Shown one piece after another: positions 1 through 64,000 of a DNA stretch of 64,000 bases; within the stretch, counting starts at the first letter, position 1, and each line of letters opens with the position of its first letter. Under the pieces are notes generated by a model. It was not told where the DNA came from and did no database searches. It saw only the letters and a list, made by a program, of their open reading frames with translations. Position numbers and translations under genes: made by a program. The stretch comes from a virus. The stretch lies in the IMG/VR virus record IMGVR_UViG_3300028377_000005, positions 51,648-115,647 of that record; one strand, written 5' to 3'.

Positions 1-1
1 A

Positions 2-778
2 TCTGTTGTCGGATCAATCACGTCTTCGGATACACTAGAAAAGGACCCCTTTGCGGGTGCTCGGGAGTTATTTGATGGTGTTTTTGGTATGTCTCCCCAC
101 CAACAATTCAGGATCTGGGTGGACAAGGTAGCCCTTGAACGGGTAGACGAGATCTTACCCACCTTGACACAAAACGAAAGCCTGTACGAGATGGTGAAGA
201 GTTTTTACGAGGATGCGGAAAGCTCCATCGTTGACCTCTTGACCTCAGACGGTTTCAACACGTCCAAAGATTTGATCACAGACGATACAGTCAGGACCAA
301 GGTACATCTGCTGATTCAGACGGTAGATAAATACGTGGTTCTTGGGCAGCCGCCTAATTGGCAATCACTCCGTCTCTTTGAAGATCTCATCCCGGAAGGC
401 GACCAGTTGCTTGACCGCCTATTTCGTATGATGAAGTCGTTTGAAAACGTGTTCGCCGACATAAACGCCGCGATTGAGAACACCATTGACGGCTTGCGGG
501 CAAGGCTTGGAATCCTCAACGATATTGTGGATTTCCTTGACACGATCATTTCGTTTTACGCAAGTCTGGACGCTCTTGACTTTTCGGTGTCGGTGTTGTT
601 CATCCCGCCGAATGTGGGAGGCACTCCGTACTTAGCGCGGGAGTTCATGGAAGCTGAATCGCCTCCCGATACTTCGCCAGATGATTTCTCTGCGGGTGTG
701 GTCCTTGCGTTCGGTGGCGCTGGACGCGGCGATGTCGAAGCCTCTGAAAATGCCATCCGGTTCATTTTTGGCCTGTGA
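2..778 (+). CDS. Virion/tail-module protein of unknown function, 5' end outside window
   Basis: The reading frame is open back to the left edge (no stop between base 2 and the ATG at 89), so the gene is probably cut by the window and the internal ATG at 89 is not necessarily its start. About 258 residues are visible. They are mostly helical and acidic, with a central heptad-like stretch (around residues 150-200 of the visible part) suggesting a coiled coil. It lies just upstream of a run of same-strand baseplate genes, so a structural role in the tail or baseplate is inferred from context only. No family was recognised. Confidence 0.6.
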   Translation, partial: SVVGSITSSDTLEKDPFAGARELFDGVFGMSPHQQFRIWVDKVALERVDEILPTLTQNESLYEMVKSFYEDAESSIVDLLTSDGFNTSKDLITDDTVRTKVHLLIQTVDKYVVLGQPPNWQSLRLFEDLIPEGDQLLDRLFRMMKSFENVFADINAAIENTIDGLRARLGILNDIVDFLDTIISFYASLDALDFSVSVLFIPPNVGGTPYLAREFMEAESPPDTSPDDFSAGVVLAFGGAGRGDVEASENAIRFIFGL

Positions 779-856
779 TCTCTAATCTTGTTGGCCCTAA
801 TCTACTTGTAAGCCTACCTCAGTAGAGATTCTCTGTTTGTCTGGCAGGGTAAAGGT

Positions 857-1474
857 ATGGCTTACGATTTTCTAGGTACATTCAAACGGTCGCAGTTCGA
901 ACTGTTGGCTGATTACGCGGAAGCGTCCCTGCAGGACGTGGATCCCCGTATAACGTACCTTAAAAGTGAGATTGAGCGGCTGGGGTGGATCGAATATGAA
1001 TTCGATGAGGAGGGGCGTCGAATTGATTATAACATCCAACCGCTCAATAGTCAACTGGCAAAGTACGCTCTAGCCTTCGAATATTATGGTGGATCTTTAA
1101 CAGAGCTTCAGATTCGAAGCCGTGGTGATTGGATTTATATCACCAAGGGCGAGTTCAACTTAGACGATGCTGCGCCTTACGCTGGAGGTAAACCTTCGGA
1201 GGGTAATTACAGTGAAGGTTCGAGGCATTACGACGATACCGTGCCCGGCAATTATGTGGCGGGCGTAAAGGATTGGATAACACCTAAGATCAAGCGTCAA
1301 TTGGAAGACCTTGAATTCCGCATCAAGAGGACAATCGACCTTTCGGATCAGTACATCGAAGAGGTGGTTTTGTTGGTGAAGCGTAGTACCGGCGCGGAGA
1401 CGCTTGAGGACCTCCGCAAAGATATCGACTTTTTCATCACCAGCGAAGATTTTCACTCGGCCACGGACCGCTGA
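857..1474 (+). CDS. Hypothetical tail/baseplate-module protein, 205 aa
   Basis: The ATG at 857 is preceded by an AGGGTAAAGG ribosome-binding site. The product is soluble and rich in charged residues, with a helical N-terminus (about 1-45), a Gly/Tyr/Ser-rich centre (about 105-135) and a long C-terminal helix pair (about 140-205). No signal peptide or membrane segment is seen. The stop is one base before the ATG of the next gene, so the two are almost certainly co-translated. The family is not recognised; a baseplate or tail-completion role is inferred from its place directly before the baseplate J-like gene pair. Confidence 0.7.
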   Translation: MAYDFLGTFKRSQFELLADYAEASLQDVDPRITYLKSEIERLGWIEYEFDEEGRRIDYNIQPLNSQLAKYALAFEYYGGSLTELQIRSRGDWIYITKGEFNLDDAAPYAGGKPSEGNYSEGSRHYDDTVPGNYVAGVKDWITPKIKRQLEDLEFRIKRTIDLSDQYIEEVVLLVKRSTGAETLEDLRKDIDFFITSEDFHSATDR

Positions 1475-1475
1475 T

Positions 1476-2558
1476 ATGTCCAAGGATCTCCGCCTAAAGC
1501 ACAAATGCCCGCACCACGTGGTCGAAGAGTGGTTGTCTATCGAAGACGATCGGGAAACACTCCGTACCGTGCGTTACCCCTCCAGCCAACAAATAAAGGT
1601 CCTGTGGAACCGCATTGAAGTTCCTCGGGATGGTCTGGCTTCTTCCATCGAAGTTACAGGTCTGAAAGCGGAGCCTTTTGAGATCGAAACAGGTGATAAC
1701 GATACCTTGGCTTTCAGTGTGGATGGTCAGTCAACCCAAACTATCACCCTCCCCAAGGGTCGCAAAATCAAAGCTGCTTACCTTGCCCGGACCATCAACG
1801 AGCAAGCCACGGGAATTACAGCGTCGGTAAAGAATGGCCGCCTTACGATCGAGCATAACAAGGGTGGCGCACAGTCGTCACTCAAGATGGAGGGTGGGAA
1901 TGCTCACGCCACGTTAGGTTTCTCGGCACTCAGGTATTACCGTGGCCGTATTATAGTGCCCGGTTGGGAGATCATCAAGGATAAAAACAACATGGACCCC
2001 CACGCTCGGGTGATTCGTTTCCACGAACCCTTGCGTACCGATGACGATATTTTTGAGGTGTCGTACCACACCGTCCGGGGTGTCTGTCGCCGGTGTATGG
2101 GTCTTGGGATAGAGAACGATTTCCGGCACGACCGGAAAGGCGATCCTATCTTTGTGGAAAACCAACGCCTCCTTTTGCAGGAGGTAGAAAAGATCGTATT
2201 CACGGTGAAAGGGTCCAACCTTTTTCACCGCTGGTACGGCACGTCTATTAGTGAGTTGATCGGCACCAAGATCGTAGGCGGCGGCCAGTATGTAGAGACA
2301 CAGTTGGTCACAGAGGTTTCCGATGCGCTCGAACGGTACAAGCAAATCAAAGAGCAGCAATCGCGTTACCAGCCGGTGTCGCGAAAGGAGATGCTGCAGC
2401 GGATTGTTTCAATCGAAGTGAAGCAAGACAAATACGACGCCACGGTATTCGATGTATCTATCGTGTTGGAAAGCCAGTCGGGTGAACTCGAACAGATCAC
2501 GGATACCCTGCTTGTGGGCGATGCTAGTTTCGCGCAAGGCTTTCAGCGGGTAAAGTAA
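1476..2558 (+). CDS. Baseplate-associated protein with flagellin-IN-like domain
   Basis: A start at 1476 is preferred over an upstream in-frame ATG at 1404, because it abuts the stop of the previous gene. The 360-aa product has three visible parts. First is a Cys/His-rich N-terminus (KHKCPHH). Next, around residues 80-145, is a segment that reads like the IN motif of flagellar hook-associated proteins and phage tail proteins: sugar-binding-like FSVDG, an alternating beta pattern, TASVKNGRL, and ending in LGFS. Third is a C-terminal alpha/beta region with CxxC (CRRC) near residue 205. It sits 15 bases before the baseplate J-like gene. The likely role is baseplate wedge or hub, inferred from context. 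Confidence 0.6.
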   Translation: MSKDLRLKHKCPHHVVEEWLSIEDDRETLRTVRYPSSQQIKVLWNRIEVPRDGLASSIEVTGLKAEPFEIETGDNDTLAFSVDGQSTQTITLPKGRKIKAAYLARTINEQATGITASVKNGRLTIEHNKGGAQSSLKMEGGNAHATLGFSALRYYRGRIIVPGWEIIKDKNNMDPHARVIRFHEPLRTDDDIFEVSYHTVRGVCRRCMGLGIENDFRHDRKGDPIFVENQRLLLQEVEKIVFTVKGSNLFHRWYGTSISELIGTKIVGGGQYVETQLVTEVSDALERYKQIKEQQSRYQPVSRKEMLQRIVSIEVKQDKYDATVFDVSIVLESQSGELEQITDTLLVGDASFAQGFQRVK

Positions 2559-2573
2559 AGGTGGTAGAGGATT

Positions 2574-5500
2574 ATGCCTGTAGAACCCCCAAAATTTGTA
2601 ACGCCTAACGGACAGACAAAAACCACGACCCTAGACTTGGTAACGTCAGTACGTGATCAAGTGCTCACGGGTGAGTTGTCTTCGGATATTGTTGATGTTC
2701 AGGTGAAGGTCAACAACGAACCGTTCAAGAGCGACTCAAACCTCGTCTCGTTCGATCAGGATTCGTTTACGGTACCTAACCCTAATGTCTTCCCGGAAGG
2801 GCTACGCTTGGACTACGGGGCCAACAAGATCCAAATTCGCATCATTGATGTGACGGGTGGTGTATCTACACCGGCTGTAGCTTCGATTAATGTGATACGG
2901 GATTCGGACCTCGATCTGGTGGTATCGCCTCCTTCGGGACTGAGGGTACGTCGCCGGTCAAATGAAGTCGAGATCGTGTGGGCACAAAACGACCTCCCCA
3001 ATGTCATCGGCTACAATGTATACGGAGCGATTGATAGCGGAGGTGGTACCCAAGGTTACATCAAGCTCAATAAAAACCTCATCACCGAGGTGGCGTTCGA
3101 AGAAACTGAGCTTACGGGTGTCGCTGAAGACTCCACGTTCTATACGAGCGAAGGCGGCCAGTTGCGCATTCTCTTGGTGGAAGAGGATTTCAATGACAAC
3201 CCGGTCAAGACGGTAGGGGAAAGCGTCGTCACCACAAGCCTCCGGGCGACCAATGAGATCAAAGTCACGACCTCCCTTGATGGGGTGGAAACCCGTGACT
3301 ACCTCCATTTCGTACACGACCGGGTGGCGACTGAAGATGATGGCGTCATTAACAATGAGTTTTTCGCCGACGTCCCGAATGATGAACCTCTGTTTTATGT
3401 AATCACTACAGTTGCTTACGACCCGGACACAAATCGGCAGATCGAAAGTACATATAGCTCTGAGCTTGTGGGCTTGCCACTGGTAATCACTACGGGCCTC
3501 CAAGAGATTCCGTCCAAGTCTCAGAACGATATTGTCCGGGACTACCTGTCTTCGATCACCCGTACCGACAACCAAGTAAGCGCGATTCCCGGCTCGGTGG
3601 TTCGAGATGTGTTCATTGAACCGTTTGCGTCTGAAACCGAACGGCTCCATTTCATCGCCGGGTTCATTCGTCGCTCCCAGAGTTTCTCGACCTTGTTGGC
3701 CATTGACGACCTCGATGGTGATGGTGAGTCAGATCCGGTAGCTCAAAACCCCTATAAACAAGCCCTGAAATCGGCGCTTGGTATTGACCGTGATTCCGAT
3801 GTTCAGGCGCTGATTGACGACTCCTTTGAAAAACTGGCGAGTAATGTCCAGAAAGCTCGTGGGGGCGCAGGTTTTGCGATTGGGCAAGCAATCTTTTACA
3901 CGACGACGGAACCGACAACGGACCTTGTGGTGGAAGAGGGAACGATTATATCGACCGAATCCAGCCAAGACAATCCTTCGGTATCGTTCACAACGACTTC
4001 CCGTGTTGTGCTTCCGTTCGATGTGAAGGATTCGTATTACAATTTGCGTAAGAAGCGCTGGGAGATCCAAGCCAACATCCGAGCAACTGAAGCGGGCGAA
4101 GACGGTAACGTAGTTGCCGGGGGAATCAACCGGGTACTTGGCGGTGCTTCCTCCATGCAAGTAGAGAACCTTGAAGCTACACGGTTCGGGCGGGACCGGG
4201 AAAGCAACGCCCGGCTTGCCGAACGTGCTATCCTTGCGTACTCCAGCGTGGATGTTGGTACGGAAGGTGGCTATCTATCCACAGCCCTGAAACAACAGGG
4301 TGTGTTCCGGGCCAAGGTGGTCAAGTCCGAAAGCGAATTTATGATGCGAGACTATGACGATCTCCGCGAAAAACATATCGGAGGCAAAGTAGACGTATGG
4401 TTGCAAGGTCTTGAAGAAGTGCAGGTTACTGACACCTTTGCTTTGCGTTTCAGGGTGGCTCGGAACATCCAGTTCATTCTGGACTCCAACCCCTCCGACC
4501 TCATTTTTGTAGCGGACGACCCCCGCCTGTCTCCCGATAATCCGATCACGGAATTACTCGGAGCTACTAGCCAACAACAGGCCCAAGGGTTTGGTTTCCG
4601 TAACGTATCGACCGGTGAAGATTTCGATCTCACTAATTACACGATCTTAGATTACAACCGAATCAAGTTGGATGCAAGCCTAACACAGCCTTCCGTCAGT
4701 ACCAATGACATCGTGGCTGGTGATTTCCGATTCCAAGAAACGAGTCAATACGTCTTTAGTCGGCAGCCTGCGTTCGGGGTGGAAAGTATCTCGTCACTCA
4801 ACACAGGTGCGGTCCTCGAAGAGGGTACAAACTACCAACTTTATCGGGTCGAAGACCCGTTGCTGGACGGCTATTCGACGCAAGCCCAAGATTACATCGA
4901 GATCACTCAGAGCGGGGGCGTGCCCTCCGGGAACACTTTCGTAGTCAATGATGAAAATCATGTCTTAGTGGGTGAAGCTCCTGAACCCCTTGAAAACTTG
5001 GGTGTTAATCCGATCAGTGTTCGTGTCTTTAGTTTGGACCGCCTCACAGAATACGATGGCCCTAACTCAGCTTCACCTGATTTCTTGATCCAAGAGGGTG
5101 ACGAAACGACACCCCTCGAAATTTTCCGGGTACCGTCCGGGTCAATCGGTAACGGTGAAGAGGTGAGCGTCGATTACGAGCACGACGAAAACTTTGAAGT
5201 GGAGTACACGATCAACAACCTACTTGATCGTGTTCAGGGGGCTATCAACAAACAGCGGCATATCACGGCGGACGTCTTAGTCAAGCAAGCCATTTCAAAT
5301 GAAGTGGAACTTGAAATGACCGTCGTCTTGGAGCCGGGTTCCTCCAGAGCCCAAGTGGATGCGGACCTCCGAACCAACGTAAGTCAACTGCTCAACAGCA
5401 AAGCGATCGGCGAACCCGTTTACCAATCGGATGTGGTGCAAGCGATCGAAAACACGACCGGTGTTATATACGTGGTTATGCCTTTTGCCCGTATGGCTCT

Positions 5501-5999
5501 TGCCGATGGGTCGCTGATTATCCGGGAGCCGGTTAACAACGATGCCACGTTCCTAGAGCAGCAAGGCAACGCTAAGGTTTACGTCCTCAAAGACGGCCTC
5601 AATTACCCCACGGTGGCCGGTGGTGGAGATGTTTCCCAACACCACGGGGTCTTCGAAGATACGCAAATGATGGATCTCGTAAGCTCGTACAACGACCTAT
5701 TTAATGAGGCAGGCAAAGCATTAGTCGTGGGGGCCGATGGTCTTAATATCGCCGGGTATAGCGACGACGCCACGTTGACGGCTGCGGGCTATGCTACAGC
5801 CACTGAGCGGGAAGCCCGGCGCAAAACACTGACAGCTAACCGCATCTTCTTCAGTGTGGATGGCAATGATTCCCCGGAAAACCACACGTATGCCGCCACT
5901 TACGCCGTGAACAGAGATAGTGGTTCCAAATCTATCATGGTCACTGACGTAACCTATCTCGAACTCGGAAACTTTACGATCACATACCAGCAGAGTTAA
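2574..5999 (+). CDS. Baseplate wedge protein, baseplate J-like (T4 gp6 type)
   Basis: A 1141-aa virion protein. From about residue 310 it follows the baseplate J/gp6 pattern: an IPGSVVRDVFIEPFASE segment, then a long beta-rich body containing ESNARLAERAI...GTEGGYLSTALKQ (about 545-580), which is the conserved core of J-like wedge proteins. Proteins of this family form the wedge ring that holds the tail tube and drives sheath contraction. The N-terminal 300 residues are an addition to the minimal family: a fibronectin-III-like domain around 113-200 (PPSGLRVRRRSNEVEIVW) and further beta sandwiches. The gene ends one base before the next ATG. A contractile-tail (myovirus) morphology follows from this family, although J-like proteins also occur in some other injection machines. 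Confidence 0.8.
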   Translation: MPVEPPKFVTPNGQTKTTTLDLVTSVRDQVLTGELSSDIVDVQVKVNNEPFKSDSNLVSFDQDSFTVPNPNVFPEGLRLDYGANKIQIRIIDVTGGVSTPAVASINVIRDSDLDLVVSPPSGLRVRRRSNEVEIVWAQNDLPNVIGYNVYGAIDSGGGTQGYIKLNKNLITEVAFEETELTGVAEDSTFYTSEGGQLRILLVEEDFNDNPVKTVGESVVTTSLRATNEIKVTTSLDGVETRDYLHFVHDRVATEDDGVINNEFFADVPNDEPLFYVITTVAYDPDTNRQIESTYSSELVGLPLVITTGLQEIPSKSQNDIVRDYLSSITRTDNQVSAIPGSVVRDVFIEPFASETERLHFIAGFIRRSQSFSTLLAIDDLDGDGESDPVAQNPYKQALKSALGIDRDSDVQALIDDSFEKLASNVQKARGGAGFAIGQAIFYTTTEPTTDLVVEEGTIISTESSQDNPSVSFTTTSRVVLPFDVKDSYYNLRKKRWEIQANIRATEAGEDGNVVAGGINRVLGGASSMQVENLEATRFGRDRESNARLAERAILAYSSVDVGTEGGYLSTALKQQGVFRAKVVKSESEFMMRDYDDLREKHIGGKVDVWLQGLEEVQVTDTFALRFRVARNIQFILDSNPSDLIFVADDPRLSPDNPITELLGATSQQQAQGFGFRNVSTGEDFDLTNYTILDYNRIKLDASLTQPSVSTNDIVAGDFRFQETSQYVFSRQPAFGVESISSLNTGAVLEEGTNYQLYRVEDPLLDGYSTQAQDYIEITQSGGVPSGNTFVVNDENHVLVGEAPEPLENLGVNPISVRVFSLDRLTEYDGPNSASPDFLIQEGDETTPLEIFRVPSGSIGNGEEVSVDYEHDENFEVEYTINNLLDRVQGAINKQRHITADVLVKQAISNEVELEMTVVLEPGSSRAQVDADLRTNVSQLLNSKAIGEPVYQSDVVQAIENTTGVIYVVMPFARMALADGSLIIREPVNNDATFLEQQGNAKVYVLKDGLNYPTVAGGGDVSQHHGVFEDTQMMDLVSSYNDLFNEAGKALVVGADGLNIAGYSDDATLTAAGYATATEREARRKTLTANRIFFSVDGNDSPENHTYAATYAVNRDSGSKSIMVTDVTYLELGNFTITYQQS

Positions 6000-6000
6000 G

Positions 6001-8679
6001 ATGGCCAACGGATTTAACAACGGAAAGCAAGACCCGTATCCTTTGGTAGAGGAGGGGAAAGGGTACCAGAAACTTCTCATATCGAGAAGTCAAGCGGTCC
6101 TCAACGCTTTAATCAACCTGCTGCCCTCCAACTATGAGTCTAGCGTCGTAGGCCCGAATTACACGGTCTACATGAAAGCAATGGCTACGGAGTTGGCACG
6201 CATTACGATCATCCTAGAGCGCCTCGGCACAGACGTGTCTTTTGATGAGGTGCGATCTGAGTTTCTCTGGGAGACGGTCGGGTACCTTGTTTTCCTGAAC
6301 CAACAGTTGCCAGACCTCGAATTCGACGACGAGAGCTTTCGGGATTTCCTCAAAGCGGTCATCGAAATTTACTTTGAAGGGTCAACACCTGCGGCAATTC
6401 GCAAAGGCGTCGAGCTATTCACTTCCGAAGAATTCACCATTCGTGAGAACTTCGAAGATGCACGCCAAGAGGGCAGCCCGCTTGATGTTAGTGATCAGTT
6501 TGGGTTTTCGCTGGACTTTGACCTCCAAGCGAAGTTCCCGAAAGACGTTTTCCGTTTCGACAAGAACCTCCGGTTGTTGATCGAGATCATCCGCCCGGCG
6601 CATACACTTTACCGCCTCCGCTTTATGTTCGGTGAGGACGCGGATCTCCTGAACAATGTGACCGACGAAATGCGGATGCACCTCCGCAACTATTACTATG
6701 ACGATGCTCGTGGGTATTGCGCGGGTATGGCGGGTTTCGATAGTACATCCGGGTATATCGAATTAGGTAGCCTCAGTGTACTCAAAGACGACGCCACAGA
6801 CAAGCCCTTGGCTTCCGTTTCGGAAGGCGCAACCCTCTTGATTGAAACCTGCCTTAACAGTGGGCGTTACACCGTCGTTGGGCACCCTACCTCCAATTCG
6901 ATCAAGGTCTTTCCGAAATTCGAAGGGGCGGAGGACCCGGTATCTTACCACGTCGAAGTGGACCGCCTCGGACGCAAAAAAGAGCTACTGGTCGAAGAAG
7001 ATGTGTCCAGCCAGTTCTACGATACATCCCGGCTTACCGTAGATGGAGGTGGGCCTTATACCGTCACCGAAATGACGGACACCACACTAACCGCCTCGTC
7101 CAACGGTAGCGACGTAGAGTACGTCTGGGACCTTGATGGGGATAACGTATATGATGATGCGTCGGGAGCCTCTGTGACGTACACAGCGCCTTCTGGACCC
7201 GCTGAGATAACGGTATGGGTAAAGGGGACCGACCAGCGGGGACGTAAGGCCAAAGATAGTGCCGTTATTGTAGTACTCGATCAGCATCAAGTTCAGATGC
7301 TCGGCACAGGTACGTTGACGATCAACGATGTTACGTGGTCCACGTCAGCTTCGGCCTTGATGAACGGTTCAGGTACCCTTGCCCCTTCGCCTACGGTAGA
7401 ACACCTCGCCTCTGTTTCAATGGAAGGTGATTCTCTCATGGAAGTGATCCTCGGGCGCAACCCAGAGGACCCTTGCGCTATCTCAATGTATGGCTTGGCT
7501 TTCGTGGAAGTTGAAGCGTTTTTGGATCACAAAGGAGACGCTGATTTAACAGGAACGGCCTCCTTGGGTTCAACCCCCGTCATGGAAATGTTCAGTGCTG
7601 TAGATATGGTGGGGGCAGCTATTACGGATATAGGTGTCACCCAAGTGTTAAGGGTCTCGGCGGCTATGACGGGATCCGCTACCACCGTAACCAGCCCAAC
7701 AGCCATCGCCTCGGCAACGGTAACTATGGCGGGGTCTGCCACGACCTCGGTGGAAAGCGAAGAAATTTCCACAGCATCCGTCTCTATGGTGGGATCCGCA
7801 TCTATAACAACAGGTGCTCAGGCGTCTACGCCAATAACCACCTCCATGACGGGGACCGCAACGATTTCCGTCGATTCGACTGTAACACAAGACGTTTCCG
7901 TTTCTATGACGGGCACAGCAACGACAACAATCGATTCAACCTACACAATGGATCCAACCTCCATTGCCGGGTTGGTTTATTGGATCGACCCCAGCGACAA
8001 AGATACCATATACCAAGATCAAGGGGGTACGGTAGCTGTAACTACAGATGGAGATCCCGTAGAGCGGATCGAAGATAAGTCGGGTAATGCTAACCACTTT
8101 ACGAACGAATCCGTAGTACCTTATTGGTCAGAAACAGGGCTCAATAGCATTGGTAGTTTGGGGTGGGATGCCACTACCCGATACCTGTATGCTAACAGTG
8201 TAACGCAAGTGGATACAGGCGCTCCCATTTCAACCTTTGCTGTAGCCATCACAAATGTTGAGGATGAAAACTACATCCTCAACCACAGCTATTCAGACGG
8301 ATCCCCGGAAAGCCAGCGCCTTTTGCAATTGGGAGCGAGTTCCGGGGACTGGAACCTAACAGGTTTCGACTCGCTAGGCACAGGGCACACGGCCACGATT
8401 TCGGGACAAGTCGGAAAAGCCTACGTTGTGAACATTGAATGGGATACTTCCAACAATCTGTATGCCCGTACCAGACTCGGCACCGGGTCTAACCTCGGTA
8501 ATGCCGACGCATCACCTACCTCAAACACGTACATCGAGCTGGGTATGGCCCGTGATGGAACCAACACAAGGGTGGGATATTTCGATGGACTATCTGGGGA
8601 GATCATTTGCTATGCAAGTTCCCTATCAACCTTAGATGAAACCCGATTGCGCCAGTACCTGTCCGATAAATGGCTCTGA
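6001..8679 (+). CDS. Tail protein I-like baseplate protein with PKD, repeat and ConA-like lectin domains
   Basis: An 892-aa mosaic. Residues about 20-230 resemble the phage tail protein I family (ALINLLPSNYES, then a helical segment with WETVGYLV and STPAAIRKGVELF), which joins the baseplate to fibres and normally follows the J gene, as it does here. Residues about 343-425 look like a PKD/Ig-type domain (YVWDLDGDNVYDD, then AEITVWVKGTD). Residues about 430-650 are degenerate Thr/Ser/Ala repeats built on SMxGSATT. Residues about 655-892 look like a concanavalin A-like lectin/glucanase fold (AGLVYWIDPSD, then DKSGNANHF). The C-terminal half probably contacts the host surface. The ATG follows the previous stop after one base. 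Confidence 0.7.
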   Translation: MANGFNNGKQDPYPLVEEGKGYQKLLISRSQAVLNALINLLPSNYESSVVGPNYTVYMKAMATELARITIILERLGTDVSFDEVRSEFLWETVGYLVFLNQQLPDLEFDDESFRDFLKAVIEIYFEGSTPAAIRKGVELFTSEEFTIRENFEDARQEGSPLDVSDQFGFSLDFDLQAKFPKDVFRFDKNLRLLIEIIRPAHTLYRLRFMFGEDADLLNNVTDEMRMHLRNYYYDDARGYCAGMAGFDSTSGYIELGSLSVLKDDATDKPLASVSEGATLLIETCLNSGRYTVVGHPTSNSIKVFPKFEGAEDPVSYHVEVDRLGRKKELLVEEDVSSQFYDTSRLTVDGGGPYTVTEMTDTTLTASSNGSDVEYVWDLDGDNVYDDASGASVTYTAPSGPAEITVWVKGTDQRGRKAKDSAVIVVLDQHQVQMLGTGTLTINDVTWSTSASALMNGSGTLAPSPTVEHLASVSMEGDSLMEVILGRNPEDPCAISMYGLAFVEVEAFLDHKGDADLTGTASLGSTPVMEMFSAVDMVGAAITDIGVTQVLRVSAAMTGSATTVTSPTAIASATVTMAGSATTSVESEEISTASVSMVGSASITTGAQASTPITTSMTGTATISVDSTVTQDVSVSMTGTATTTIDSTYTMDPTSIAGLVYWIDPSDKDTIYQDQGGTVAVTTDGDPVERIEDKSGNANHFTNESVVPYWSETGLNSIGSLGWDATTRYLYANSVTQVDTGAPISTFAVAITNVEDENYILNHSYSDGSPESQRLLQLGASSGDWNLTGFDSLGTGHTATISGQVGKAYVVNIEWDTSNNLYARTRLGTGSNLGNADASPTSNTYIELGMARDGTNTRVGYFDGLSGEIICYASSLSTLDETRLRQYLSDKWL
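7290..7950 (+). repeat. Degenerate Thr/Ser/Ala coding repeats
   Basis: Within the tail protein I-like gene, about ten copies of a 20-27-residue unit with the core SMxGSATT or SMTGTATT (for example near 7665, 7725, 7785, 7845 and 7905) link the PKD-like and lectin-like domains. The copies are diverged at the base level, so they look old rather than freshly amplified. They probably form a rigid beta stalk. Confidence 0.7.
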
Positions 8680-8738
8680 TCGGTTTTCTGTTTGTAACCT
8701 CGAAGTAATGGAAACCGGAACTTTCAAGGAGAATAGTT

Positions 8739-9131
8739 ATGTCCCAAATGACCAATTATTTGGAAAATGCACTGGTCAATCACGTGCTTCGCAACACGGC
8801 ATTGACTTCGCCCACAACCGTGTACCTAGCACTTTACGATGCTTCCCCTACCGATACAGGTACGGGTGGTACTGAGATCACAGGTACGGGCTATAGTAGG
8901 CAGAGCGTAACGTTTACGGCACCTACTAACGGATCCACTTCAAACTCCAGCACACTTAGTTTCACGAACGGTAGCGGCGGTAACTGGACGATTGCCGCTG
9001 TTGGTATTATGGATGCCAGTAGTGGTGGTAACATGCTCTTTCACGGCACCCTAACCGGAGGCAGTAAAACCGTTGCAGACGGTGATACCATCACGTTCAA
9101 CGCTGGTGATCTCGACATCACGCTTGCTTAA
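8739..9131 (+). CDS. Small phage tail-fibre-like protein
   Basis: A 130-aa beta-rich protein with a strong AAGGAG site before its ATG. It follows the layout of a widespread small phage fibre/tail-appendage family: VYLALYDASPTD near residue 28, YSRQSVTF, then GIMDASSGGNMLFHGTL and GDTITFNAGDLDITLA at the end. Such proteins usually sit at or near the fibre or receptor-contact end of the virion. It closes the plus-strand tail module. Its stop codon overlaps, as TTAA, the stop of the converging minus-strand gene. Confidence 0.75.
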   Translation: MSQMTNYLENALVNHVLRNTALTSPTTVYLALYDASPTDTGTGGTEITGTGYSRQSVTFTAPTNGSTSNSSTLSFTNGSGGNWTIAAVGIMDASSGGNMLFHGTLTGGSKTVADGDTITFNAGDLDITLA

Positions 9132-9718
9132 TTGAGCGTTTCGGGCTTGATGGGTTCTTGGCGGTTCACTTCGTCCATCACGTAATCGCCCCACATGAGG
9201 ACCACTTTGTTACGGTCCGTATCGTGGGATACCAGAGCAACTTCGGTTTCCGCATCCACCGTCGTAACCAACACTGACCTCCCATTATAGGGTGGCGGAT
9301 CTCCCGGAAGAAGGGGCACGGTCGCAATTGTGATCGCGTCCCTTTTTTCTATGGTGCTCAGGTCGACGGGTGGTTCTTCGAACCCTACGTACATGAAATC
9401 GTCATGCTGCCGGATCACGGGAAGCATCATGCCCGGCTCATATCCCGGAACCGCAAGTGCCGTCAAAAAATTGACTTCCAGCATCGAGTTTTTGAGAAGG
9501 CCAATGTCCCGGAGCATTAGGAACATTTGCTGGTAGCGGTGGATATGGGTGGTGAACCCTTCCATAAAAACGGCCCTATCCACCTTGAGGGTTTTATCGT
9601 CCTCGGCGATAGGGCCGGTCAAAAGTTCGTCTACTTGGTTTTCGAACTCGTCTTGGAGTTCAGTGAACAGACCACCTAGACGGTCGGATGGAAAAAAGAT
9701 CGCACTATCGTCAGACAT
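9128..9718 (-). CDS. Hypothetical protein, 196 aa
   Basis: Soluble, acidic protein that ends the minus-strand RNA-repair cluster; its stop overlaps that of the small fibre gene on the other strand. Residues 1-75 are helical (LFTELQDEFENQVDELL) and 110-196 are mainly beta, with a Pro-rich turn (LLPGDPPPYNGRS). No motif or family was recognised. It lies 63 bases downstream of the RNA ligase gene and may be co-transcribed with it. Confidence 0.6.
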   Translation of the reverse strand: MSDDSAIFFPSDRLGGLFTELQDEFENQVDELLTGPIAEDDKTLKVDRAVFMEGFTTHIHRYQQMFLMLRDIGLLKNSMLEVNFLTALAVPGYEPGMMLPVIRQHDDFMYVGFEEPPVDLSTIEKRDAITIATVPLLPGDPPPYNGRSVLVTTVDAETEVALVSHDTDRNKVVLMWGDYVMDEVNRQEPIKPETLN

Positions 9719-9781
9719 ACAGACTCCCTGTAATTCAGATGGGCAGCCGATCGTGTACGTCTTAGTAGTACGTCGTGTCAG

Positions 9782-11062
9782 TTATTCTGACTGCTCTTTT
9801 GCTTTTTGTTTCGCGTCGAGGATTTCACCCTTGATGCCACTGTACAACTCATGTTGCCACATGACGTCGAAGAGGATCACACTTTCACTGTTATAACAAT
9901 TCATTATCAATGCAAAGTCCGCTCTAGTATACTGATCTTTAGCGTACAAAGCAAGGGCCTTTTGTTCCTCTGAAGGGTCCACGGGATGTACCTCTTCGAG
10001 GCATTCGGCCAACATGTCACGCACCTCATCCGCACGGGAACGACATTTCGCAAGCCAATCTAGGTATTGCGTGTGGTACTTTTTGTAGTACTCCAGCGTT
10101 TCCTCAGACGTCGAACCCTCGTCGATCAAGTAGGTCTTGAGGGCTTCCCATTTTTCGAACTCAGGCTTGCCGAAACATATTTTGGTGACAGTTTTAATCG
10201 AACAACTGTACCGGAGCGCGAACTCCCACCGCCACCGTTCTGTTTTAGCCTTGACCCGGTGAACGATACGCCCGTCCTTTTCGAAGCAGATCACACCCCC
10301 TTCCGGCAACCAATCAGCATCCTCTAGGCCCAACACTGTTTCCACCGCCTCCGCCAGTGTTGTATTCTTGGCAAGGTATTCCACCGGCTTACAGTTGTTA
10401 TCCTCGGCCCACTCCATCACGCGGTCGTTGGTCCAATACGTGTGGGTGTCCAAGTCAAACACCGAAAGCACAATCAGATCTTCTCGGTCCCCATATTTAG
10501 TGACGCCCGATTCGCATTCCGGGTGCAGAGCTTCACAAACGATGGTTTTACCGCGAATCACCTCGGGATCGAGCAACGCGGGGTACTGGTCCTCAGCGAT
10601 GCGTCGAATAGCCCCGACATAATCGAAATCCGCGCCGTGGACATTGATATCCACACCTTCGAGCATACTACGGGTCGATACGTAAACCTCACCGTCGTAC
10701 TCGAAGATTTGCGCCATGTAACCGTCGTCTTTGAACGGCAAACTTACGCGCAGCGCTTCATCTTGCGCAAGGGCATGGGTTACCTCGTCGACCTTACCCT
10801 TTTCGCCGTGGTTGTAAATCTTGAGCAAGGGCAACGACACCACCTCATAAGGATCACGTCGGTAAACGATGCCCTTGGCGTAAAGCTGGTGCTCCCATTC
10901 CGGCGTGAACAGGATGCTGGAAGCATTCGCAATCACAAGCCCATTGTCGTGATCTCGCTGGTTAAGCATTTCATCGCCGTCGATAAGCGACAAGACCTCC
11001 TCCGGGTTGTCCCGGAGCTTACCCAAGAGGTAATCGATATGTACGTTCGTTACAGCTTTCAT
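9782..11062 (-). CDS. T4 Rnl1-like RNA ligase
   Basis: A 426-aa protein with the nucleotidyltransferase motifs of ATP-dependent RNA ligases. Motif I is FKDDGYM with candidate AMP-accepting Lys111. An upstream KGIVYRRDP...LLKIYNHGE region resembles the segment before the T4 RNA ligase 1 nucleophile. Motif IV is EGGVICFE (about 244-251) and motif V is HRVKAKTERW (Lys261/Lys263). A helical C-terminal domain follows, as in Rnl1. The start at 11062 is chosen because its ATG overlaps the upstream stop as ATGA and is preceded by GGAG; an in-frame ATG at 11104 would overlap the upstream gene more. Such enzymes seal 3'-OH/5'-phosphate RNA breaks, for example tRNA cut by host anticodon nucleases. It lies in one operon with a Pnkp-type phosphatase, which prepares such ends. 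Confidence 0.85.
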   Translation of the reverse strand: MKAVTNVHIDYLLGKLRDNPEEVLSLIDGDEMLNQRDHDNGLVIANASSILFTPEWEHQLYAKGIVYRRDPYEVVSLPLLKIYNHGEKGKVDEVTHALAQDEALRVSLPFKDDGYMAQIFEYDGEVYVSTRSMLEGVDINVHGADFDYVGAIRRIAEDQYPALLDPEVIRGKTIVCEALHPECESGVTKYGDREDLIVLSVFDLDTHTYWTNDRVMEWAEDNNCKPVEYLAKNTTLAEAVETVLGLEDADWLPEGGVICFEKDGRIVHRVKAKTERWRWEFALRYSCSIKTVTKICFGKPEFEKWEALKTYLIDEGSTSEETLEYYKKYHTQYLDWLAKCRSRADEVRDMLAECLEEVHPVDPSEEQKALALYAKDQYTRADFALIMNCYNSESVILFDVMWQHELYSGIKGEILDAKQKAKEQSE

Positions 11063-11322
11063 GCTATTTTCTCCGCCACCCATATCAAGGGGTGGTAAAT
11101 CCACAACACAGTATCATTGATGCGGTCGAATATGCCCTCTCTCAAATCCCACATGTGGTAGATTGCACCCACGAAAATGAGGGGCAACGTGACCGGCAGC
11201 ACTAACAGGCAATAGGCCGCCAGTGCAAGGAGCCCAATCACATAAACAAAGGGCGTAAGCGTAAGCAGCACAACCGCCAGTGCCTTTTTCCAGAGGGGTG
11301 AACGATTAATGGCTATCCGCAT
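11059..11322 (-). CDS. Small two-span membrane protein
   Basis: An 87-aa protein with a basic N-terminus and a hydrophobic region from about residue 14 to 56 (ALAVVLLTLTPFVYVIGLLA, then LLVLPVTLPLIFVGAI), long enough for two transmembrane helices, followed by an amphipathic tail. It overlaps the upstream phosphatase gene by 17 bases and the RNA ligase start by 4, so all three are translationally linked. Its function is unknown; it might anchor the repair enzymes, but nothing in the sequence shows this. Confidence 0.65.
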   Translation of the reverse strand: MRIAINRSPLWKKALAVVLLTLTPFVYVIGLLALAAYCLLVLPVTLPLIFVGAIYHMWDLREGIFDRINDTVLWIYHPLIWVAEKIA

Positions 11323-12013
11323 AGTATACCTCTTTCGCTTCCACCTGTACCACTTCCCGCTCAGGCCACCTCAGAGCCGCCAAGGTGTTTCCCTTGACGC
11401 AAGACGTATCCACGCAACAGTAGTGCTCATGAACGGTCGGGTCGTCCATCCAGTAGTGTCCAAAGACAACAAACTCGGGGCCTTCGTAATCCCTCCACCA
11501 TTCGATTCGGGAATTATCCGGGCCGCCACGGAGGCCGTACATACGCAATTTGGCCTTGCCATTGAACGCATGGACAGCAACGGCTTCACCACCGTCCAGT
11601 TCGATCTTGGTAGGCACTTCCTCTAAGAGGAATTCACCTAGCTCGGTTCTGGGGCTATCGAACGGCCACCCTTGCTCAAGCTCGGAAACCGTTTTCTGTA
11701 ACCCGTGTGCGATGGAAACGGGGTTGCCTTTCATCCATCGGAACAGCTTGTTGTCGTGGTTGCCTTGCACCCACAGGGCTTTGCCCGCTATCCAATGGAA
11801 ATAGGCAAACTGCAGGGCGAGGCTGTTATAATACCCACGATCTGTGATATCCCCCACCAGCACAAGCATCCGCCCTTCGGGGTGTTCGTACAGGCCATCT
11901 TCACCCATAACGTAACCGAGCTTTTCAACGAGTGCGATTAGTTCGTAGTAACACCCGTGGACGTCGCCTACGGCGTCGAAGTGGGTAACGTGTTTTGCGT
12001 CGAGTGTCGTCAT
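11306..12013 (-). CDS. Pnkp-type metallophosphatase (RNA end-healing)
   Basis: A 235-aa calcineurin-like phosphatase with every metal-binding motif: GDVHG (16-20), GDITDRG, GNHDNK, VHAF and GHYWM. Beyond the general fold it follows the phosphatase domain of bacterial Pnkp closely: HPEGRMLVLVGDITDRG, ALWVQGNHDNKLFRWMKG, HGLQKTV and the C-terminal VDTSCVKGNTLAALRWPERE. In Pnkp this domain removes 2',3'-cyclic phosphates and 2'- or 3'-phosphates from broken RNA. It heads the operon that continues into the membrane protein and the RNA ligase, and a matching promoter lies at 12068-12096. A PrpA/ApaH-like phosphatase is the alternative but fits the C-terminal block less well. Confidence 0.85.
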   Translation of the reverse strand: MTTLDAKHVTHFDAVGDVHGCYYELIALVEKLGYVMGEDGLYEHPEGRMLVLVGDITDRGYYNSLALQFAYFHWIAGKALWVQGNHDNKLFRWMKGNPVSIAHGLQKTVSELEQGWPFDSPRTELGEFLLEEVPTKIELDGGEAVAVHAFNGKAKLRMYGLRGGPDNSRIEWWRDYEGPEFVVFGHYWMDDPTVHEHYCCVDTSCVKGNTLAALRWPEREVVQVEAKEVYYADSH

Positions 12014-12067
12014 GGTTGCACACTATTCCATTTATAGTTCGTATCAAGTGATATCCTTAGACGTATG

Positions 12068-12096
12068 CTTATACCCTACTTATCGGATGTAGTCAA
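12068..12096 (-). promoter_or_regulatory. Sigma70-like promoter for the RNA-repair operon
   Basis: On the minus strand TTGACT (12096-12091) and TATAAG (12073-12068) are separated by 17 bases, about 55 bases before the phosphatase ATG. The -35 box abuts the ATG of the divergent gene at 12097, so transcription of the two sides probably interferes. Confidence 0.65.
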
Positions 12097-12480
12097 ATGA
12101 AAGACCTTAAAGATCGTCTCATCAAGCTCGGCAAGGTGCGTAAGGATTTGCGCCCCCACCTTCGGCCTGTTTTGGCGGAGTTAAAAAAGCAAGCTGCGTC
12201 GGTGCGGGTGCCGGTCACTATGTCTCAGACCTTCCGTCAGATGGAGTGGGAATACATGCACGAGCTTGGGCAGGTGATCATGGCCGAGTTCAACAAACAG
12301 GTATCCCGTGAGTCGCAACTCCACAACATCGAGCCTGCTATGGATTCCCGGTTCGGAAATGGTTTCGAGATCACCTACACAACACCTTCGGGTGGTAAGC
12401 ATTCCACGAAAGTGAAATACGGTTCGAAAGACACTCTGAAAGATTTCGTAGGCTATCTCGTTGATGAGTTTGGTGACTGA
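12097..12480 (+). CDS. Protein with shared N-terminal LKDxLIKLG tag, 127 aa
   Basis: The first 30 residues match those of the next gene on the pattern LKDxLIKLGxxxxxLRPHxR followed by PVL; the rest differ. Residues 45-80 form an amphipathic helix and 85-127 a small alpha/beta region (FEITYTTPSGGKHSTKVKYG). There is only a weak GGAT before the ATG. It is the first of three plus-strand genes that end with the topoisomerase. The function is not recognised. The repeated N-terminal tag may be a targeting or packaging signal (inference). Confidence 0.65.
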   Translation: MKDLKDRLIKLGKVRKDLRPHLRPVLAELKKQAASVRVPVTMSQTFRQMEWEYMHELGQVIMAEFNKQVSRESQLHNIEPAMDSRFGNGFEITYTTPSGGKHSTKVKYGSKDTLKDFVGYLVDEFGD

Positions 12481-12515
12481 TTTTACCCTTTTAAGCCGCA
12501 ACATAGGAAACCCAA

Positions 12516-12863
12516 ATGAGCAACCTAAAAGACCAACTGATTAAACTAGGCGCTAAGAACAAGAGCCTTCGTCCACATATACGTCCTGTGCTAAAGCAGA
12601 TCACAGGTAAGGAAGCCGCAGGGTACAGTGTCACCGACTTTGACGACGTGCCCGGCCAACTGGCCCACGCCTTTCAGAAAGCCGAGTACGCTAAAGCCAA
12701 CCTTGAGGGCGAACTAAATAAGCTGATCAAAGGTATGGAAGCTGGCGAAGATCCTCGCCGCCTCAGCCGCCGTGTTCAGCAAGCTAAAGGCCAGTCGGGT
12801 GATCTAAAGGCCGCCGCTACTTCCCTTCACAGTATGCTTGAAGACCTACAGCGAAGCCTGTAA
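12516..12863 (+). CDS. Protein with shared N-terminal LKDxLIKLG tag, 115 aa
   Basis: Starts with the same 30-residue tag as the preceding gene (LIKLG then LRPHIRPVL), followed by an unrelated, almost wholly helical body. Residues 50-115 are rich in Ala, Lys, Glu and Gln, likely a coiled coil. AGGAAACCCAA precedes the ATG. Its place between the other tagged protein and the topoisomerase suggests one transcript. No family was recognised. Confidence 0.65.
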   Translation: MSNLKDQLIKLGAKNKSLRPHIRPVLKQITGKEAAGYSVTDFDDVPGQLAHAFQKAEYAKANLEGELNKLIKGMEAGEDPRRLSRRVQQAKGQSGDLKAAATSLHSMLEDLQRSL

Positions 12864-12894
12864 CCTGATGATCTTTTGCGCGGGAAACTGACTC

Positions 12895-13902
12895 ATGGCT
12901 GAAACCAAATACAAAAATAAGCGGGAGACCGATGAGGGTACCACTGTGTATGAGTACTCCGACAAACAGGTCCAACACCGCAACCGTGAGAAAGCCAAGA
13001 AAGTCGAGCAATTAAGCAAGAAGATTGACGACCTCCGCAAACAGGTCAAAAAAGATCTCGCCAGCGACGACAGCGTAACGAAGCTCAAGGCCCTTGCTGT
13101 AGCCTTGATGGACCAGACCTATGAGCGTATCGGAAACGAAAATTCAGCCGAAGAGCGCGGGCATCACGGGGTCACGGTGTGGCGCAAAAAACACGTCAAG
13201 TTCAACGGCAATAAGGCCACGATCAAATACACCGGTAAGTCAGGTGTAGATCACACCAAAACCGTGGACGACCCGAAAGTGGTCAAGGTCCTGAAAGAAT
13301 TTACGAAAGACAAGAGCGGTGACGATTTCGTTTTCGACTGTGGGGATGAAGACGACACTTGCGTTCGCGCAAAAGACGTCAACGATTACCTATCCAAGTT
13401 CGATACCACTGCGAAAGATATCCGGGGATACCACGCCAACCGCCTGATGCAAGAGACACTCAAAGATCTCCGCAAAAAGGGCAAGAAGTTACCCGATGAT
13501 AAGAAAAAACGGGAAGAGTTGCTTAAAGAGGAATTCGATAAAGCACTGGAGATCGTCGCCGGTGAAGTGGGCCACGAGGCCGCTACATTGAAAAGCAACT
13601 ACCTTGTACCTGCCCTTGAGGACACGTACATGGATGGAGGCAAAGTGATCGACAAGCTAGATAAAAAGAAATCCGCCGCTATGAAAACAGCGCGCAACTT
13701 AACCCTAGCCCGTTACGTAGCACAGCGCTATATGCGCAAATCCCGCACATCAACACGTAACCTTAACGAACTCTTGGACGCCAATCAGGTGTACATGGGG
13801 CCGTTGGACGAGGGGATGGTCGAAGCGATGGATGCAGCGGGTGTCGACGAAAGCATTTTGTCGCTGATGCGTGATAGGATCAACGACCGGAACGGCAATT
13901 AA
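12895..13902 (+). CDS. DNA topoisomerase IB, catalytic-domain type
   Basis: A 335-aa protein with the full catalytic set of type IB topoisomerases (poxvirus/bacterial small form): Arg97 in GVTVWRKKHV, Lys115 in YTGKSGVDH, Arg177 in AKDIRGYHANRL, His227 in EVGHEAATL and the DNA-linking Tyr236 in KSNYLVP. The His-to-Tyr spacing of nine residues equals that of vaccinia topoisomerase. The enzyme relaxes positive and negative supercoils through a 3'-phosphotyrosine nick without ATP. The N-terminal 60 residues are a charged coiled coil rather than the usual small DNA-clamp domain, and residues 250-335 are a helical extension. It is the last gene of a three-gene plus-strand group. A tyrosine recombinase is less likely because of the GKSGVDH block and motif spacing. 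Confidence 0.85.
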   Translation: MAETKYKNKRETDEGTTVYEYSDKQVQHRNREKAKKVEQLSKKIDDLRKQVKKDLASDDSVTKLKALAVALMDQTYERIGNENSAEERGHHGVTVWRKKHVKFNGNKATIKYTGKSGVDHTKTVDDPKVVKVLKEFTKDKSGDDFVFDCGDEDDTCVRAKDVNDYLSKFDTTAKDIRGYHANRLMQETLKDLRKKGKKLPDDKKKREELLKEEFDKALEIVAGEVGHEAATLKSNYLVPALEDTYMDGGKVIDKLDKKKSAAMKTARNLTLARYVAQRYMRKSRTSTRNLNELLDANQVYMGPLDEGMVEAMDAAGVDESILSLMRDRINDRNGN

Positions 13903-13911
13903 GATCCGTTT

Positions 13912-14034
13912 TCATCCCCTACAGAAAGGGGGGTTGCCGCATCCGGGTCCGGGACATGAACAAGGACCAGAACCCGCCTGAATCAACTGGCTGAGTTTGC
14001 CTAATCGCTTGAGCTTCGGCGGCGTGTATTTCAT
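13912..14034 (-). CDS. 40-residue peptide with RiPP-leader-like motif and Cys-rich tail
   Basis: The ATG shares a base with the upstream stop (TAATG), giving translational coupling. The first 12 residues, MKYTPPKLKRLG, match the YxxPxLxxxG recognition motif of lasso-type and related RiPP leader peptides, and GKLSQLIQ continues the usual pattern except that the final Thr is Ile. The tail after GSG has four Cys (25, 27, 32 and 38) in a Gly/Pro-rich context. There is no Asp/Glu for a lasso ring. It ends the operon that contains a methyltransferase-like gene and a membrane protein. It could equally be a short regulatory or metal-binding peptide. Confidence 0.5.
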   Translation of the reverse strand: MKYTPPKLKRLGKLSQLIQAGSGPCSCPGPGCGNPPFCRG

Positions 14035-14294
14035 TAGTGGTCCTTTTCGAAAACGAAATGCTGGTCGCTATCGTAAGGATCATCGAACTCCTTATAGACT
14101 TGCAGCCGTGTCGCATTCAGGATGCGCTTGACTTCGGCGATTTCCTCAGCCGTTACAACGATCCGATTGGAGACATGGACCTTCAGTTGGTGTCCCGTCT
14201 CTTTACCCAAATGCTCGATCTTGATACGGTTGTCAAACAGGTTTTCGAGTTCGCCTTGAATCCGCTCGAATGCTTCGTCCCGTGATTCAGTCAT
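14034..14294 (-). CDS. Hypothetical protein, 86 aa
   Basis: Small charged protein whose start overlaps the end of the methyltransferase-like gene (ATGACTGA) and whose stop overlaps the start of the 40-residue peptide. Predicted layout by eye is helix (1-25), beta (30-50), helix (52-65) and an acidic/aromatic tail. No motif was recognised. The coupling on both sides suggests it works with its neighbours. Confidence 0.6.
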   Translation of the reverse strand: MTESRDEAFERIQGELENLFDNRIKIEHLGKETGHQLKVHVSNRIVVTAEEIAEVKRILNATRLQVYKEFDDPYDSDQHFVFEKDH

Positions 14295-14823
14295 TGTCCT
14301 GCTCCTTGTAGTTGTAAACGACGGTTCGATCCATCCCTGCTACTTCTTCCAGCACTAACTTACGCGGCCCTACCTCTTCCCCGTAAACCAAAAGCGTGTT
14401 GCGCCTGTTCGGCACATGATGCTTTAGTTCCCGCCAACTGACGTGGATCCAAAAGTCTATCGGACCACACGCTGACATGTCTGTATTACAGCCCAGATAC
14501 ACTACGGTTGGTGCGTCCTTTACAAGCCCCACCAGACTTCGGAGGTACTGCTGTGGCCACGATAGGAAAACCACGCCTTCGGTGATAGGCTCCAGATCAT
14601 GAAAATAGGCTTGCCGGTACTCCAACCGTTTCGGGTGCTTCCGAACAGGTCCATCTGTATCTATCGGTGCCGGGTTCCGGTCGATAGCAATGACTTTGGA
14701 CGCACCCATGTCCCGTAACTGGTATGCCAAGTCGCAAGAGCCAGCCCCCAAGTCGTAGACAACTTGGTCCTGTACTACATCCCGGAGGACGGCCTCTTGC
14801 GCTTCTGTTAGATGACCTTGCAT
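14287..14823 (-). CDS. SAM-dependent methyltransferase-like protein
   Basis: A 178-aa protein with a Rossmann-type methyltransferase start: VVYDLGAGSCDLAYQLRDMG (motif I, about 22-41), then VIAIDRNPAPI as motif II with the acidic residue that would hold the SAM ribose. The region after motif II (VVFLSWPQQYL, then VVYLGCNTD) is compatible with later strands. No NPPY/DPPY motif is seen, so DNA adenine or cytosine-N4 methylation is not supported, and no Hen1-like metal motif is seen either. The substrate is unknown. It lies in a tightly overlapped operon downstream of the polynucleotide kinase. Confidence 0.65.
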   Translation of the reverse strand: MQGHLTEAQEAVLRDVVQDQVVYDLGAGSCDLAYQLRDMGASKVIAIDRNPAPIDTDGPVRKHPKRLEYRQAYFHDLEPITEGVVFLSWPQQYLRSLVGLVKDAPTVVYLGCNTDMSACGPIDFWIHVSWRELKHHVPNRRNTLLVYGEEVGPRKLVLEEVAGMDRTVVYNYKEQDND

Positions 14824-14824
14824 G

Positions 14825-15682
14825 TCAGTCCGCTACGGTAGTCCATTCGCTGTAATAGTCGACGGCTTCGCGAGCCTTACCCCGGATTTCGTCGGCGTCC
14901 CATTCCTGTGCCTCTTTGTTTCCCCCGGCCAAATTGTGTACCAGACGGCCCGGCGATAGTGGTGAAGCATCTTCACCCGCCGACGCCAAAACGGCCACTA
15001 GGATATGGGTGCATTCGCTGTTAGCGATACGGTTGTACTCGGGAGGCTCGTCCTGAACATCGGGGTCGTCGAGGTAAGCGTCCCTCGTGTAGACGACCGC
15101 TGAGAGCGACGTGGCAGGTTCCGCAAGTTCCCGACGTAGGAACAAACGCACCTTCCCCCTGTAACGCCTTACGACGTAATCCTCGGGGTTCTGTGTGTGT
15201 TTTCCGACACCAGCACTGACTGCTTCCAGCACTTCCGGCTCAGGGTCGCTGAGATTGATAAGGGCTTGCCCCGGAACGCGCTGGTCTTCGAAATCGGTCT
15301 GGTTGATACCACGAGCCAAGGCTGCCATGAACCGGTTGGAGTTCGTGACCTTGGAGCCAATCGTCTCATCGTCGAAAGCCGTGACGATTTCAGCGAGTTC
15401 GATCTTGCGGGTGTCGAGTATTTGGATGTCCTGCGTCATAATGTCGTCCTTCATATCGAAAATATCTTCCATCAAAACAAGCCAATTGATATCCGGCCAG
15501 CCTTTCAGCAACAAGTAAGCGCGGCCCACTTCCCAATCATTCATGCGGTCAGTGGTGCCACCATCTTGGTAGTAAAAGTACAGGGCCAGATAATGGAGCC
15601 ACCCTTTGGGCATGTGCGTGGCTCTGCCTTTTTCAAAGGCCCACGCCAAGATCGCTGCAGAGATGTTTTCCCAGCCGTTCAT
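14825..15682 (-). CDS. Hypothetical protein, 285 aa
   Basis: Acidic soluble protein; its ATG overlaps the stop of the membrane protein gene as ATGA. The N-terminal 65 residues are aromatic-rich (GWLHYLALYFYYQDGG), the middle (100-170) is mixed, and the C-terminus (230-285) is helical. A run with PPEYNRIANSECTHILVAVLA (about 210-230) may be a core strand-helix. It resembles no family I recognise. Being inside the kinase-methyltransferase operon, it may act in the same process. Confidence 0.6.
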   Translation of the reverse strand: MNGWENISAAILAWAFEKGRATHMPKGWLHYLALYFYYQDGGTTDRMNDWEVGRAYLLLKGWPDINWLVLMEDIFDMKDDIMTQDIQILDTRKIELAEIVTAFDDETIGSKVTNSNRFMAALARGINQTDFEDQRVPGQALINLSDPEPEVLEAVSAGVGKHTQNPEDYVVRRYRGKVRLFLRRELAEPATSLSAVVYTRDAYLDDPDVQDEPPEYNRIANSECTHILVAVLASAGEDASPLSPGRLVHNLAGGNKEAQEWDADEIRGKAREAVDYYSEWTTVAD

Positions 15683-15990
15683 TCGTTGTCTTCGTCTAGT
15701 ATGATTTGCCGGAAATCTTCATCGGTCTTATACATGTGAAGGAACCATTTGAATTTTTCGCGTGCTTCGTAAGTGCCGGGCAATGCTTGCGTGAAAATCA
15801 GGTAATTCCAGTAACTGCCCCACACGAGTAAAACGCTAGCCCAAAAGTACATAGACCAGTCACCCCCTACCCACAAATCGTGAAGGGGTATAGCTATCAT
15901 GGCCGCACCGGTGGCCAAGGCAATAGCCTCAAGCAGATAGGTGGCCCGATATATGCGACGGTTTTCGATGTATGTGCGGCATTTTTTCAT
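15679..15990 (-). CDS. Small membrane protein, two spans
   Basis: A 103-aa protein. The start at 15990 is chosen because it overlaps the kinase stop as ATGA; a longer reading upstream would run through the kinase gene in another frame. Two hydrophobic stretches lie at about residues 17-37 (LLEAIALATGAAMIAIPL) and 45-65 (FWASVLLVWGSYWNYLIF), with a Lys/Arg-rich N-terminus (inside) and an acidic C-terminal helix. Function unknown. Confidence 0.65.
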   Translation of the reverse strand: MKKCRTYIENRRIYRATYLLEAIALATGAAMIAIPLHDLWVGGDWSMYFWASVLLVWGSYWNYLIFTQALPGTYEAREKFKWFLHMYKTDEDFRQIILDEDNE

Positions 15991-16505
15991 CGCAAGATCG
16001 TGACGTCGCCGCTTTCGGAATCGTATTCGAAAACGCCCGTCCACTTTTCGGTATCGTCGAGGACATTTTGCCGCGCATGGGCGAACCGTGAGGAGTGCTT
16101 TTCGATAACCCATTCCGGCACTTTACGGTCCCGGCTGGCGTTCCGCTCTTTACACAGTTCTTCGTCCGCTTTGATTAGGATGGCGTAGGAAGGCAACCCC
16201 TTAACCACCGGGCCGTAGTATGCCTTGCGGTTCTGACGCTTGAGGTTGGTCGCATCCAGAATGGTCCGTTGTCGGTACTCCGACCGGATCTTTACGATGT
16301 CGTAAATCATCTGGAACACGATACCCGTAACCCTTTGTTCCGTTGGGTCGCCACTCAAGACGCCCCGGTAATGGTCGGATGATACGATTTCGGTCGGACC
16401 ATTAGCCAGTTCGCGAGCCAAGGTACTCTTGCCGCTGCCGGATGAACCAATCATCACAATGACACAGGGGTCAGCCGTGTATTTTTTCAATTCGCGCAAG
16501 TTCAT
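15987..16505 (-). CDS. Pnkp-type polynucleotide 5'-kinase
   Basis: A 172-aa P-loop kinase. Walker A is GSSGSGKST (about 25-33), followed by EIVSSDHYRGVLSGD, then TILDATNLKRQNRKAY and a helical lid with RNASRDR. This order matches the N-terminal kinase domain of bacterial Pnkp (SSD then DATN) and T4 Pnkp, which phosphorylate 5'-OH RNA or DNA ends. A perfect AGGAGG precedes the ATG at 16505; an in-frame start at 16532 would include the ribosome-binding site in the gene. Together with the phosphatase at 11306 and the ligase at 9782 it completes a break-repair route. A general AAA_33-type kinase acting on another substrate is the alternative. Confidence 0.8.
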   Translation of the reverse strand: MNLRELKKYTADPCVIVMIGSSGSGKSTLARELANGPTEIVSSDHYRGVLSGDPTEQRVTGIVFQMIYDIVKIRSEYRQRTILDATNLKRQNRKAYYGPVVKGLPSYAILIKADEELCKERNASRDRKVPEWVIEKHSSRFAHARQNVLDDTEKWTGVFEYDSESGDVTILR

Positions 16506-16564
16506 GTCTGCCTCCTGTACATTCCATACCATAGCTATCCTGTGCCGTCAATTGTTACGTATCG

Positions 16565-16897
16565 TTATTCTTCGGTGTCCCAGCTATCGTCGACGAGGCT
16601 CCACGGCTCGGGAGGCTCATCGCCGTCTTTGATGAGTACCAGCGTCGAGCACAGGTACGTGAGGATGTAGGGCGCACAGTCACCCGGCTCTTGTTCGGGG
16701 TTGCCCCCGTCGTCGAAACAGACGTAGCACTCTTGGCACTGTAGCGTTTCGTTTAGCCACGTCCTGACGACGATACCCGTTTCGCCACTACCTCCATGAT
16801 ACACTCGGTCCCCTACCTTATGCAAGGGGTGGCCAGTAGCTTCGCAGTCTTGGACGCAACGGGGATCAAACTTTTCCGGGTTTCGGATGGTGCTCAT
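16565..16897 (-). CDS. Hypothetical Cys-rich protein with SH3-like turn
   Basis: A 110-aa acidic protein with eight Cys, including CVQDC near the N-terminus and CQECYVC in the centre. The segment VGDRVYHGGSGETGIVV (about 27-43) reads like an SH3/KOW-type beta turn found in small phage and bacterial regulators. No fixed zinc motif is certain. It is the next gene upstream of the polynucleotide kinase. Confidence 0.55.
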   Translation of the reverse strand: MSTIRNPEKFDPRCVQDCEATGHPLHKVGDRVYHGGSGETGIVVRTWLNETLQCQECYVCFDDGGNPEQEPGDCAPYILTYLCSTLVLIKDGDEPPEPWSLVDDSWDTEE

Positions 16898-16943
16898 TGG
16901 TCACCGTATGAAAAGGGTGTAACATAGCCTTGTCCGTGTGGTT

Positions 16944-17213
16944 TTAGCTGTTTTTGCCGTACTGTTCTTTGCACCCCTTAACCCAGATGGTAAAGGATAC
17001 GCTTTCGATGACTTCACGGGACCAATTCACTTCGATTGCAACCTCTGAGAGGTCGAAGTCTTCGGCTAATACGGACAGATCCAAAGTGGACCAATCCGGG
17101 GCTTCAATTTCGGCTTCGCCCCATTCGTAGACACTGACATTAGCTTTCGGGTGTACCCCTTGCGCTACCGTCTTGAGCCGGGCGACCTCTTTTTCGATTA
17201 TCACGGCTGTCAT
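16944..17213 (-). CDS. Hypothetical protein, 89 aa
   Basis: Small acidic alpha/beta protein, strongly negative in residues 28-60, with Trp-rich C-terminal strands. The ATG follows the upstream stop by three bases, indicating translational coupling. No recognised family. Confidence 0.55.
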   Translation of the reverse strand: MTAVIIEKEVARLKTVAQGVHPKANVSVYEWGEAEIEAPDWSTLDLSVLAEDFDLSEVAIEVNWSREVIESVSFTIWVKGCKEQYGKNS

Positions 17214-17216
17214 AGC

Positions 17217-17516
17217 TCAAATCCCGTATACCCATTGACGATCCGACATGTCTATCTCGACGATTTCCCCGTCGACCCGGATGAAAGCCCGAACTACCTC
17301 GGGACCCTCTACCAGAAACGCCTTAACACTCATCCCTTCTAAAATAGTAGTGAGGGATTCGGTATTGACGGCGTGTAGGTCGTCACCGCACAACATGATG
17401 CCCGCTGCCTTTTCCGTAGTGGGATCCACCAGTTCTTCGCCCACCAATTCTTCATAAAGCGGGACTTCAAAAACGGTAGCGGCTCTGAGTTCCAAATAAC
17501 ATTTGTCGGCGGCCAT
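17217..17516 (-). CDS. Hypothetical protein, 99 aa
   Basis: The start at 17516 (MAADKC) is chosen because AGGAT lies just before it; the frame is open further upstream but without a site. The product is a compact acidic alpha/beta protein (VKAFLVEGPEVVRAFIRVDG near residues 65-85). It is part of the same minus-strand accessory operon. No recognised family. Confidence 0.55.
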   Translation of the reverse strand: MAADKCYLELRAATVFEVPLYEELVGEELVDPTTEKAAGIMLCGDDLHAVNTESLTTILEGMSVKAFLVEGPEVVRAFIRVDGEIVEIDMSDRQWVYGI

Positions 17517-17573
17517 TGTGTAAATCCTAGTTAGGGCGCAGGGGGCTCTCACACCCCCGCTACGCCGTTTATA

Positions 17574-18191
17574 TTAGATGCGGAACATTCCCTTCGGACC
17601 GTGGCCCAGCTTACCAGCATAGGCGCTCTTGAGGGCTTCCCACGCTTCCGACTTCTGGCTGACCGGGACTTTCCAGACCTTGTTCTCTTTGTCCCAGCGG
17701 CGGCCCGTGACGCTCTTGATAGCCTCGATGAAATCGGTATCGAAGGGCGTGTCCAACAGGACCATACCGTCTTCGACCGTGATTTCGACTTCAGCCAGAC
17801 GCCCACCGATCTTATCGGAAAGCGTTTCGTAACCCATCGCCTTCATGGCTTCGAGGCACATGGTCGTGTCTTCGAGGTGCGTGCCTTCGTGCGCCCAGAA
17901 TGCGACGGCATGGTTGAGGACGTTGACCGCTTTGCGGCTATCGTCTTTCAGGACGGCGTTCATGGCCTTGTCCGCCAGCGCCGTGTCCGACAGGTTCTGC
18001 AGGATGGCCGTGACCTTCTGGGCCGTTTCATCGTCGATTTCGTAGGCGTCTTCGTAGCCGTACTTGCCCCGGCACACCGGGCCGATGCCGAACTCGACGC
18101 TCGTGCCGTCGACCAGCGGGCGGTTGCAGCATGAGCAGTGGGTGGGGTTGAGTTTGTATGCTGCCGATTGGGTGTAGTCGCCGTTCGTCAT
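17574..18191 (-). CDS. DUF6011-like zinc finger plus HARP-like domain protein
   Basis: A 205-aa protein. Residues about 10-45 hold a zinc-finger-like CSCC...GIGPVCRGKYG pattern typical of DUF6011. Residues about 150-185 (FDTDFIEAIKSVTGRRWDKE and KVWKVP) resemble the HARP domain that binds DNA forks in SMARCAL1-type annealing helicases. The two together suggest nucleic-acid binding. The start at 18191 has CGGAGA before it; in-frame starts at 18242/18236 would fall at or before the expected transcription start of the promoter at 18246-18274, so they are unlikely. It may assist the SNF2-type helicase encoded at 35537 (inference). Confidence 0.65.
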   Translation of the reverse strand: MTNGDYTQSAAYKLNPTHCSCCNRPLVDGTSVEFGIGPVCRGKYGYEDAYEIDDETAQKVTAILQNLSDTALADKAMNAVLKDDSRKAVNVLNHAVAFWAHEGTHLEDTTMCLEAMKAMGYETLSDKIGGRLAEVEITVEDGMVLLDTPFDTDFIEAIKSVTGRRWDKENKVWKVPVSQKSEAWEALKSAYAGKLGHGPKGMFRI

Positions 18192-18245
18192 TGTTGTCTC
18201 CGTCGTCGTCGTGAATAGTTCTAGTTGCGTTCCCATCTTCACTAA

Positions 18246-18274
18246 CCTATACCCTAGTACCGGAGATCCGTCAA
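18246..18274 (-). promoter_or_regulatory. Sigma70-like promoter
   Basis: TTGACG (18274-18269), 17 bases, TATAGG (18251-18246) followed by TTAGTG, on the minus strand. It drives the zinc-finger/HARP gene and probably the operon below. The TAGGGTATAGGTTAGT block recurs at 63824. Confidence 0.7.
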
Positions 18275-18281
18275 AAGTTTC

Positions 18282-18611
18282 TTAAAGAAAATCGAGTCGT
18301 TTCATTGTGCTTCGAATGAAGTTCGGGAGCGGATCCACTTTACACTTGTGGCTGATGACTATCTCTTTGCGGTCGTATCCGCGCACCCACATAACCCCGT
18401 CACGTTTGGGGTCCAAGAGTACCTCCAGCGTAAAGCGGTAAGTGTCGTAGGGAAACAAAACCCGCAACGCCTGACATTTTTTCGTCGTGTTCCATTCCAC
18501 GAAAATGTTTCGTTCCTCTTCCATGTCCCGACTGAAAAAGTAATCGTCCTTGACTTCACGGACCGTTTCTACCGTGGATTTGATGACGTCGTATTTCATG
18601 ATGCGCTTCAT
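18282..18611 (-). CDS. Hypothetical protein, 109 aa
   Basis: The start at 18611 is preferred (GAGGGATAC ribosome site directly upstream, just after the stop of the previous gene); a longer frame would overlap that gene. It is a basic, beta-rich protein with many aromatic residues (FVEWNTTKKCQALRVLFPYD) and no recognised motif. The promoter at 18246-18274 begins right behind its stop. Confidence 0.55.
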   Translation of the reverse strand: MKRIMKYDVIKSTVETVREVKDDYFFSRDMEEERNIFVEWNTTKKCQALRVLFPYDTYRFTLEVLLDPKRDGVMWVRGYDRKEIVISHKCKVDPLPNFIRSTMKRLDFL

Positions 18612-18618
18612 GTATCCC

Positions 18619-18873
18619 TCAGTCGGCGAAATATTCGATGACGTACTCGACCAAATAATGGAAATCGTCTTCGTGCAACACGATTGAACGGGGGTTGCAA
18701 TAGTGTTTGATGGACGCCTCGACCCACTCACGGTTGGGAAGGTACGTGATGTTGCACCCGTCCACGAACTGTTCGATGACTTTTTCGCCGAGGTCCACGA
18801 GTTCTAGCTCATCCCGCTTTTCCTCGTACTTGCCCACCGGCTTTCTGTGGGAGGCGTATTCGACAGTGTTCAT
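18619..18873 (-). CDS. Hypothetical protein, 84 aa
   Basis: Small acidic alpha/beta protein, first gene after the promoter at 18910-18938. A segment of hydrophobic strands (IVLHEDDFHYLVEYVIEYFA) closes it. No recognised family. Confidence 0.55.
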   Translation of the reverse strand: MNTVEYASHRKPVGKYEEKRDELELVDLGEKVIEQFVDGCNITYLPNREWVEASIKHYCNPRSIVLHEDDFHYLVEYVIEYFAD

Positions 18874-18909
18874 AACCCTTCCTCGGCACTCAGGTAACTA
18901 ATCTACTCC

Positions 18910-18938
18910 TTTATACCTTAGTGTCGAGGGTGTGTCAA
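18910..18938 (-). promoter_or_regulatory. Sigma70-like promoter
   Basis: TTGACA (18938-18933), 17 bases, TATAAA (18915-18910) on the minus strand, upstream of the 84-aa gene. The -35 box is merged with the U-tract of the terminator at 18942-18969. Confidence 0.75.
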
Positions 18939-18941
18939 AAG

Positions 18942-18969
18942 AAAAGGCGACCCGGTGAGGGCCGCCTTT
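18942..18969 (-). terminator. Rho-independent terminator
   Basis: On the minus strand AAAGGCG pairs with CGCCTTT around an inner CCC/GGG, followed by TTTTCTTTTG. It follows the 2H phosphoesterase gene. Confidence 0.75.
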
Positions 18970-18981
18970 GGGGGTGTGCTT

Positions 18982-19539
18982 TTACCTCCACGGTAAATTG
19001 CTGCGGTCGGGAGGGCCGATGGGTATGGGTATTTTTTCGTCTTTACCGCGAACCAAATAGATAGTGTCGCAGCACCACCCATCAAAGTCTGTGATGCCAG
19101 AGGTTTCCCAGCTTTGGGGGAAACCGTCCCTTTTGGCGTAGTAACCTAGCGTCATGTGGGGTGTGTAGCCGTACCGCTGCGGAGGCAGCATGTCGACTTT
19201 AGATAGGATATCGAGGTAAGTAGCTCGCCAGATATCTAGCCCGGCCCCGTTGATCAGGAGCCAATGTACGTACATGTCGGGTGCGTTGAAAAACCCCGTG
19301 CCTTCAACCCAAAGCTCGATGGGGTCCATAAGAGAAGCGGTCCTTTTACAGACCTGTAACAGTTGCTCCGCTTGTTCATCATCGGTTTGTCCGAGACGAA
19401 CAAGGGTCATGTGCAAGCCGTTGTTAATCACGTCGTCTTGGGCGTGGTCGTGGGCGTGGTCCAACACCACCTTGGGTGGGTAGATCGCCAGCATCGTCAT
19501 CTGATTGGTGATCGTCGGCGCATTGGCTTCAAAGTCCAT
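18982..19539 (-). CDS. 2H phosphoesterase (2'-5' RNA ligase/LigT-like)
   Basis: A 185-aa protein with the two HxT motifs that define the 2H family: GLHMTLVRLG (His43/Thr45) and TPHMTLGYY (His127/Thr129), about 84 residues apart. Family members open 2',3'-cyclic or cleave 2'-5' phosphodiester bonds; the phage anti-CBASS enzyme Acb1 and RNA-repair phosphodiesterases share this core. AGGTGA precedes the ATG. A terminator at 18942-18969 closes the unit. It may act in RNA end repair next to the Pnkp-like enzymes or degrade cyclic-oligonucleotide alarms; the sequence does not decide. Confidence 0.75.
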   Translation of the reverse strand: MDFEANAPTITNQMTMLAIYPPKVVLDHAHDHAQDDVINNGLHMTLVRLGQTDDEQAEQLLQVCKRTASLMDPIELWVEGTGFFNAPDMYVHWLLINGAGLDIWRATYLDILSKVDMLPPQRYGYTPHMTLGYYAKRDGFPQSWETSGITDFDGWCCDTIYLVRGKDEKIPIPIGPPDRSNLPWR

Positions 19540-19624
19540 GCCGATCTCACCTGTTTAGGTTAGTGGGTTTACTCCCTTCCCCTTGAATATCGGAACAATA
19601 TCCATCCCCACCTATGCCGTGTAA

Positions 19625-19993
19625 TTAGGCATTGCCACAGAGGTTTTGTGTGATCTCCAGTTTGCGTACCAGTTCGCGCTTTTTCACGATCTCTTCCGCA
19701 AGATATTTCTGAAAGACCTCTACCGCCTCTTCCATTTCCCTGAATTTTTTATTTGGGGGCGGGTGGTCTAACATCAACCCGTCGCCCATGATGTACATGA
19801 ACTGCCACCACCGGTGATCATCAATCACATTGACACGCCCCGTCAAATGTAAGGCGCATATCTTTTCGTCGCCCTTAAAGAGGGTGCCTGTGATCGACAC
19901 ACCGGTAGAAAAGGTAGCGGGTTCCCATTCCATCTCGGGCATTAACGTTTGCGCCTTCTCTAGGCTTATATCTACTGCTGTCTGTTCAGGCAT
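19625..19993 (-). CDS. Hypothetical protein, 122 aa
   Basis: The start at 19993 overlaps the end of the IF-1 gene (ATGCCTGA), so expression is coupled. The N-terminal 75 residues are beta-rich with Trp/Tyr ([15 protein letters not shown]); residues 85-115 are one long charged helix, probably a coiled coil. No recognised family. The coupling to IF-1 makes a link to translation worth considering. Confidence 0.6.
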
Positions 19994-20204
19994 GACGGTA
20001 AACGATCCTTCCCTTGGTGAGGTCATAGGGGCTCATTTCCACGTCCACCTCGTCGCCGGGGAGGATGCGGATATTGTGCTTGCGAATTTTACCCGAAATG
20101 TGGCACAGAATCTCGTGCTCGTTTTCAAGCTCGACCCGGAACAGCGCATTGGGAAGGGCTTCCGTAACTTCACCCGTTTGTTCAATCATGTCTTCTTTGC
20201 TCAT
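19986..20204 (-). CDS. infA: Translation initiation factor IF-1 homologue
   Basis: Seventy-two residues, the same length as bacterial IF-1, and alignable end to end with the known family pattern: [49 protein letters not shown] and [13 protein letters not shown]. This is an S1/OB-fold protein that binds the 30S A site during initiation. The ribosome site (CGGAGAG) lies inside the end of the upstream dCTP-deaminase-like gene. A virus-encoded copy could supplement or replace the host factor, or change start selection on phage messages (inference). The surrounding genes are clearly viral, so it is not a flanking host gene. Confidence 0.92.
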
Positions 20205-20209
20205 GCTAC

Positions 20210-20818
20210 TTACTCTCCGTTTTCAAATGGTTTCGACGGTGTGATCTCGATCTGTCCTTGGTACCTACTACGAAACTCCGCCGATCCGTAGGGTACAATG
20301 TCACCTTGGCATGTGGCAAAAGCTACTTGCCCGATCTCCATTTCGGGATAAATCCGAATGGGATGAGCGCATCTGATCTCTAACGTCCACGTTCCATTAA
20401 AACCGACGTCTCCCCACCCACCACAGATATGGGATTCAAGTCCCAGCCGGGCGGTTGACGATCTGCCTTCGTACAACGGAACATGCTCTTTGCAAAAAGT
20501 ACGCTCCAAGGTCCGTCCAAGATACAAGAAGCCCGGCTTTAACACAAGGCCCTCTGTAGGGATACGTATCTTTTCCGCTTCGTTATCTTCACGAAGATCC
20601 AATTCGGGGCGCGGGAAACCTAAATTTTCAGCCCAAGAAGGGGCGGCTTTCCACAGGATCCGGTGATACCATTTACAGCGGGCGACCCGGTAAACCATAA
20701 GCTCTGGGGCCAGACGCACGTTATAGCTGTTCGGATTGAGGAGCTTCGGATCAAAAGGTTCGATCTCGATGTTACCTCTATGGATGTGATCTACTATGGC
20801 TGACTTGGTTAAAAACAT
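20210..20818 (-). CDS. dCTP deaminase/dUTPase-superfamily enzyme
   Basis: A 202-aa protein with the Dcd layout. An N-terminal [15 protein letters not shown] block is followed by [14 protein letters not shown], then [18 protein letters not shown] and [13 protein letters not shown] with the candidate catalytic Glu. The RSSxARLG signature binds triphosphate. Homologues deaminate dCTP to dUTP or, in bifunctional forms, give dUMP for dTMP synthesis. The segment before the catalytic Glu ([10 protein letters not shown]) differs from the usual A-x-x-x-DPGF, so activity may be altered. AAAGGA precedes the ATG. Confidence 0.8.
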
Positions 20819-20865
20819 GCGTCGCTAATCCTTTAGTAACGGCTTTAGGTAGATATAATACGCGG

Positions 20866-21639
20866 TCAGGTACTTGGCGTGGCGACAGCGAACGCGCAGT
20901 CTGGCCAGTTATTTTTGATGGTGGGTAGGGACTCCCTCGGAAGACCATCTAACAGCACCATGTGGCTCTGCGATACGTAGACCGACGAACACCCTTCCGA
21001 AAGTGCCCACTCTTCGATAGTTTCCACTTGCGACGCTTCGCACTGTAGGAGCACACGACAGTGAGACAATTGCGGTTCGGTCATGCGGTCAAACTCTTCC
21101 CAATCCCGGAAATCACCATCGAGCGGGGCGTCCGACATGCCCTCCTCAACCGCTTCGAAAGTGTAATCGCATTCGAAATCCGGCCAGAATTTATCACTCC
21201 ATGCCTGAACGGCTTTCACGATTTCATCTGGAGTCAGAGACGGGCACTCCCAAATCACTGTGGGATTGCTGAATGGATCGGCCACCTCTTCGATGGGGCA
21301 TCCGAAATCCAACTCGCTCAGGCCGAAATCCCCAGCCACTTTCCATTTTTCCGACACCAATCGAGGGGTCACAAGAGTCATGAGGTACACCTGTGATGGC
21401 TGACCCCCTACCGGAATCTCTAACTGTACGTCCGCGTACTGGCCTTGCCTCCCGTTGTCGTAATCAAAGACACGGACCGACGCAGGCATATTTTCAAACC
21501 AATGCTTCATGCCCTCGTAATAAATGCGAAGGCATCGGTTATGGTACTCGGTCTCCGGGTTACTTTCCCGGAGATTCGTCTCGTACCAACGCTTCAGTCG
21601 ATTATAGGACTGGAAGGGAAGTTGCATTACCTGATTCAT
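20866..21639 (-). CDS. Hypothetical protein, 257 aa
   Basis: Soluble, acidic protein, first gene of the unit driven by the promoter at 21693-21721. The N-terminal 50 residues are helical and aromatic, the middle is beta-rich and the last 65 (HCRVLLQCEASQVETIEEWA, then VYVSQSHMVLL) look like a small alpha/beta fold. No recognised family. It precedes the dCTP-deaminase-like and IF-1 genes. Confidence 0.6.
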   Translation of the reverse strand: MNQVMQLPFQSYNRLKRWYETNLRESNPETEYHNRCLRIYYEGMKHWFENMPASVRVFDYDNGRQGQYADVQLEIPVGGQPSQVYLMTLVTPRLVSEKWKVAGDFGLSELDFGCPIEEVADPFSNPTVIWECPSLTPDEIVKAVQAWSDKFWPDFECDYTFEAVEEGMSDAPLDGDFRDWEEFDRMTEPQLSHCRVLLQCEASQVETIEEWALSEGCSSVYVSQSHMVLLDGLPRESLPTIKNNWPDCAFAVATPST

Positions 21640-21692
21640 CTAATCACCCAAGCCCAAGCAAAAGGAGGACCTATTACCATCTCGTATAGGGA

Positions 21693-21721
21693 GTAATATC
21701 AAATAGCTATTGAAACGTCAA
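21693..21721 (-). promoter_or_regulatory. Sigma70-like promoter
   Basis: TTGACG (21721-21716), 17 bases, TATTAC (21698-21693) on the minus strand. Its -35 box lies one base from the ATG of the divergent PhoH gene, the same arrangement as at 12068-12096. Confidence 0.6.
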
Positions 21722-21722
21722 A

Positions 21723-22649
21723 ATGGATAACCTACAGCCAAGGGATCAAGCCTTGTTTCTACAAGACATCAGTCAAACGCCTGCTTTCGGAAAAGGCGTC
21801 CGCGTTTTCGAAGTGTACCCGGAAACGATCAACGACCTCTACCACAAGGGGTATGTCGACCTTGATGAGGATACCCCCGTGTATCCCAACCAGCCTCTTA
21901 TTCTTAGAGCGGGTCAACAGTCGGCACTGGCGTATGTAAGTCGGTCCGGCGATCAAATTCTTTGCGTCGACCCTGAAGTATCTTATTTCAAGATCAAGGG
22001 ACGCAACAAAGAACAAACCCTGCTCCTCAATCTGTTCCAAGATCCCGATATCCGACTCGTGGTTGTTACTGGAGCTGCCGGAACAGGTAAGACCGTTTGT
22101 ATCGGAGGGTATGCCCTTCACCAACTTTTCCGAGTAGGGGATTACCGAAAACTCACCATGTCAAAGCCCCTTGAGATCGTAACCCGGTCGAAATATTGGG
22201 GAACTGTACCCGGAGGGGAAAATGAAAAGTTCGCCCCGTTCCTTAAAAGCTATTCGATCCTATTTGAAGGGTTGATCGGGGAACGCGGAAAAGCGTATGT
22301 CGAAACTGCCATGCAACAGGGGACCATCGACTTCATGCCTGTAGAATTGATGCGTGGCGTCAGCCTCAAGAACTCTATCGTGTGGTACGACGAAGCCCAG
22401 AACCTCAACCACCACGAAATGGAAACGCTGGGTTCCCGTATTGATGATGTGGGTGGTTCGAAACTCATTTTGAGCGGCGACCTCAACCAGCAGGATGGTC
22501 GGATCACTGAAAGCCAAACCGGCCTTTACCGACTCCTAAGCAGCTCCCACTTCTTGAACTCCCCACACACGGCTCACGTTCATCTGGTACAGAACGAACG
22601 TGGTGTGATCTCCCAACTATTTTTCGACGTTTTCAATACCAGCGACTAA
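21723..22649 (+). CDS. phoH: PhoH-like ATPase
   Basis: A 308-aa protein. The C-terminal two thirds is a PhoH-type P-loop ATPase: Walker A GAAGTGKT (117-124), Walker B IVWYDEAQN, and GDLNQQD, followed by an arginine-bearing QNERG segment. Residues 1-95 form a separate beta-rich N-terminal domain with DLYHKGYVDL. PhoH proteins are common in large phages and are thought to act on RNA, with helicase-like properties. No clear ribosome site is seen before the ATG, so weak or regulated translation is possible. It stands alone on the plus strand and ends at a hairpin at 22656-22686. Confidence 0.85.
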   Translation: MDNLQPRDQALFLQDISQTPAFGKGVRVFEVYPETINDLYHKGYVDLDEDTPVYPNQPLILRAGQQSALAYVSRSGDQILCVDPEVSYFKIKGRNKEQTLLLNLFQDPDIRLVVVTGAAGTGKTVCIGGYALHQLFRVGDYRKLTMSKPLEIVTRSKYWGTVPGGENEKFAPFLKSYSILFEGLIGERGKAYVETAMQQGTIDFMPVELMRGVSLKNSIVWYDEAQNLNHHEMETLGSRIDDVGGSKLILSGDLNQQDGRITESQTGLYRLLSSSHFLNSPHTAHVHLVQNERGVISQLFFDVFNTSD

Positions 22650-22655
22650 TCTATG

Positions 22656-22686
22656 GTAGGCCCCCGGCTTCGGGTTGGGGGCCTAC
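22656..22686. terminator. Hairpin between convergent genes
   Basis: GTAGGCCCCC (22656-22665) pairs perfectly with GGGGGCCTAC (22677-22686) over an 11-base loop. It overlaps the stop codon of the minus-strand gene. No U-run on either side, so it may be a bidirectional barrier rather than a classical terminator. Confidence 0.65.
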
Positions 22687-23960
22687 TCATCTCCCCTGCT
22701 GTACTTCCAGATAGTATCCGGCAATTTCAACGTAATCGTGGCTCGGCAAGAGCACGTGACCAGCGGCTGTGACCTTTTCGGTGAACCTACGAAGATGCTT
22801 ACGCCCACCTTGATAGGCCCTTCATAGGCGAACACAGACGAAGCGTTATTGTCCCGAGGGGTGAGCGTTTTGATATCTAGCTCTTCGGGGAACACGTCAG
22901 TCCGCGCATAGTCCGGCGTCCCTAAGAAAGTGATGCCTTCCCGCCCGTAAAGACCTTCGAACTCTTCGAGCGATATATCATAGGCATAGGCGTTTGATTG
23001 CCTGTAGAGCGTGTCGTGGATACCCCACAAGAGGTCGGTAGCCAGTGTAGCTACCGATAGCCCTTCGAACGGATCGTCAAGCAGAGCACGGTCCTCACGC
23101 ATCGAGAAAAGCGCCGACGTCTTGAACGTAGTTTTTCGTTGGTCTTTTTTCCTAGCTTTTGGCTGCAAGTCTTTAGGGTGTCGCCACGTACTACCCGCCG
23201 TATTACTTGACGTATACGTAGTATCTCCGCGTGTCGAATACCACCACTTGTTACCCCCGTAGTCATCGGTGAATGTAGTAGCTCCGCCCCACCTGCCTTC
23301 GTAATAAGAGATGTATTTTTGGGTGTTGATATGCCGGTCTTCCGTAAGGAAATCGTAGCGACCCTCCATGTCTAGCGATATTTGCGCATTGAGCCAAGAT
23401 CGCACCTTACCGACGAGACCTTTCTTGAACCCGTAAACTTCATCTGAAAGGGTCTTTTTGAACGCGGGTGCCGCAAAGAGCAGGGTGAGGTTGGAGCGGA
23501 CCGTCTGAGACGTCGCATGTAGTTCTTCAAGGGCGGCGTCTAGCTTGGTCTGGATGTAAAACTCAGCGAACGGGTCACGTTCGATAAGCGGCTCGACCAT
23601 GCTTCGCATCTGTGCGGCTACGAGGTCCCGGACCTTAGACCCTTTACGGTTAAGCAGGATCCAGTCTCTGGCCATCGTGTGTATAAGGGATGCGCTATCA
23701 CGGTCGAGGTTGGGAAGTCCCTTACGGAGCGCCTCGTGGAATTGTGGGAGGCTTTTGTAATCGGGTAGTTTGTAATCGGCCCAATGACCGAAAGCGACCT
23801 TGAAAGCATAAGCAAAGTCACCGTCCTGTTGGCGGAGTTCGTATCGGTAGTGTGCTTGGACACGATCACGTGAAGCCCAGCGGGCCGCCCGTCTTTCGAT
23901 CGTAGGCTTGACGCTGGGCATTTCACCCTGTATGCGGTCCCGATTTTCCAGCCGTTTCAT
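22683..23960 (-). CDS. Hypothetical protein, 425 aa
   Basis: The start at 23960 is chosen because the longer frame reads through the terminator at 23995-24025; GGAAGG lies just upstream of this ATG. The basic N-terminal half is helical (residues 1-200). Residues 210-260 are rich in Trp, Tyr, Thr and Gly (GGNKWWYSTRGDTTYTSSN), unusual for a soluble enzyme, and the C-terminal 80 residues are beta-rich. No recognised family. Whether it is a virion or an early protein cannot be told. Confidence 0.6.
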   Translation of the reverse strand: MKRLENRDRIQGEMPSVKPTIERRAARWASRDRVQAHYRYELRQQDGDFAYAFKVAFGHWADYKLPDYKSLPQFHEALRKGLPNLDRDSASLIHTMARDWILLNRKGSKVRDLVAAQMRSMVEPLIERDPFAEFYIQTKLDAALEELHATSQTVRSNLTLLFAAPAFKKTLSDEVYGFKKGLVGKVRSWLNAQISLDMEGRYDFLTEDRHINTQKYISYYEGRWGGATTFTDDYGGNKWWYSTRGDTTYTSSNTAGSTWRHPKDLQPKARKKDQRKTTFKTSALFSMREDRALLDDPFEGLSVATLATDLLWGIHDTLYRQSNAYAYDISLEEFEGLYGREGITFLGTPDYARTDVFPEELDIKTLTPRDNNASSVFAYEGPIKVGVSIFVGSPKRSQPLVTCSCRATITLKLPDTIWKYSRGDE

Positions 23961-23994
23961 GCGCTTCGCCTTCCGAGGGGTTTCGTAATACCAA

Positions 23995-24025
23995 AAAGGG
24001 GACCCCAATCTATGGGATCCCCTTT
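23995..24025 (-). terminator. Rho-independent terminator after the Ycf46-like gene
   Basis: On the minus strand AAAGGGGA pairs with TCCCCTTT, with an inner CCC/GGG, followed by TTTTT counting the tail at 23997-23993. It follows the AAA+ ATPase stop by about 20 bases. Confidence 0.75.
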
Positions 24026-24045
24026 CCAACTTCGGGGTCGTCCCC

Positions 24046-25722
24046 TTAGTTCAGGTTGTCGGCGTCGGCGTCTTTTTTGCCGAACAGGTTGTTGAGTCGG
24101 TTACCCGAACCTCCCTCACCTTCGGCATAAATCACATCGGCCTCTACGACGTCCTCACCGGAAGCGTAACGGGCACGCACACCTTCGCGACGGTTCGCAT
24201 CCCAGCCTACCCAATCGAGTAGCTCTTGGATTTCCTCTTGCATCGTCAGCACAAGCGGAGGCTTGGTGCGGATGACGTCGAGGATGATTTCGGTCGTGAC
24301 CTCTTTTTCGTCGGACATGAACGCCTTACGGATAGCATCACATGCCACCTGTTCGATTTCACGGCCCGTAAGCTGGTCGGACGTGTCCGCCATTTCGGCG
24401 AAGTCCAGATCGTCCATGTCGCCCATCGAATCGTTCCAGTATTTTTCGAACTGGATACGAAAGCAATCTTCGCGGGCTTGACGTGCCGGAAGCCCCACGA
24501 AATATTTCTCTTCGAAACGACTGATAAGCTCGGGCGGCAAGTTGCCGATACCGTTAGCCGTGGCGATGATGAAAATGTCCTCGTCGTGGTCTTGGAACCA
24601 CGAAAGGAACGTACCAATCACGCGGGCCGTTGTACCGGAGTCGCTGTATGACGAGGACTGGATACCCGCCAGACCCTTTTCGATTTCGTCGATGAACACG
24701 ACGCACGGGGCCACAGCTTCGATGTAGTTGAGCGCTGCCCGCATGTTGCGCTCTGAATCACCAACCCGGCTGCTGAAAAGGTTGGAAGGATCGAACTTCA
24801 CGAACGTCACACCCATTTCGTTGGCCAGCGCCTTTGCGATAAGGGACTTACCGCAACCGGGAACGCCAACCTGTAGAAGGCCGCGAGACACGGGGACACC
24901 GTACTCTTTGCCTTCGGGGGTCCATGCCGAACGGACTTCGTAGAGGCGCTCTTTGAGCTTGTCCAGACCGGCGATATCGTTGAAGTCGATATCGGTTTCG
25001 AGCAACTCCAGAAGGCTGGTTTTCTGGATGATACCCTTGCGGTAGTTTTGCATGTCCTCAAGGGTCACACTCAAGTCTTGCGCCGCTGCGTAATGGATGA
25101 TGGTTTCCTTGATTTGGAAAACCGTCAGTCCACGGCACGCTTCCACAAAGGTCTGCGGAATGTCGTCGCCTTCACGATCGGAGGGCAGTGTGAAACTCTG
25201 GTCGTAGCTCTGGATCACCGCTTCGACCGATTGCAACACCTTCAGAATCAATTCGTCCGAGGGTGCATCGAAATCGTGGACAACCGCATAGGGTTCGAGT
25301 GCGTGCGGAACCTTGCCCGTCTGACTCACCAGAACCACGGTTCGGGTTGCCCGATCGTTGTGCGACGAAGACACGGCGATGTTCTTGAGCCGACGCTGAA
25401 CCTGTTGGTCTTGCATGAACCGATCGGCGTCCAACATGACGTAGTACAGGCTGTTCTCGTCCGGTGCCTGCGGCGTCTTGTACATGTTGATGAGCGCCTG
25501 ATGGACATTGACCGTATCCTTGTCCGTGGGGTGGTTCAAGGCGTTCCACTCGTCGATATAGCGGCCCGATTCCATCATGCCGAACGTGACGTTCCAGACG
25601 AACATCTCGTCCTTTTTGCCGATGGATTTGTGCAACTCTTCGATCAAGCGGTCTTCCTCGTGAGTTTTAATGACGAGGAGACGCGGTAGGGACCGAAGAT
25701 ACCCTTCCAATTCGTTATTCAT
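24046..25722 (-). CDS. Ycf46-like AAA+ ATPase
   Basis: A 558-aa protein with the two-part Ycf46 layout. Residues 1-230 are the family-specific N-terminal domain (RLLVIKTHEEDRLIEEL, YYVMLDADRFM, RTVVLVSQTGKVPHALEP, then LTVFQIKETI). Residues 240-480 are a AAA+ module with Walker A GVPGCGKS (286-293), Walker B VVFIDEIEKG (341-350), sensor-1 ATANG and the arginine region ELISRFEEKYFVGLP. Homologues occur in cyanobacteria, plastids and large phages with no settled biochemical role; protein remodelling is likely. Residues 520-558 are an acidic tail. It has its own promoter (25769-25796) and AAGGAAAG ribosome site. Two small neighbours resemble the usual partners Ycf35/DUF1257 and DUF2997. Confidence 0.85.
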   Translation of the reverse strand: MNNELEGYLRSLPRLLVIKTHEEDRLIEELHKSIGKKDEMFVWNVTFGMMESGRYIDEWNALNHPTDKDTVNVHQALINMYKTPQAPDENSLYYVMLDADRFMQDQQVQRRLKNIAVSSSHNDRATRTVVLVSQTGKVPHALEPYAVVHDFDAPSDELILKVLQSVEAVIQSYDQSFTLPSDREGDDIPQTFVEACRGLTVFQIKETIIHYAAAQDLSVTLEDMQNYRKGIIQKTSLLELLETDIDFNDIAGLDKLKERLYEVRSAWTPEGKEYGVPVSRGLLQVGVPGCGKSLIAKALANEMGVTFVKFDPSNLFSSRVGDSERNMRAALNYIEAVAPCVVFIDEIEKGLAGIQSSSYSDSGTTARVIGTFLSWFQDHDEDIFIIATANGIGNLPPELISRFEEKYFVGLPARQAREDCFRIQFEKYWNDSMGDMDDLDFAEMADTSDQLTGREIEQVACDAIRKAFMSDEKEVTTEIILDVIRTKPPLVLTMQEEIQELLDWVGWDANRREGVRARYASGEDVVEADVIYAEGEGGSGNRLNNLFGKKDADADNLN

Positions 25723-25768
25723 TTACTTTCCTTAATGCGTGTCGTAGTGGCTTCTTGGTACGTATCGT

Positions 25769-25796
25769 ATTGTACTGGATTGGGAGGGCGTGTCAA
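25769..25796 (-). promoter_or_regulatory. Sigma70-like promoter for the Ycf46-like gene
   Basis: TTGACA (25796-25791), 16 bases, TACAAT (25774-25769) on the minus strand, about 45 bases before the ATPase start. Confidence 0.7.
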
Positions 25797-25800
25797 CCGC

Positions 25801-26286
25801 CTATTTCAAGGGCGTCTTACCCATGAGTTCATAGGTTTCTTTGTCACTCATGTTTTCGCGCTTTTCCCATTCGGCAGGCTTTTCCTCGACGTAGGGTACA
25901 CGGCTTACTGGAATTTGTTTCTGTACCGTTTCGCAGTCGAGGATAAGGGCCAGTATTTCATCCCCTTCAGGTCCACAGATAAGCATGTTGCTTTCGGTAC
26001 CACACCCACCACACAGAACCCGAAGATCCTTTCCGGCAGACAAGACGTGGTGCGCCCAAATGCTGTTCTCTTTACTGTCTTTACTGATAGGGGTTTCCCG
26101 GAAATCCACGTCGGCGTCAGTGAAAACAAGCTCTTTCGGGATCCCCAGAGAAATACCTACAGCGAGGTCGTATTGAGGGTCCGCGATGTATAGGACAGGT
26201 TTCCCGCAATCACACACGTATTCTTTGCAATCGTATTTTTCGTCTGTGAGCGTTTCGTTGACCAGAAGGTCTTGTGGGGTAAGCAT
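25801..26286 (-). CDS. Paralogous zinc-binding-like protein (copy 2)
   Basis: A 161-aa protein; start at 26286 with GAGGTGA upstream. It has two Cys pairs, CDCG (near 26-29) and CGGCG (about 92-96), with IADPQYDLAVGISLGIPKEL between them and a C-terminal IPVSRVPYVEEKP. The same order (C-x-C, PxYDLxVGxSxxIPxELxFT, HVLxxG, CxxC, ICxxxG, IPxxR) occurs in the gene just upstream at 26374, so the two are tandem duplicates. The zinc ribbon is inferred from Cys spacing. Function unknown; adjacent to the Ycf46-like gene. Confidence 0.65.
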   Translation of the reverse strand: MLTPQDLLVNETLTDEKYDCKEYVCDCGKPVLYIADPQYDLAVGISLGIPKELVFTDADVDFRETPISKDSKENSIWAHHVLSAGKDLRVLCGGCGTESNMLICGPEGDEILALILDCETVQKQIPVSRVPYVEEKPAEWEKRENMSDKETYELMGKTPLK

Positions 26287-26314
26287 CGTATCACCTCGTA
26301 GGGGATATAAAAAT

Positions 26315-26337
26315 AGGGGCAACGTTGCCGTGCCCCT
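26315..26337 (-). terminator. Leader hairpin with U-run (terminator or attenuator)
   Basis: AGGGGCA/TGCCCCT stem on the minus strand, then ATTTTTATA. An alternative inner palindrome GGCAACGTTGCC overlaps the left arm. It lies between a possible promoter (26338-26367) and the gene at 26286, so it may limit read-through. Confidence 0.6.
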
Positions 26338-26367
26338 ACCTTACCCCTAACGTCCGCCCCGTGTCAA
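26338..26367 (-). promoter_or_regulatory. Possible sigma70-like promoter
   Basis: TTGACA (26367-26362), 18 bases, TAAGGT (26343-26338) on the minus strand. The -10 is poor, so this is a weaker candidate than the others. Confidence 0.4.
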
Positions 26368-26373
26368 AGATAA

Positions 26374-26883
26374 TCAATCTTCCAAGTTCCATTCCGTTTT
26401 GGGATGGGCTAGGAATCCGATACGGTCTTTCGGGATGGGTTTGTCGACGTGCTCATGCTTGACAGTCAGGACCAAGAGGCCGCCGTCTTTGCAGATAACG
26501 TATTGGTTTTCGTGGTCGCATTCGGGACAGGCAAACGAATAGATGTTGCCCGTAGCCAGTACGTGTCGCGACCAGAAACCTACCTCGCCCTTGCGAATTT
26601 CACCCTTGAGTTCGGTGAAAATCAACTCGATAGGAATCGAAGTTGATAACCCCACTTCGAGATCGTATTCCGGCTCAATGATGTTGAGAATGGGGGCTTC
26701 GCAGTCCGAGTTTTCACACGGAACAGTGAGACAGAGATAGTCGGATTGCGTAAATGGGCCGTTCGAGGTAATAGCAACCTTTGCGGTCCCAAAACGCCCT
26801 GCGGAAGAGACGATAGGTCCATCGTCTTGGTTTTCCGTCTGTTTGGTCTGGGCGTTCTCGATGAGACGCTTGAAACGGCTCAT
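26374..26883 (-). CDS. Paralogous zinc-binding-like protein (copy 1)
   Basis: A 169-aa protein with a GAGG ribosome site. After a variable 45-residue N-terminus it runs parallel to the next gene: CENSDCEAP, IIEPEYDLEVGLSTSIPIELIFT, SRHVLATGN, CPECDHENQYVIC and KPIPKDRIGFL. The second Cys pair is a clear CxxC; the first is CxxxxC. Probably a small zinc-stabilised fold repeated by gene duplication. No function recognised. Confidence 0.65.
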   Translation of the reverse strand: MSRFKRLIENAQTKQTENQDDGPIVSSAGRFGTAKVAITSNGPFTQSDYLCLTVPCENSDCEAPILNIIEPEYDLEVGLSTSIPIELIFTELKGEIRKGEVGFWSRHVLATGNIYSFACPECDHENQYVICKDGGLLVLTVKHEHVDKPIPKDRIGFLAHPKTEWNLED

Positions 26884-26919
26884 AATAAACCTCGTGCGAA
26901 TATGTTCTAGTATTTAATT

Positions 26920-26948
26920 TTGACAACCCCGAACCACTAGGGTATATG
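26920..26948 (+). promoter_or_regulatory. Promoter-like sequence pointing against the genes
   Basis: TTGACA (26920-26925), 17 bases, TATATG (26943-26948), then TTAGTG, the same block as in the minus-strand promoters but on the plus strand. A transcript would run antisense into the gene at 27000-27386. Confidence 0.5.
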
Positions 26949-26964
26949 TTAGTGGTTCGGGGTT
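26925..26964. repeat. Perfect 15-bp inverted repeat with 10-base loop
   Basis: AACCCCGAACCACTA (26925-26939) and TAGTGGTTCGGGGTT (26950-26964) are exact inverted copies. The -10 box of the plus-strand promoter-like sequence sits in the loop and the spacer in the left arm, so this could be an operator, a termination hairpin without a U-run, or both. Confidence 0.7.
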
Positions 26965-26999
26965 TCGATCCAACCCCTAAAGGCTAGACCCGGTTCGAT

Positions 27000-27386
27000 T
27001 TAGAACGATGCTCGCGAACGAATCACGATATCGCCTTCATCGATGACGTCGCCGAACCCTTCGATGTAGGTTCCAGCGGACGCTTCGAAAGTCTCGTCGA
27101 CCTGATGGCCTTCGAGCATCATGGTATCGAGCGCGAGGTTCTTGTTGTACACCTGAAAGAGGCGGTTCTGGACGAAGTTTTTCGCGTTGCGATCATCTTC
27201 GTCGAAGTGAACTTCTTGCGTATCGGTGTTGACACCCGCGCCAGTGTACATGAAGTTCTGGCCTTCAGCACCTTTCACGCGGAACCAAGCGCCTTCCTTG
27301 CGGAAGTTGGCTTCCAGATCGTTGAGCGACTGCTCAACAAGTTCTTCACGACCCATCTTTGTTTCAATAGTAATGCGTCTCGACAT
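27000..27386 (-). CDS. Candidate Ycf35/DUF1257-like protein
   Basis: A 128-aa protein beginning MSRRITIETKMGREELVEQS, which resembles the MSHxxxIxTxIxDxxxL opening of DUF1257 (Ycf35). In the second half, FVQNRLFQVYNKNLALDTMM followed by GHQVDETFE resembles the LxQxYAxxxAxxxxxxxGYxVxE segment of that family. The match is by pattern and not close. Support comes from context: a Ycf46-like ATPase lies 1.3 kb downstream and a DUF2997-like gene just upstream, the set usually found together. AGGTAATC precedes the ATG, right behind a leader-peptide stop. Confidence 0.5.
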   Translation of the reverse strand: MSRRITIETKMGREELVEQSLNDLEANFRKEGAWFRVKGAEGQNFMYTGAGVNTDTQEVHFDEDDRNAKNFVQNRLFQVYNKNLALDTMMLEGHQVDETFEASAGTYIEGFGDVIDEGDIVIRSRASF

Positions 27387-27397
27387 GTCGATTACCT

Positions 27398-27445
27398 CTA
27401 GTTGGGTAAAAGGGCTTGTAGCCCGTTAACTACGGGCTTACTCAT
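27398..27445 (-). CDS. 15-residue leader peptide
   Basis: ATG at 27445 with AGGG about 10 bases upstream encodes MSKPVVNGLQALLPN, ending at TAG (27400-27398) immediately before the ribosome site of the gene at 27386. It covers the alternative hairpins at 27408-27453 exactly, with three Leu codons near the terminator arm. Existence is inferred from position, not from homology. Confidence 0.4.
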   Translation of the reverse strand: MSKPVVNGLQALLPN

Positions 27446-27453
27446 GTAAGCCC
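27408..27453 (-). promoter_or_regulatory. Attenuator-like set of alternative hairpins
   Basis: On the minus strand segment A GGGCTTAC (27453-27446) pairs with GTAAGCCC (27441-27434). GCCCGT (27437-27432) pairs with ACGGGC (27426-27421). GGGCT (27424-27420) pairs with AGCCC (27416-27412), followed by TTTT. The middle pairing excludes both others, the classical anti-terminator layout. Confidence 0.55.
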
Positions 27454-27491
27454 TATTCCCTGCAGGGGAACTCTGTGAATTTTGCGATGAA

Positions 27492-27695
27492 TCAGTCGAT
27501 GCCGATGTGGCCAGTCTCGTGGACCGGCGCGCAATCGCCATCCGGCAATTCTTCATCGTCCGTGATGGTACCCATCTTGCGGGCCGCCACGTAGATGTTT
27601 TGGCACAGGTGCTGACCGCGATCAACCACCTGCTGAATGACAGACCCGTCCTTTTTGATGACGGTGATGTACTCCATGTCCCCATTGTTCGCCAT
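27492..27695 (-). CDS. Candidate DUF2997-like small protein
   Basis: A 67-aa protein with AGGAG before the ATG. MEYITVIKKDGSVIQQVVDRG followed by a Cys-containing helix (HLCQNIYVAARKMG) and an acidic tail is similar in size and order to DUF2997 (a short I-x-V/I-x-x-DG strand pair, then GxxC and a helix). DUF2997 genes usually accompany Ycf35/DUF1257 and Ycf46-like ATPases, as seen here. The assignment rests on pattern plus context and needs a profile search. Confidence 0.45.
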   Translation of the reverse strand: MANNGDMEYITVIKKDGSVIQQVVDRGQHLCQNIYVAARKMGTITDDEELPDGDCAPVHETGHIGID

Positions 27696-27744
27696 GCGAA
27701 TTCTCCTAGTCGTTCGTGTAATTAAACCGTTTTAAGGGACCCTA

Positions 27745-27773
27745 ACGATACCGTACCGTTTAGGGTGTGTCAA
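27745..27773 (-). promoter_or_regulatory. Sigma70-like promoter
   Basis: TTGACA (27773-27768), 17 bases, TATCGT (27750-27745) on the minus strand, upstream of the DUF2997-like gene. The -35 box includes the stop codon of the preceding gene. Confidence 0.65.
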
Positions 27774-28624
27774 TCCTTTTCTTCGGATTCGCTACGACCT
27801 TTATACTTATCGCTACGACCCTTGTCAACCTTCTCTGTTTTATCTACCAGCTTACCGTCCGACGCCCGCACGACTAAAGTCTCCTTTCCCTCTGAGGGAA
27901 TGGACCATGCGTCTTTATTGGGCTGCTGGGCCTTTTGGGAAGGTTTCATAACCTCCTCCTTGGGCTTCAGAAGGATACCGCCTTCCGGTACTTCGGTATT
28001 GTATCCAGAACGTGTTGAATCCGCAAGCTCTTTCTTACCCTCTTTAGCGGGTGGCGTAGGTTGATCTCTTTTCGCCACCTGTACTGGTTGCTGAGGTGTG
28101 TCCGGTTCGGGTTCTGATACTTGCGGTTCCGGCTGTGGTTCTGGCTCCTGCTCCTGTACAACATTTTCCGGGGGTTTCGTATTCGCTACGTCCTTTCCTT
28201 TTGCTGTTGCTAGCCGGTTGACCGAATCGTCTATTTTACCGCTATCATGGTTTTCTGACGCCGGGTTTGCCCGATGTATGATCGGTTCCTTTTGTTTCGG
28301 CTCAGGTTCCTTTTTGCCTTGGAACTGTTGCGGCTCCTCAAAACTATCCCACGATTGCAAGCGGACTTGCTGTTTTTCGTAAGATTCAAAGGCTTGATCT
28401 GCCAGCGGCTTGTATTCGGGGTCCTCTGGATTCACAAAATCCGGGGTCTGCAGCGCTTTGACTTGACGGTCCATCCGCTGTTGCCATTGCAAATCATTCA
28501 TTCGGCTGCGCTTGCAAGACGGATTGAGGCACCTTTTACAGTACGCCTCCATGAAATCACCAAAGCTGGCTTCCACACCCGTATCATCCATGCACTGATC
28601 AATATAGTCGTCAAGCGGGTTCAT
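27770..28624 (-). CDS. Low-complexity Pro/Glu/Gln-rich protein with N-terminal Cys motif
   Basis: About 284 aa; the start at 28624 is the ATG best spaced from GCAGG, with a GTG and another ATG 6 and 3 bases earlier. Residues 1-80 look folded, with YCKRCLNPSCKRS (about 28-40), a possible metal site, and a helical Gln-rich segment. From about residue 90 the chain is low-complexity (EPEPQPEPQ runs, Lys/Ser/Asp-rich end) and probably disordered. It directly follows the DNA polymerase gene, which carries a similar acidic Pro/Glu linker. A replication scaffold or partner is possible (inference). Confidence 0.6.
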   Translation of the reverse strand: MNPLDDYIDQCMDDTGVEASFGDFMEAYCKRCLNPSCKRSRMNDLQWQQRMDRQVKALQTPDFVNPEDPEYKPLADQAFESYEKQQVRLQSWDSFEEPQQFQGKKEPEPKQKEPIIHRANPASENHDSGKIDDSVNRLATAKGKDVANTKPPENVVQEQEPEPQPEPQVSEPEPDTPQQPVQVAKRDQPTPPAKEGKKELADSTRSGYNTEVPEGGILLKPKEEVMKPSQKAQQPNKDAWSIPSEGKETLVVRASDGKLVDKTEKVDKGRSDKYKGRSESEEKD

Positions 28625-28681
28625 CATCACCTGCTGTGTTATGTCCAGTCTCGTCGCATATAGACCACTTTTACAAGGGAA

Positions 28682-31600
28682 TTACCGGACTTCTTCGCCG
28701 TACAGGCCGAAGAAACGGGCCAGCGTTTCGAACTCTTTAGGCTCAATGAGGTGCTTATCCTCTTCCGAAATGATCACTTCCCCTTGCCAATCCAGTAAGC
28801 AAAGAGCGTAACTCCCCTTACCCTCGGCGCGGAAAAAATCGAAAATCTGATAGAGATAGCGCATCATTGTTCGGATATGGATCGGGTCGTTGCCATTATA
28901 AAGCCCCGGCCCATTCGCCAGTTGGTACGTGAAAATAGGACCATTCGCCCCTGTGCGCCCTTTCGATGAGCGAGCCTCTTTGATCGACATATAAAACTCC
29001 CTGATATTGCTGTACGTGATTTCAGGCTCCGGGTCCGTTTCCACGTCCTCGGTTTCCGAAGGTTCTTCGGTAATATCTTCCGGCTCGGGGTCAGGTTCGG
29101 GTTCCGGCTCGGGGTCGCCTTCGATCACGGTTTCGTTACCGTCGTCGTCAATGTACCACATGCCCGGTTGCATTTCGATATGATTCCACAAGTAGCGCGG
29201 AACCTTATCCTCAGCCTTACCCGTCTCCGGGTTAAGCGAATGCATAGCGTACCAGTTGTATGCTACGTTGAAATTCTGTCCAACTTCAACGTCACAAGAC
29301 AGCGGGACCGGCCACTTCATCTTGTCCCCAAGCTCGGTCATGATATCCGTAATCGCCGGGAACAGCTTGTCCATGTACTCGTTGCGAATCTCGAAAACAA
29401 GCTCGTCGTGAACAGTAATGATCAGACGGCAATCGTCAAGGTGGCCCTCACTTTTCAGATATTGGTATACGCGGCCCATGCAATACTTGGTAAGGTCGCC
29501 GGTGGCCGTTCCCTGAATGATACTGTTGATCGCGTTACGCTCGGCCTTAGAGCTAATCCACCCTTCGCTGTGGTCAATATCTCCTAGCCGCATCATACGA
29601 CCCACACCGGTGGCTACCTCTTTGTTTGCCTTGCACCGTTTGATTACTTCGCCGAACCATGTGTTAAGACGAGGCAAGCCAGACAGGACTTTGTTCCGAA
29701 TGAACGTACCTTCTTCACGGCTCACACCGGTTGATCTGGCAACCGCCGATCCCGAACCACCGTAAAGGATAGCGAAGTTTGCGCCTTTCGCTTTCTGGCG
29801 GTACTGCTTGAAGTCAGGCTTGTTGGTTACGTCGTCACCGAAAACAATCTTGGTGGTAAGCGTGTGGAGGTCACCAATCTTGTCCGACCCGCAATTAGTG
29901 CAAGTGCCGGGAGGCTTGTTTGGGATCTCATATTTCTTGAAGCCCAACGGGTTATCCGGCGTCAAATCTACGGGTTCACCGAACTCGGTATCGCATTTAC
30001 TGCACCGATAAAATTCTTCGATCCACTTCGGCTCTTGCGAAATGGATGCAGCGACTCTTAGCTCGACACCGGACTGGTCAATAGCGGCAATGGAGAAGCC
30101 TTCACGGGCGATAATTGCTGGCCGGGCGGAGGCGTCAAGGGATAGGATCTTGACGTTGATTTCGCCGTCTTCAGGCTCTTCTCCGTGCTGGCATTCCTCT
30201 ACGAACGGGCACCCTTCGCATGTGGACCGGACGCAATACTCTTGATCTTCGAGCGGGTCACGAACGAAATGGTTGTTGTACAGTCGGATCAAGAAATCAT
30301 TTTCGACGAACTCCACGAAGTTCTCATACAGGGTAGGATCTTCCTCCCCATCACCTTCCGGGCGGCGGATGATCTTTTTGCCGCTGAACTTACCGACATT
30401 GTAACCCGCAGGCATCGACTGGACGTTGATACCACTGTAACCTTGATCGGGCTTACCTTTCGATGCCGCATAACGTCCCGTATCGACGCGGTTAGGTAAG
30501 AACGAGAATCGGATCGTGTTGTCGTTTAGGACATGGTTAGGGTACGGACGAGTGCCGTCTGGTTTGATATACCCGTCTGTGTTGTATTGCAACGGGCGCA
30601 GGTACGTGCCGTCGACTTTCTGTAGCTTGCGGAAAGCTGTGATCTTCTTGATGAACGGCAGTTTATCACCCACCTTCTCCGCCAGTTTCGTGATCACGTC
30701 GTCAGAGGTTTTGACCTGTGGGTTGTCCTCGTTGTCGGTCATCGCCAGCTTGGTTTTGATATAGCCCCGCTCCTTTAGGAACGCGAGCGCTTCACCTAGC
30801 TTTTTGGGGCTGGACACGTCGTCTTCGTGGAAATACTCCATCCCCCTTTCCCGAATACCCGACGCAATATCGTTTTTCGCTTGGGTGATCATCTGGTCGA
30901 CTTCGAACCGTACCCGGTCGAGATAGTCGAGGTCCACTTTAGGCCGGTTGCGCTCCATCCATCGCAACGCGGGTACGTTGATCTTTTCGATGTAATAGAC
31001 GAACGGTTGGCTATCGTAAATCGACTTTTCACCGGGACTTACCGGTACACAGCCGAACACCGTTTCACCTTGTTCACCACGGCCTACCGGTTTGTACGAA
31101 TGTTCGCGGTAAAACTGAAACAAGAGGTACGTGCTGATTGCATCCGATCCCGCATATAGCACCACTGGTTCCCACGATGGGTCCAAGGTCGAAAAGTCAC
31201 GGTCCTTGATGTGCTCGGGGAAAAGCTCCTTGAGGCCGATCATTTCCATGTCAAGGAAACGTTTCGACAGGTGCTTGAGTCCGTGGCGCTTGTCCGATGA
31301 ATCCCGCAGGTAATCTAGGATCAAGGTGTCTTCGAACTCTTTGAAAGAGTCGATCTCAATGCCTTCGCCGTACAGGAATTCGTGGTCGAAAGCCGCGTTG
31401 TGGTAAATCGTAATGCAATTGGAACAGAGACGGGCAATCTCTTCCACAACCTCAGCCGGATCCAGATTGTAAGCAGCTCCGTCGCCTTTGTGTCTGACAG
31501 GCACGTAGACGCCTTCTTCACCGTCATAGCTTAGGCAATACCCGACTATCTTATGGACCGTCTCACCGTTGTCCCTGACCCGGTTGTCGAGGCCCTCCGT

Positions 31601-31774
31601 CTCCAAGTCAAGAGCACAATGGCCAGCTTCGATAGCCCGGTCAATGATAGACCGCAACTGTTCGATCGTACTGACCAGTGTAAACGTTTTATCTTCCATC
31701 CAAGGTTTCGGATCCACTTCGACTACGTTTTTGTAGCCGAACAGTGATTCAAAACCTAATTCTTCGTCAGCCAT
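28682..31774 (-). CDS. Family A DNA polymerase with 3'-5' exonuclease and Cys-rich insertions
   Basis: A 1030-aa polymerase. The exonuclease has DLE (56-58), HNAAFDHEF (125-133) and YAGSDAIST (208-215). The polymerase has motif A AIDQSGVELRVA (564-575), motif B RQKAKGANFAILYG (659-672) and motif C ITVHDELVFEI (786-796). Two unusual insertions are seen: C-x4-C-x2-C-x5-C (514-528) before motif A, and a zinc-ribbon-like CSKC...CTNC pair (591-628) between motifs A and B. After the palm an acidic EPEPEPDPEPE linker leads to a further 90-residue C-terminal domain. No 5' nuclease is present. The start at 31774 has GGAG seven bases upstream; the ATG at 31780 is too close. It lies in the replication operon. 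Confidence 0.9.
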   Translation of the reverse strand: MADEELGFESLFGYKNVVEVDPKPWMEDKTFTLVSTIEQLRSIIDRAIEAGHCALDLETEGLDNRVRDNGETVHKIVGYCLSYDGEEGVYVPVRHKGDGAAYNLDPAEVVEEIARLCSNCITIYHNAAFDHEFLYGEGIEIDSFKEFEDTLILDYLRDSSDKRHGLKHLSKRFLDMEMIGLKELFPEHIKDRDFSTLDPSWEPVVLYAGSDAISTYLLFQFYREHSYKPVGRGEQGETVFGCVPVSPGEKSIYDSQPFVYYIEKINVPALRWMERNRPKVDLDYLDRVRFEVDQMITQAKNDIASGIRERGMEYFHEDDVSSPKKLGEALAFLKERGYIKTKLAMTDNEDNPQVKTSDDVITKLAEKVGDKLPFIKKITAFRKLQKVDGTYLRPLQYNTDGYIKPDGTRPYPNHVLNDNTIRFSFLPNRVDTGRYAASKGKPDQGYSGINVQSMPAGYNVGKFSGKKIIRRPEGDGEEDPTLYENFVEFVENDFLIRLYNNHFVRDPLEDQEYCVRSTCEGCPFVEECQHGEEPEDGEINVKILSLDASARPAIIAREGFSIAAIDQSGVELRVAASISQEPKWIEEFYRCSKCDTEFGEPVDLTPDNPLGFKKYEIPNKPPGTCTNCGSDKIGDLHTLTTKIVFGDDVTNKPDFKQYRQKAKGANFAILYGGSGSAVARSTGVSREEGTFIRNKVLSGLPRLNTWFGEVIKRCKANKEVATGVGRMMRLGDIDHSEGWISSKAERNAINSIIQGTATGDLTKYCMGRVYQYLKSEGHLDDCRLIITVHDELVFEIRNEYMDKLFPAITDIMTELGDKMKWPVPLSCDVEVGQNFNVAYNWYAMHSLNPETGKAEDKVPRYLWNHIEMQPGMWYIDDDGNETVIEGDPEPEPEPDPEPEDITEEPSETEDVETDPEPEITYSNIREFYMSIKEARSSKGRTGANGPIFTYQLANGPGLYNGNDPIHIRTMMRYLYQIFDFFRAEGKGSYALCLLDWQGEVIISEEDKHLIEPKEFETLARFFGLYGEEVR

Positions 31775-32216
31775 TAGCATTCTCCGGTTGTACTAGTATC
31801 ACGTAAAACCCGAGCCGCCATAGATCATAGAGACGAGTTACTATCGGCCTTACACGGTCGTTGTCCACATTTGCGTCGTAACAAGGGGGTGGGGTTTGGT
31901 GCGCCTCGCATACTCCTTTTTCGAAGCTGGGGCAGCTATCTTTATAATGACACGTCTTGATCTCAAGAGCGAGCTTCATAAAGCAAGCGTCCGCGTCTAG
32001 TCCAACTTCATCGAGAAAAGGCCGGGTATACCGGTGCTTTAGTTCGAAGTAGGCTTGGCTAGATATGGGGCTAATCAAGTCCCTGATACTTTCTAATTCT
32101 TCGGCGGTACGTAAAGGCTCCCAATCGTCTTCCCACGTACCATCGTCGTTAACGGTGATAGCGAAGATCGAAAGGGTGCCCCACGTATCGTCATGAATTT
32201 GAAACTGACTGGGCAT
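31767..32216 (-). CDS. Hypothetical Cys-containing protein, 149 aa
   Basis: Its end overlaps the polymerase start (ATGGCTGA) and its start overlaps the upstream gene by 26 bases. A Cys cluster at about residues 91-116 (CHYKDSC, then CEAHQTPPPC) could bind metal. The N-terminal 70 residues are mixed, and the C-terminus ends with aromatic strands (LWRLGFYVILVQP). No recognised family; co-translated with the polymerase. Confidence 0.6.
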   Translation of the reverse strand: MPSQFQIHDDTWGTLSIFAITVNDDGTWEDDWEPLRTAEELESIRDLISPISSQAYFELKHRYTRPFLDEVGLDADACFMKLALEIKTCHYKDSCPSFEKGVCEAHQTPPPCYDANVDNDRVRPIVTRLYDLWRLGFYVILVQPENANG

Positions 32217-32604
32217 CCGTTACCATAAGTAGGTATCGACCCTTAGCGAGATCCTCTTCCGTTTCGAGGATGCTTTGTAGGGCCTCGTGGCTATCTGTAT
32301 GCACAAGCCACCATGCGTTCGCACCTAAGCGAACGGTGCATACCAAATCGAAACCGAAGGCTTCGCTCTGTTCTATGAACGTTTCGGGTTGTTCTTTTGC
32401 TTCAATGAGATCTACCGCATTTGCCACGGCGGTGCTGGAAACCTTTCCCAGACCGGGGTGGAAGAAAATACGTACATCCACGGGCACCTCACCGGCGCGC
32501 TCTTTATTGACGGGGTAATTATTTGCCCAATCAAAAAGGTGTTCAAGCAGCGCATCCGATGTTAGATCTCTTCGGTAAATCCGTGGGGATCGTAATAGAA
32601 TCAT
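32191..32604 (-). CDS. Hypothetical protein, 137 aa
   Basis: Small alpha/beta protein in the replication operon. VDVRIFFHPGLGKVSSTAVA (about 42-61) and VCTVRLGANAWWLVHTD (about 88-104) suggest core strands. No motif or family was recognised. Confidence 0.55.
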   Translation of the reverse strand: MILLRSPRIYRRDLTSDALLEHLFDWANNYPVNKERAGEVPVDVRIFFHPGLGKVSSTAVANAVDLIEAKEQPETFIEQSEAFGFDLVCTVRLGANAWWLVHTDSHEALQSILETEEDLAKGRYLLMVTDAQSVSNS

Positions 32605-32653
32605 AGTGGTTCATCGTTTGTAGTGTCATAATCATCACTCTTTCAAGGCGAGA

Positions 32654-33253
32654 TCACGTTTCCCATTTCTTAACACGATCATACACCTTTCGGAGTACTT
32701 TGACAACCCGATCATCTTCGACATTTCCGTGCTGGACGTCGTAACGCAGGTTATCGAGTACGAAAAATATTTTGGTTGCTTGTTTCCACGTGATCTTACC
32801 GTGGAACTCCCGTATGGACCGAGCTATCTTAGTCTCGGCCCGGTCGATATTATCTAGGAGGGTGGGGGCCGTCTGTTGCTTTCGTAACAACGCCCCCATT
32901 TCACGTCGGGTCTTTTTATCGGAAGGATCGAACGAGGGTGTGGGGACATCCGTCACGCCGAACGAGCGTTCGATAAACGAAAGCGCCTTACCAAACGACA
33001 ACCCTTCCGCATCACGTACCCACTCTACAACATCCCGATCTTTGTGGCAGGCAAAGCAATAGGTCGAATCGGATTCGGGATACATCCGGGCTGAGTAACT
33101 GTTGTCTTGTCCATCACCGTGGAGGGGGCACGGGAATTGGAACTCCCGTTCACGAGTGCGGATACGGACCCCGTAGTAATCGAGGACGTCTTGCATCTCC
33201 ACTTGGCCCTTGATGTTCTCGACGCGCTCTTTGTTGTAGGCATCCCAATCCAT
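32654..33253 (-). CDS. Primase-type CHC2 zinc-finger protein without TOPRIM
   Basis: A 199-aa protein whose N-terminal 100 residues match the DnaG zinc-binding domain: CPLHGDGQDNSYSARMYP then YCFACHKDRDVVEWVRD and GLSFGKALSFIERSFG. The C-terminal half is helical and holds no TOPRIM motifs (no EGxxD or DxD), so the RNA-synthesis part is missing here and must be elsewhere or absent. Its ATG overlaps the helicase stop (TAATG). It probably guides primer synthesis at the DnaB-type helicase. Confidence 0.8.
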   Translation of the reverse strand: MDWDAYNKERVENIKGQVEMQDVLDYYGVRIRTREREFQFPCPLHGDGQDNSYSARMYPESDSTYCFACHKDRDVVEWVRDAEGLSFGKALSFIERSFGVTDVPTPSFDPSDKKTRREMGALLRKQQTAPTLLDNIDRAETKIARSIREFHGKITWKQATKIFFVLDNLRYDVQHGNVEDDRVVKVLRKVYDRVKKWET

Positions 33254-34782
33254 TATTCTTCACCCTCTTCGCTTGTTGCTTCTTGGCCCATCATGTCCTC
33301 TTCGATGATACGTTGCATGTCCTCTTGACTGTTGGCGTTCAACATGCGGTGATCTGAAGCGGTCGAAAAGTCGTTGTAGAGGTAGCGCGTTTCCCAATCC
33401 ACATTGGCTGTGAAAGGTAGAAAATGCGGGTTGTCTCGGTTCTTCAGGCAACCGAACTTCATCGAACGGTTGGCCCGCAAATCGTTGTTGAGGAAAGACG
33501 TTGTAATCACGTCAGACGAACGCTCCGCTTCGTTTGAGTCAGCGAGCGCCTGCATCTTGTATACACCGTCGTTCTTTTCAGCTTCGAGCTTACCACTACG
33601 GTTGATCTGAAGCAGGCCGAGGATCGGTATACGCTCGCCGCCGTTAAACGACAGAGCCAAACGCTTGGTATCCCGGACGATACTGTTGAGGTCCGTGTAA
33701 TAATTACGGGTCGACTTTTCAGGACGCATCAACGCAAAGTGATCCACGATGCACATGTGCAAAGGCGTCTGTTGGTGCGTGATCTCCATGTCTTGGCGAA
33801 GGCGGGGGACCGTCACTTCTTCATCCGGGCTGCGAACGATAAAGGACCCGTAACTTTTGCCCCGGTTCTCTTCAACATCGTCAATAACGTGGCGGTAAAA
33901 CTCTTTTTGCTCTTCACTGATCGGGTTGCCTTCTACATCTTCACCGTCACGAATAAGGCGGTAAGATAGGCGAGGCCAACCTTGCCCTTGGAATTTCGGG
34001 TGGTTGGAGTGCATCACGTAAATGATGCGTCGGATCTGATCTACCGGCATCTCCAGTGACAGGTAATATACGTTGTGTTGCAATAGGAACACAGCGCGAT
34101 ACGCCCAATTCAATGCAAAGCCGGTTTTGAACTCACCGGTGAAGCCCGCGTGGGTCCACATCTCCCCGGACTTGATACCACGACACACCTGATCAATGTC
34201 CCGAAGTCCCGTAATAACACCCCATGATTTTTTCCGAGCGGCACATACCCGATCGAACTCTTCGCGCACCTCTTGCGAATCATAAGTAATGTTGGACTTT
34301 GTGCGTTGGCCACGGTCGGAAGCTAGGAGGTCGTCGGCGTTTTTCATGATGTACTTCATGGCCCCTCTGTGGCCTTTGTACGTCACGGTTTCACGCCCCT
34401 CCTTGATTGTCAGTCCGTCAAACAGGATCTGCGCCGACGTTTTCAAAACGACGTGCATTTCCTGATCTTTTTGGAGCTTGACTTCCTCTTCAATCAGGTT
34501 TTCGAAGTCGCTATTTTCATAGACCCGCGTAAATGATGCGATCTCATCTAGGCGGTCAACGGTCGACAGTTCCCCGTGGCGCTCTAGGAAATCCCGGATG
34601 GTATCCGTCGTCGGACACGCGGAATAGTTGAGCGCATAGTTCTGGATGTAGTTCCAGATTTCCCGATCTTCCTCGTCGGCGAGCGACAAGCTGGATTGGG
34701 ATAGATAGATGTAATTCTTCAGGAGAGAGTCTTGGGAGACCTGACCATCGGCGTCAATGACCGATCTTAAAATTTTCTTCAT
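33253..34782 (-). CDS. DnaB-like replicative helicase
   Basis: A 509-aa helicase. The N-terminal helical domain (1-150) is followed by a RecA-type ATPase: GLRDIDQVCRGIKSGEM, Walker A HAGFTGEFKTG (213-220), VYYLSLEMP, MCIVDHFALM as Walker B, then ILGLLQINRSG and SFLNNDLRANRS with finger arginine candidates. The Walker A is GFTGEFKT with Phe where the usual motif has Gly before Lys, an unusual form. It is expressed with the zinc-finger primase and a candidate loader. Confidence 0.85.
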   Translation of the reverse strand: MKKILRSVIDADGQVSQDSLLKNYIYLSQSSLSLADEEDREIWNYIQNYALNYSACPTTDTIRDFLERHGELSTVDRLDEIASFTRVYENSDFENLIEEEVKLQKDQEMHVVLKTSAQILFDGLTIKEGRETVTYKGHRGAMKYIMKNADDLLASDRGQRTKSNITYDSQEVREEFDRVCAARKKSWGVITGLRDIDQVCRGIKSGEMWTHAGFTGEFKTGFALNWAYRAVFLLQHNVYYLSLEMPVDQIRRIIYVMHSNHPKFQGQGWPRLSYRLIRDGEDVEGNPISEEQKEFYRHVIDDVEENRGKSYGSFIVRSPDEEVTVPRLRQDMEITHQQTPLHMCIVDHFALMRPEKSTRNYYTDLNSIVRDTKRLALSFNGGERIPILGLLQINRSGKLEAEKNDGVYKMQALADSNEAERSSDVITTSFLNNDLRANRSMKFGCLKNRDNPHFLPFTANVDWETRYLYNDFSTASDHRMLNANSQEDMQRIIEEDMMGQEATSEEGEE

Positions 34783-34818
34783 GGTCGTACCGTGTGTCGT
34801 GGGTGGCGGTAATTAGTC

Positions 34819-35547
34819 TTAGAGCAAGTCACTGAGATTCACGTCAGCTTTCTTCCGCTTGACCTTTTTCCCGCTTGCATCTTTTGTTTCAGTCTCCCGC
34901 ATAACGATCCCTTCGTGGAGGCTTTTCGTCTGGATGGAGGGCTTGATCTTTTTCTGTTGGAAATTCTCAACGATGTATTCTTCGACTTCCGGCGACCAGC
35001 ACAGGTGCCCTTTGGTGAAGGGGTGTGCGTGCGGGTTGACAACCCATGTAGGCTTACCTTCGAACGTGCGGACCCGGAGGGCTTCGAGGATAACGCCCGG
35101 CAATGCACGGTTGGGATAAGACACGACGCAAAGGAAAATGATCAAGAGATCGGGGTCCTCTACAAGATCACGCAGTGACGTGAAATCTACCGTCTCAGCG
35201 GTGCCTTCCTCTTGGGAGTGCGAACGTTCCTTGGAAAGCCAAGCGTCAAGCATCTGGCTATCATTCGTGACCCGGCTAAAGTAATTTAACCCTTGGTCGA
35301 TCAAGGAGTATCGAACGTGTGGCAAAAAGTCCCGTCGTGTTGAAGTCACGAACAGGTTCTTTTCGACGCACTTTTTGTAGGGGCTGTCGTCGATATCTGG
35401 CGCATCGAAAATCTCTTTGCCTAGCTTGCTTCGGTACAGTGATCTAAGCGTACACCGGCACCGGACCCTAGAGTCGGGATCTTCAGGTACGGGCAAATAC
35501 CCCGCCCCACCGCAAATGGTGCATGTTCGCTGTTCTTTACTCATCAT
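34819..35547 (-). CDS. DnaC-like candidate helicase loader, degenerate
   Basis: A 242-aa protein beginning inside the end of the SNF2 gene (ATG at 35547, GGGA upstream). The N-terminus has CTICGGAGY and RCRC in the arrangement of zinc fingers found in phage and bacterial helicase loaders. Later, DLLIIFLCVVSYPNRALPGV (about 150-170) and GKPTWVV look like the Walker B and following strand of a DnaC-type ATPase. No P-loop is visible, so ATP binding is probably lost. The neighbouring DnaB-like helicase supports the call, which remains tentative. Confidence 0.5.
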   Translation of the reverse strand: MMSKEQRTCTICGGAGYLPVPEDPDSRVRCRCTLRSLYRSKLGKEIFDAPDIDDSPYKKCVEKNLFVTSTRRDFLPHVRYSLIDQGLNYFSRVTNDSQMLDAWLSKERSHSQEEGTAETVDFTSLRDLVEDPDLLIIFLCVVSYPNRALPGVILEALRVRTFEGKPTWVVNPHAHPFTKGHLCWSPEVEEYIVENFQQKKIKPSIQTKSLHEGIVMRETETKDASGKKVKRKKADVNLSDLL

Positions 35548-37228
35548 GGAGTTCCCTTGCGCTTTTGTATAACTGAGCGAAAATGTCCCCGGTATCACTA
35601 CCCGATCTAAAGATCTCCTCGCCAGCGTCCTCGTTGCCGAGAATACGTTCGCCGAGGGCACCTTCGATAAAGCCCATTTTCTTATTGAGTGTTGATGTCA
35701 CGTGTTGATCGATAGTTTGCTCGCCCCACGGCCCTTCGGACAGGAGGTGGATTGAGTATACGCTCTGGTGGGGTGATCCAATACGAATCATTCGTCCTAC
35801 TAACTGCAGATAATCACCGGCTGACCACGGCAGATCAAAGAATACCATAACGCGGGCCTGTTGCAAGTTCATTGCTTCAGCACCGGCCATTGTCAAGAAG
35901 ATTGTATTGGTCCCTTCCGTTTCAGTAAAGGCGATCCTGCCCGCATCGCGTTCGTCACTGTCCTCAGAACCCGTCACACGTGCAAAGCCTTTTTCGATGT
36001 CACGCTTAGGTACGTATTCTTTGCCGTCCTTTTCAACGGCATAGGTGTAACCTTTCTGCTCAAGGAGGTATTGCAAGCGATCGACCATTTGCCGGAACCG
36101 GCTGAATACGATCACCTTTTCCCCGGCTAGGTCCTCTTCCAAGAGGTCCATGAGCATATCGACTTTTCTGGCTTCACCTTCGTTGCCGATAAGGAAAGGG
36201 TCGTTAGCGATCTGTTGGCAATAGATCAACTGTGTGAGCTTGGTGGTTTCCTTTTCTTCCTCATCGTCCGTGCCTTCATTGACCGTCAGAAGCCCCTGAA
36301 GCGCCTCGTTGTAGTACTCCCACTGTACCCCGGACATGGGGATATTGATCTCTTTGGTGGTGAGTACGGGAAGCTCCTTGGCGACGTGGTGCTTGGCACG
36401 CCCAAGGTAATAAGGGTCGATCTTGTTCTTGAAAAGCTCGATGTGATCTTTACTGTGCCCCACCACCACTTTGACTTTGCGGCCCCCGCCGATAGGCTGG
36501 AACCGTGTAACACAATAGTTGCTCAAAAAAGCGGTCTTGGTTCGGAAAACATCAGGGTTGATCACCTTGAAAATGCCATATCCCTCGACCAAGTTGTTCT
36601 TGATCAGGGTAGCTGTAAGCCCGTAGGTACGGGCGCTTTTTTCGGACAGTTGCTTACAAACTTTGTGCGTTTTGGATTTGGTGCTTTTGAATGCCGTAGC
36701 CTCGTCACCTACCATAACCACACGCACGTCATCTCGGTCGAGATAGTCACGCATTTCATCGCGCCAATCCCTACGGAGACGCGGGTAATTCATGATGAGG
36801 ACACGTGGCCTTTCGGGATCCCACGTGGTGAAGTAGTCCTCGTAAACAGCAGCACGCTCCGCAGGCCCTCCCGCTGCGATCACCCAATCCACATTACGTG
36901 TGAATTTGTCGATCTCACCGCCCCATTGCCGCATTGCGGAGGTGGTAGTGAGGACGATAGGACGGAGATCAGGCTCCTTTTCCCAAAGATAACACATCGT
37001 AGCGATCGCTTCAAGCGTCTTACCCAAACCGGTATCGTCACCACAGATGAAACTTTTCATCATCAACATGTGGTAGACCATCTGGATCTGGTAAGGCCGC
37101 AACTGAAGCGGTACCTCTTCCCCATTTGGTTTTTCAATGGTTTCCCGCAAAAACTTGCAGGGTTTCAGCTTGATATTTTCGGAAGCGCGTATCTTGAGGA
37201 GTTTTTCGTAAACCGGGTTCTCTTTCAT
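35537..37228 (-). CDS. SNF2-type DEAD/H helicase
   Basis: A 563-aa superfamily 2 protein. LRPYQIQMVYHMLM is followed by Walker A GDDTGLGKT (63-71), LTTTSAMRQW, VMVGDEATAFK (motif II as DEAT rather than DEAH), GLTATLIKN (motif III), VIVFSRFRQMVDRL (motif IV), LTMAGAEAMNLQQA (motif V) and QLVGRMIRIGSP (motif VI). These enzymes move on double-stranded DNA and remodel forks or displace proteins; similar ones such as T4 UvsW act in phage recombination. It is in the replication operon, overlapping the candidate loader gene by 11 bases. Confidence 0.85.
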   Translation of the reverse strand: MKENPVYEKLLKIRASENIKLKPCKFLRETIEKPNGEEVPLQLRPYQIQMVYHMLMMKSFICGDDTGLGKTLEAIATMCYLWEKEPDLRPIVLTTTSAMRQWGGEIDKFTRNVDWVIAAGGPAERAAVYEDYFTTWDPERPRVLIMNYPRLRRDWRDEMRDYLDRDDVRVVMVGDEATAFKSTKSKTHKVCKQLSEKSARTYGLTATLIKNNLVEGYGIFKVINPDVFRTKTAFLSNYCVTRFQPIGGGRKVKVVVGHSKDHIELFKNKIDPYYLGRAKHHVAKELPVLTTKEINIPMSGVQWEYYNEALQGLLTVNEGTDDEEEKETTKLTQLIYCQQIANDPFLIGNEGEARKVDMLMDLLEEDLAGEKVIVFSRFRQMVDRLQYLLEQKGYTYAVEKDGKEYVPKRDIEKGFARVTGSEDSDERDAGRIAFTETEGTNTIFLTMAGAEAMNLQQARVMVFFDLPWSAGDYLQLVGRMIRIGSPHQSVYSIHLLSEGPWGEQTIDQHVTSTLNKKMGFIEGALGERILGNEDAGEEIFRSGSDTGDIFAQLYKSARELHDE

Positions 37229-37253
37229 GTACCGTCGTAGTCAGGGGTATAGA

Positions 37254-37514
37254 TCAATCAAACAAAGTTTCGTACAAAAAGTCGATTAAGGAGCGGCGGG
37301 TTTCGCCAGCGGGAGGACGCATAAGGAGCATGGCTACCTTTTTGCGCTCTACACCACGGTTGCGAGCGACTTCAGTGAGCTTGGCTTTGATCTCACGCTT
37401 GAGGCGGGGCTGAAACTCATCAATAGCCCAATCACGTAGGTCCTCATAAGCGTCGCGTGCGGCACCTGTATCGGGTTCGTTTCGGATGATCGCATCTTTC
37501 TTTTCGTCACTCAT
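37254..37514 (-). CDS. Hypothetical protein, 86 aa
   Basis: The start at 37514 has GAGG five bases upstream; an in-frame GTG lies two codons earlier. It is a basic, almost all-helical protein with EFQPRLKREIKAKLTEVARN in the centre. Size and charge suit a nucleic-acid-binding or adaptor protein, but no family is recognised. It is placed just before the SNF2-type helicase gene. Confidence 0.55.
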   Translation of the reverse strand: MSDEKKDAIIRNEPDTGAARDAYEDLRDWAIDEFQPRLKREIKAKLTEVARNRGVERKKVAMLLMRPPAGETRRSLIDFLYETLFD

Positions 37515-37521
37515 ACCCACC

Positions 37522-38148
37522 TCAATTGAAACTCAGGGAGACACCTAAAGCCGGTACGACGTCCGCCGCCATATAGCCAAGGCCCACGCCCACGAAAACA
37601 TCTGCGTTGTTGGTCAGGTCCATACCGAGGCTTAACCCGAACGTCTTGAGGCCCGCATGAAACTGAAGGTGCCAATCCCACAAGTGGAAAGGTTCCAGTA
37701 AAAGCATCGGATCCATCATATCTGTCACATCGCCTTTACCGATGTAGGTCGGGAGCCACGCGGCCCCTAATTTAACCCGCAAGCGAAAGCCCCAATCATC
37801 GGTTTCTTTTTCTTGCCGATTGACGACCACTTCGTGTTCGCCTTTCATTTGGAGCTGCCACGTACACCATTGAAGATCGAATGCGCTTTCGTCTTGGGTA
37901 AATACTTGACCGTCATCCGTGATCGTGATCTGAATAGGCTCCCAATTTAGCTCGATCTCATCGTTTTCAGCGGCGTCGATCATGCAGTTATGCAAATCCA
38001 AAACGTCCGCGTACTCTTTAGCTTGCTCTTCCGGGATGCATTTGTACCCGTCCGGGCAGGATGCCCATGCTTTTGACATCTCTAAAGCGGTGATCCCGAT
38101 CACTACCAATACAAGGAACCCGAGTTTTAGGTACGTGCTGTTGATCAT
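37522..38148 (-). CDS. Exported protein, possible envelope component
   Basis: A 208-aa protein with a clear export signal: basic start, hydrophobic core LGFLVLVVIGITAL (9-22) and AWAS cleavage region near residue 30. The next Cys (WASC) gives a weak lipobox, so a lipoprotein is possible. The mature part has three further Cys and ends with Gly-rich alternating strands (FVGVGLGYMAADVVPALGVS), as in small outer-membrane beta proteins. GGAGATAG precedes the ATG. With its neighbour at 38188 it might form a spanin-like or other envelope pair; no homology shows this. Confidence 0.6.
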   Translation of the reverse strand: MINSTYLKLGFLVLVVIGITALEMSKAWASCPDGYKCIPEEQAKEYADVLDLHNCMIDAAENDEIELNWEPIQITITDDGQVFTQDESAFDLQWCTWQLQMKGEHEVVVNRQEKETDDWGFRLRVKLGAAWLPTYIGKGDVTDMMDPMLLLEPFHLWDWHLQFHAGLKTFGLSLGMDLTNNADVFVGVGLGYMAADVVPALGVSLSFN

Positions 38149-38187
38149 ATCTCTATCTCCACGCCGCCGTGTAAAAGGGGGTCCGCA

Positions 38188-38706
38188 TTAGCTCCGAAGG
38201 TAATCAATGGTGTCTTGGTCAACCTTTTTTGGTCCCTCTTTGACAACCACTTCAAAGTTTTTCGGGGTGATTTCGATCACCTGTTCCACATCTGTATCTT
38301 CGACACCGGTAGGTAGCTTGATGGACTTTTCACCAGTGGACGTCTTGACCCGGATCTTTTTCTTGTCCCGGAAAGGATTCGACGAGCGGTCTAGGAGTTC
38401 AACTTCCTGTTGGACCCAACCAGTTTCGTCGGCTTCACCTTTCTTGATAGGCTTCCCGTCCTTGTCAACACGACCTTTAGGTACCTTGTTGGCAACCTTG
38501 ATCTCACTGTCGTCTTCGGGGCCGTCTGTACCAAATAGCTTACCAAGCACGCCGCCCACATTAAACCTATCCCCTACGCCGAACATAAGCATAAGCACCG
38601 CAACTAACACGACACCGATCGATATGATAAGGGCTACCGGATAACGAAGCAGCCAAGTATAAGCCGTTTTGAAAGCCGCTTTTGTTTTTTGCCAGATGGA
38701 ATCCAT
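38188..38706 (-). CDS. N-terminally anchored membrane protein
   Basis: A 172-aa protein with one membrane span at about residues 22-45 (PVALIISIGVVLVAVLMLMF) and a long charged C-terminal part with Lys/Asp-rich stretches and VQQEVELLDRS. It is the first gene after the promoter at 38752-38780, so it heads the operon that runs into the replication genes. Function unknown; an inner-membrane spanin is one alternative, though it lacks an evident coiled coil. Confidence 0.6.
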   Translation of the reverse strand: MDSIWQKTKAAFKTAYTWLLRYPVALIISIGVVLVAVLMLMFGVGDRFNVGGVLGKLFGTDGPEDDSEIKVANKVPKGRVDKDGKPIKKGEADETGWVQQEVELLDRSSNPFRDKKKIRVKTSTGEKSIKLPTGVEDTDVEQVIEITPKNFEVVVKEGPKKVDQDTIDYLRS

Positions 38707-38751
38707 GTTGGCCTCTTTGGTTCGCGATTGTTACAAACCGCGATCTATAAA

Positions 38752-38780
38752 CAGATACTCGATCCGAGATCTCCCGTCAA
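38752..38780 (-). promoter_or_regulatory. Sigma70-like promoter of the replication operon
   Basis: TTGACG (38780-38775), 17 bases, TATCTG (38757-38752) on the minus strand. The spacer contains the palindrome GAGATCTC. No other strong promoter was seen between here and 28682. Confidence 0.65.
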
Positions 38781-38798
38781 GGAGAGCGAGAAATAACA

Positions 38799-38834
38799 CC
38801 CTGACCGATACGTGATCAAGCGCATCGGTCAGGG
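38799..38834. terminator. Strong hairpin closing the late unit
   Basis: CCCTGACCGAT (38799-38809) pairs with ATCGGTCAGGG (38824-38834), an exact 11-bp stem. The plus-strand tail is CTTTTTG; the minus-strand tail is TGTTATTTC. It separates the late genes from the replication promoter and may act in both directions. Confidence 0.75.
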
Positions 38835-38842
38835 CTTTTTGT

Positions 38843-39139
38843 TTACTCTTCGGGCAGCGCTTTAGTTTCGGCCTTGGCGTCTTTCTTGCTTTTGAAAAAG
38901 TCAGCCACGGGACCGGTAAATTTCTTACCGCCGTTGTAGGCAAGAAGTCCCCAGAATGCGTCCATAAGGTATGGGGGCATGGTTGACGCCGTTGCCCACA
39001 TATAAACCATCATCCCGAAAACGATCCAGTTCATCGATCGTCCAAGGGATAGGTGGCCGTCTTCAAGCAAAACAGACCCGAACTTGATCTCCTTGAAACG
39101 ATCTAGCCAGTCCTTAAAAATGTTCTTGTCTTTTTCCAT
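38843..39139 (-). CDS. Small membrane protein, possible holin
   Basis: A 98-aa protein: amphipathic start, then GRSMNWIVFGMMVYMWATA (about 34-52) and PYLMDAFWGLLAYNGG (about 56-71) as two hydrophobic segments, and a Lys/Glu-rich C-terminus. This size and layout suit phage holins (class II), as does the location at the end of the late unit, but no endolysin gene is visible nearby. AGGTGAC precedes the ATG. Confidence 0.55.
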   Translation of the reverse strand: MEKDKNIFKDWLDRFKEIKFGSVLLEDGHLSLGRSMNWIVFGMMVYMWATASTMPPYLMDAFWGLLAYNGGKKFTGPVADFFKSKKDAKAETKALPEE

Positions 39140-39150
39140 TGCGTCACCTG

Positions 39151-40278
39151 TTAAGTTATGTAGGGTAAGTGCAGGGTAAAGGTCGTTCCTTGACCGGGTT
39201 CACTATCGACCTCGATGCTCCCCCCTGCATCCATTACGAATTGATAAATAAAATACCCACCAAGTCCGGTGCCCGTGTCTCGTTCTCGCGTCGTAAAGTA
39301 AGGTGCAAATACGTTTTGGGTGGCCTCTTCGTCCATCCCGCAACCATTATCTTCGAACTCCATAACCACGCAGTGATGGTGGTGTGTTTTTTCACATGCT
39401 CGGGTTCTGATTTCCATCCGGGCATCGGTGGCCAAGTGATCTGTGGCGCGGATAGCATTGTCAAACAGGTTAGTGAGCGTCTGGTAAAACCGGGATTTAC
39501 TCAACCGGACTACTTTGCCTACACCGTATTCGATATCAGCCTCGAAATGGCCGATGTACCTCTTGCCGGGTTCGATGTAGAACATCGTGCGGCAATAATG
39601 CTCAATGCTGTGGCCTAGATCGATCCGGTCATGCTGTTCGTTGAGTTCACGAATAGGTTCGGTCATATTGTTCAGGATCTCTGAGACGCGCCCTAACGTG
39701 TCCATGACCTTATCTGCCACTGCACCTTGTTCCCCTTGCTGAAGCACCTCTGTATATCCCCTAGCGATTGCTAATGGTGTTTTGAGTTCGTGGGAGATAC
39801 CGAAGAGCATGATCTGTAAGCGTTCGGCCCATTTGCGTTCTTCACGGGCCACGAGGACTTCCTCATTCACCTGAAGGCTTTCAAGAAGGACGAGGCAATA
39901 GCCCTCTTTCGGATGCTTGTAGATGCGGAGCATTGTGGGGTCTGCGAGGCCCTGTAATTGGATACCATGAGCCGCAAAAGGTTGGAGCGTGGTTTCCACT
40001 TCAAGGATATGTTTGAAGGTGCCGCGATCTTCAGGGACAAGGAACGCCGCGAAGTCCATACCCACATTTTTTTCAAGGCCACCTTTGAAAAAAATGTGGG
40101 CTGTCTTGTTGAAGTGCTGGATCTTGCCGTTCATGTCAGTGACAACGGCAAGATTGATGTTGTTGCGGTAACTTGGGAGGGAAGTAAGGCCCGACGTTAG
40201 ACGTTTAGCTCGCTTTATCAGCCACCATTTCCGAAAGGAACTGAGCCAGTTTTGCAGATGAGAAATGATCTTTTTCAT
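39151..40278 (-). CDS. PAS-containing sensor histidine kinase
   Basis: A 375-aa kinase. A basic N-terminus is followed by a PAS-like sensor domain (about 42-135). Then come the HisKA H-box with phospho-His163 (GISHELKTPLA) and a HATPase_c domain with N-box NLFDNAIRATD (Asn274), G1 EFEDNGCGMD, an F-box with FAPYFTT and G2 GTGLGGYFIYQF. No membrane segment is present, so it is cytoplasmic. The start at 40278 (GGGGAG upstream) overlaps the response regulator gene by 74 bases. All catalytic boxes look intact. Two-component kinases are rare in phages, and this one is embedded in the late gene block. Confidence 0.88.
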   Translation of the reverse strand: MKKIISHLQNWLSSFRKWWLIKRAKRLTSGLTSLPSYRNNINLAVVTDMNGKIQHFNKTAHIFFKGGLEKNVGMDFAAFLVPEDRGTFKHILEVETTLQPFAAHGIQLQGLADPTMLRIYKHPKEGYCLVLLESLQVNEEVLVAREERKWAERLQIMLFGISHELKTPLAIARGYTEVLQQGEQGAVADKVMDTLGRVSEILNNMTEPIRELNEQHDRIDLGHSIEHYCRTMFYIEPGKRYIGHFEADIEYGVGKVVRLSKSRFYQTLTNLFDNAIRATDHLATDARMEIRTRACEKTHHHHCVVMEFEDNGCGMDEEATQNVFAPYFTTRERDTGTGLGGYFIYQFVMDAGGSIEVDSEPGQGTTFTLHLPYIT

Positions 40279-40591
40279 AGACTTGCTCCCCCGTGTCTTG
40301 TGCGGCAATGAATTCCGGGCTTTGTTGGTGGCAGCCAGTCAAGAAAATGACAGGAGGGTAATAGTCGTGGTTGTGCAACCACTGGTAGAAGTCAAGCCCT
40401 CCCTCCCCATTGATGATCAGATCAATGATAACAGCGTCGGGTTCACCGTGTTCGATCATATAGGCTTTGGCGCGGTTGATAGCATGTGCTTTTTCCGTGC
40501 AAATTTCTACGTCGAAACGGGCCGACAATGTGACCTTGAGCATGGTCGCCATTTCACTGTCGTCTTCAATCACGAGCACTTTGGGCTTCAT
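40205..40591 (-). CDS. Receiver-only response regulator
   Basis: A 128-aa CheY-like protein with the acidic pair Asp10/Asp11, phospho-acceptor Asp57 (VIIDLIING), Thr85 (FLTG) and Lys107 (YEKDH), so it should accept phosphate. There is no DNA-binding or enzyme output domain. GGAG precedes the ATG. It overlaps the kinase gene in another frame and is surely its partner. The output must be through protein contacts, with host or phage partners (inference). Confidence 0.88.
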   Translation of the reverse strand: MKPKVLVIEDDSEMATMLKVTLSARFDVEICTEKAHAINRAKAYMIEHGEPDAVIIDLIINGEGGLDFYQWLHNHDYYPPVIFLTGCHQQSPEFIAAQDTGEQVYEKDHFSSAKLAQFLSEMVADKAS

Positions 40592-40607
40592 AAACTACTC
40601 CGGTACG

Positions 40608-41057
40608 TTAATCGGTAGAAGGCTTGCCTACTACTTGAGAATCGGGATCTCCGTTCGCTTTTTCTATCTTCAGGTCCGTGTTGGCAATGTACAGAGATAC
40701 GGCCCCGGCTGCTAATGAAATCAGCAGAGGCCAAACCCACTTGAGCATCTTCACTGAGCCTTGGATCTCTTTGATGGAGTCCCGGTTTTCTTGGCTGTTT
40801 TTGCCTGCTTTTTCGATCGTGGTATTTTGATTTCTGAGAGTCTCTTCCACACGGGAAAGTGTACTACTTACCTCCCCCACATCCGAAGAAATGTTCCCGA
40901 GCGCCTTTTCTTGCTTCTCCATGTCACTGTGGACTTGGGAGATAAACTTGAATAGCTGATCGTCACGTGTTTTGCGTACCGATTTTTCGGCAATCAAACG
41001 CTCTTCCATCCGGGTCAGACGTTCTTTTACTCCATCAATTTTGTCGTCATCTGCCAT
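40608..41057 (-). CDS. Coiled-coil protein with C-terminal membrane anchor
   Basis: A 149-aa protein: residues 1-105 are a long coiled coil (KERLTRMEERLIAEKS, then VSSTLSRVEETLRNQN), and 108-130 are a membrane span (WVWPLLISLAAGAVSLYI), with a short polar tail. This order is that of XhlA-type holin/hemolysin proteins and of some membrane-tethered phage regulators. It is directly upstream of the response regulator gene, so a lysis or signalling role is plausible. Confidence 0.6.
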   Translation of the reverse strand: MADDDKIDGVKERLTRMEERLIAEKSVRKTRDDQLFKFISQVHSDMEKQEKALGNISSDVGEVSSTLSRVEETLRNQNTTIEKAGKNSQENRDSIKEIQGSVKMLKWVWPLLISLAAGAVSLYIANTDLKIEKANGDPDSQVVGKPSTD

Positions 41058-41069
41058 AGCGCCCCCGGC

Positions 41070-41240
41070 TTATTCTCTGAGACGTTGCGTTAATTTACGA
41101 AGCTGTTCCCGTAACTCTTTGCTTTGGTCATCCGTTAAATTAGGCCCTGCCAACTGACTCCGCACTTGGTCCATCCGTTTACGAATCGACTGGCGCTGTT
41201 TTTCAGTTGACAGGTCACTTAGTTTAATTTTCCGAATCAT
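41070..41240 (-). CDS. Small basic helical protein, 56 aa
   Basis: ATG at 41240 with GAGGTAAG just upstream, stop TAA at 41072-41070. The product is a Lys/Arg/Gln-rich helical protein (MIRKIKLSDLSTEKQRQSIR start, then LTDDQSKELREQLRKL). It fills the space between the 1467-aa virion gene and the coiled-coil protein, matching the tight packing around it. Function unknown. Confidence 0.6.
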   Translation of the reverse strand: MIRKIKLSDLSTEKQRQSIRKRMDQVRSQLAGPNLTDDQSKELREQLRKLTQRLRE

Positions 41241-41248
41241 TACTTACC

Positions 41249-44200
41249 TCAGCAATGGTCGTCAGTGGGGGGAGCAATTGGTCCCGAAGGGTCACGTCCT
41301 CGGAGGGCTTCAACGTCACCCTTTACATTGCGCATTCGCTTCTGTAACGGGCGGCCTTCGATTCGATAACGATCGGCGGCGCAATACCCTTCACCTGCTC
41401 CCATCGGATGCATCTGAATCAAGAGGTCTACAAACTCTTTAGTGTAATCTCCGGTCAAGTCCAATTCTTCACCAAGCGTCATGCCGGTCAGAACAAGCAT
41501 CTGGACTTCATCGCCGAAGCTCGCTTTCAGATCATCGTCAGTAACGACTTCGCTTTTGTTGCGCACCAAGAAAGCTACACCAAACAGGACGGCCCCATGC
41601 ATCTTGAGGTTTTTAGCATCCGGGTTGTTCAGGTACGGGAGGTCTTTGTAAGTACGTCCACCCGACATAACAACCGCACCACCGGGTTTACTACCGCTTG
41701 CTGTCATAACGGTACCACCACGCAATGTGCGGTAAAGCTCATGGGTGTGTTCGTATTGCAAACCGCTGGTTCCGTCGCTGAATACCATCGCACCACTAAG
41801 GGTCGTTTTGCTGAGGCGGCGATCACTATGGTAATCACCAAGAGTTTCCATTGACACGTCCGGTGTCCAGAACCGCTTGTAATCGCCCTGAACGCCTTCG
41901 CCGATGAACTGGTAGTCACTAACCATCAACCCGAGAGGCAAGCGCTCAGTGACGCCCCCAAGGGTTTCAGATAGTGAGGGAGCTACCGTCTCCCCCGATT
42001 GCGTGTAGGGGTGTGCCCTAGACAGAACCTTACGGTCGTCGTCGGTTAGCGCCTCAAAAGGATAACCCGACAAGTCAAGGTACCCAATGTCTGTATACGA
42101 CCCCGGAACCACGGGACCACTGACGACGCCTGTTCCTAGAGTTGTAGCGAAGGGCAAAGCTGCTAGGATCTCTAGCGTGCCGGGGTTAGACACACGCACG
42201 TCTTCTTCGACATCGAAAGACGTCAAGAGGTCAAGCACATTGGCTTGGCTTTCGGTGTTACGCTTCGGGGTGTAATCCACGTAATCCACCGAAGACGTGT
42301 CCGTTGTCGCTGTCGGCATCGTACCATAGATCGAACCTTGATACGGCACCCGCGTATTAATCAGAAAGAACTCATCGCCAGTTTCCGCTGGCCCGTTCAC
42401 GAACATTTGGAAACTGTTCGAAAGCGCCGTGGAGGTAATGGTTCGTTTGTGAATGCGCATCAGGTCCGCTTTCCAATCATCGAAAAGGAACGCGGCAAAC
42501 TCAAACACTAGGGGTTGCCCCTCTAGGTCATCGCTTAAATAGTTCTGGTCAAGAGCGTCTTCTGGGATCACGAACGTGTTGTCATCCGTGATAATCAAAG
42601 AACGACGCTCCGCATCCGTCCGCAAAATGTTTGGGCGGTCTACACCCGAGGCAACACGATGTTGCGGACCGGAAAAGATACTGCTGCCCGGCGAAATATT
42701 GTAGTAATCATCTTGCGTATGTGCTGCGAACAGGCGAGCAACACCGAAATGAGCCGGAAGTTCAATCCCCCGGACACCACCTTTGTTATAGTAACGGCAA
42801 ACAAGAGCGCTTTGACCTCCGGGACCGCTACCAACTCCCGCCAAATCGAGGTAGCTTCCGAAGTCTGTATCCGTCATATTGACAGGATCGTATACGGCCA
42901 CCATTTTCTGGGACAAAAAGTTAGCCGTATTGAGGTCGGGACTACCCGATAGGAACGTACAGTTTAGCCCGTAAGCCGGTTCTGTCGAAGTTGCAGGCAC
43001 TGACGCCTTGGACTTGACAAAAGGAATGTCAATCCGTCCTAGCGAGGGTCGAAGCTCTTTGGGAACCACAACACTAGCATCGGAATCACCCGGTACTAGA
43101 TTGAATTCACCTGTGGGGTCCGTATAGGAGATAGCACTCGGGTTGCTTTGGAGGTCGAGACGTGCCGATACATTGCGCACAGGCTGGTAAAGGACCGTTT
43201 TAGACCCTCTATCCACATAGGCTTCTGCCCATACGGATTCAGGGCCTTTCGCAACATCTTGGGGATCCCGAACCTGCAGTTCTTTGTTCTGTTTGTGCGG
43301 GTAAGCCGTCAAAGATACAACAGGGCTTTTCTTTACCGTGGCTGCAGGGGAATCAGCAACATTTTGGTAGTCGTTTTCCCGGAGGTAATTAGCCCCAACG
43401 CCCGGATTTAGTTCAACATGCAATGCTTCATCCGGGACACGGCTGAGGCCGCGAGCCGGGTGGTACAGAAGATCATACGACACATTAAGCGACGACTCGA
43501 CCGCCGTGGCTGTTGCATTGGTGAGGACAATTGCCATGTCCTCATCATTCTCGTGGCATTCCGTAAGGCGGAGCGACCATGTACGGTTGTCCGTGTTGGC
43601 CGAGAAACCTGTTGTTCCTCCATCTGCGGCAACCACCTCAAGGTTGCCACTACCATCGACTCCGGTGATTCGGAACGCACCGTGGTTTTCAGGGTGCGTT
43701 GAAGTTGCCGTAGACCCTGCTGTGATCAGGATCCACGCACCGGCATTGAGCAACGCTGTTTCATCCGCCGCCGTAAAAGTGGTCCCTGAGATTTGAACTA
43801 CATCAGGAGTGCCGGGTACAAAAGTAAGATCATTTTGGCCTTCTGAAGAAACCGAAAGACCATCGACCTTCGATCCGAGGACCATAAACCAAGGATCGGC
43901 GTCCGTGGATTCCAGTGTCAAGGGAGCGTCTTTGCCTGCCGCACCATCAGCCGGGTCGGTGTCGCCAAACCAAATACGCACAGGGCTGTGACTAGATCCG
44001 TCGTACTCAAACGGATGTACGAAACGCACTTTACGGTTGTTGGGTGCCGACAACGGGAACGTAGCGCGGTACTGATCAAGGTCGAGAAGGACTACATCAT
44101 TTTGGCCCCAATTCTCAGCGCTTGAGGAGTTATAGCGATGAATAGTGGCATTGGGGTTTAGCGTCAGATCAGACGAATCTTCCGACGAACCCGAAGTACC

Positions 44201-45652
44201 CAACACCATCAGGTTATTGGGCTGCAGGGTACTGGCGTCACTGAACACTTTGCGCTTCCCATCGGGAGCGTCAGCTTTGATTGTATAGTCTGGCGCTACC
44301 GAACCCGCCCCGAAATAGTCGATCTGGAAATGTTTACGGCCTTTCACATTAGCCGAGGAACGTTTCCACGAAGTTGCCATTTCACCTTTGATAAGATCAT
44401 CAAAGTTTTTGCGAAGTAGCCCGTCGTAATCTAACCCGTCCATCGAAATGACGTGGCGGATATCGAGTACATCGTCCGGGGTAATCTGGTCACTGAACAA
44501 CCCGAGGGGGTGCCCGGACACAAAGTCTACCGAAGCGCTTACATCATGCGACGTGGCATGGGAATCACGAGCACCACGTTCGCTAATTGTGATCGTAGTA
44601 GCTGTGTAATCACTGTACTCCATGATCTCACCATCTACACGAAGCAAACCACCACCGGAGTCTAAGGTGGTAGCACTTTGCGTTGTGTCGACAGAGATAA
44701 CCGTGTCGGTTGCGCTCATGTCAGCGGTGATTTTGACGGTCGGGAGCACCTTGGCTTCCGACCGATCTGTCATATCAGGGTTACGATCAAAGGCACCATG
44801 CTGCTGCGTCTTGGTCCAGCTAAGGGTTGTGCGGCGGAAAACCATGCAAAGGGGTACCGCATACACATAACCATCCACGGTCCCAACCAGACCCGATTCA
44901 CCGTCACCATCACCGGCCCTCCACAGGCCCGGATCACCAAGCTCTTCTTTCATGTTGGTGAACTGGTAAGCCGGGTTGGCACTCGTGGTCGGGTTATCTA
45001 GCGTGCCTTGAGCCTTGACGCCCGGCGAAAAGCCGTGGGGATACAAAGCCGGGTTCACACCGGGAACCACGCGGAGGCGGTATTGCAATTGCACCCGTTC
45101 CGTGGTTTCAAAAAGGATAGCCGGATCTAGCAAATCATTATCGAGGTTTGTGCCCCCATACTCTACATTGCCGTACTTGTAAAGCTGGCTTTCCGAGGGT
45201 TTATTAACCGCACCGTCAGGGCTGACCTGTGATTTCCAGACCTCAAGGAACACGAAATTCACATCCGATTCCGAGGGAGTCCCCGAAGGCGGCGGAAGCA
45301 TGATCGAATTTTTCGTATCATTGGATTGAGTGCCAACGACTGGAATCAACCAACCATTGACATTCGCCCAGACAATATCCCCTTCACTATTTGCCCGGTC
45401 TTTACCTAACCAGAACATGTTCGAAGCTTGTCTATCAAACTCAAAGTCCGCCCGTGGATCGTATGCATTACTAATCCAGCCAGACGACACATTCGCTGAC
45501 ACGATGGTTTGACGGGCTTCCTCAGTCAATTGGGTAAGGAGGTTGAACTCCGCATCCAGAGGAGGCTTGCCACGCTGCCATACGATGTTGACGAACTGTC
45601 GGGCTTTTGCGGATAGGTTACGGGATACGCCGTCGCCGAAGAATTCCGACAT
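41249..45652 (-). CDS. Giant virion protein, paralogue of the 51950 product
   Basis: A 1467-aa beta-rich protein. The first 290 residues are parallel to the N-terminus of the 850-aa protein at 51950: QRGKPPLDAEFNL, SGW, NVNGWLIPV, PPPSGTP, FVFLEVWKS, NKPSE, YKYGNVEYGG, DLLDPAILFETTERVQLQYR and YVYAVPLCMVFRR. The GKPPLD(A/S)EFNL block is typical of large phage structural proteins. The rest is many beta domains, with a loop-rich C-terminus (ending GRDPSGPIAPP). Likely a tail, baseplate or fibre component. First of the late genes above the small membrane-protein group. Confidence 0.7.
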   Translation of the reverse strand: MSEFFGDGVSRNLSAKARQFVNIVWQRGKPPLDAEFNLLTQLTEEARQTIVSANVSSGWISNAYDPRADFEFDRQASNMFWLGKDRANSEGDIVWANVNGWLIPVVGTQSNDTKNSIMLPPPSGTPSESDVNFVFLEVWKSQVSPDGAVNKPSESQLYKYGNVEYGGTNLDNDLLDPAILFETTERVQLQYRLRVVPGVNPALYPHGFSPGVKAQGTLDNPTTSANPAYQFTNMKEELGDPGLWRAGDGDGESGLVGTVDGYVYAVPLCMVFRRTTLSWTKTQQHGAFDRNPDMTDRSEAKVLPTVKITADMSATDTVISVDTTQSATTLDSGGGLLRVDGEIMEYSDYTATTITISERGARDSHATSHDVSASVDFVSGHPLGLFSDQITPDDVLDIRHVISMDGLDYDGLLRKNFDDLIKGEMATSWKRSSANVKGRKHFQIDYFGAGSVAPDYTIKADAPDGKRKVFSDASTLQPNNLMVLGTSGSSEDSSDLTLNPNATIHRYNSSSAENWGQNDVVLLDLDQYRATFPLSAPNNRKVRFVHPFEYDGSSHSPVRIWFGDTDPADGAAGKDAPLTLESTDADPWFMVLGSKVDGLSVSSEGQNDLTFVPGTPDVVQISGTTFTAADETALLNAGAWILITAGSTATSTHPENHGAFRITGVDGSGNLEVVAADGGTTGFSANTDNRTWSLRLTECHENDEDMAIVLTNATATAVESSLNVSYDLLYHPARGLSRVPDEALHVELNPGVGANYLRENDYQNVADSPAATVKKSPVVSLTAYPHKQNKELQVRDPQDVAKGPESVWAEAYVDRGSKTVLYQPVRNVSARLDLQSNPSAISYTDPTGEFNLVPGDSDASVVVPKELRPSLGRIDIPFVKSKASVPATSTEPAYGLNCTFLSGSPDLNTANFLSQKMVAVYDPVNMTDTDFGSYLDLAGVGSGPGGQSALVCRYYNKGGVRGIELPAHFGVARLFAAHTQDDYYNISPGSSIFSGPQHRVASGVDRPNILRTDAERRSLIITDDNTFVIPEDALDQNYLSDDLEGQPLVFEFAAFLFDDWKADLMRIHKRTITSTALSNSFQMFVNGPAETGDEFFLINTRVPYQGSIYGTMPTATTDTSSVDYVDYTPKRNTESQANVLDLLTSFDVEEDVRVSNPGTLEILAALPFATTLGTGVVSGPVVPGSYTDIGYLDLSGYPFEALTDDDRKVLSRAHPYTQSGETVAPSLSETLGGVTERLPLGLMVSDYQFIGEGVQGDYKRFWTPDVSMETLGDYHSDRRLSKTTLSGAMVFSDGTSGLQYEHTHELYRTLRGGTVMTASGSKPGGAVVMSGGRTYKDLPYLNNPDAKNLKMHGAVLFGVAFLVRNKSEVVTDDDLKASFGDEVQMLVLTGMTLGEELDLTGDYTKEFVDLLIQMHPMGAGEGYCAADRYRIEGRPLQKRMRNVKGDVEALRGRDPSGPIAPPTDDHC

Positions 45653-45666
45653 GCCAAATACCTCTG

Positions 45667-46311
45667 TTAGTACAAGATCGCGAAGCTACCAAGGTAGTAT
45701 CGCGTTGTGGAAGTGTTCTCGAATCTCAATCTGATCTGATTCCCTGCCATCGGCATGATCACTGTTTGAAGGTGATATGCGGACTCGAAGGAAGTTCCAC
45801 CGTCATTAGATATAGATACATTAACCATGTCCGCGTCAACCGGGACGTAACGGATCTCTGTGCGATCTCCCACTTCCGTATGGGTAAGTTCGTATAGCTC
45901 CCAATACACGGTGAATCGATCAAAAATTCCATCCCCTGATACATCAAACGAAACCGTCTCTAATCCACCGGGTGTACCGCCGCCAGCTTGGAGCCATGTC
46001 ACCCCATTGCCGGTGGCAAAATGGGTGGAGAAAGGTACTGAGATATCCCACGACGTAGAATCCTCAAGCTCGTCGCCGAGGATATAACTGTAAGCAGGAT
46101 AATCCACCAAGAGTCCCGCCCATTTTTCGTCGATCAGGCCATAGAGTTCATCTTCCGGGTCATTACTGCCTTGCAAAAGGTTAAAGGTCGTGGGGTCAAC
46201 AGAAACCGTATCCGGCACGTTGAGTACCCGGAAACCATTGACCACGACGTCCTCGAGATCCTTGTAAGAAGCCCGGATCTTGTTGCCTTTATTTTCGATC
46301 AAATAGTACAT
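45667..46311 (-). CDS. Virion-block hypothetical protein, 214 aa
   Basis: Beta-rich acidic protein with alternating strand pattern and a Gly-rich centre (GNGVTWLQAGGGTPGG). No motif was recognised. Being tightly placed between two giant structural genes, it is probably a fibre or decoration component. Confidence 0.6.
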   Translation of the reverse strand: MYYLIENKGNKIRASYKDLEDVVVNGFRVLNVPDTVSVDPTTFNLLQGSNDPEDELYGLIDEKWAGLLVDYPAYSYILGDELEDSTSWDISVPFSTHFATGNGVTWLQAGGGTPGGLETVSFDVSGDGIFDRFTVYWELYELTHTEVGDRTEIRYVPVDADMVNVSISNDGGTSFESAYHLQTVIMPMAGNQIRLRFENTSTTRYYLGSFAILY

Positions 46312-46320
46312 GTTACCTCA

Positions 46321-49300
46321 TTATTTACTGTACAACGGTTGACGCCATTTGTACGTAGGCGGTTGTCCGGCTGATTTTTTCCACAAGCCACCACGATCAC
46401 CGGTGTACCTAACTTCGATATAATGCGCACCACTACCGGGCTGGCGGCCATAGTAAAGCCATGTTCCGTCCGTCGTCAGATTGGTAATGGTGTCAGAACC
46501 CGCAAAAAATACGTCAACCACATCTCCATCATGTTTGTTCAGGATGTACACGTTATTATCACTGGCGTAGACGTAGAGATAAGTGTGATCTGCAACCCCG
46601 AACGTACCCGAAACGGTGTCGTCATTTGCGGGGTTATGTCGCGTTTCCGAGGCACGCCTCCCACTTCTTCCCAGCCTTTGAAACTGCGCTGAGTCATGAT
46701 TACCAAAAGTGTAAATTACCGTGCCATCTGCGAATGAGGAATTAGCTGTTTCCCCCAAAACTAGCTTATCTGCGGCGGTCCCTTCCCATGCTAAGGTAAA
46801 ACCACTGCCACTAAAGTCATACGCTTTTACGACATAACCATCCGCTCCTTCAATGATCACATAAGCGCGGCTACCATCACAGGTCATCCAAGCGGCATCA
46901 GTAGCGCCTACCGACGTTGAAACGCTAATAGACGTGAACTGATCGGCGGGATCCCAAGATCCCGTATCCGTTGTGCGGTGTGCGGTAAGGGTGATGTCAT
47001 CGTTGGTATCATCTCTAGTCAAGCAAAAAGCAACTCCTTTTCGGATTTCAAAAGACACGAGGTTAGCTTGTTCAGCTATAAAGTCGTCGCTACCTAACAT
47101 GGTCATGGTTAAAGTGTCGTACAGGGTAAAGTCCGCTTCACTGGCAATACCAATAACTGGCCCATTACACGACACAGCGATTGGGGTGCTGGTAACGTCT
47201 ATGGGTGTTGATGCCTCAGTGAAAGGGTCGCCAAACGAACCATTATTCTCTTCAATGTAACATTTCGCTAACTTAGTCTCTGCGGCTGAAGAATCACCGT
47301 ACACCAAAAAGAAACTTCCGTTTCCATCGGCTTCAACAAAGTAGAGTGTATCCGCCGCATCCTCTAGTAAAACCTGCACATTAAGGTCGCCGAGGTTTGA
47401 TCCCTCAGCTTGGATAAAAGTAGAACCTTCTGCGATATCACCGAGAGCGTCAATAGATATGAAATCGCTGGGGCTTGAAGCCGTATCGTTGTAGTTATTC
47501 GTGACAGTAGTAATGTCCCCTTCGTTCGTGGTGATACGAGTTTCGTGGTCTTTGACCGATTCACCGGTACCCAACTGGATATCGTTGCCGTCAAAGACAA
47601 GATTGTCAGTGTCTCGGACCCACTCCAGCGTGCTTTCAATCGTACCGTTGTGGCCGTACTGCAGCCGGATACCTTCGGGATCTACGCCCTCATTTTCGGG
47701 AAAACCAAGGTTGGCATGTCCGTTTGCTGCATAGAAATAAAGGTTAACGCCTGCCTTGAAACGGATCTGAGGGTCGCCCGTACTTGTGGGATCATAAACC
47801 TCGACGACGTAATCATCGGTGTCTACACCAGCGGCGGTGGCGGCGGTGGTGATTTCGTTGTCTAGGATCGTTTGCAACCCTGTATCATTTATGCCGCCTG
47901 CGGGGAGGTCGAATTCAACATCAATATCGTTAATCACGAAATGGATGTGGTCGTTAACACCGGCGGTGATTCCTACCCACGAACTCTCGTTATCAGAAAG
48001 AAATTCTAGCGCTGAATACGTGATTCGGTACGATGGCTTATTGGTTTCCCCAACAGCCATCGTATTCTTAGTGCCGTCGTGGCTTGATTGCTCAACGGCT
48101 GCGTCCGGTACGAAAACAAACTGGTTGTGTCGTCTCGTGTTGTCTGTATTACCGAAACGCATCGAACCAAGGTGGTGCATCCCACTGGACAAGGCACGGT
48201 ACTGGTACTGGTGTTGCGGGCCTACCTCACCGTCACCAGCTTCCGACCGGGTGAACCCAATAATTTCTTCGTTGCCCCCAGCATCCTCTACGGGATCATA
48301 GTGGTAAAGGTCCCCGCCTTCACGCATGGGGAATTCCATGAGCCAACCTTTGGACCGCTCAAGAGGGGCACCACTTTCTGTATAATTTTGGCCTCCCATT
48401 CGGATACGACCCGCATTGCCACCTTTGGCCGTAACATCAACCTCGGCGCGGTGGACAAGCTCACGGGCGGCTTGTGCTCCCGATTTTTCGTTGTATGCAA
48501 CGAACATCGCAAAGAGTCTTGCACGACCGGCCCCATCGGTAAAACTGTTCGGGTTGAGGTCGTAACCAGCTTCGATCTGGTGCGATAGTGTGACGACACC
48601 ATTATCATAGTCGGCGTTGACCCATTGGTCTTCGGTCGAAGAGCTAATCTGGATATCATCGAAATTGCTAATCGGGTTGTCCAGATCAGGGGTACCGTCC
48701 ACTTTAGCTGGAAACAGAGTCAGCGCATGGCCCGCGTGGATGTTCGTGGCAAGGACAAGGATCGAACCCGCCGTGCTGTTTTGCGAACTATCAACGTCTT
48801 TAGGACCGACCAACGGCTTAACGCGGAACCCCATATCTTGGTAATGCGGCTGCTCCGGTCGGAAGTCCCTCAGCGGGTGTCCCGTCGTAGGGTGCCCAGC
48901 CGGGAACAAGTCCTCTACGGCATGAATTTTTCGCAACCGGAAAGGGGAACTCTGTTCGGGCAACGTCGAAATGTCCGTACCATAGAAAGGCGTCAGGATG
49001 AATTTTTCGGTGGAAGTCGCTCCCGACGTGAACGAGATCTCAGACTCCACCACAAAAATTCGGTCTTGAAGTTTCAGAGGTTGCTTGGCTGTGGAGGTGG
49101 TACTCGCCACAAAATCGCCAACCTCTAAAATCTGATTCGAACCGCTATGCTCGACGGTTACTTGCAAACGGCCTTCGGCGGTATGTTCCACCGACGTAAT
49201 CTCCATGTCCTCAGCGTCATTGACATCGTAAGCATTCCCAAGGGTACGACGTACTGGCCATCTCTTGGGTTGCACGGTGAAATATGAAGTCTCTTCCCCC

Positions 49301-49923
49301 AAATTGCCGGTTGCGGTAAAGGGCAATAGTTCTACCGGGTTAGGCTTAACCAGTTGCCAATAAAAGCCCTCGTTATCGGGACTGCCACCTGTCCCGTCAA
49401 AAATATCCTCGAAGATCCCATTGATGGTAATCACGTCGCCATTCAGGTCAGTGATTTCGTATGTACGGGGTGCGCCCTCTTTAGGCTTAGGGATAAGGTG
49501 CGTAGACGATCTATCGCGGTTGGAAATAACCAACAGCAAGTCAGAAGCTGCCATACTGTGCGGCGCACCTAACACGAAATCTACATTAACCCCATGCGTA
49601 TTCAACGTAGTGGTCGCAGTCAGTTCGCCTGCGGTGCCTTCGGCGTAGACGTCCATGCCGTAGAACAACTGTTCCTGTACCAACCGACGATTTCGACGCG
49701 GGTGGTCATCCGGCGCGCTCTGAGCATAGAGCGTGGGATCCGTGACGTTGCCTACAAAGCGAACATCGCCCGGAGTCCATCCCAAGGCTCGGATAGGAGC
49801 CGCAACGGTCTTGCCCGGAAGCGTATTGCTTTTGAAAGGCTCCTCTTCAGACTTGATGGACGGGTCTGTTGCTACTTTACCGTCAAGTGCCTTTTTGAGG
49901 ATATCATTCTTAATGTCTGCCAT
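46321..49923 (-). CDS. Giant virion protein with flagellin-IN-like and propeller-like parts
   Basis: 1200 aa; start at 49923 (AGG at eight bases) preferred to an ATG two codons earlier. The N-terminal 60 residues are extended. A middle segment (about 650-740: HFVINDIDVEFDLPAGG, then NLYFYAANGHANLGF) resembles the IN motif also seen in the protein at 1476. A short helical linker (KDHETRITTNEGDITTVTNN, about 790-815) could form a trimer coil. The last 270 residues have repeated strand-turn units with D/N-rich loops, compatible with a beta-propeller. Likely a trimeric fibre or appendage protein. Confidence 0.65.
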   Translation of the reverse strand: MADIKNDILKKALDGKVATDPSIKSEEEPFKSNTLPGKTVAAPIRALGWTPGDVRFVGNVTDPTLYAQSAPDDHPRRNRRLVQEQLFYGMDVYAEGTAGELTATTTLNTHGVNVDFVLGAPHSMAASDLLLVISNRDRSSTHLIPKPKEGAPRTYEITDLNGDVITINGIFEDIFDGTGGSPDNEGFYWQLVKPNPVELLPFTATGNLGEETSYFTVQPKRWPVRRTLGNAYDVNDAEDMEITSVEHTAEGRLQVTVEHSGSNQILEVGDFVASTTSTAKQPLKLQDRIFVVESEISFTSGATSTEKFILTPFYGTDISTLPEQSSPFRLRKIHAVEDLFPAGHPTTGHPLRDFRPEQPHYQDMGFRVKPLVGPKDVDSSQNSTAGSILVLATNIHAGHALTLFPAKVDGTPDLDNPISNFDDIQISSSTEDQWVNADYDNGVVTLSHQIEAGYDLNPNSFTDGAGRARLFAMFVAYNEKSGAQAARELVHRAEVDVTAKGGNAGRIRMGGQNYTESGAPLERSKGWLMEFPMREGGDLYHYDPVEDAGGNEEIIGFTRSEAGDGEVGPQHQYQYRALSSGMHHLGSMRFGNTDNTRRHNQFVFVPDAAVEQSSHDGTKNTMAVGETNKPSYRITYSALEFLSDNESSWVGITAGVNDHIHFVINDIDVEFDLPAGGINDTGLQTILDNEITTAATAAGVDTDDYVVEVYDPTSTGDPQIRFKAGVNLYFYAANGHANLGFPENEGVDPEGIRLQYGHNGTIESTLEWVRDTDNLVFDGNDIQLGTGESVKDHETRITTNEGDITTVTNNYNDTASSPSDFISIDALGDIAEGSTFIQAEGSNLGDLNVQVLLEDAADTLYFVEADGNGSFFLVYGDSSAAETKLAKCYIEENNGSFGDPFTEASTPIDVTSTPIAVSCNGPVIGIASEADFTLYDTLTMTMLGSDDFIAEQANLVSFEIRKGVAFCLTRDDTNDDITLTAHRTTDTGSWDPADQFTSISVSTSVGATDAAWMTCDGSRAYVIIEGADGYVVKAYDFSGSGFTLAWEGTAADKLVLGETANSSFADGTVIYTFGNHDSAQFQRLGRSGRRASETRHNPANDDTVSGTFGVADHTYLYVYASDNNVYILNKHDGDVVDVFFAGSDTITNLTTDGTWLYYGRQPGSGAHYIEVRYTGDRGGLWKKSAGQPPTYKWRQPLYSK

Positions 49924-49928
49924 GTTCA

Positions 49929-51932
49929 TTACCTATCTAAGATTTCGATCTTGTAGATCGCAAAAGTACCTTCGGTTGCTACCGGCGTACCTGCTCTCAT
50001 GGAGATATTACAGATAACCGGATAGAAACTTGCGAAAGCACTTGCAGGGTTCGGCAAGCTCAGGTTCATCACTACGCTATAATCGGATTCTATTTCGTAA
50101 GACACCAAAGCACCCCCATTTTCCACGGGTAGTTGCCAGTGGGTGCCGCTAAAATCCGTGGGATACCACGTCGAGATATCGATGCCCGCTGCCGACACAC
50201 CATCCGCAATAGTAAGAAGGTTTTCAGCAAGAGTAGATCCACTTGTTGGATGTCCTACGACTCGAACCGCAAAGTTCGCTTTAGGGGCACCTAGATCGAA
50301 CGCCCGGAGGTACGCACGACGGTTTTCAGCGGGAGTTGACAAAGCGGTGTAATCTCGCTGAGGATTTGAACCGTCCCGTGTCGACGGATAATGACCCGTT
50401 GAATAGTCAGTATCAGGCCAAGCCAACTCACCGCCTGTGATCCCTTCCGGGACGTAGTGTGCGCTGGGGATACCCCTCACTTGGAGATCACCTACATCTA
50501 TGCCTGAGTCATCAAGAGTGGCTGCGGGATCCCATGAACTATTGCTACCATCTGGAAGCATGTTCATTTCCATAACCAGATCAAGAAAAGAATACCGTGT
50601 GTATTCGTGTACGAAATTCTCGACTTTGTGCTCGGAAGTGTCTACCGCCCCCAAAGGAGTGCCTTCCACCAAAAGCACATTGTCTCCGCTGTAGACGCTG
50701 GTATCCGATCTCCCAAACGGATCACGTACTTTTAAGTCCGGGGACGCTGTATAGACCTTTTGCTCCAGCGGGTCGGTAGGTGCTGTAGGTGCGAATGTCC
50801 CGGAACTATAGGAAGCCGACGAACTTGTCAAGATCGGATCGGGTGCGTGGTCACTATACGGGAAATCATGCGTTGGGTAATCTTGTCCCAACCACTGAAT
50901 CTGTGCTGCATCGTTTGCCAAAAACGAATTAGCAAACAGTCCGTCAACGCCCCAATCTACTGTGAAGTCGTCAAGGTTGCTGCTATAGTAAGCGATCCCA
51001 CTAAGGTAATGCGGTGTTGTCGCAATCGACGTGTCGTTAGGTACGAAACTGTATGACGTGATCGCAGGAACCGTTGTCGTGTCCGCATCATGGTAAGGGT
51101 TGTGGAGGGCGGTTTCCGACCACGTTTTATAAGGATCCCCGTCACGTGCTGCTTCGTAATCTGATACCGTCTTGAAATGGTAAAAGACCAGAGCGCCTTT
51201 AGGTCCGTCAGAGGCCCCCAGATCCACCGTAAACGAATACTTCGCCAACTGGTAGGGTGTGTAATTGAAGTCGTAAGCGTCATACACAGGATCGTCGCCA
51301 CCCCCGAGGAACGGGAAATTTGTCCGGTCATAGTCTGACAAGGCTGGGAGGCGATCGCTGAGGTCAAACAATTGTGGCAAGCCGTCCACAGTCCCGACCG
51401 TCATAGAACCTGCCGTGTAATCATTCTGCCCTACCACACGGGAAGGTGCTGCGGTAACTTCCGGGCCACCCTCATAAAAGATCACAGTAAGGTTCAGAGC
51501 ACCCACAAAAGTACCGTCAAGCTCTACAGCTAGGACGCCCCGATCAGCCGGAAACAGAGTGCCTTCGAAGGTGATGTTTTGCTGGTTGAAAAGGTCACTC
51601 GTAGGTACACCGTTCGTGGTTCCGTCCGTGTAATTAGCTACCACGGCATCCGGGGTTGTGTTGACGGCTCCAGAGTTCTTCGCGTTAGCTGTTTCGCCGA
51701 TACGGTTAGGTACGGGCGTAGGGGCCAACGAGTTGATCCCGTTGAGGTTGTGTTGGACATTATCGCCGGATAGTTGCGGTGGCGTTTCTGAATTGACGTT
51801 GATCGCATCAGTTGCAGCCGTACCACTCCCGGACCCGCCTACGTTGATAGTAAGAGATGAGCCAGTCACGGAGCCTTTTCCGGCTTGACCCGAACCTACT
51901 TTGATTTCGTCTGGACTGTCTTTTCTGGGCAT
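49929..51932 (-). CDS. Virion-block protein, 667 aa
   Basis: Begins with a Gly/Ser/Lys-rich flexible region (residues 1-45), followed by Asn/Thr-rich beta segments throughout. No Cys-based or catalytic motifs are seen. The composition and location indicate a fibre or other external structural protein; no family recognised. Confidence 0.65.
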   Translation of the reverse strand: MPRKDSPDEIKVGSGQAGKGSVTGSSLTINVGGSGSGTAATDAINVNSETPPQLSGDNVQHNLNGINSLAPTPVPNRIGETANAKNSGAVNTTPDAVVANYTDGTTNGVPTSDLFNQQNITFEGTLFPADRGVLAVELDGTFVGALNLTVIFYEGGPEVTAAPSRVVGQNDYTAGSMTVGTVDGLPQLFDLSDRLPALSDYDRTNFPFLGGGDDPVYDAYDFNYTPYQLAKYSFTVDLGASDGPKGALVFYHFKTVSDYEAARDGDPYKTWSETALHNPYHDADTTTVPAITSYSFVPNDTSIATTPHYLSGIAYYSSNLDDFTVDWGVDGLFANSFLANDAAQIQWLGQDYPTHDFPYSDHAPDPILTSSSASYSSGTFAPTAPTDPLEQKVYTASPDLKVRDPFGRSDTSVYSGDNVLLVEGTPLGAVDTSEHKVENFVHEYTRYSFLDLVMEMNMLPDGSNSSWDPAATLDDSGIDVGDLQVRGIPSAHYVPEGITGGELAWPDTDYSTGHYPSTRDGSNPQRDYTALSTPAENRRAYLRAFDLGAPKANFAVRVVGHPTSGSTLAENLLTIADGVSAAGIDISTWYPTDFSGTHWQLPVENGGALVSYEIESDYSVVMNLSLPNPASAFASFYPVICNISMRAGTPVATEGTFAIYKIEILDR

Positions 51933-51949
51933 AGCATAGCCTCAATAAA

Positions 51950-54502
51950 TCAGTAAGTAACGGGGCTACCTTTAAGTCGGTAAACCGCCGCGCAGGTCGT
52001 ATTCTTCGACGTGTCGCCGTCTTCATCTGTGAATCCAATACGGTTTTCTTCGGTGTCCGGGACGTAGTTGGCGAATACCACCAAGATATGCTCACCCGCA
52101 CGAGCAAAGTCGGTGTCCTCTTCCAACTGCGCAATGATCGGTAAAAAGCATTTATGTCCAACCACCGTTGATAGTGACTGCGCAATCGCCGAAGGGCGGT
52201 ACTCAGTCATATCCACATTAGTGTAATGATCTACTTGCAGTCCATAAACATCCGCATCTTCAGCGGGATCTTTAAGCGTAAAATGGTCCACTGGAGCCAT
52301 TGGCACCATGACGGGAAGCCTTAAAAAGCCGGTGTTCGCGTCAAAATCATCAATTGAAATATCGCCGGGCGTATTTAGTTCGTGTTCACCCCGGAAATCG
52401 CCCGATGAAGCCTGATTAATATGCACCGGGACTTGGTTCATCGGGGCCTCATAAGGAAACGGGGTTAGTTGTGCCCCCGAACCAGCGGTTCCTACATACA
52501 AATAAGGGCTCACACATACTGGCTTGATCCGAAGTTTGTGCTCTGGGTCTGTTTTCTGGAGATATTCGTAATTAACCGCTTGGATGCCCGGCGTCATGTA
52601 ATACAAGCTAACGCCCCCAACGCCTGCAGGGATAGGGCGCTTAGGAAAATACGTCACCTCTACTGTTTCATTCGCACTAGGTAGGTCTGAGGACAATTTA
52701 ATCATACGGCCAGCCGTTTCTGTATCGACGGTAGGGGGTTGAGATCCGGGGTTATCTAAAGACTCAACAGACACGACGCCTTTGGTGGTTCCGCTCGCAT
52801 CTTCAAATAGGAATTCAGGCAAAACCACCGTAGTCTTATCTTTGCTGACTACTGAAAGCGTTACAGCACCATCGGTCGTGTAATAAACCCCCACCTCACG
52901 GTGCGGCCCTTGCTCAAATCCCACCCACACATATTCCCGGACCGCCAGTCTTCCAGCCGCATCTGGGGTGAACGTCGTACCCACATAAGGGTTGAAATTA
53001 GTGGGGTTGTGGACGTTAACTTGGAAGTTAGATGCGGGTTCTGATACATGAGCACGAAGGCCACCACCCGACGGGTAACTAACCACCCATGACACCCAGA
53101 TATCTCTCGAAGAAGCTACTGAGGGATTTCCGATTGTAATGGTAGCTGACCCTGATCCCAATCCTGTAACACTGGTCACGGGCACTTCAATTTGCCCTAC
53201 ATCCTGTACAACGATCCGCACATCATTGATTACGGTCCCAGAAGGAACTTCAGCGGGGAGATTCAATGTTAGGGTATCCCCGGCAGTCCAATCAGATCCT
53301 TTCGAATATGCTTCGATATGAGTCTTAGAAATAGCACGGTCTGAGAACACCGGACAGATGCCGTCTGTATCCCTAGAGATATCATCGCCAGATGTGTCCC
53401 CATTACCACCGTGGTTGAGCGTATCTGCTTTAATGGGGCGGCTACTGGTTGAGTTTTGGCCTCCAAGTTCCCATCCTAAATGAGATTCAACCGGTGTCCA
53501 AGAGCGTAACGTCTGGTCCATAAGCATCGAGGTATTACGCTCAAGTTTATGTCCCCAATTAAACCCCTGCAAAGTAACTTGACGTCGTAGATCCAGCACG
53601 TCATCAAATACAATTTCATCCGCATACAGACCGTCTGGACGATCACTGTTTCCCGAAGATAGTGACGCCCCTCCACTTCCGTTTGTGGTGTAGTGAAAAT
53701 CCGCACTGTTGCGACGGAAAACCATGCAGAGCGGAATCGAATATACATACCCGTCTACTGTGTTGAGACTATTCTCCGGGTTTCCGTCACCGGCTACCCA
53801 CATCCCGCTATCGCCAGACGACGGCGTATAATCAAAAGCCGTATCCGACCCATTAGGCCCTTGTGCATAGGTATCTGCGTCGGTGTAACCTTCCCGGTTC
53901 CCATGATCAGTCATGCGTACCGCTTTGATGCGGTACTGGATCTGCACCCGCTTGGTGGACTCCGTGTTGATAGCCGGGTCCGGGTCAATCAAGTCGTCAT
54001 CGAGCCATTCGCCTGTTAGCGACTGAATGTTACCATGCCGGTAAATCTTATCGGCGGAGGGCTTGTTGTCCGTAGACGGGTTCGGCCCTACAAGGGAGCG
54101 CCACACTTCTAGGTAAACAAAGTCGGCTGCAATATTTCCCGATCCCGAGGGAGGGGCCGAGAGTTGGATTTCATTTTCACCCGGTGTCGACGTGTTGGAA
54201 TACTCCAGAGGAATAACCCAGCCGTTGACATTGACAACAGGCTTGTTGATCAGGTAAAATGTATTTGCATCCCCACGAAAATCGAAATCGACGTTAGCAT
54301 CTTTGTCGAAATCCCCCGTGAACCAACCCGATGGGGTCGTCTGACGAATAAGCGCAGATCTCCCGCTGTTCTGGATCTCTTGACCAAGAACAAATTCGGA
54401 GTCCAGAATTGGCTTGCCGCCCTGATACACGACGGTATCAAACCCGGTCTCGGAGGGGTCCAGATACCTTGTCAGGATGGATCCGTAATCTTTATCAGCC
54501 AT
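51950..54502 (-). CDS. Large virion protein, paralogue of the 41249 product
   Basis: 850 aa. The N-terminal 290 residues match those of the 1467-aa protein at 41249 in order and spacing (VVYQGGKPILDSEF, NVNGWVIPL, FVYLEVWRSLV, NKPSADKIYRHGN, DDLIDPDPAINTESTKRVQIQYR, GYVYSIPLCMVFRRN). The remainder is unrelated or highly diverged, beta-rich, and ends with MTEYRPSAIAQSL and strand segments. The shared part is probably the domain that attaches each protein to the virion, with different distal parts. Confidence 0.7.
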   Translation of the reverse strand: MADKDYGSILTRYLDPSETGFDTVVYQGGKPILDSEFVLGQEIQNSGRSALIRQTTPSGWFTGDFDKDANVDFDFRGDANTFYLINKPVVNVNGWVIPLEYSNTSTPGENEIQLSAPPSGSGNIAADFVYLEVWRSLVGPNPSTDNKPSADKIYRHGNIQSLTGEWLDDDLIDPDPAINTESTKRVQIQYRIKAVRMTDHGNREGYTDADTYAQGPNGSDTAFDYTPSSGDSGMWVAGDGNPENSLNTVDGYVYSIPLCMVFRRNSADFHYTTNGSGGASLSSGNSDRPDGLYADEIVFDDVLDLRRQVTLQGFNWGHKLERNTSMLMDQTLRSWTPVESHLGWELGGQNSTSSRPIKADTLNHGGNGDTSGDDISRDTDGICPVFSDRAISKTHIEAYSKGSDWTAGDTLTLNLPAEVPSGTVINDVRIVVQDVGQIEVPVTSVTGLGSGSATITIGNPSVASSRDIWVSWVVSYPSGGGLRAHVSEPASNFQVNVHNPTNFNPYVGTTFTPDAAGRLAVREYVWVGFEQGPHREVGVYYTTDGAVTLSVVSKDKTTVVLPEFLFEDASGTTKGVVSVESLDNPGSQPPTVDTETAGRMIKLSSDLPSANETVEVTYFPKRPIPAGVGGVSLYYMTPGIQAVNYEYLQKTDPEHKLRIKPVCVSPYLYVGTAGSGAQLTPFPYEAPMNQVPVHINQASSGDFRGEHELNTPGDISIDDFDANTGFLRLPVMVPMAPVDHFTLKDPAEDADVYGLQVDHYTNVDMTEYRPSAIAQSLSTVVGHKCFLPIIAQLEEDTDFARAGEHILVVFANYVPDTEENRIGFTDEDGDTSKNTTCAAVYRLKGSPVTY

Positions 54503-54529
54503 AAGGGATTCTCTTCGGGTCCGGCATCA

Positions 54530-55165
54530 TTAAAACGTGATTCGCCACTGCAGCGTGAGACGAGCCGTGGCCGGTTTATTGATCACCGGAAAGGTTAAGT
54601 AGTTCATTAGCAGGTCTTTGCCCTGCACGTCTACCGTTGCATCATACGGACCGTTTGATGGCGTAATCGGGTTGGTGATTCCCGTATCTTCATTGAGGTC
54701 GCCACCAACCAAACCCATCTCAACGATAGGACCGACCGCTTCCGATTCCGCATAGGTCGTCGTAAAGTCCACGACATTCGTGGGGAGGGTTGTGCTTGCA
54801 CCTCCAGATTCTACAAAATCTGTAGCGCTGAACGCTTTGCGTCCGATCTCGTTATAGAGCGAACGTTGTGTGTTGGTTTCAGTCGGAGGGTTCTGGAGGT
54901 CCCACCCCGTGTCACCGGAGCCTACGGCCAGCGCGAAGATACCGTGCCGAGGTTCAAGGGGGTCTTTCGCCAAGCGTGCCATAAGGAGCGAGAAGTCCTT
55001 TGTGATCACGTTGTCGATATGCCGCTCTTCCACACTACCATCTACATGTTCGAGGCGGATGAATACTTCACCCTTCGGACCCGAATAACGATCTTCGAAA
55101 AGGAACCCCATATTGATCTTAGCAAGGGACTCCTTCGCCCCGTTATATAAATCTTTGAATTTCAT
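54530..55165 (-). CDS. Virion-block protein, 211 aa
   Basis: The start at 55165 has GGTAGG directly upstream; an ATG three codons earlier is too close to it. Charged N-terminal helix, then EVFIRLEHVDGSVEERHIDN and KDFSLLMARLAKDP, and a beta C-terminus with FPVINKPATARLTLQWRI. Proteins of this size in such a position are often tail or fibre connectors; no family is certain. Confidence 0.6.
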   Translation of the reverse strand: MKFKDLYNGAKESLAKINMGFLFEDRYSGPKGEVFIRLEHVDGSVEERHIDNVITKDFSLLMARLAKDPLEPRHGIFALAVGSGDTGWDLQNPPTETNTQRSLYNEIGRKAFSATDFVESGGASTTLPTNVVDFTTTYAESEAVGPIVEMGLVGGDLNEDTGITNPITPSNGPYDATVDVQGKDLLMNYLTFPVINKPATARLTLQWRITF

Positions 55166-55230
55166 ACCTACCACTACCTTTAATTGACGTACATTCGATC
55201 GCTATTCAGAGTAGCTTACAAAAGGATTAC

Positions 55231-55695
55231 TCACGGGAGGTCATATTGCACTGAGCTTCCATCGAAATACCCAACCCGGCCCTTGATGGTTGGTCCGCGA
55301 ACCGATTGCAAAGAGGAATCGAGCAGTTGGTTCGAATAGTAAGGCTTAGTCGATCCGTCCGTTGCCACGGTTATGTGGGGCACCTTGTTTTTACTCCGCA
55401 CACTGGAGGTCTGTACCGCCACGGCTTGTCCTTTATCATCTTCGGCGAAACCTACCACCTCAAGCTGTACCTCTTTCCCTAGTGGTAGATCATAAATAGA
55501 TGCGGGGTCTGGCCTGAACGCTAGGGTCATGTGATGCATGAACTCTTTGCTGTGTACCGGGCCAACTTCACGTTCCCACCAAGAACGGAGCGTTCGCCTC
55601 GCTCTATCATCCAAAAAGACCCCGGTGTAGATCACAGTCAAACCGGACAGTCTTTGGAGGTACTCCGCAGCTACTTTCTCAGATATTTCGCCCAT
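55231..55695 (-). CDS. Second 2H phosphoesterase, inside the virion gene block
   Basis: A 154-aa protein with two HxT motifs, MHHMTLAFRP (His55/Thr57) and VPHITVAT (His107/Thr109), 52 residues apart, and a short KPYYSNQLL segment after the second, as in tRNA-ligase-type cyclic phosphodiesterases. It differs from the 18982 protein in length and motif spacing. It sits between structural genes with only short gaps, so it is probably expressed late or packaged. RNA end repair or cleavage of cyclic-oligonucleotide defence signals (as Acb1 does) are candidate roles. Confidence 0.65.
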   Translation of the reverse strand: MGEISEKVAAEYLQRLSGLTVIYTGVFLDDRARRTLRSWWEREVGPVHSKEFMHHMTLAFRPDPASIYDLPLGKEVQLEVVGFAEDDKGQAVAVQTSSVRSKNKVPHITVATDGSTKPYYSNQLLDSSLQSVRGPTIKGRVGYFDGSSVQYDLP

Positions 55696-55705
55696 TTAAC
55701 AGTCC

Positions 55706-58700
55706 TTACGGGTAAAGAATCGTGCTTGTGTAATCAACCGGGTAGTCTGTTTGCGTAACTGTATTAGCTGTGGCTATAACCGAATCCTCGTGAACGTCTC
55801 CGGGCGTGGTGGTCACACGGCTCATCGTCGTCTTCGGGTTATTGAAAGTGGCTGAACCATAGAAATCTTCCAGCACAGCGTAAGGTGCTCCAGTGGGCGC
55901 TTGATCATTCGCTGTACCCTTGTAAGTTTCCTCTTCGGTCTGGTGGACTTCGAGGGATACAGGTGATTGAATGCCTACCGTATTCGTCTGGATATCATTG
56001 AACGTGGAGGTCGGACGGTTGAAATACCCGATCCGATATCCATGCCTCGTATCCTCGTCACCTTGGTCGGGAAGCTCATATTCTTCTTCGGAAAACGGGC
56101 CTTCAAAAGTGATTTCACGGAGGCCGTCTTCATCGCACGCAAGGGAAAGCAAACCGTCGCCGCCCGCATCCTCCGCCCTGAGCATTTTGAGGCTTTCATA
56201 GAACGCCTCGTCGTTTTTGGTAAACCGGATCGTCCGATTGGCGTCGTTAAACACGAAGTCTTCATCCGTGTTAAGAACATCATTCGGATCGTTGAACGCG
56301 GACGCAAAGCCTTCTTCAGACTCCAAGTCCACCTGTTGCCCAAGAGGCACGGGAGGCGTATCCTCATTGAGCCTCGTATAGGCCCAATTGTTTTCAAGAT
56401 ACGCTTCCGTATAGGGTTTACGGTGGTAGAAAACTACCTTGAGGGTTTCCTGCTCTGAGGGTAACCCAGACCCCGTGATCCCGATCGTATTACTTTCAAA
56501 ATCGTATGTAAAGGGGTATGTTAAGGTTCCATCCTCGGACATGACCGCCAAGACATTGCGGGCATACATCTCAGTCTGTGAGAGCCTCACGAGGTTCGAT
56601 GTGGCTGATTCCACAACCACAGTCTCAGGATCCTCATCAATGATCGGTTCCGGCGATGTAATTACATTGTGCCGGTTGAGGTACGACTGATTGTTGGCTT
56701 TCTGGTTTTCGCGCTGATTGATTATGTCGTATCTGACATAATCCCACAGGACTTCCGAATATGCTTGCGGATCATTGGTACCAAACTGGACGTATCCGAG
56801 GTCTGTATTCGTGTTGAACCTATCGTTACGTCGGTCGGGAAGCTCTTCGTACTGTAGTTCGAAAACAGGCGTCGTCTGGTTATTGAGGAACACCTTGGTT
56901 GTACCCGTAGGGTCACGCCGGATACACATGTCCATAAAGGTGCCCAGCCATTCCGTATCCACGAAATCATAGTTGGAGGCGTCAAGTAAATCCCCACCCT
57001 TGTAGACTCCAACACGCCGTGTGTTGTAAACGGCTGAGTGGGCGAAAAAGAAATCCACGTCTACGTCCACTTGACCATTCAAAAAGGCCAATCGGGTCCG
57101 GGGATCTGTGCCTGTATCGTTAGGCAACGTGTTGGTATCAAAAACCGCCTGATACTGGCCGTCTACAAACACGGTGACATTGCCACCATACCTAACCACT
57201 TTGTAGTGGTGAAATTCCTCATCATCCCAATCGAATTCAAAGCCCACAGGGTTGGGACCATCAAACACGACGCTCCCTGTTTCGTCGCAAAAGACGATCT
57301 TTTTAGTGCCATCATCGAAGGGCATGAGGTAAATCTGAGCGGTGCCACCGCTATTGCCGAAAAAGACCGGCAACCGTCCATCACCTAAAGCTGTGTACTC
57401 ATCGAAACGAAGGCGGGCACCAATGATCACATCCGTGAACGCACCTTTGCCTGTGTTTTCGAACGAAGCAGAGGTGCCGACACCATCATGCTCCACACGC
57501 ATGAAATGGTCGTAGAACGATAGTTCGTCGCTATCTATGCTGTCGGACCACCCCGCACCATCAAATGCCTGTACGCCGCCGTAAGCCGCTAGGAACCGGT
57601 CCGTAGGTGTTTCATTATAGCCTTTTCCGTAACCCCGTGTTTGCAGGGAATTCGCATCGGCCTGTGCCCAAAAACCTTTGGTTAAAAGGTTTCCGGCTCC
57701 CGCATCCGTGTAGCTATACACAGCCTGCTGATCAAAGAGGGCTAGGGTCACTTCTTTTTTGTCGTCGGCGACCGTCACAAAGGCGGGCATACCTGTTGCG
57801 TAAGAATGCACCCGGAAAGAGGTCGAAAGATCGAGGATAGATTTCGACGTGAGGAACGGTTCGATCCTCGTGTGGTTGATCGCCCCACCCACATACTGTT
57901 GACCCGCGCTCTGTGTTAGGAGGTGTTCGTTGGCAAAGAGCTTTGCATAGCCTTGGTTGTCCGTGAGGTACCAAGGGTCATTCGGATCATTTTCAGGGAG
58001 GGTGTTAAACTCCGTGTCCACTGAGATACGCGCATCTTGTTCGATATCCGAGGTCGGAAGGATGGAATAGCGAACGAAATCCCAGAGCGACTTTGAACTT
58101 GTTTTGCGGCTGATACCCCCGAAAAACAAGCTGTTGTTCTCCAGAACTTCGAAAATTTCCGGGGCAATTGCAGCTTGGTTTTGGTCAAGGGAAGCTACCG
58201 GAAGGACATTGCCCCCAACCAACACATTGATTTTGCCCTTTTCGTTTTTGAACACCCGGTAAGTCTTGAGGTCTGTCCAGTCGATCTCCGGGAAAAGGGT
58301 ATACGTCCCTACGGCTCCTACTTCGCCGTCGAGATATACTTCCCATTTACCGGGTGTCGTCTGGCTTTCATCGATATCTACGATCTCGAAAATGTCCCCT
58401 TCGATAAAGACCCGTTGGCCTTCTACCAGAGGCGGTTGTTCGTTGAACTCTAGGAGATCAAGGGTTGGTGTGCCTCCCACCAGATGCTCAACAGCTTTCG
58501 TCTGGAGTCCCGCATAGGATTCCCATTTTGATTCGTCTTCCGGGTCTTTGAGGAGGCCCACGGTCTTGAAATCACCGATCTCCAAAAACCCGATGAGATG
58601 CAAGTGACTGTCGTCGGCGTATCCTGCAGCAACCCCGGTGAAGTCCCCATCCAAAGTCCACGTCTCGATTTCCATTCGGAAATTCAAGATGGATGCGTGG

Positions 58701-59566
58701 TCAAAAGTGAGGTCTATCTCCTTTCGGAAGAAAGCGGTGTTGCCCCCGATCACGTTATCCGATGTCGACACATCTTCAATGACGTAGAGACCGTTCTCTA
58801 TAGTGGCCGGTTCAAGGGCAGGCCCCTTGAACTCGAAATCTTCGGGGTTCTTGTCCCCTTCAAAGAAAACGGATGCGCTCTGGTTTTGTCGTTCGAACTG
58901 CGCCAAGGTGAGCCGGTGCTTCGGCTCGTTCATCACCATCGACGTAGGGTCATTCAGGACGGACGTGTACGGGTAGTCTAAGCCTCGGTACCTGTATTCG
59001 TATTGCTTTGGCTGTGGGCGGTTGTGAGGGCCTAGCACCGTATTGAAAGTGAACGGTGTGTAGTCCCGACGTGACCATTGGTTGAGTAAGTAGGAAGAGT
59101 TATTCAGGCCCGCCAGTTCCAGCGTAGGGTTTGGCGTATAGTGGTACGATACAGAGACTTGCGTATTAACCGCAAGCTCTTGATGGAGGATAATGATGCC
59201 TGCTGGAGCGTCGACGTGTAGTGGTGTAACCTCAGAACCGTCCACAACCACCGTCACATCGTCGACACCGGCGAGTTGGGCGTCACCGTAACCCTTGGTA
59301 ATGGGAGCGTGTTCCGTAAGAATCACGGCATTTTGGCACGCGGTTACCGGACCTTGGGATCCCATATAACCAAGAGTCACGAGGGAAAGGCCGCTGACAT
59401 TTCCCCACCACCCTTGTGTTAGTAATGAACCTGTCGCACTCCCACTACTGGTTCCACCATCACAGTTCGACTCCAGACCCGAAAGTAAGTTTCCAATTTT
59501 AACCCTCCGCCCGAGGGGGTGAGGCCGCCGTTGGGTGGTGGGGTTGGACAGTAAAATGTCTGACAT
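55706..59566 (-). CDS. Giant virion protein with lectin-like domains
   Basis: 1286 aa. A Gly/Ser-rich start (GNLLSG, then SGSATGSLLTQGWWGN) is followed by at least two concanavalin A/LamG-like segments. One is at about 270-460 (LNFRMEIETWTLDGDFTGVA, FRVFKNEKGKINVLVGG-like strand) and one at about 690-830 (YDHFMRVEHDG, ARLRFDEYTALGDGRLPVFF, VVRYGGNVTVFVDGQY). The repeated SLLTQGWWG/NLLTKGFWA pieces (about 46 and 626) suggest internal duplication. Probably a fibre or receptor-binding protein binding surface glycans. Confidence 0.65.
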   Translation of the reverse strand: MSDILLSNPTTQRRPHPLGRRVKIGNLLSGLESNCDGGTSSGSATGSLLTQGWWGNVSGLSLVTLGYMGSQGPVTACQNAVILTEHAPITKGYGDAQLAGVDDVTVVVDGSEVTPLHVDAPAGIIILHQELAVNTQVSVSYHYTPNPTLELAGLNNSSYLLNQWSRRDYTPFTFNTVLGPHNRPQPKQYEYRYRGLDYPYTSVLNDPTSMVMNEPKHRLTLAQFERQNQSASVFFEGDKNPEDFEFKGPALEPATIENGLYVIEDVSTSDNVIGGNTAFFRKEIDLTFDHASILNFRMEIETWTLDGDFTGVAAGYADDSHLHLIGFLEIGDFKTVGLLKDPEDESKWESYAGLQTKAVEHLVGGTPTLDLLEFNEQPPLVEGQRVFIEGDIFEIVDIDESQTTPGKWEVYLDGEVGAVGTYTLFPEIDWTDLKTYRVFKNEKGKINVLVGGNVLPVASLDQNQAAIAPEIFEVLENNSLFFGGISRKTSSKSLWDFVRYSILPTSDIEQDARISVDTEFNTLPENDPNDPWYLTDNQGYAKLFANEHLLTQSAGQQYVGGAINHTRIEPFLTSKSILDLSTSFRVHSYATGMPAFVTVADDKKEVTLALFDQQAVYSYTDAGAGNLLTKGFWAQADANSLQTRGYGKGYNETPTDRFLAAYGGVQAFDGAGWSDSIDSDELSFYDHFMRVEHDGVGTSASFENTGKGAFTDVIIGARLRFDEYTALGDGRLPVFFGNSGGTAQIYLMPFDDGTKKIVFCDETGSVVFDGPNPVGFEFDWDDEEFHHYKVVRYGGNVTVFVDGQYQAVFDTNTLPNDTGTDPRTRLAFLNGQVDVDVDFFFAHSAVYNTRRVGVYKGGDLLDASNYDFVDTEWLGTFMDMCIRRDPTGTTKVFLNNQTTPVFELQYEELPDRRNDRFNTNTDLGYVQFGTNDPQAYSEVLWDYVRYDIINQRENQKANNQSYLNRHNVITSPEPIIDEDPETVVVESATSNLVRLSQTEMYARNVLAVMSEDGTLTYPFTYDFESNTIGITGSGLPSEQETLKVVFYHRKPYTEAYLENNWAYTRLNEDTPPVPLGQQVDLESEEGFASAFNDPNDVLNTDEDFVFNDANRTIRFTKNDEAFYESLKMLRAEDAGGDGLLSLACDEDGLREITFEGPFSEEEYELPDQGDEDTRHGYRIGYFNRPTSTFNDIQTNTVGIQSPVSLEVHQTEEETYKGTANDQAPTGAPYAVLEDFYGSATFNNPKTTMSRVTTTPGDVHEDSVIATANTVTQTDYPVDYTSTILYP

Positions 59567-59606
59567 AATAATCTCGTAAGTTTGATTAATTTACGACGAC
59601 CACTTA

Positions 59607-62600
59607 TCAGACCTTTTTGATGCTATAATCAACCAGTCGACCTTGTGTGTCGTAAGATGCTGAAAGCTGATAAGCAGCAATCGGGTTAGTCTCAGCGGTT
59701 ACATCCGCCGCCGTGGGGTAAAGGGTGATCGTAGATTCAATCAGATTGTTGCTGCTATCGTAAGTCTGTCCCGTGATACGAACATTTTCTTGGGACAAAC
59801 CAAGCACCCGTGCCATTGACATTTGCAAACCGCTTACGTCGCCACTGAGTGCCGCCAGCGAATTTTCATTTACATCGAAAGCAGAGCCTTTGATATCGTC
59901 CAGAGACGCTGTAACGGGAGACAAGTCGACATTGCTGAGGTTGTTGCGGATCTCCTCCAACGAATCTGTGCTCGTATTAAAGGTCGCGCCTTTGATATCG
60001 TCAAGAGAATCCGTGACTGGCGTAAGATCAGCACCTGAGTTGTCTCGAATCTGTTTTAAGGAATCCGTGCTTGTATCGAACCCGGTACCTTTGATATCGT
60101 CCAAAGTCGCCGTAACAGGAGACAAGTCGACACTGCTGAGGTTGTCCCGAATTTGCTCAAGGGAGTCGGTGTTCCCATCGAAAGTGGCACCTTTGATATC
60201 GTCAAGAGAATCCGTGACCGGAGTAAGATCCACACTTGCCGAAGAGGTGTCTGCCACATCGAAACGCAACGTCACGTCATCCATCGGCGTGTAAGTTTCC
60301 CCATAGCCGTAATGAAATACGCTGTTGTCCAAGGACGACGGGGTGTTAATAACACCAAAGGTATCCACTCCGTCGCCGTCCAGACCATAAATTGTACCCG
60401 AAGTGAGTCCTTCCAATGTGATCTGAGTCGCCGTAGCGCCTTGATCTTCCGATTTCCACAAGATAGCACCGCTCCTTTCAGTTTCGAAAGATGCAAACAC
60501 AAGGGTGTCTTGGTCAACCACATGAACGCCACCGGCTGACTGATACGGGATTGGCGAACCCTCTGCCGTGGGAATTGATCGGGTCCACGTGTCACCACCA
60601 TCTGCTGTCCGGTAGATTGTCAATGAAAATGATGTAGATCCGCTTACGTCCACCGAGAGCCCCGTTGCGTAACCGTAGGTGTTCGTGTCGTCAAAGTCGA
60701 TATATAGGGCTTGTTCATACAGGTCAGCATCGACATGTGAAAATACCGAAGTCCAGCTAGAACCGCCGTTTGTGGTCTTGTAGATCACAGGGTAAGGGTT
60801 CCCAGAAGTATCGGCTCCTGTCACAATGAGTGTTTGATCATCTACGGCATATACACCTCTGTAGCCTTCGGTGGTGCCGGTTCTAATCGTGGAAAAGGTA
60901 TTCGTCGACCCGTCCCATTTCATGACGTAGGATTCTGAACCAGAATCGGTGGCAGTGAAATACACAATAGGGTTTCCAGCGCCGTCATTTGTAACGGCGA
61001 GGTCCATAGGGGCACCGCCGTTATCGAAATACGTGCCGGGAGGGTTTGCTGTCGGAGAAAGCCCACCTGAAGGGGTCCCATAGTGGATGACTTGGTTCCC
61101 CGAAAAGTTTTCGCCTAATATTACGACGGTGTTTGTTGTTGCGTCGTACCCCAATCCCTTGAGGTACCGTGGGGGCGTCTGGTTGAAATAGACACTCGAC
61201 CACGAATCCCCGCCGTTAGCCGTGGTGTATACTTCGGGATACACCGTCTGTTCGCCAAGGGCGTCACCATATAGTCCGACGTAAATGGTGCTGGAGTCCA
61301 CCACCTCTATCGTACCAAGCGAGTTGGCTTCATTTGTGCCTTCGAGGCTAGAATCGGAGGGGGTGCCGGTCCACTCGAAAACCTCTAGGTTTTCAGGGAC
61401 GGCCCTTGAAATCCGCACCAGAAGATCCCCCAGCGTGTCTGTGTCGACGTTAGTGAGCGTGAATCGGTAGACGCCCGGCGCGTTCACATCGTCCAGTTCT
61501 TGCCATGTGGACAGCAGGTTAGTGCTGGCGTTCGTACCCTCCTTGTAAAGTTCCGCTTCGAGGTCTGACGGAGTGAGTCCGGTGCGCTCACCAATCCGTA
61601 CCGTGATCGTAGCTGAATTGCTCTGGGCAAGATTCCCGCTGAACGGGATTTCTTTGACCCTCTCTGAGAGAGAGTCCACATTGGTATTGAAATTCGGACC
61701 CTTAATGGCGGTAAGATCGTCTAGCACCGGACTCAGGTCGACATTGATGTTGCCAATAGCGTCGGAGAGTGCAGGCAGAGAGTCTGTCGAGCTATTCCAG
61801 TTGAAACCGCCTTTGATGGCGTCAAGGTCCGCTAGGACGGGGCTCAGATCAGTAGACCCAATTGAGGCCACGTAGAACCTTAGGTTAACGGGGTCAAAGC
61901 GAACCGTGTCGGCAGGGGTCTGTAGCACTTCACCATTTCCCGCACCAAGGTAGGTTAGGGAGTCATCGGGTGCGCAGAATACCGACTTCACATCTGCGGT
62001 GGTATCGTGGACAGCTACCTTTGTCCATTTAGTACCCAATGATTCTGTCTCATAGACCACAGGAGGCCTTGGCGACCCACCCGTAGTCATATCTTGGCCC
62101 ACTACCACGACCCTCTCTGCGTTGAGATCTGCTCCCGTGACAAGGGTCGACGAGGGTACTTCAAACGCCATAGCTTCCCACGTCCGTCCACTATCTTCGG
62201 TGTAGTAAACCTTCGACGTGGTTGACCCTGATCCAGTGGCTACAGCAATCACACCCCGGTTAGGCTGATCTTGGTCAAAAGTGATACTCTGGAACCAATC
62301 GTTTGATGCAAGGTCGGGGATGCGGCTGGTAACATCTGTCCAAATAGTTCCCCCATCCTCCGTGAGCATCAGGATAGCTCCATTGGAGAGGTCTCCACCT
62401 GCAGCATACACCAACTGATCATTGATAGCATGGATCGAGTGGAGATCCTTGGTGCCGCCAGAGTTTTGGGAGGTGGGCGTGGTACCGTCATAGTGGTAGA
62501 TCAGCTCATCGGTCCCACACATCCAAATATTACTGGTATCGTAATAGGATACGTCCCAGAAATTGGTACCACTGGTCTCCCAACTACCGACGTAAATAAA

Positions 62601-63533
62601 GTCAGAACCATCCCACTCGTAGACTGCCCCTCGTGAGCCTACAGCGATCACATTATCAACCGTACCATCCCCATCCACAGCATACAGATCACGACCAGCA
62701 ATACTATCGGTGCTCCAGTTTACTCCGTCTACACGAGCACCGTAATAACCAAGCTCCGCTCCGGTGGAGAAGCCTACTGTAAAGAGGCCCTTATAGGAGC
62801 CATCGGAGATCTGGCAGCCGTAGACGTCATTCACGTCGAAAGTGTAGGAACTTTGGTGGCCCCCCCGGAGGTAATTCAAGGGAGCGAACCTTAGGTGCCC
62901 AAAATCACCTTCGTCGGGCTTCCAAGATCCCGGCATATCGAATCGGTACCACCCCGCGTGCCCGAAGCTATCAATCTCAGTCCAATTACCCGTGAACGGA
63001 TTCCAGTTTGATACACTTGTGTTGGAGCTACTATTCACCATTGCCAACTGCATCTCCTCGTAGTCACCAGTGAGGCCCTTTACAGGCTCTCCCTTGTGCT
63101 GGAAGTATGCGTAGATGGTATCGTCGCCTGTGGGAGGGAGGAAGCCGATGAACTCAGAATGTTCCCGGTGTGACTCTACCAGTTCCTCTGTCTGATCATT
63201 CACCATATCCTGAGGGTTTTCGATCACCGTCAGGTTGAGGTTTTGCTGTGCCAGATCGACCGCCCCATTGGCGTGAATAACTGCGACGAATTCACCACGA
63301 GCGCTCAGCTCGTCTGCCGTAAAGAGGATCTCGTAAAGGCCCGGTAGATTGGTGGCATCCACTTCCCGGAAGTTGGAGGCATCAATGACCTTATTCACTG
63401 CGGTGAGAGCACCGGCCTTGCGGTAGTAGAGTGTAATATCGCCCGGTACCACACCGGTTTTTTCGTCACCCGTAGTATCATCGGATAGGATGACCGTAAC
63501 TCTAGCAGGTCGCTTTTGGATCACTTGTGTCAT
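59607..63533 (-). CDS. Giant fibre-like protein with propeller and D-SPV-LDDIKG repeats
   Basis: 1308 aa; start at 63533 (CCGGAGAG upstream) rather than the GTG/ATG 12 codons earlier. Residues 1-120 resemble a BppU-like baseplate domain (ITLYYRKAGALT, LPGLYEILF). Residues about 220-560 and 760-1100 are BNR/YCF48-like strand repeats (YYTEDSGRTWEAM, KTTNGGSSWTSV), likely two beta-propellers. Repeats of DLSPVxDxLDDIKG followed by TDSL occur twice around residues 570-630 and about four times at 1105-1235. The end (ENVRITGQTYD, then YDTQGRLVDYSI) matches a C-terminal domain common in phage repeat proteins. Likely a long fibre. Confidence 0.7.
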   Translation of the reverse strand: MTQVIQKRPARVTVILSDDTTGDEKTGVVPGDITLYYRKAGALTAVNKVIDASNFREVDATNLPGLYEILFTADELSARGEFVAVIHANGAVDLAQQNLNLTVIENPQDMVNDQTEELVESHREHSEFIGFLPPTGDDTIYAYFQHKGEPVKGLTGDYEEMQLAMVNSSSNTSVSNWNPFTGNWTEIDSFGHAGWYRFDMPGSWKPDEGDFGHLRFAPLNYLRGGHQSSYTFDVNDVYGCQISDGSYKGLFTVGFSTGAELGYYGARVDGVNWSTDSIAGRDLYAVDGDGTVDNVIAVGSRGAVYEWDGSDFIYVGSWETSGTNFWDVSYYDTSNIWMCGTDELIYHYDGTTPTSQNSGGTKDLHSIHAINDQLVYAAGGDLSNGAILMLTEDGGTIWTDVTSRIPDLASNDWFQSITFDQDQPNRGVIAVATGSGSTTSKVYYTEDSGRTWEAMAFEVPSSTLVTGADLNAERVVVVGQDMTTGGSPRPPVVYETESLGTKWTKVAVHDTTADVKSVFCAPDDSLTYLGAGNGEVLQTPADTVRFDPVNLRFYVASIGSTDLSPVLADLDAIKGGFNWNSSTDSLPALSDAIGNINVDLSPVLDDLTAIKGPNFNTNVDSLSERVKEIPFSGNLAQSNSATITVRIGERTGLTPSDLEAELYKEGTNASTNLLSTWQELDDVNAPGVYRFTLTNVDTDTLGDLLVRISRAVPENLEVFEWTGTPSDSSLEGTNEANSLGTIEVVDSSTIYVGLYGDALGEQTVYPEVYTTANGGDSWSSVYFNQTPPRYLKGLGYDATTNTVVILGENFSGNQVIHYGTPSGGLSPTANPPGTYFDNGGAPMDLAVTNDGAGNPIVYFTATDSGSESYVMKWDGSTNTFSTIRTGTTEGYRGVYAVDDQTLIVTGADTSGNPYPVIYKTTNGGSSWTSVFSHVDADLYEQALYIDFDDTNTYGYATGLSVDVSGSTSFSLTIYRTADGGDTWTRSIPTAEGSPIPYQSAGGVHVVDQDTLVFASFETERSGAILWKSEDQGATATQITLEGLTSGTIYGLDGDGVDTFGVINTPSSLDNSVFHYGYGETYTPMDDVTLRFDVADTSSASVDLTPVTDSLDDIKGATFDGNTDSLEQIRDNLSSVDLSPVTATLDDIKGTGFDTSTDSLKQIRDNSGADLTPVTDSLDDIKGATFNTSTDSLEEIRNNLSNVDLSPVTASLDDIKGSAFDVNENSLAALSGDVSGLQMSMARVLGLSQENVRITGQTYDSSNNLIESTITLYPTAADVTAETNPIAAYQLSASYDTQGRLVDYSIKKV
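59840..60250 (-). repeat. Tandem coding repeats of about 33 codons
   Basis: Near-identical blocks for SLDDIKGxxFxxxTDSLEQIRDN repeat about every 96-105 bases, alternating DLTPVTD and DLSPVTA. The bases are much better conserved than in the related pair at 61650-61860, so these copies look recent and could recombine. Confidence 0.75.
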
Positions 63534-63658
63534 GGGCTCTCCGGTTGGTTGCCTTGATATACCGCTCAACGCGATGTGTTAAAATGAAATAGCAGGGACT
63601 GCAAAACTTAGTTATTACCAAGACGACTACGGAGTACTCACTATAAATAGATTCTCAA

Positions 63659-63784
63659 TCAGTGACTGCAGCGGTGGGGATTGAGGCGGTGGGCTAGATT
63701 AAGGATCCAGTTCTGGACTATGAGGCCCATTACCGGATCGAGGGCCAAGGCGATCAACATCAACTCTTGGTGGCAAAAATGCAT
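63659..63784 (-). CDS. 41-residue hydrophobic peptide
   Basis: The ATG at 63784 is preceded by GGAGACGG and lies about 40 bases after the -10 of the promoter at 63824-63852. The centre is hydrophobic (LMLIALALDPVMGLIVQNWI), enough for one membrane helix, with a His/Arg/Cys-containing tail. The frame can be read further upstream, but that part overlaps the promoter and another frame. It is too short for a family call; a small membrane-acting early peptide is possible. Confidence 0.5.
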   Translation of the reverse strand: MHFCHQELMLIALALDPVMGLIVQNWILNLAHRLNPHRCSH

Positions 63785-63823
63785 TGTTCCGTCTCCGTTC
63801 GTTGGGGTATCCGATCTCACTAA

Positions 63824-63852
63824 CCTATACCCCAACTTGGAAGGGGTGTCAA
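63824..63852 (-). promoter_or_regulatory. Sigma70-like promoter
   Basis: TTGACA (63852-63847), 17 bases, TATAGG (63829-63824) followed by TTAGTG on the minus strand. The spacer carries an ACCCC/GGGGT dyad. Confidence 0.75.
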
Positions 63853-63854
63853 AA

Positions 63855-64000
63855 TTATCCCCAATGCACAGCCCACTCGTTGTCGGCGGCTTGCTTGAAT
63901 AGGGCTTGGAATTGCTTGAGACGGTCCCTAATGTATCCGGCTTGGCGACCCTCTGGGCCATGTTCGGGCGGGGGACTATCCCCGCGAGTGCGGGGCCACC
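63855..64000 (-). CDS. C-terminal end of a gene cut by the right edge
   Basis: The minus-strand frame is open from the window edge to TAA at 63857-63855, with no usable start inside, so the visible 48 codons are the end of a longer gene. The last 30 residues are helical (GYIRDRLKQFQALFKQAADN, then EWAVHWG). The first codons overlap a CRISPR-repeat-like hairpin at 63972-64000, which casts doubt on that part. No family can be named. Confidence 0.5.
   Translation of the reverse strand, partial: WPRTRGDSPPPEHGPEGRQAGYIRDRLKQFQALFKQAADNEWAVHWG
63972..64000. repeat. Single CRISPR-repeat-like 29-base element at window edge
   Basis: The last 29 bases hold a perfect CCCCGC-GAGT-GCGGGG hairpin flanked by GACTAT and CCACC, in the layout of type I-E CRISPR repeats. 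Only one copy is visible; no second copy lies at spacer distance to the left, so any array would have to extend to the right of the window. Confidence 0.35.

Follow-up and report, generated by a model that had tools for sequence, protein, structure and literature searches.

A set of genes in a 64,000-nucleotide stretch of an IMG/VR virus record (hereafter the window) very probably belongs to a conserved Ycf46-DUF1257-(DUF2997) module. The module is real, is old in phages and is not limited to cyanobacteria, and the duplicated pair of cysteine-rich proteins found with it in the window is a lineage-specific variant. Conservation of Ycf46 and Ycf35 extends through cyanobacteria and to many plastids, and to our knowledge neither protein has a known biochemical role. 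The phage setting offers a small and genetically tractable place in which the function of the module can be tested.

Gene layout of the locus

On the minus strand the genes run in the order 67-aa protein, 128-aa protein, zinc-like proteins 1 and 2, and ATPase. The features, by coordinate, are as follows:

24046..25722, minus strand: Ycf46-type AAA+ ATPase, 558 aa (Pfam, PHROG, alignment and motifs, BLASTP)
25769..25796, minus strand: sigma70-like promoter match TTGACA-16-TACAAT, 11 of 12 positions, just upstream of the ATPase gene
25801..26322, minus strand: cysteine-rich (zinc-ribbon-like) protein copy 2, 173 aa from TTG, paralogue of copy 1
26374..26883, minus strand: cysteine-rich (zinc-ribbon-like) protein copy 1, 169 aa, paralogue of copy 2, with a homologue at L001 7392-7916
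26925..26964, no strand: perfect 15-nt inverted repeat around a spacer of 10 nt, located between the genes for copy 1 and the 128-aa protein
27000..27386, minus strand: divergent DUF1257 (Ycf35) relative, 128 aa (profile match and hhalign), N-terminus MSRR, not MSH/MPC
27492..27695, minus strand: 67-aa ORF, DUF2997 candidate adjoining the DUF1257 gene, with Cys31 at family spacing and a second conserved Cys55/His59
27770..28630, minus strand: 286-aa protein that has a Pro/Glu-rich tail and contains a conserved C-x2-C-x4-C motif; L001 has it in the corresponding slot

The sequence-only reading had the cysteine pair separating the module genes, which holds between the ATPase and the small genes and fails between the 67-aa and 128-aa genes. 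Copy 2 has a likelier ATG start 12 codons inside its TTG start (26286). The inverted repeat is a candidate regulatory or terminator hairpin, and it is absent from the terminator-scan listing. A single operon is not shown, since the ATPase gene has a promoter-like match of its own; the region has 13 promoter-like matches in total, no excess over the 10.0 (sd 3.3) of shuffled sequence.

L001, a 437-kb IMG/VR virus, shares the order PolA, 287 aa, 71 aa, DUF1257-type protein, cysteine protein and ATPase, but has one cysteine protein and is without the 448-aa gene after the ATPase. The 286-aa protein of the window is 32% identical to the product of L001 5357-6220 (E=2e-33), and with this synteny the gene run may include it as well. 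Rhizobium phage RHph_I4, with annotated DUF1257 and DUF2997, likewise carries the ATPase, a DUF1257-type gene and a gene for 70 aa on a single strand, with DnaB and PolA close by; however, its ATPase comes first, followed by the small genes, and a 212-aa protein lies between them in place of the cysteine pair.

The ATPase and the small proteins

The ATPase is almost certainly of the Ycf46 type, as had been proposed for this two-domain protein. It is 32% identical over 512 columns to a cyanobacterial (Crocosphaera) homologue (BLASTP, E=2e-77), which was itself taken as Ycf46 from its DUF1257 neighbour and gene order and not from a named record, and it is matched by Pfam AAA (1.4e-28) and PHROG 8638 (6.8e-92). 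The C-terminal AAA domain contains Walker A (K292), Walker B (D345 E346), N390 and R402, and by best PDB profile matches its nearest solved relatives are VCP-like/Cdc48 proteins. The N-terminal half is missing a P-loop, and Walker A occurs in the first 200 aa of none of 202 ATPases. In a tree from which 15 viral loci listed as short or duplicate, and also rows under 440 aa, were left out, the window ATPase branches with L001 and L049 among the phage rows.

Substrate-threading AAA unfoldases generally require an aromatic residue in pore loop 1. The corresponding position reads R-V-G in the window ATPase, L001 and L049, and is aromatic in only part of the relatives (F in 29, Y in 20 and W in 3 of 187). 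The R of these three proteins and the variability among relatives disfavour classical aromatic-paddle threading.

The AAA domain also bears on whether the locus serves in defence or counter-defence in the manner of IetAS/SgiAT, with the ATPase as an antitoxin or protease partner. PADLOC IetA profiles match this domain (2.8e-27), and the sgiA antitoxin of SGI1 is reported to be related to SpoVK/Ycf46/Vps4 (PMC10954446). Beyond the related AAA domain the systems differ: the NCBIfam model of the anti-phage ATPase IteA gives 92.4 bits, far below its curated cut-off of 510, and a protease partner was found neither as a peptidase among ten Pfam-scanned neighbours nor as an S8-like motif pair in the ORFs of window positions 14000-40000. 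This function is therefore considered highly improbable.

For the small proteins, Pfam, NCBIfam and PADLOC gave nothing usable and PHROGs gave weak matches only. An iterated DUF1257 profile, seeded from Pfam hits and built without the window and L001, nevertheless finds the 128-aa protein at E=1.8e-4 among 15,604 ORFs, which confirmed its suspected likeness to DUF1257 although the Pfam model itself is silent. An hhalign comparison gave 93.8%, and none of 3,993 decoys scored as high, so that on sequence grounds DUF1257 homology is highly probable. The protein had no Pfam match, also in the scan of its own record, and because it thus lies below the gathering score of PF06868 it is named a divergent DUF1257 relative, not a Pfam member. 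The N-terminal MSH/MPC motif is missing, the window reading MSRR and L001 MSRK; both forms are likewise missing in 26 of 100 related DUF1257/DUF2997 pairs. No match to this protein was obtained by tblastn against 50,697 phage records, and pattern scans of IMG/VR with single proteins found none.

The suggestion that the 67-aa protein is DUF2997-like was not borne out by profiles. Neither Pfam nor an iterated profile matches it to DUF2997 (PF11211), so that it is not counted as a family member, and equally high scores against the DUF2997 profile were reached by 134 of 6,416 unrelated small ORFs. It does lie beside the DUF1257 gene and has the G-x13-C spacing of the family, a feature picked after the window sequence had been seen and present in 68/103 family members and 134/6,416 decoys. 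The protein is 65% identical to its L001 copy. From position and this one spacing motif, DUF2997 homology appears somewhat favoured.

The cysteine-rich copies are indeed duplicates of each other, as first described, with 34% identity (E=3e-22) and five cysteine columns in common, and both were recovered in their own record. Copy 2 belongs to no Pfam, NCBIfam or PADLOC family (best PHROG E=0.28). An AlphaFold model of the cysteine protein has a low pLDDT of 36, and no PDB match was obtained. Copy 1 had no tblastn match in the 50,697 phage records. The only other copy found is a single one in the same slot of L001, and none was found in the record of L049, the next closest relative, in 86 cellular or plasmid loci, or by pattern scan of genome contigs. 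This distribution, two viruses with one copy in the second, would suit a pair unrelated to the ATPase module that just sits among its genes in one large-phage lineage, a reading of appreciable but less than even probability. Against it, the slot between DUF1257 and ATPase has been kept while the ATPases of the window and L001 have diverged to 55% identity and the cysteine proteins to 33%. The idea that the pair are working components of the module thus gains from L001 and loses from the other records, and stands at about an even chance; the pair is a candidate for an additional component, confined to a single lineage.

The module across viruses and cells

The sources of the neighbourhood survey were collected via the ATPase alone and were not selected on partners. 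Ten near-duplicate viral loci were dropped before counting, leaving 120 non-redundant viral sources, the window included. A DUF1257-like gene is present in 75 of these, a DUF2997-like gene in 69 and both in 66, while at least one partner is found in 74 of 86 cellular or plasmid loci; all 253 partner genes, viral and cellular, lie on the ATPase strand. These partner-independent data strongly support the claim of a conserved multi-gene system. Linkage is kept across phages, plasmids, bacteria and one archaeal MAG, and its presence in phages, distant bacteria and the archaeal MAG argues against a purely photosynthetic role. For one actinophage cluster (c6), considered as a possible counterpart of DUF1257, hhalign gave 7% against DUF1257 and 77% against DUF2997, the latter over 22 columns only.

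The window shares with the cyanobacterial and plastid Ycf46-Ycf35-DUF2997 system the full-length ATPase architecture and a same-strand DUF1257 relative beside the ATPase. It differs in that DUF1257 falls below the Pfam cut-off, DUF2997 is a candidate only, two cysteine proteins are inserted, and the ATPase lies in the branch with L001 and L049.

Gene context raises the question of whether the module is a replication-stage factor, with an ATPase of loader or unloader type remodelling phage or host replication complexes, small proteins as adaptors, and no metal chemistry. In the window PolA is immediately upstream of the gene run, and PhoH, a DnaB-like helicase and a dCTP deaminase-like gene are close by. 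In annotated alphaproteobacterial and Pseudomonas phages the module is followed, at a distance of at most several kb, by DnaB and PolA. However, one of five replication-type clusters occurs within 6 kb in only 25 of the 120 viral sources, and cellular copies instead adjoin radical SAM, HHH-membrane or contractile-injection genes. A replication role is therefore regarded as unlikely.

A possible metal- or thiol-handling role

The locus is best explained as a phage-lineage variant of the module. As a tentative mechanism, of less than even probability, its ATPase would form a ring, a Cdc48-type motor that spends ATP on remodelling, loading or releasing a unit of small proteins of the DUF1257 and DUF2997 types. 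This unit would carry a metal or thiol site, and the motor would act on it at a target encountered in the early phase of infection. The DUF1257 protein of this lineage is without the usual residue-3 His/Cys, and the cysteine-rich proteins may supply metal binding or serve as lineage-specific adaptors. The metal or thiol mechanism taken by itself is rather doubtful, and it is improbable that Ycf46-DUF1257-DUF2997 is an unrecognised ATP-driven metal- or thiol-handling machine of phages, plasmids and prokaryotes in which this lineage shifted the metal site into the duplicated cysteine proteins.

The partner sequences fall into matched types. Among 100 DUF1257/DUF2997 pairs, the DUF2997 Cys is kept in 74 of 75 non-MPC pairs; in the 25 MPC-type pairs (DUF1257 with Cys3) it is missing in 21, and a tail with at least four His occurs in 21. 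In partner trees from which rows over 260 aa were dropped, the DUF2997 tree being a quick one, there is essentially one clade per type, and 23 of the 25 MPC-labelled DUF1257s fall in one clade. An earlier proposal of repeated, independent co-change of the two types (six of eight branches shared on the ATPase tree) was therefore withdrawn; the pattern mostly reflects a single old pair type that travelled as a cassette, not repeated convergence.

Radical SAM genes suggest that the phage module could have been reduced from a cellular pathway of radical-SAM-dependent protein modification, with the host enzyme borrowed. An NrdG-like radical SAM gene (cluster b3) is present in 37 of the 86 loci from cells or plasmids, and viral loci L050, L051, L053 and L054 contain a Fer4_12 protein cluster (c23). 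No radical SAM match was found among the window genes scanned, and the cyanobacterial (b6-type) and Myxococcota loci are listed without the NrdG-like gene, so that this origin appears quite improbable. The NrdG-like gene also fits the metal or thiol theme, as does a duf2997-ycf35-fed7 ferredoxin cluster described in a Synechocystis review (PMC4284462); in addition, iron deficiency is reported as one of several stresses that elicit a response of the ycf46 operon (PMC7496141).

The two matched partner types, together with a natural DUF1257-DUF2997 fusion in L115, lead to testable predictions of complex formation and metal binding. For structure prediction, a mixed alignment of DUF1257 and DUF2997 proved poor and was dropped. 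Folded with DUF1257 rows only, the L115 fusion reached pLDDT 79.4, its DUF2997 part being weaker. Foldseek found no match in the PDB at E<=0.001, and in a second structural comparison the best Z, 5.7 to KA1 domains, was too low to mean anything; in BFVD there was one match, to a 147-aa viral protein (E 2e-6).

The ATPase and its gene neighbourhood

The IMG/VR virus record that contains the window (as positions 51,648-115,647) is 115.6 kb long. On the minus strand, PolA is followed in order by genes for proteins of 286, 67, and 128 aa, the two cysteine-rich proteins, the ATPase, and a protein of 448 aa, with the following features in the neighbourhood.

33253-37228: DnaB-like and other helicase genes
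28682-31780, minus strand: PolA, first in the gene order
27770-28630, minus strand: 286-aa protein with a C-x2-C-x4-C motif and a Pro/Glu-rich tail; the protein is conserved in the same slot of L001, a 437-kb IMG/VR virus
26925-26964: inverted repeat with perfectly matching 15-nt arms, located between the first cysteine gene and the 128-aa gene
24046-25722, minus strand: ATPase
22683-24029, minus strand: 448-aa protein directly after the ATPase, with no family match and not seen in the L001 locus
Near the ATPase gene run: PhoH, on the plus strand; a dCTP deaminase-like gene lies further along

The Ycf46-like assignment of the ATPase, made from the sequence alone, was borne out by BLASTP against a Crocosphaera homologue (32% identity over 512 columns, E=2e-77), and the length of this alignment shows that the protein is Ycf46-type throughout. 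It contains a single Pfam AAA domain (residues 283-410, 1.4e-28) and matches phrog_8638, an unknown family in PHROGs, near full length (6.8e-92); a profile from eight phage homologues had VCP-like/Cdc48 chains as its best PDB matches. Among 202 homologues, Walker A was found in none within the first 200 residues and its pattern in 182 over the rest, while the Walker B pattern was too strict to be informative (75/202). The pore-loop position reads R-V-G in the window, in L001, and in a further relative, L049; in the family this residue is variable (L 88, F 29, I 21, Y 20, R 4; n=187). In a tree built by a quick method, the window groups with L001 and L049 (support 99) and the phage rows fall largely together, with 8 label changes versus 65 in shuffles. 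As judged from this quick tree, the module is old in phages.

Small proteins beside the ATPase

A DUF1257 (Ycf35)-like and a DUF2997-like partner had been proposed. The Pfam DUF1257 model matched neither the 128-aa protein nor anything else in the window's own record. In 50 ATPase-holding records (44 virus contigs and 6 phage genomes), Pfam models (E<=0.01) found DUF1257 in 15 and DUF2997 in 26, some of them distant from the ATPase. Iterated profiles were built from matches near the ATPase, with the L001 and window sequences both excluded. Among 15,604 ORFs, the one for DUF1257 recovered the 128-aa protein of the window at 1.8e-4 and its L001 counterpart at 4.9e-6. By hhalign, the window/L001 pair scored 93.8% against DUF1257 (P=1.7e-7), and 0/3,993 ORFs of similar length scored as high. 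The proposed likeness is thus upheld by the iterated profile and hhalign but not by Pfam, and the 128-aa protein is a divergent DUF1257 relative rather than a Pfam member.

The 67-aa protein (65% identity to its L001 counterpart) is encoded at a frequent DUF2997 gene position. It has the family spacing G-x13-C, a motif picked after its sequence was viewed, which occurs in 68/103 DUF2997 members and 134/6,416 decoys. Position and spacing favour the DUF2997 proposal, whereas the profiles do not: the DUF2997 profile gave 2.7 bits, a merged profile 0.9 bits (equalled or beaten by 134/6,416 decoys), and hhalign 1.5-8.8%. It is retained as a candidate member.

The two cysteine-rich copies are paralogues (34% identity, 3e-22) and share five cysteine columns with an L001 homologue; structure prediction gave no usable fold. 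The suggested association of such a pair with Ycf46 held in part, as a single copy accompanies the L001 ATPase. The family occurs twice in the window's record and once in that of L001, and was found neither in L049's record nor, among the matches listed, in 86 cellular/plasmid loci. Pattern scans of IMG/VR and genome contigs, of limited sensitivity, matched L001's contig only.

Distribution and pair types of the module

Relatives were gathered by ATPase similarity alone, except for six phage and six plasmid regions picked from match lists; the counts in this and the next section, other than those of the pair analysis, are among the matches listed. DUF1257-like genes were present in 80/130 viral sources (window included), DUF2997-like genes in 74/130, and both in 70/130; without ten near-duplicates, the values were 75/120, 69/120, and 66/120. 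In cellular/plasmid loci they were 50/86, 59/86, and 35/86, with at least one partner in 74/86. Over the 120 viral sources and the cellular/plasmid loci together, 253/253 partner genes lay on the ATPase strand. A conserved multi-gene system, as first suggested, is therefore strongly supported. The viral locus L115 has, next to its ATPase, a single ORF (8085-8666) that is a natural fusion of DUF1257-like and DUF2997 domains. The cellular loci span Cyanobacteriota, Myxococcota, Spirochaetota, Bacillota, Actinomycetota, Tenacibaculum, and a Hodarchaeota MAG. An IncC-type plasmid region (L135) carries the ATPase, a DUF1257-like 130-aa gene, and DUF2997, all upstream of a ParB gene. A Streptococcus satellite phage (L043, 5959-7536) has a Ycf46-type ATPase with no detectable DUF1257 or DUF2997 partner.

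DUF1257 plus DUF2997 beside the ATPase are already named in Rhizobium phage annotations, and a literature search on the families and slr0374/slr0376 found no paper on the phage module in the portions of the sources available; therefore, its kind is known in annotation, not in function. Within the reach of this search, the variant with the cysteine pair is new.

Of 100 DUF1257/DUF2997 pairs, 25 were labelled MPC-type, with Cys3 at the DUF1257 N-terminus (one of them being MSC). The DUF2997 cysteine is kept in 74/75 non-MPC pairs; in MPC-labelled pairs it is missing in 21/25, and a His-rich tail is present in 21/25. In L006, L012, L015, and L024, among other loci, the DUF2997 proteins paired with an MPC-type DUF1257 mostly lack the family cysteine and have a His-rich C-terminal tail. 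The trees trace this pattern largely to a single old pair type that has been transferred as a cassette. Metallochaperones such as UreE or SlyD typically have His-rich tails. Given the pair-type pattern and these metallochaperone-like tails, we favour, with low confidence, a remodelling ATPase over the main rival, that the module is a replication factor; the ATPase would remodel a small-protein unit bearing a putative metal or thiol site.

Other partners in relatives

A protein of ~314 aa (cluster c1) occurs in 55/130 viral sources, in 51/55 of them with DUF1257. An actinophage-type protein of ~115 aa (cluster c6, e.g. L074, 6994-7398), with an MPCDT start, a central Cys, and an HSHDGG tail, accompanies the ATPase; it was found together with DUF1257/DUF2997 matches in 0/16 loci and is possibly a single-protein replacement for them.

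Near the cellular/plasmid ATPases, an NrdG-like radical SAM gene is present in 37/86 loci (e.g. L203, 4038-4643; L148, 10088-10690) and a membrane-HHH protein in 26/86, the latter often accompanying the former in cellular loci. Three Spirochaetota loci (L131, L143, L213) have the ATPase and radical SAM gene within a contractile-injection/tail-like cluster, with DUF2997 in 2/3.

At least 15 cyanobacterial loci are ordered as a ~116-aa gene, the ATPase, and DUF1257; the first product looks ribbon-helix-helix-like by eye, without Pfam support. The available portions of PMC7496141 and PMC7283877 describe slr0373-slr0374-slr0376 of Synechocystis as a stress operon; its gene order, as given there, matches these loci, and slr0376 is presumably the DUF1257 gene. 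The same portions of PMC7496141 report reduced EcaB carbonic anhydrase activity upon ycf46 inactivation.

Follow-up and report, generated by a model that had tools for sequence, protein, structure and literature searches.

The agr locus (AgrD-AgrB-AgrC) of phage phiCDHM1 includes a phage-encoded histidine kinase of the AgrC quorum-sensing type (PMC3901668), and no response regulator was found in that phage. In Alteromonas phage V22, CDS-30 has been described as a "histidine kinase/response regulator (CheY-like)" and as a class II AMG (PMC7289586). The protein PIT4 of phage LSL4 binds host kinases (PMC10714779), and a divergent receiver domain of jumbo phages, which is linked to NAD/ADP-ribose enzymes, is reported never to occur together with histidine kinases (PMC7824862). 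Our search of the open-licence literature found neither a phage-encoded pair of histidine kinase and response regulator nor a receiver implicated in lysis.

The stretch of DNA analyzed here (the window, 64,000 nucleotides) comprises bases 51648–115647 of a 115,647-base virus record (IMGVR_UViG_3300028377_000005). The window contains genes of phage replication, namely those of a DNA polymerase, a DnaB-type helicase, and a primase, and virion genes are encoded by the window and the remainder of the record. As far as can be read from its sequence, this is a virus of bacteria with its own complete pair of a sensor histidine kinase (HK) and a receiver (RR), intact in three distant phages. The original prediction of a complete, intact two-component system in a phage was thereby strengthened. 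Like phiCDHM1, the window phage encodes a histidine kinase, but it also encodes a response regulator, and the families matched by the adjacent genes included neither agrB nor agrD, which does not fit a phiCDHM1-type agr kinase. RR shares the receiver fold with the divergent domain of jumbo phages but is of the conventional, phosphorylatable kind and has its own HK as a neighbor. The domain chemistry of the pair is the same as that of bacterial ZraS/NtrB-type PAS-HisKA kinases and OmpR/PhoP-family receivers. Comparison with these systems revealed that (i) RR did not have an output domain; (ii) HK did not have a transmembrane sensor and had a predicted amphipathic N-terminal helix instead; and (iii) both proteins were phage-encoded. 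A pooled scan of the remaining ORFs of the same record returned a eukaryote-type topoisomerase IB, a protein of the RNA 2'-phosphotransferase (Tpt1) family, and two NinI-like phosphatase matches. Rfam and tRNA scans gave no match, and promoter matches were fewer than in shuffles.

HK (39151–40278, minus strand; 375 aa) is composed of a PAS-like sensor, a HisKA DHp domain (E=2.8e-9), and a HATPase_c domain (E=8.7e-22). The H box FGISHELKTPLA with H163 (codon 39790–39792, minus strand), the N box NLFDNAIRA, the G1 box DNGCGMD, the F box PYFTTR, and the G2 box TGTGLGG are all conserved in three phages; these boxes and the Pfam matches bear out the kinase with intact H, N, G1, F, and G2 boxes that had been predicted. 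The best sequence match of HK was ZraS (1.4e-15), and its HELKT motif (E-x-x-T) suggests that HK may have phosphatase activity as well. The start codon is the ATG at 40278. A longer ORF beginning with TTG from 40308 is unlikely, because the ATG has a Shine-Dalgarno sequence and the same start position is found in both relatives described below. The HK orthologues of these two relatives are 41% and 43% identical to the window HK. By domain, the identities between the window and the two relatives are 58/54% in the DHp domain, 50/54% in the catalytic domain, and 21/21% in the PAS region, which indicates a phosphotransfer core under constraint and a sensor free to change.

The assignment of the sensor as PAS stood in part. 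AlphaFold predicted a PAS topology for the HK N-terminal region (pLDDT mostly 70–85), and the best structural matches of the HK model, which is poor overall and in its kinase half, included PAS/LOV-HisKA kinases. By contrast, the PAS of the window HK fell below the Pfam cut-off (E=0.078). A profile search gave no PAS match for the orthologue of one relative (L010). A perfect hairpin with 16-nt arms (40061–40100, minus strand) is located in the coding sequence of the PAS region and is missing from both relatives. The 115-kb record has only three hairpins with arms of at least 12 nt, of which this is the only one outside intergenic DNA, and no hairpin of such arm length was seen in shuffled sequence.

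Residues 1–26 of HK (40201–40278, minus strand) form a Trp/Lys/Arg-rich amphipathic helix, which a HeliQuest-type discriminant predicts to be an in-plane membrane anchor. The discriminant for this segment was 2.2–2.7 in all three phages, compared with a maximum of 1.25–1.69 elsewhere in the proteins, and the first 26 residues are Trp/Phe- and Lys/Arg-rich in 3/3 phages. The hydrophobic moment of the window helix is low, and charge drives its lipid-binding score. On the basis of this helix, HK is probably membrane-associated, and its earlier description as a soluble kinase is doubtful.

RR (40205–40591, minus strand; 128 aa) is a stand-alone receiver (PF00072, E=8.7e-12). The residues E9/D10/D11, D57 (the phospho-acceptor; codon 40421–40423, minus strand), T85, and K107 are kept in 3/3 phages, and the AlphaFold model has the canonical (βα)5 receiver fold with a mean pLDDT of 87.8. 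The acidic pair, Asp, Thr, Lys, and receiver fold are thus all present in a protein that has no output domain, in agreement with the predicted receiver-only regulator with an intact Asp57 and no DNA-binding domain. The matches of RR were mostly OmpR-type receivers, and a structure search also found receivers. RR is 61% and 48% identical to its orthologues in the two relatives. In a post hoc count across the three phages, 22/32 positions of β4-α4-β5 were invariant compared with 21/72 positions in helices 1–3 and 5; this conservation reflects partly the active site and partly the usual output face. No close cellular source of RR was found, the cellular receivers being 25–39% identical and generic.

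The genes of RR and HK overlap by 74 nt in different frames (40205–40278, minus strand), as originally noted, and the common DNA encodes α5 of RR and the N-terminal helix of HK. The overlap is 71 nt in both relatives (L006 and L010). The Shine-Dalgarno sequence of HK (GGGGGAG, 40286–40292, minus strand) lies within the RR codons of the invariant T100-G101-E102, and the arrangement is the same in both relatives. HK and RR, putative cognate partners, are adjacent, overlapping, and co-conserved in three phages, and both are missing from that place in a fourth. Phosphotransfer from HK to RR is very probable.

The relatives with the pair are IMGVR 3300012271_000005 (125 kb) and 3300021978_000001 (437 kb). 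The order of genes common to the window and both relatives is that of a tail-fibre-like 1467-aa protein, CC149, RR, HK, TM98, TM172, P208, P88, and a helicase. The helicase and/or DnaB-like genes of relatives (L006, L010, L014, and L058) are roughly twice as long (for example, 1392 and 998 aa versus 563 and 509), which is consistent with inteins in the relatives, the window copies being uninterrupted. Many HK/RR matches in phage collections stem from bacterial DNA deposited there by mistake, a point in favor of regarding the pair as contamination or as a non-functional relic. Several such matches were removed by hand, and the "phage" records MW462191.1, MW495066.1, OQ572403.1, OQ658365.1, and OQ572412.1 (L060, L061, L089, L090, and L091) were set aside, the inspected stretches resembling bacterial chromosome. 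Against such an origin of the window pair, three independent phage records have conserved synteny, intact frames, and intact catalytic residues at 41–61% protein identity; synteny and motifs in three phages refute contamination or decay as far as sequence can, and we consider either to be extremely improbable.

In the fourth phage, 3300045922_000293 (L009), CC149, RR, and HK are missing at the locus, and the flanking genes (the tail-fibre-like protein, TM98, TM172, P208, P88, and the helicase) are kept. Profile searches of the whole L009 record found no RR and no CC149, and its single HATPase match belongs to a 664-aa frame far from the locus, at 74 kb. Because exactly CC149, RR, and HK are missing from a backbone that is otherwise kept, the three genes appear to come and go as one module. 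In most shared genes, L009 diverges more than any of the other three phages, which suggests that the simpler history would be a gain of the module in the common ancestor of those three, a loss being possible. In the 485-kb relative LR745208, the nearest huge phage in the phage collection, the same slot contains a holin (phrog_1299, 2.8e-5) and neither a kinase nor a receiver.

CC149 (40608–41057, minus strand) consists of a coiled coil and one C-terminal transmembrane segment and was found only where RR and HK are present. Its identification as an XhlA-type lysis protein was rejected, as the window protein scored 16.9 bits against Pfam XhlA, below the cut-off of 34.7, and its orthologues had no match. 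On the other side of the pair, directly after HK, is TM98 (38843–39139, minus strand), a small, weakly hydrophobic protein also present in the phage without the two-component system. The earlier placement of the pair between a coiled-coil membrane-anchored protein and a holin-like protein holds for CC149; the holin-like label of TM98 stems solely from a match to phrog_785 (E=0.045) that its orthologues do not share. TM172 (38188–38706, minus strand) has an N-terminal transmembrane segment, and P208 (37522–38148, minus strand) is an exported protein with a signal-peptide-like N terminus and a β-rich C terminus. In L009, TM172 and P208 are fused into one ORF, which suggests that the two proteins may work together across the envelope. 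The position of P208 would be spanin-like; no homology was found between P208 and the spanin-like 286-aa protein of jumbo phage G005. Overall, holin or spanin matches for CC149, TM98, TM172, and P208 were weak or absent.

A terminator-like hairpin of 15 pairs (38798–38835, minus strand) follows TM98 in the window, between TM98 and TM172. In the relatives, the TM98 and TM172 genes overlap instead. The proposed location of the pair at the end of the virion transcription unit is in keeping with this strong hairpin and with the tail-fibre-like upstream gene; however, the genes of both relatives continue without a gap into TM172 and P208. The upstream gene (41249–45652, minus strand; phrog_1101 tail, 3.1e-6) encodes the 1467-aa protein, the N terminus of which is common to the tail fibre gp247 of Tunturi_5. 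Between this gene and CC149 is an ORF encoding 56 residues, basic and helical (41070–41240, minus strand), with a 57-aa counterpart in L006. No endolysin was found beside the HK/RR pair of the window. The 115.6-kb record has a single recognized murein enzyme, a DPBB lytic transglycosylase, encoded at approximately 18.4 kb, which is approximately 72 kb from the pair.

A structure search of the window RR against viral proteins identified the receiver of V22, an isolated Alteromonas phage, with the gene order of tail fibre, tail-fibre chaperone, C92 amidase, a protein with a hydrophobic N terminus and a coiled-coil-like region, RR, Rz-like spanin (7e-6), and a protein with two transmembrane segments (2TM). 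Further cassettes came from a receiver survey that took receivers from such cassettes as queries, covered mostly Alteromonas phages, and was small, not exhaustive, and query-biased. In PT15-A5 (Schitoviridae), the order is a transmembrane coil, RR, spanin (2.9e-8), 2TM protein, and endolysin; in R9Y1 and R9Y2, a transmembrane coil and RR are followed by an endolysin (1.1e-38), whose gene is overlapped by that of the receiver; and in the Foturvirus phages R8W and H4/4 (Autographiviridae), a long tail fibre is followed by a class II holin, a 1TM protein, and RR. The receiver of R9Y3 resembles that of R9Y2. In the IMG/VR contig L085, an overlapping pair of Rz-like and Rz1-like (lipobox) genes is located directly behind the receiver. 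In L073 (25749–26577), L074 (5122–6007), and L085 (4001–5043), the receiver gene overlaps the start of the Rz-like spanin gene by approximately 32–35 nt, so that the receiver C terminus and the spanin N terminus are encoded by common DNA, which echoes the RR/HK overlap of the window. The layout is looser in G005, with a spanin-like protein, C92 amidase, RR, transmembrane protein, and hybrid HK. Beyond the hybrid HK, this 278-kb record (IMGVR 3300028549_001457; L071 and L072) encodes another HK-receiver pair as well as stand-alone receivers. The presence of stand-alone receivers and HKs in this jumbo phage is a feature in common with the window, one receiver being beside C92 amidase and spanin-like genes; unlike in the window, its kinases are transmembrane or hybrid, its receivers are canonical and CheY-like, and its layout is not homologous to CC149-RR-HK. 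The PhoP-like protein of Stenotrophomonas phage Bhz63, a receiver with an output domain outside a lysis cassette, and the receivers of Streptococcus records, which by annotation have output domains, are not stand-alone and were not counted.

Like the window RR, the receivers of the Alteromonas phages (V22, PT15-A5, R9Y1–3, R8W, and H4/4) are stand-alone with an intact Asp. In V22, PT15-A5, R9Y1, R9Y2, R8W, and H4/4, the receiver directly follows a small protein whose single hydrophobic segment is N-terminal and whose tail is coiled-coil-like, and it is also beside tail-fibre and lysis genes. The receivers of V22 and PT15-A5 are 45% identical, and the homologous module, present in different kinds of phages, appears to travel as a unit. 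The receivers of V22, PT15-A5, R9Y1, and R9Y2 are 18–24% identical to the window RR. CC149 had no detectable homology to the coiled-coil proteins of the Alteromonas phages, and its transmembrane segment is at the C terminus, whereas theirs is at the N terminus. The module of the window clade, including its own kinase, looks like an independent recruitment.

No kinase domain above the cut-off was found in V22, PT15-A5, R9Y1, R9Y2, R8W, and H4/4, the six records searched (R9Y3 not among them), whereas the window clade brings its own HK. Having no phage kinase, the Alteromonas receivers presumably obtain phosphate from the host. Receivers that stand alone often serve as relays or sinks, and the window pair could likewise plug into host signaling, where it would phosphorylate, drain, or compete with host phosphorelay proteins as a phosphate sink or Spo0F/DivK-like relay and reprogram the host, its late-gene position being incidental. 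Interference of phages with host two-component systems has precedents in PIT4 of LSL4 (PMC10714779) and in the AgrC without AgrA of phiCDHM1 (PMC3901668). However, the kinase of the window clade comes from the phage itself, is tightly coupled, and is conserved together with a single membrane protein; the cellular receivers found are only 25–39% identical and generic; and the recurrent lysis-slot position would be left unexplained. We regard action on host signaling as fairly unlikely.

The preferred reading is a phage-owned phosphorelay that acts by protein contact on the membrane or lysis machinery in a lineage of huge phages, for which we see an even chance. The system would act at the inner membrane and probably during late infection, with HK anchored there through the amphipathic helix of its N terminus. 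HK would read a cytosolic or membrane signal via its PAS-like domain, for which the sensing of redox, ligand, or energy state had been suggested earlier. HK would autophosphorylate on His163, hand the phosphate to Asp57 of RR, and probably also dephosphorylate RR. Phosphorylation would alter the α4-β5 face of RR, which would dock onto membrane-anchored CC149, and this contact would gate TM98, TM172, and P208 of the same operon and thereby time the opening of the envelope or lysis. That CC149 is the partner of RR could go either way, and an output in lysis or at the envelope, which rests on gene context, is similarly balanced between true and false.

The usual explanation of lysis timing invokes holin clocks and antiholins. 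A role of the window pair in lysis timing, originally a guess, gains circumstantial support from an independent source, namely the stand-alone receivers in the lysis cassettes of unrelated phages; against it, no endolysin adjoins the window pair. Genomes frequently acquire small genes behind the tail-fibre genes, a general site for such additions, and small genes tend to collect near tail-fibre and lysis genes, so that position alone can mislead. The module could be cargo (a moron) that occupies an insertion hot spot and has another function, for example superinfection exclusion or envelope stress signaling, and its presence or absence in an otherwise constant backbone, together with the distant endolysin in the window, would fit such cargo. 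We nevertheless consider cargo of this kind unlikely, as the pair of a transmembrane or coiled-coil protein and a receiver recurs in several unrelated lineages, where the two genes often overlap by 4 nt or nearly abut and where the pair overlaps into a spanin or lysozyme gene; this recurrence, the tight spacing, and the overlap suggest that the pair may be a working unit. In a broader form of the phosphorelay reading, which we hold tentatively and at somewhat below even, phages would repeatedly have recruited phosphorylatable receivers and paired them with a small coiled-coil protein of the membrane to form a lysis switch under the control of a signal, and the huge-phage clade of the window would have made the switch autonomous by adding its own HK, yielding a phosphorelay that times lysis.

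The huge phages supply a natural presence/absence pair for the module, and the comparative pattern offers cultivable phages (Alteromonas V22, R8W, H4/4, and R9Y1) for direct testing. If the preferred reading is true, a phosphorelay that acts on the machinery of lysis or of the membrane would enable the phage to tie the burst decision to the sensed state of the cell.
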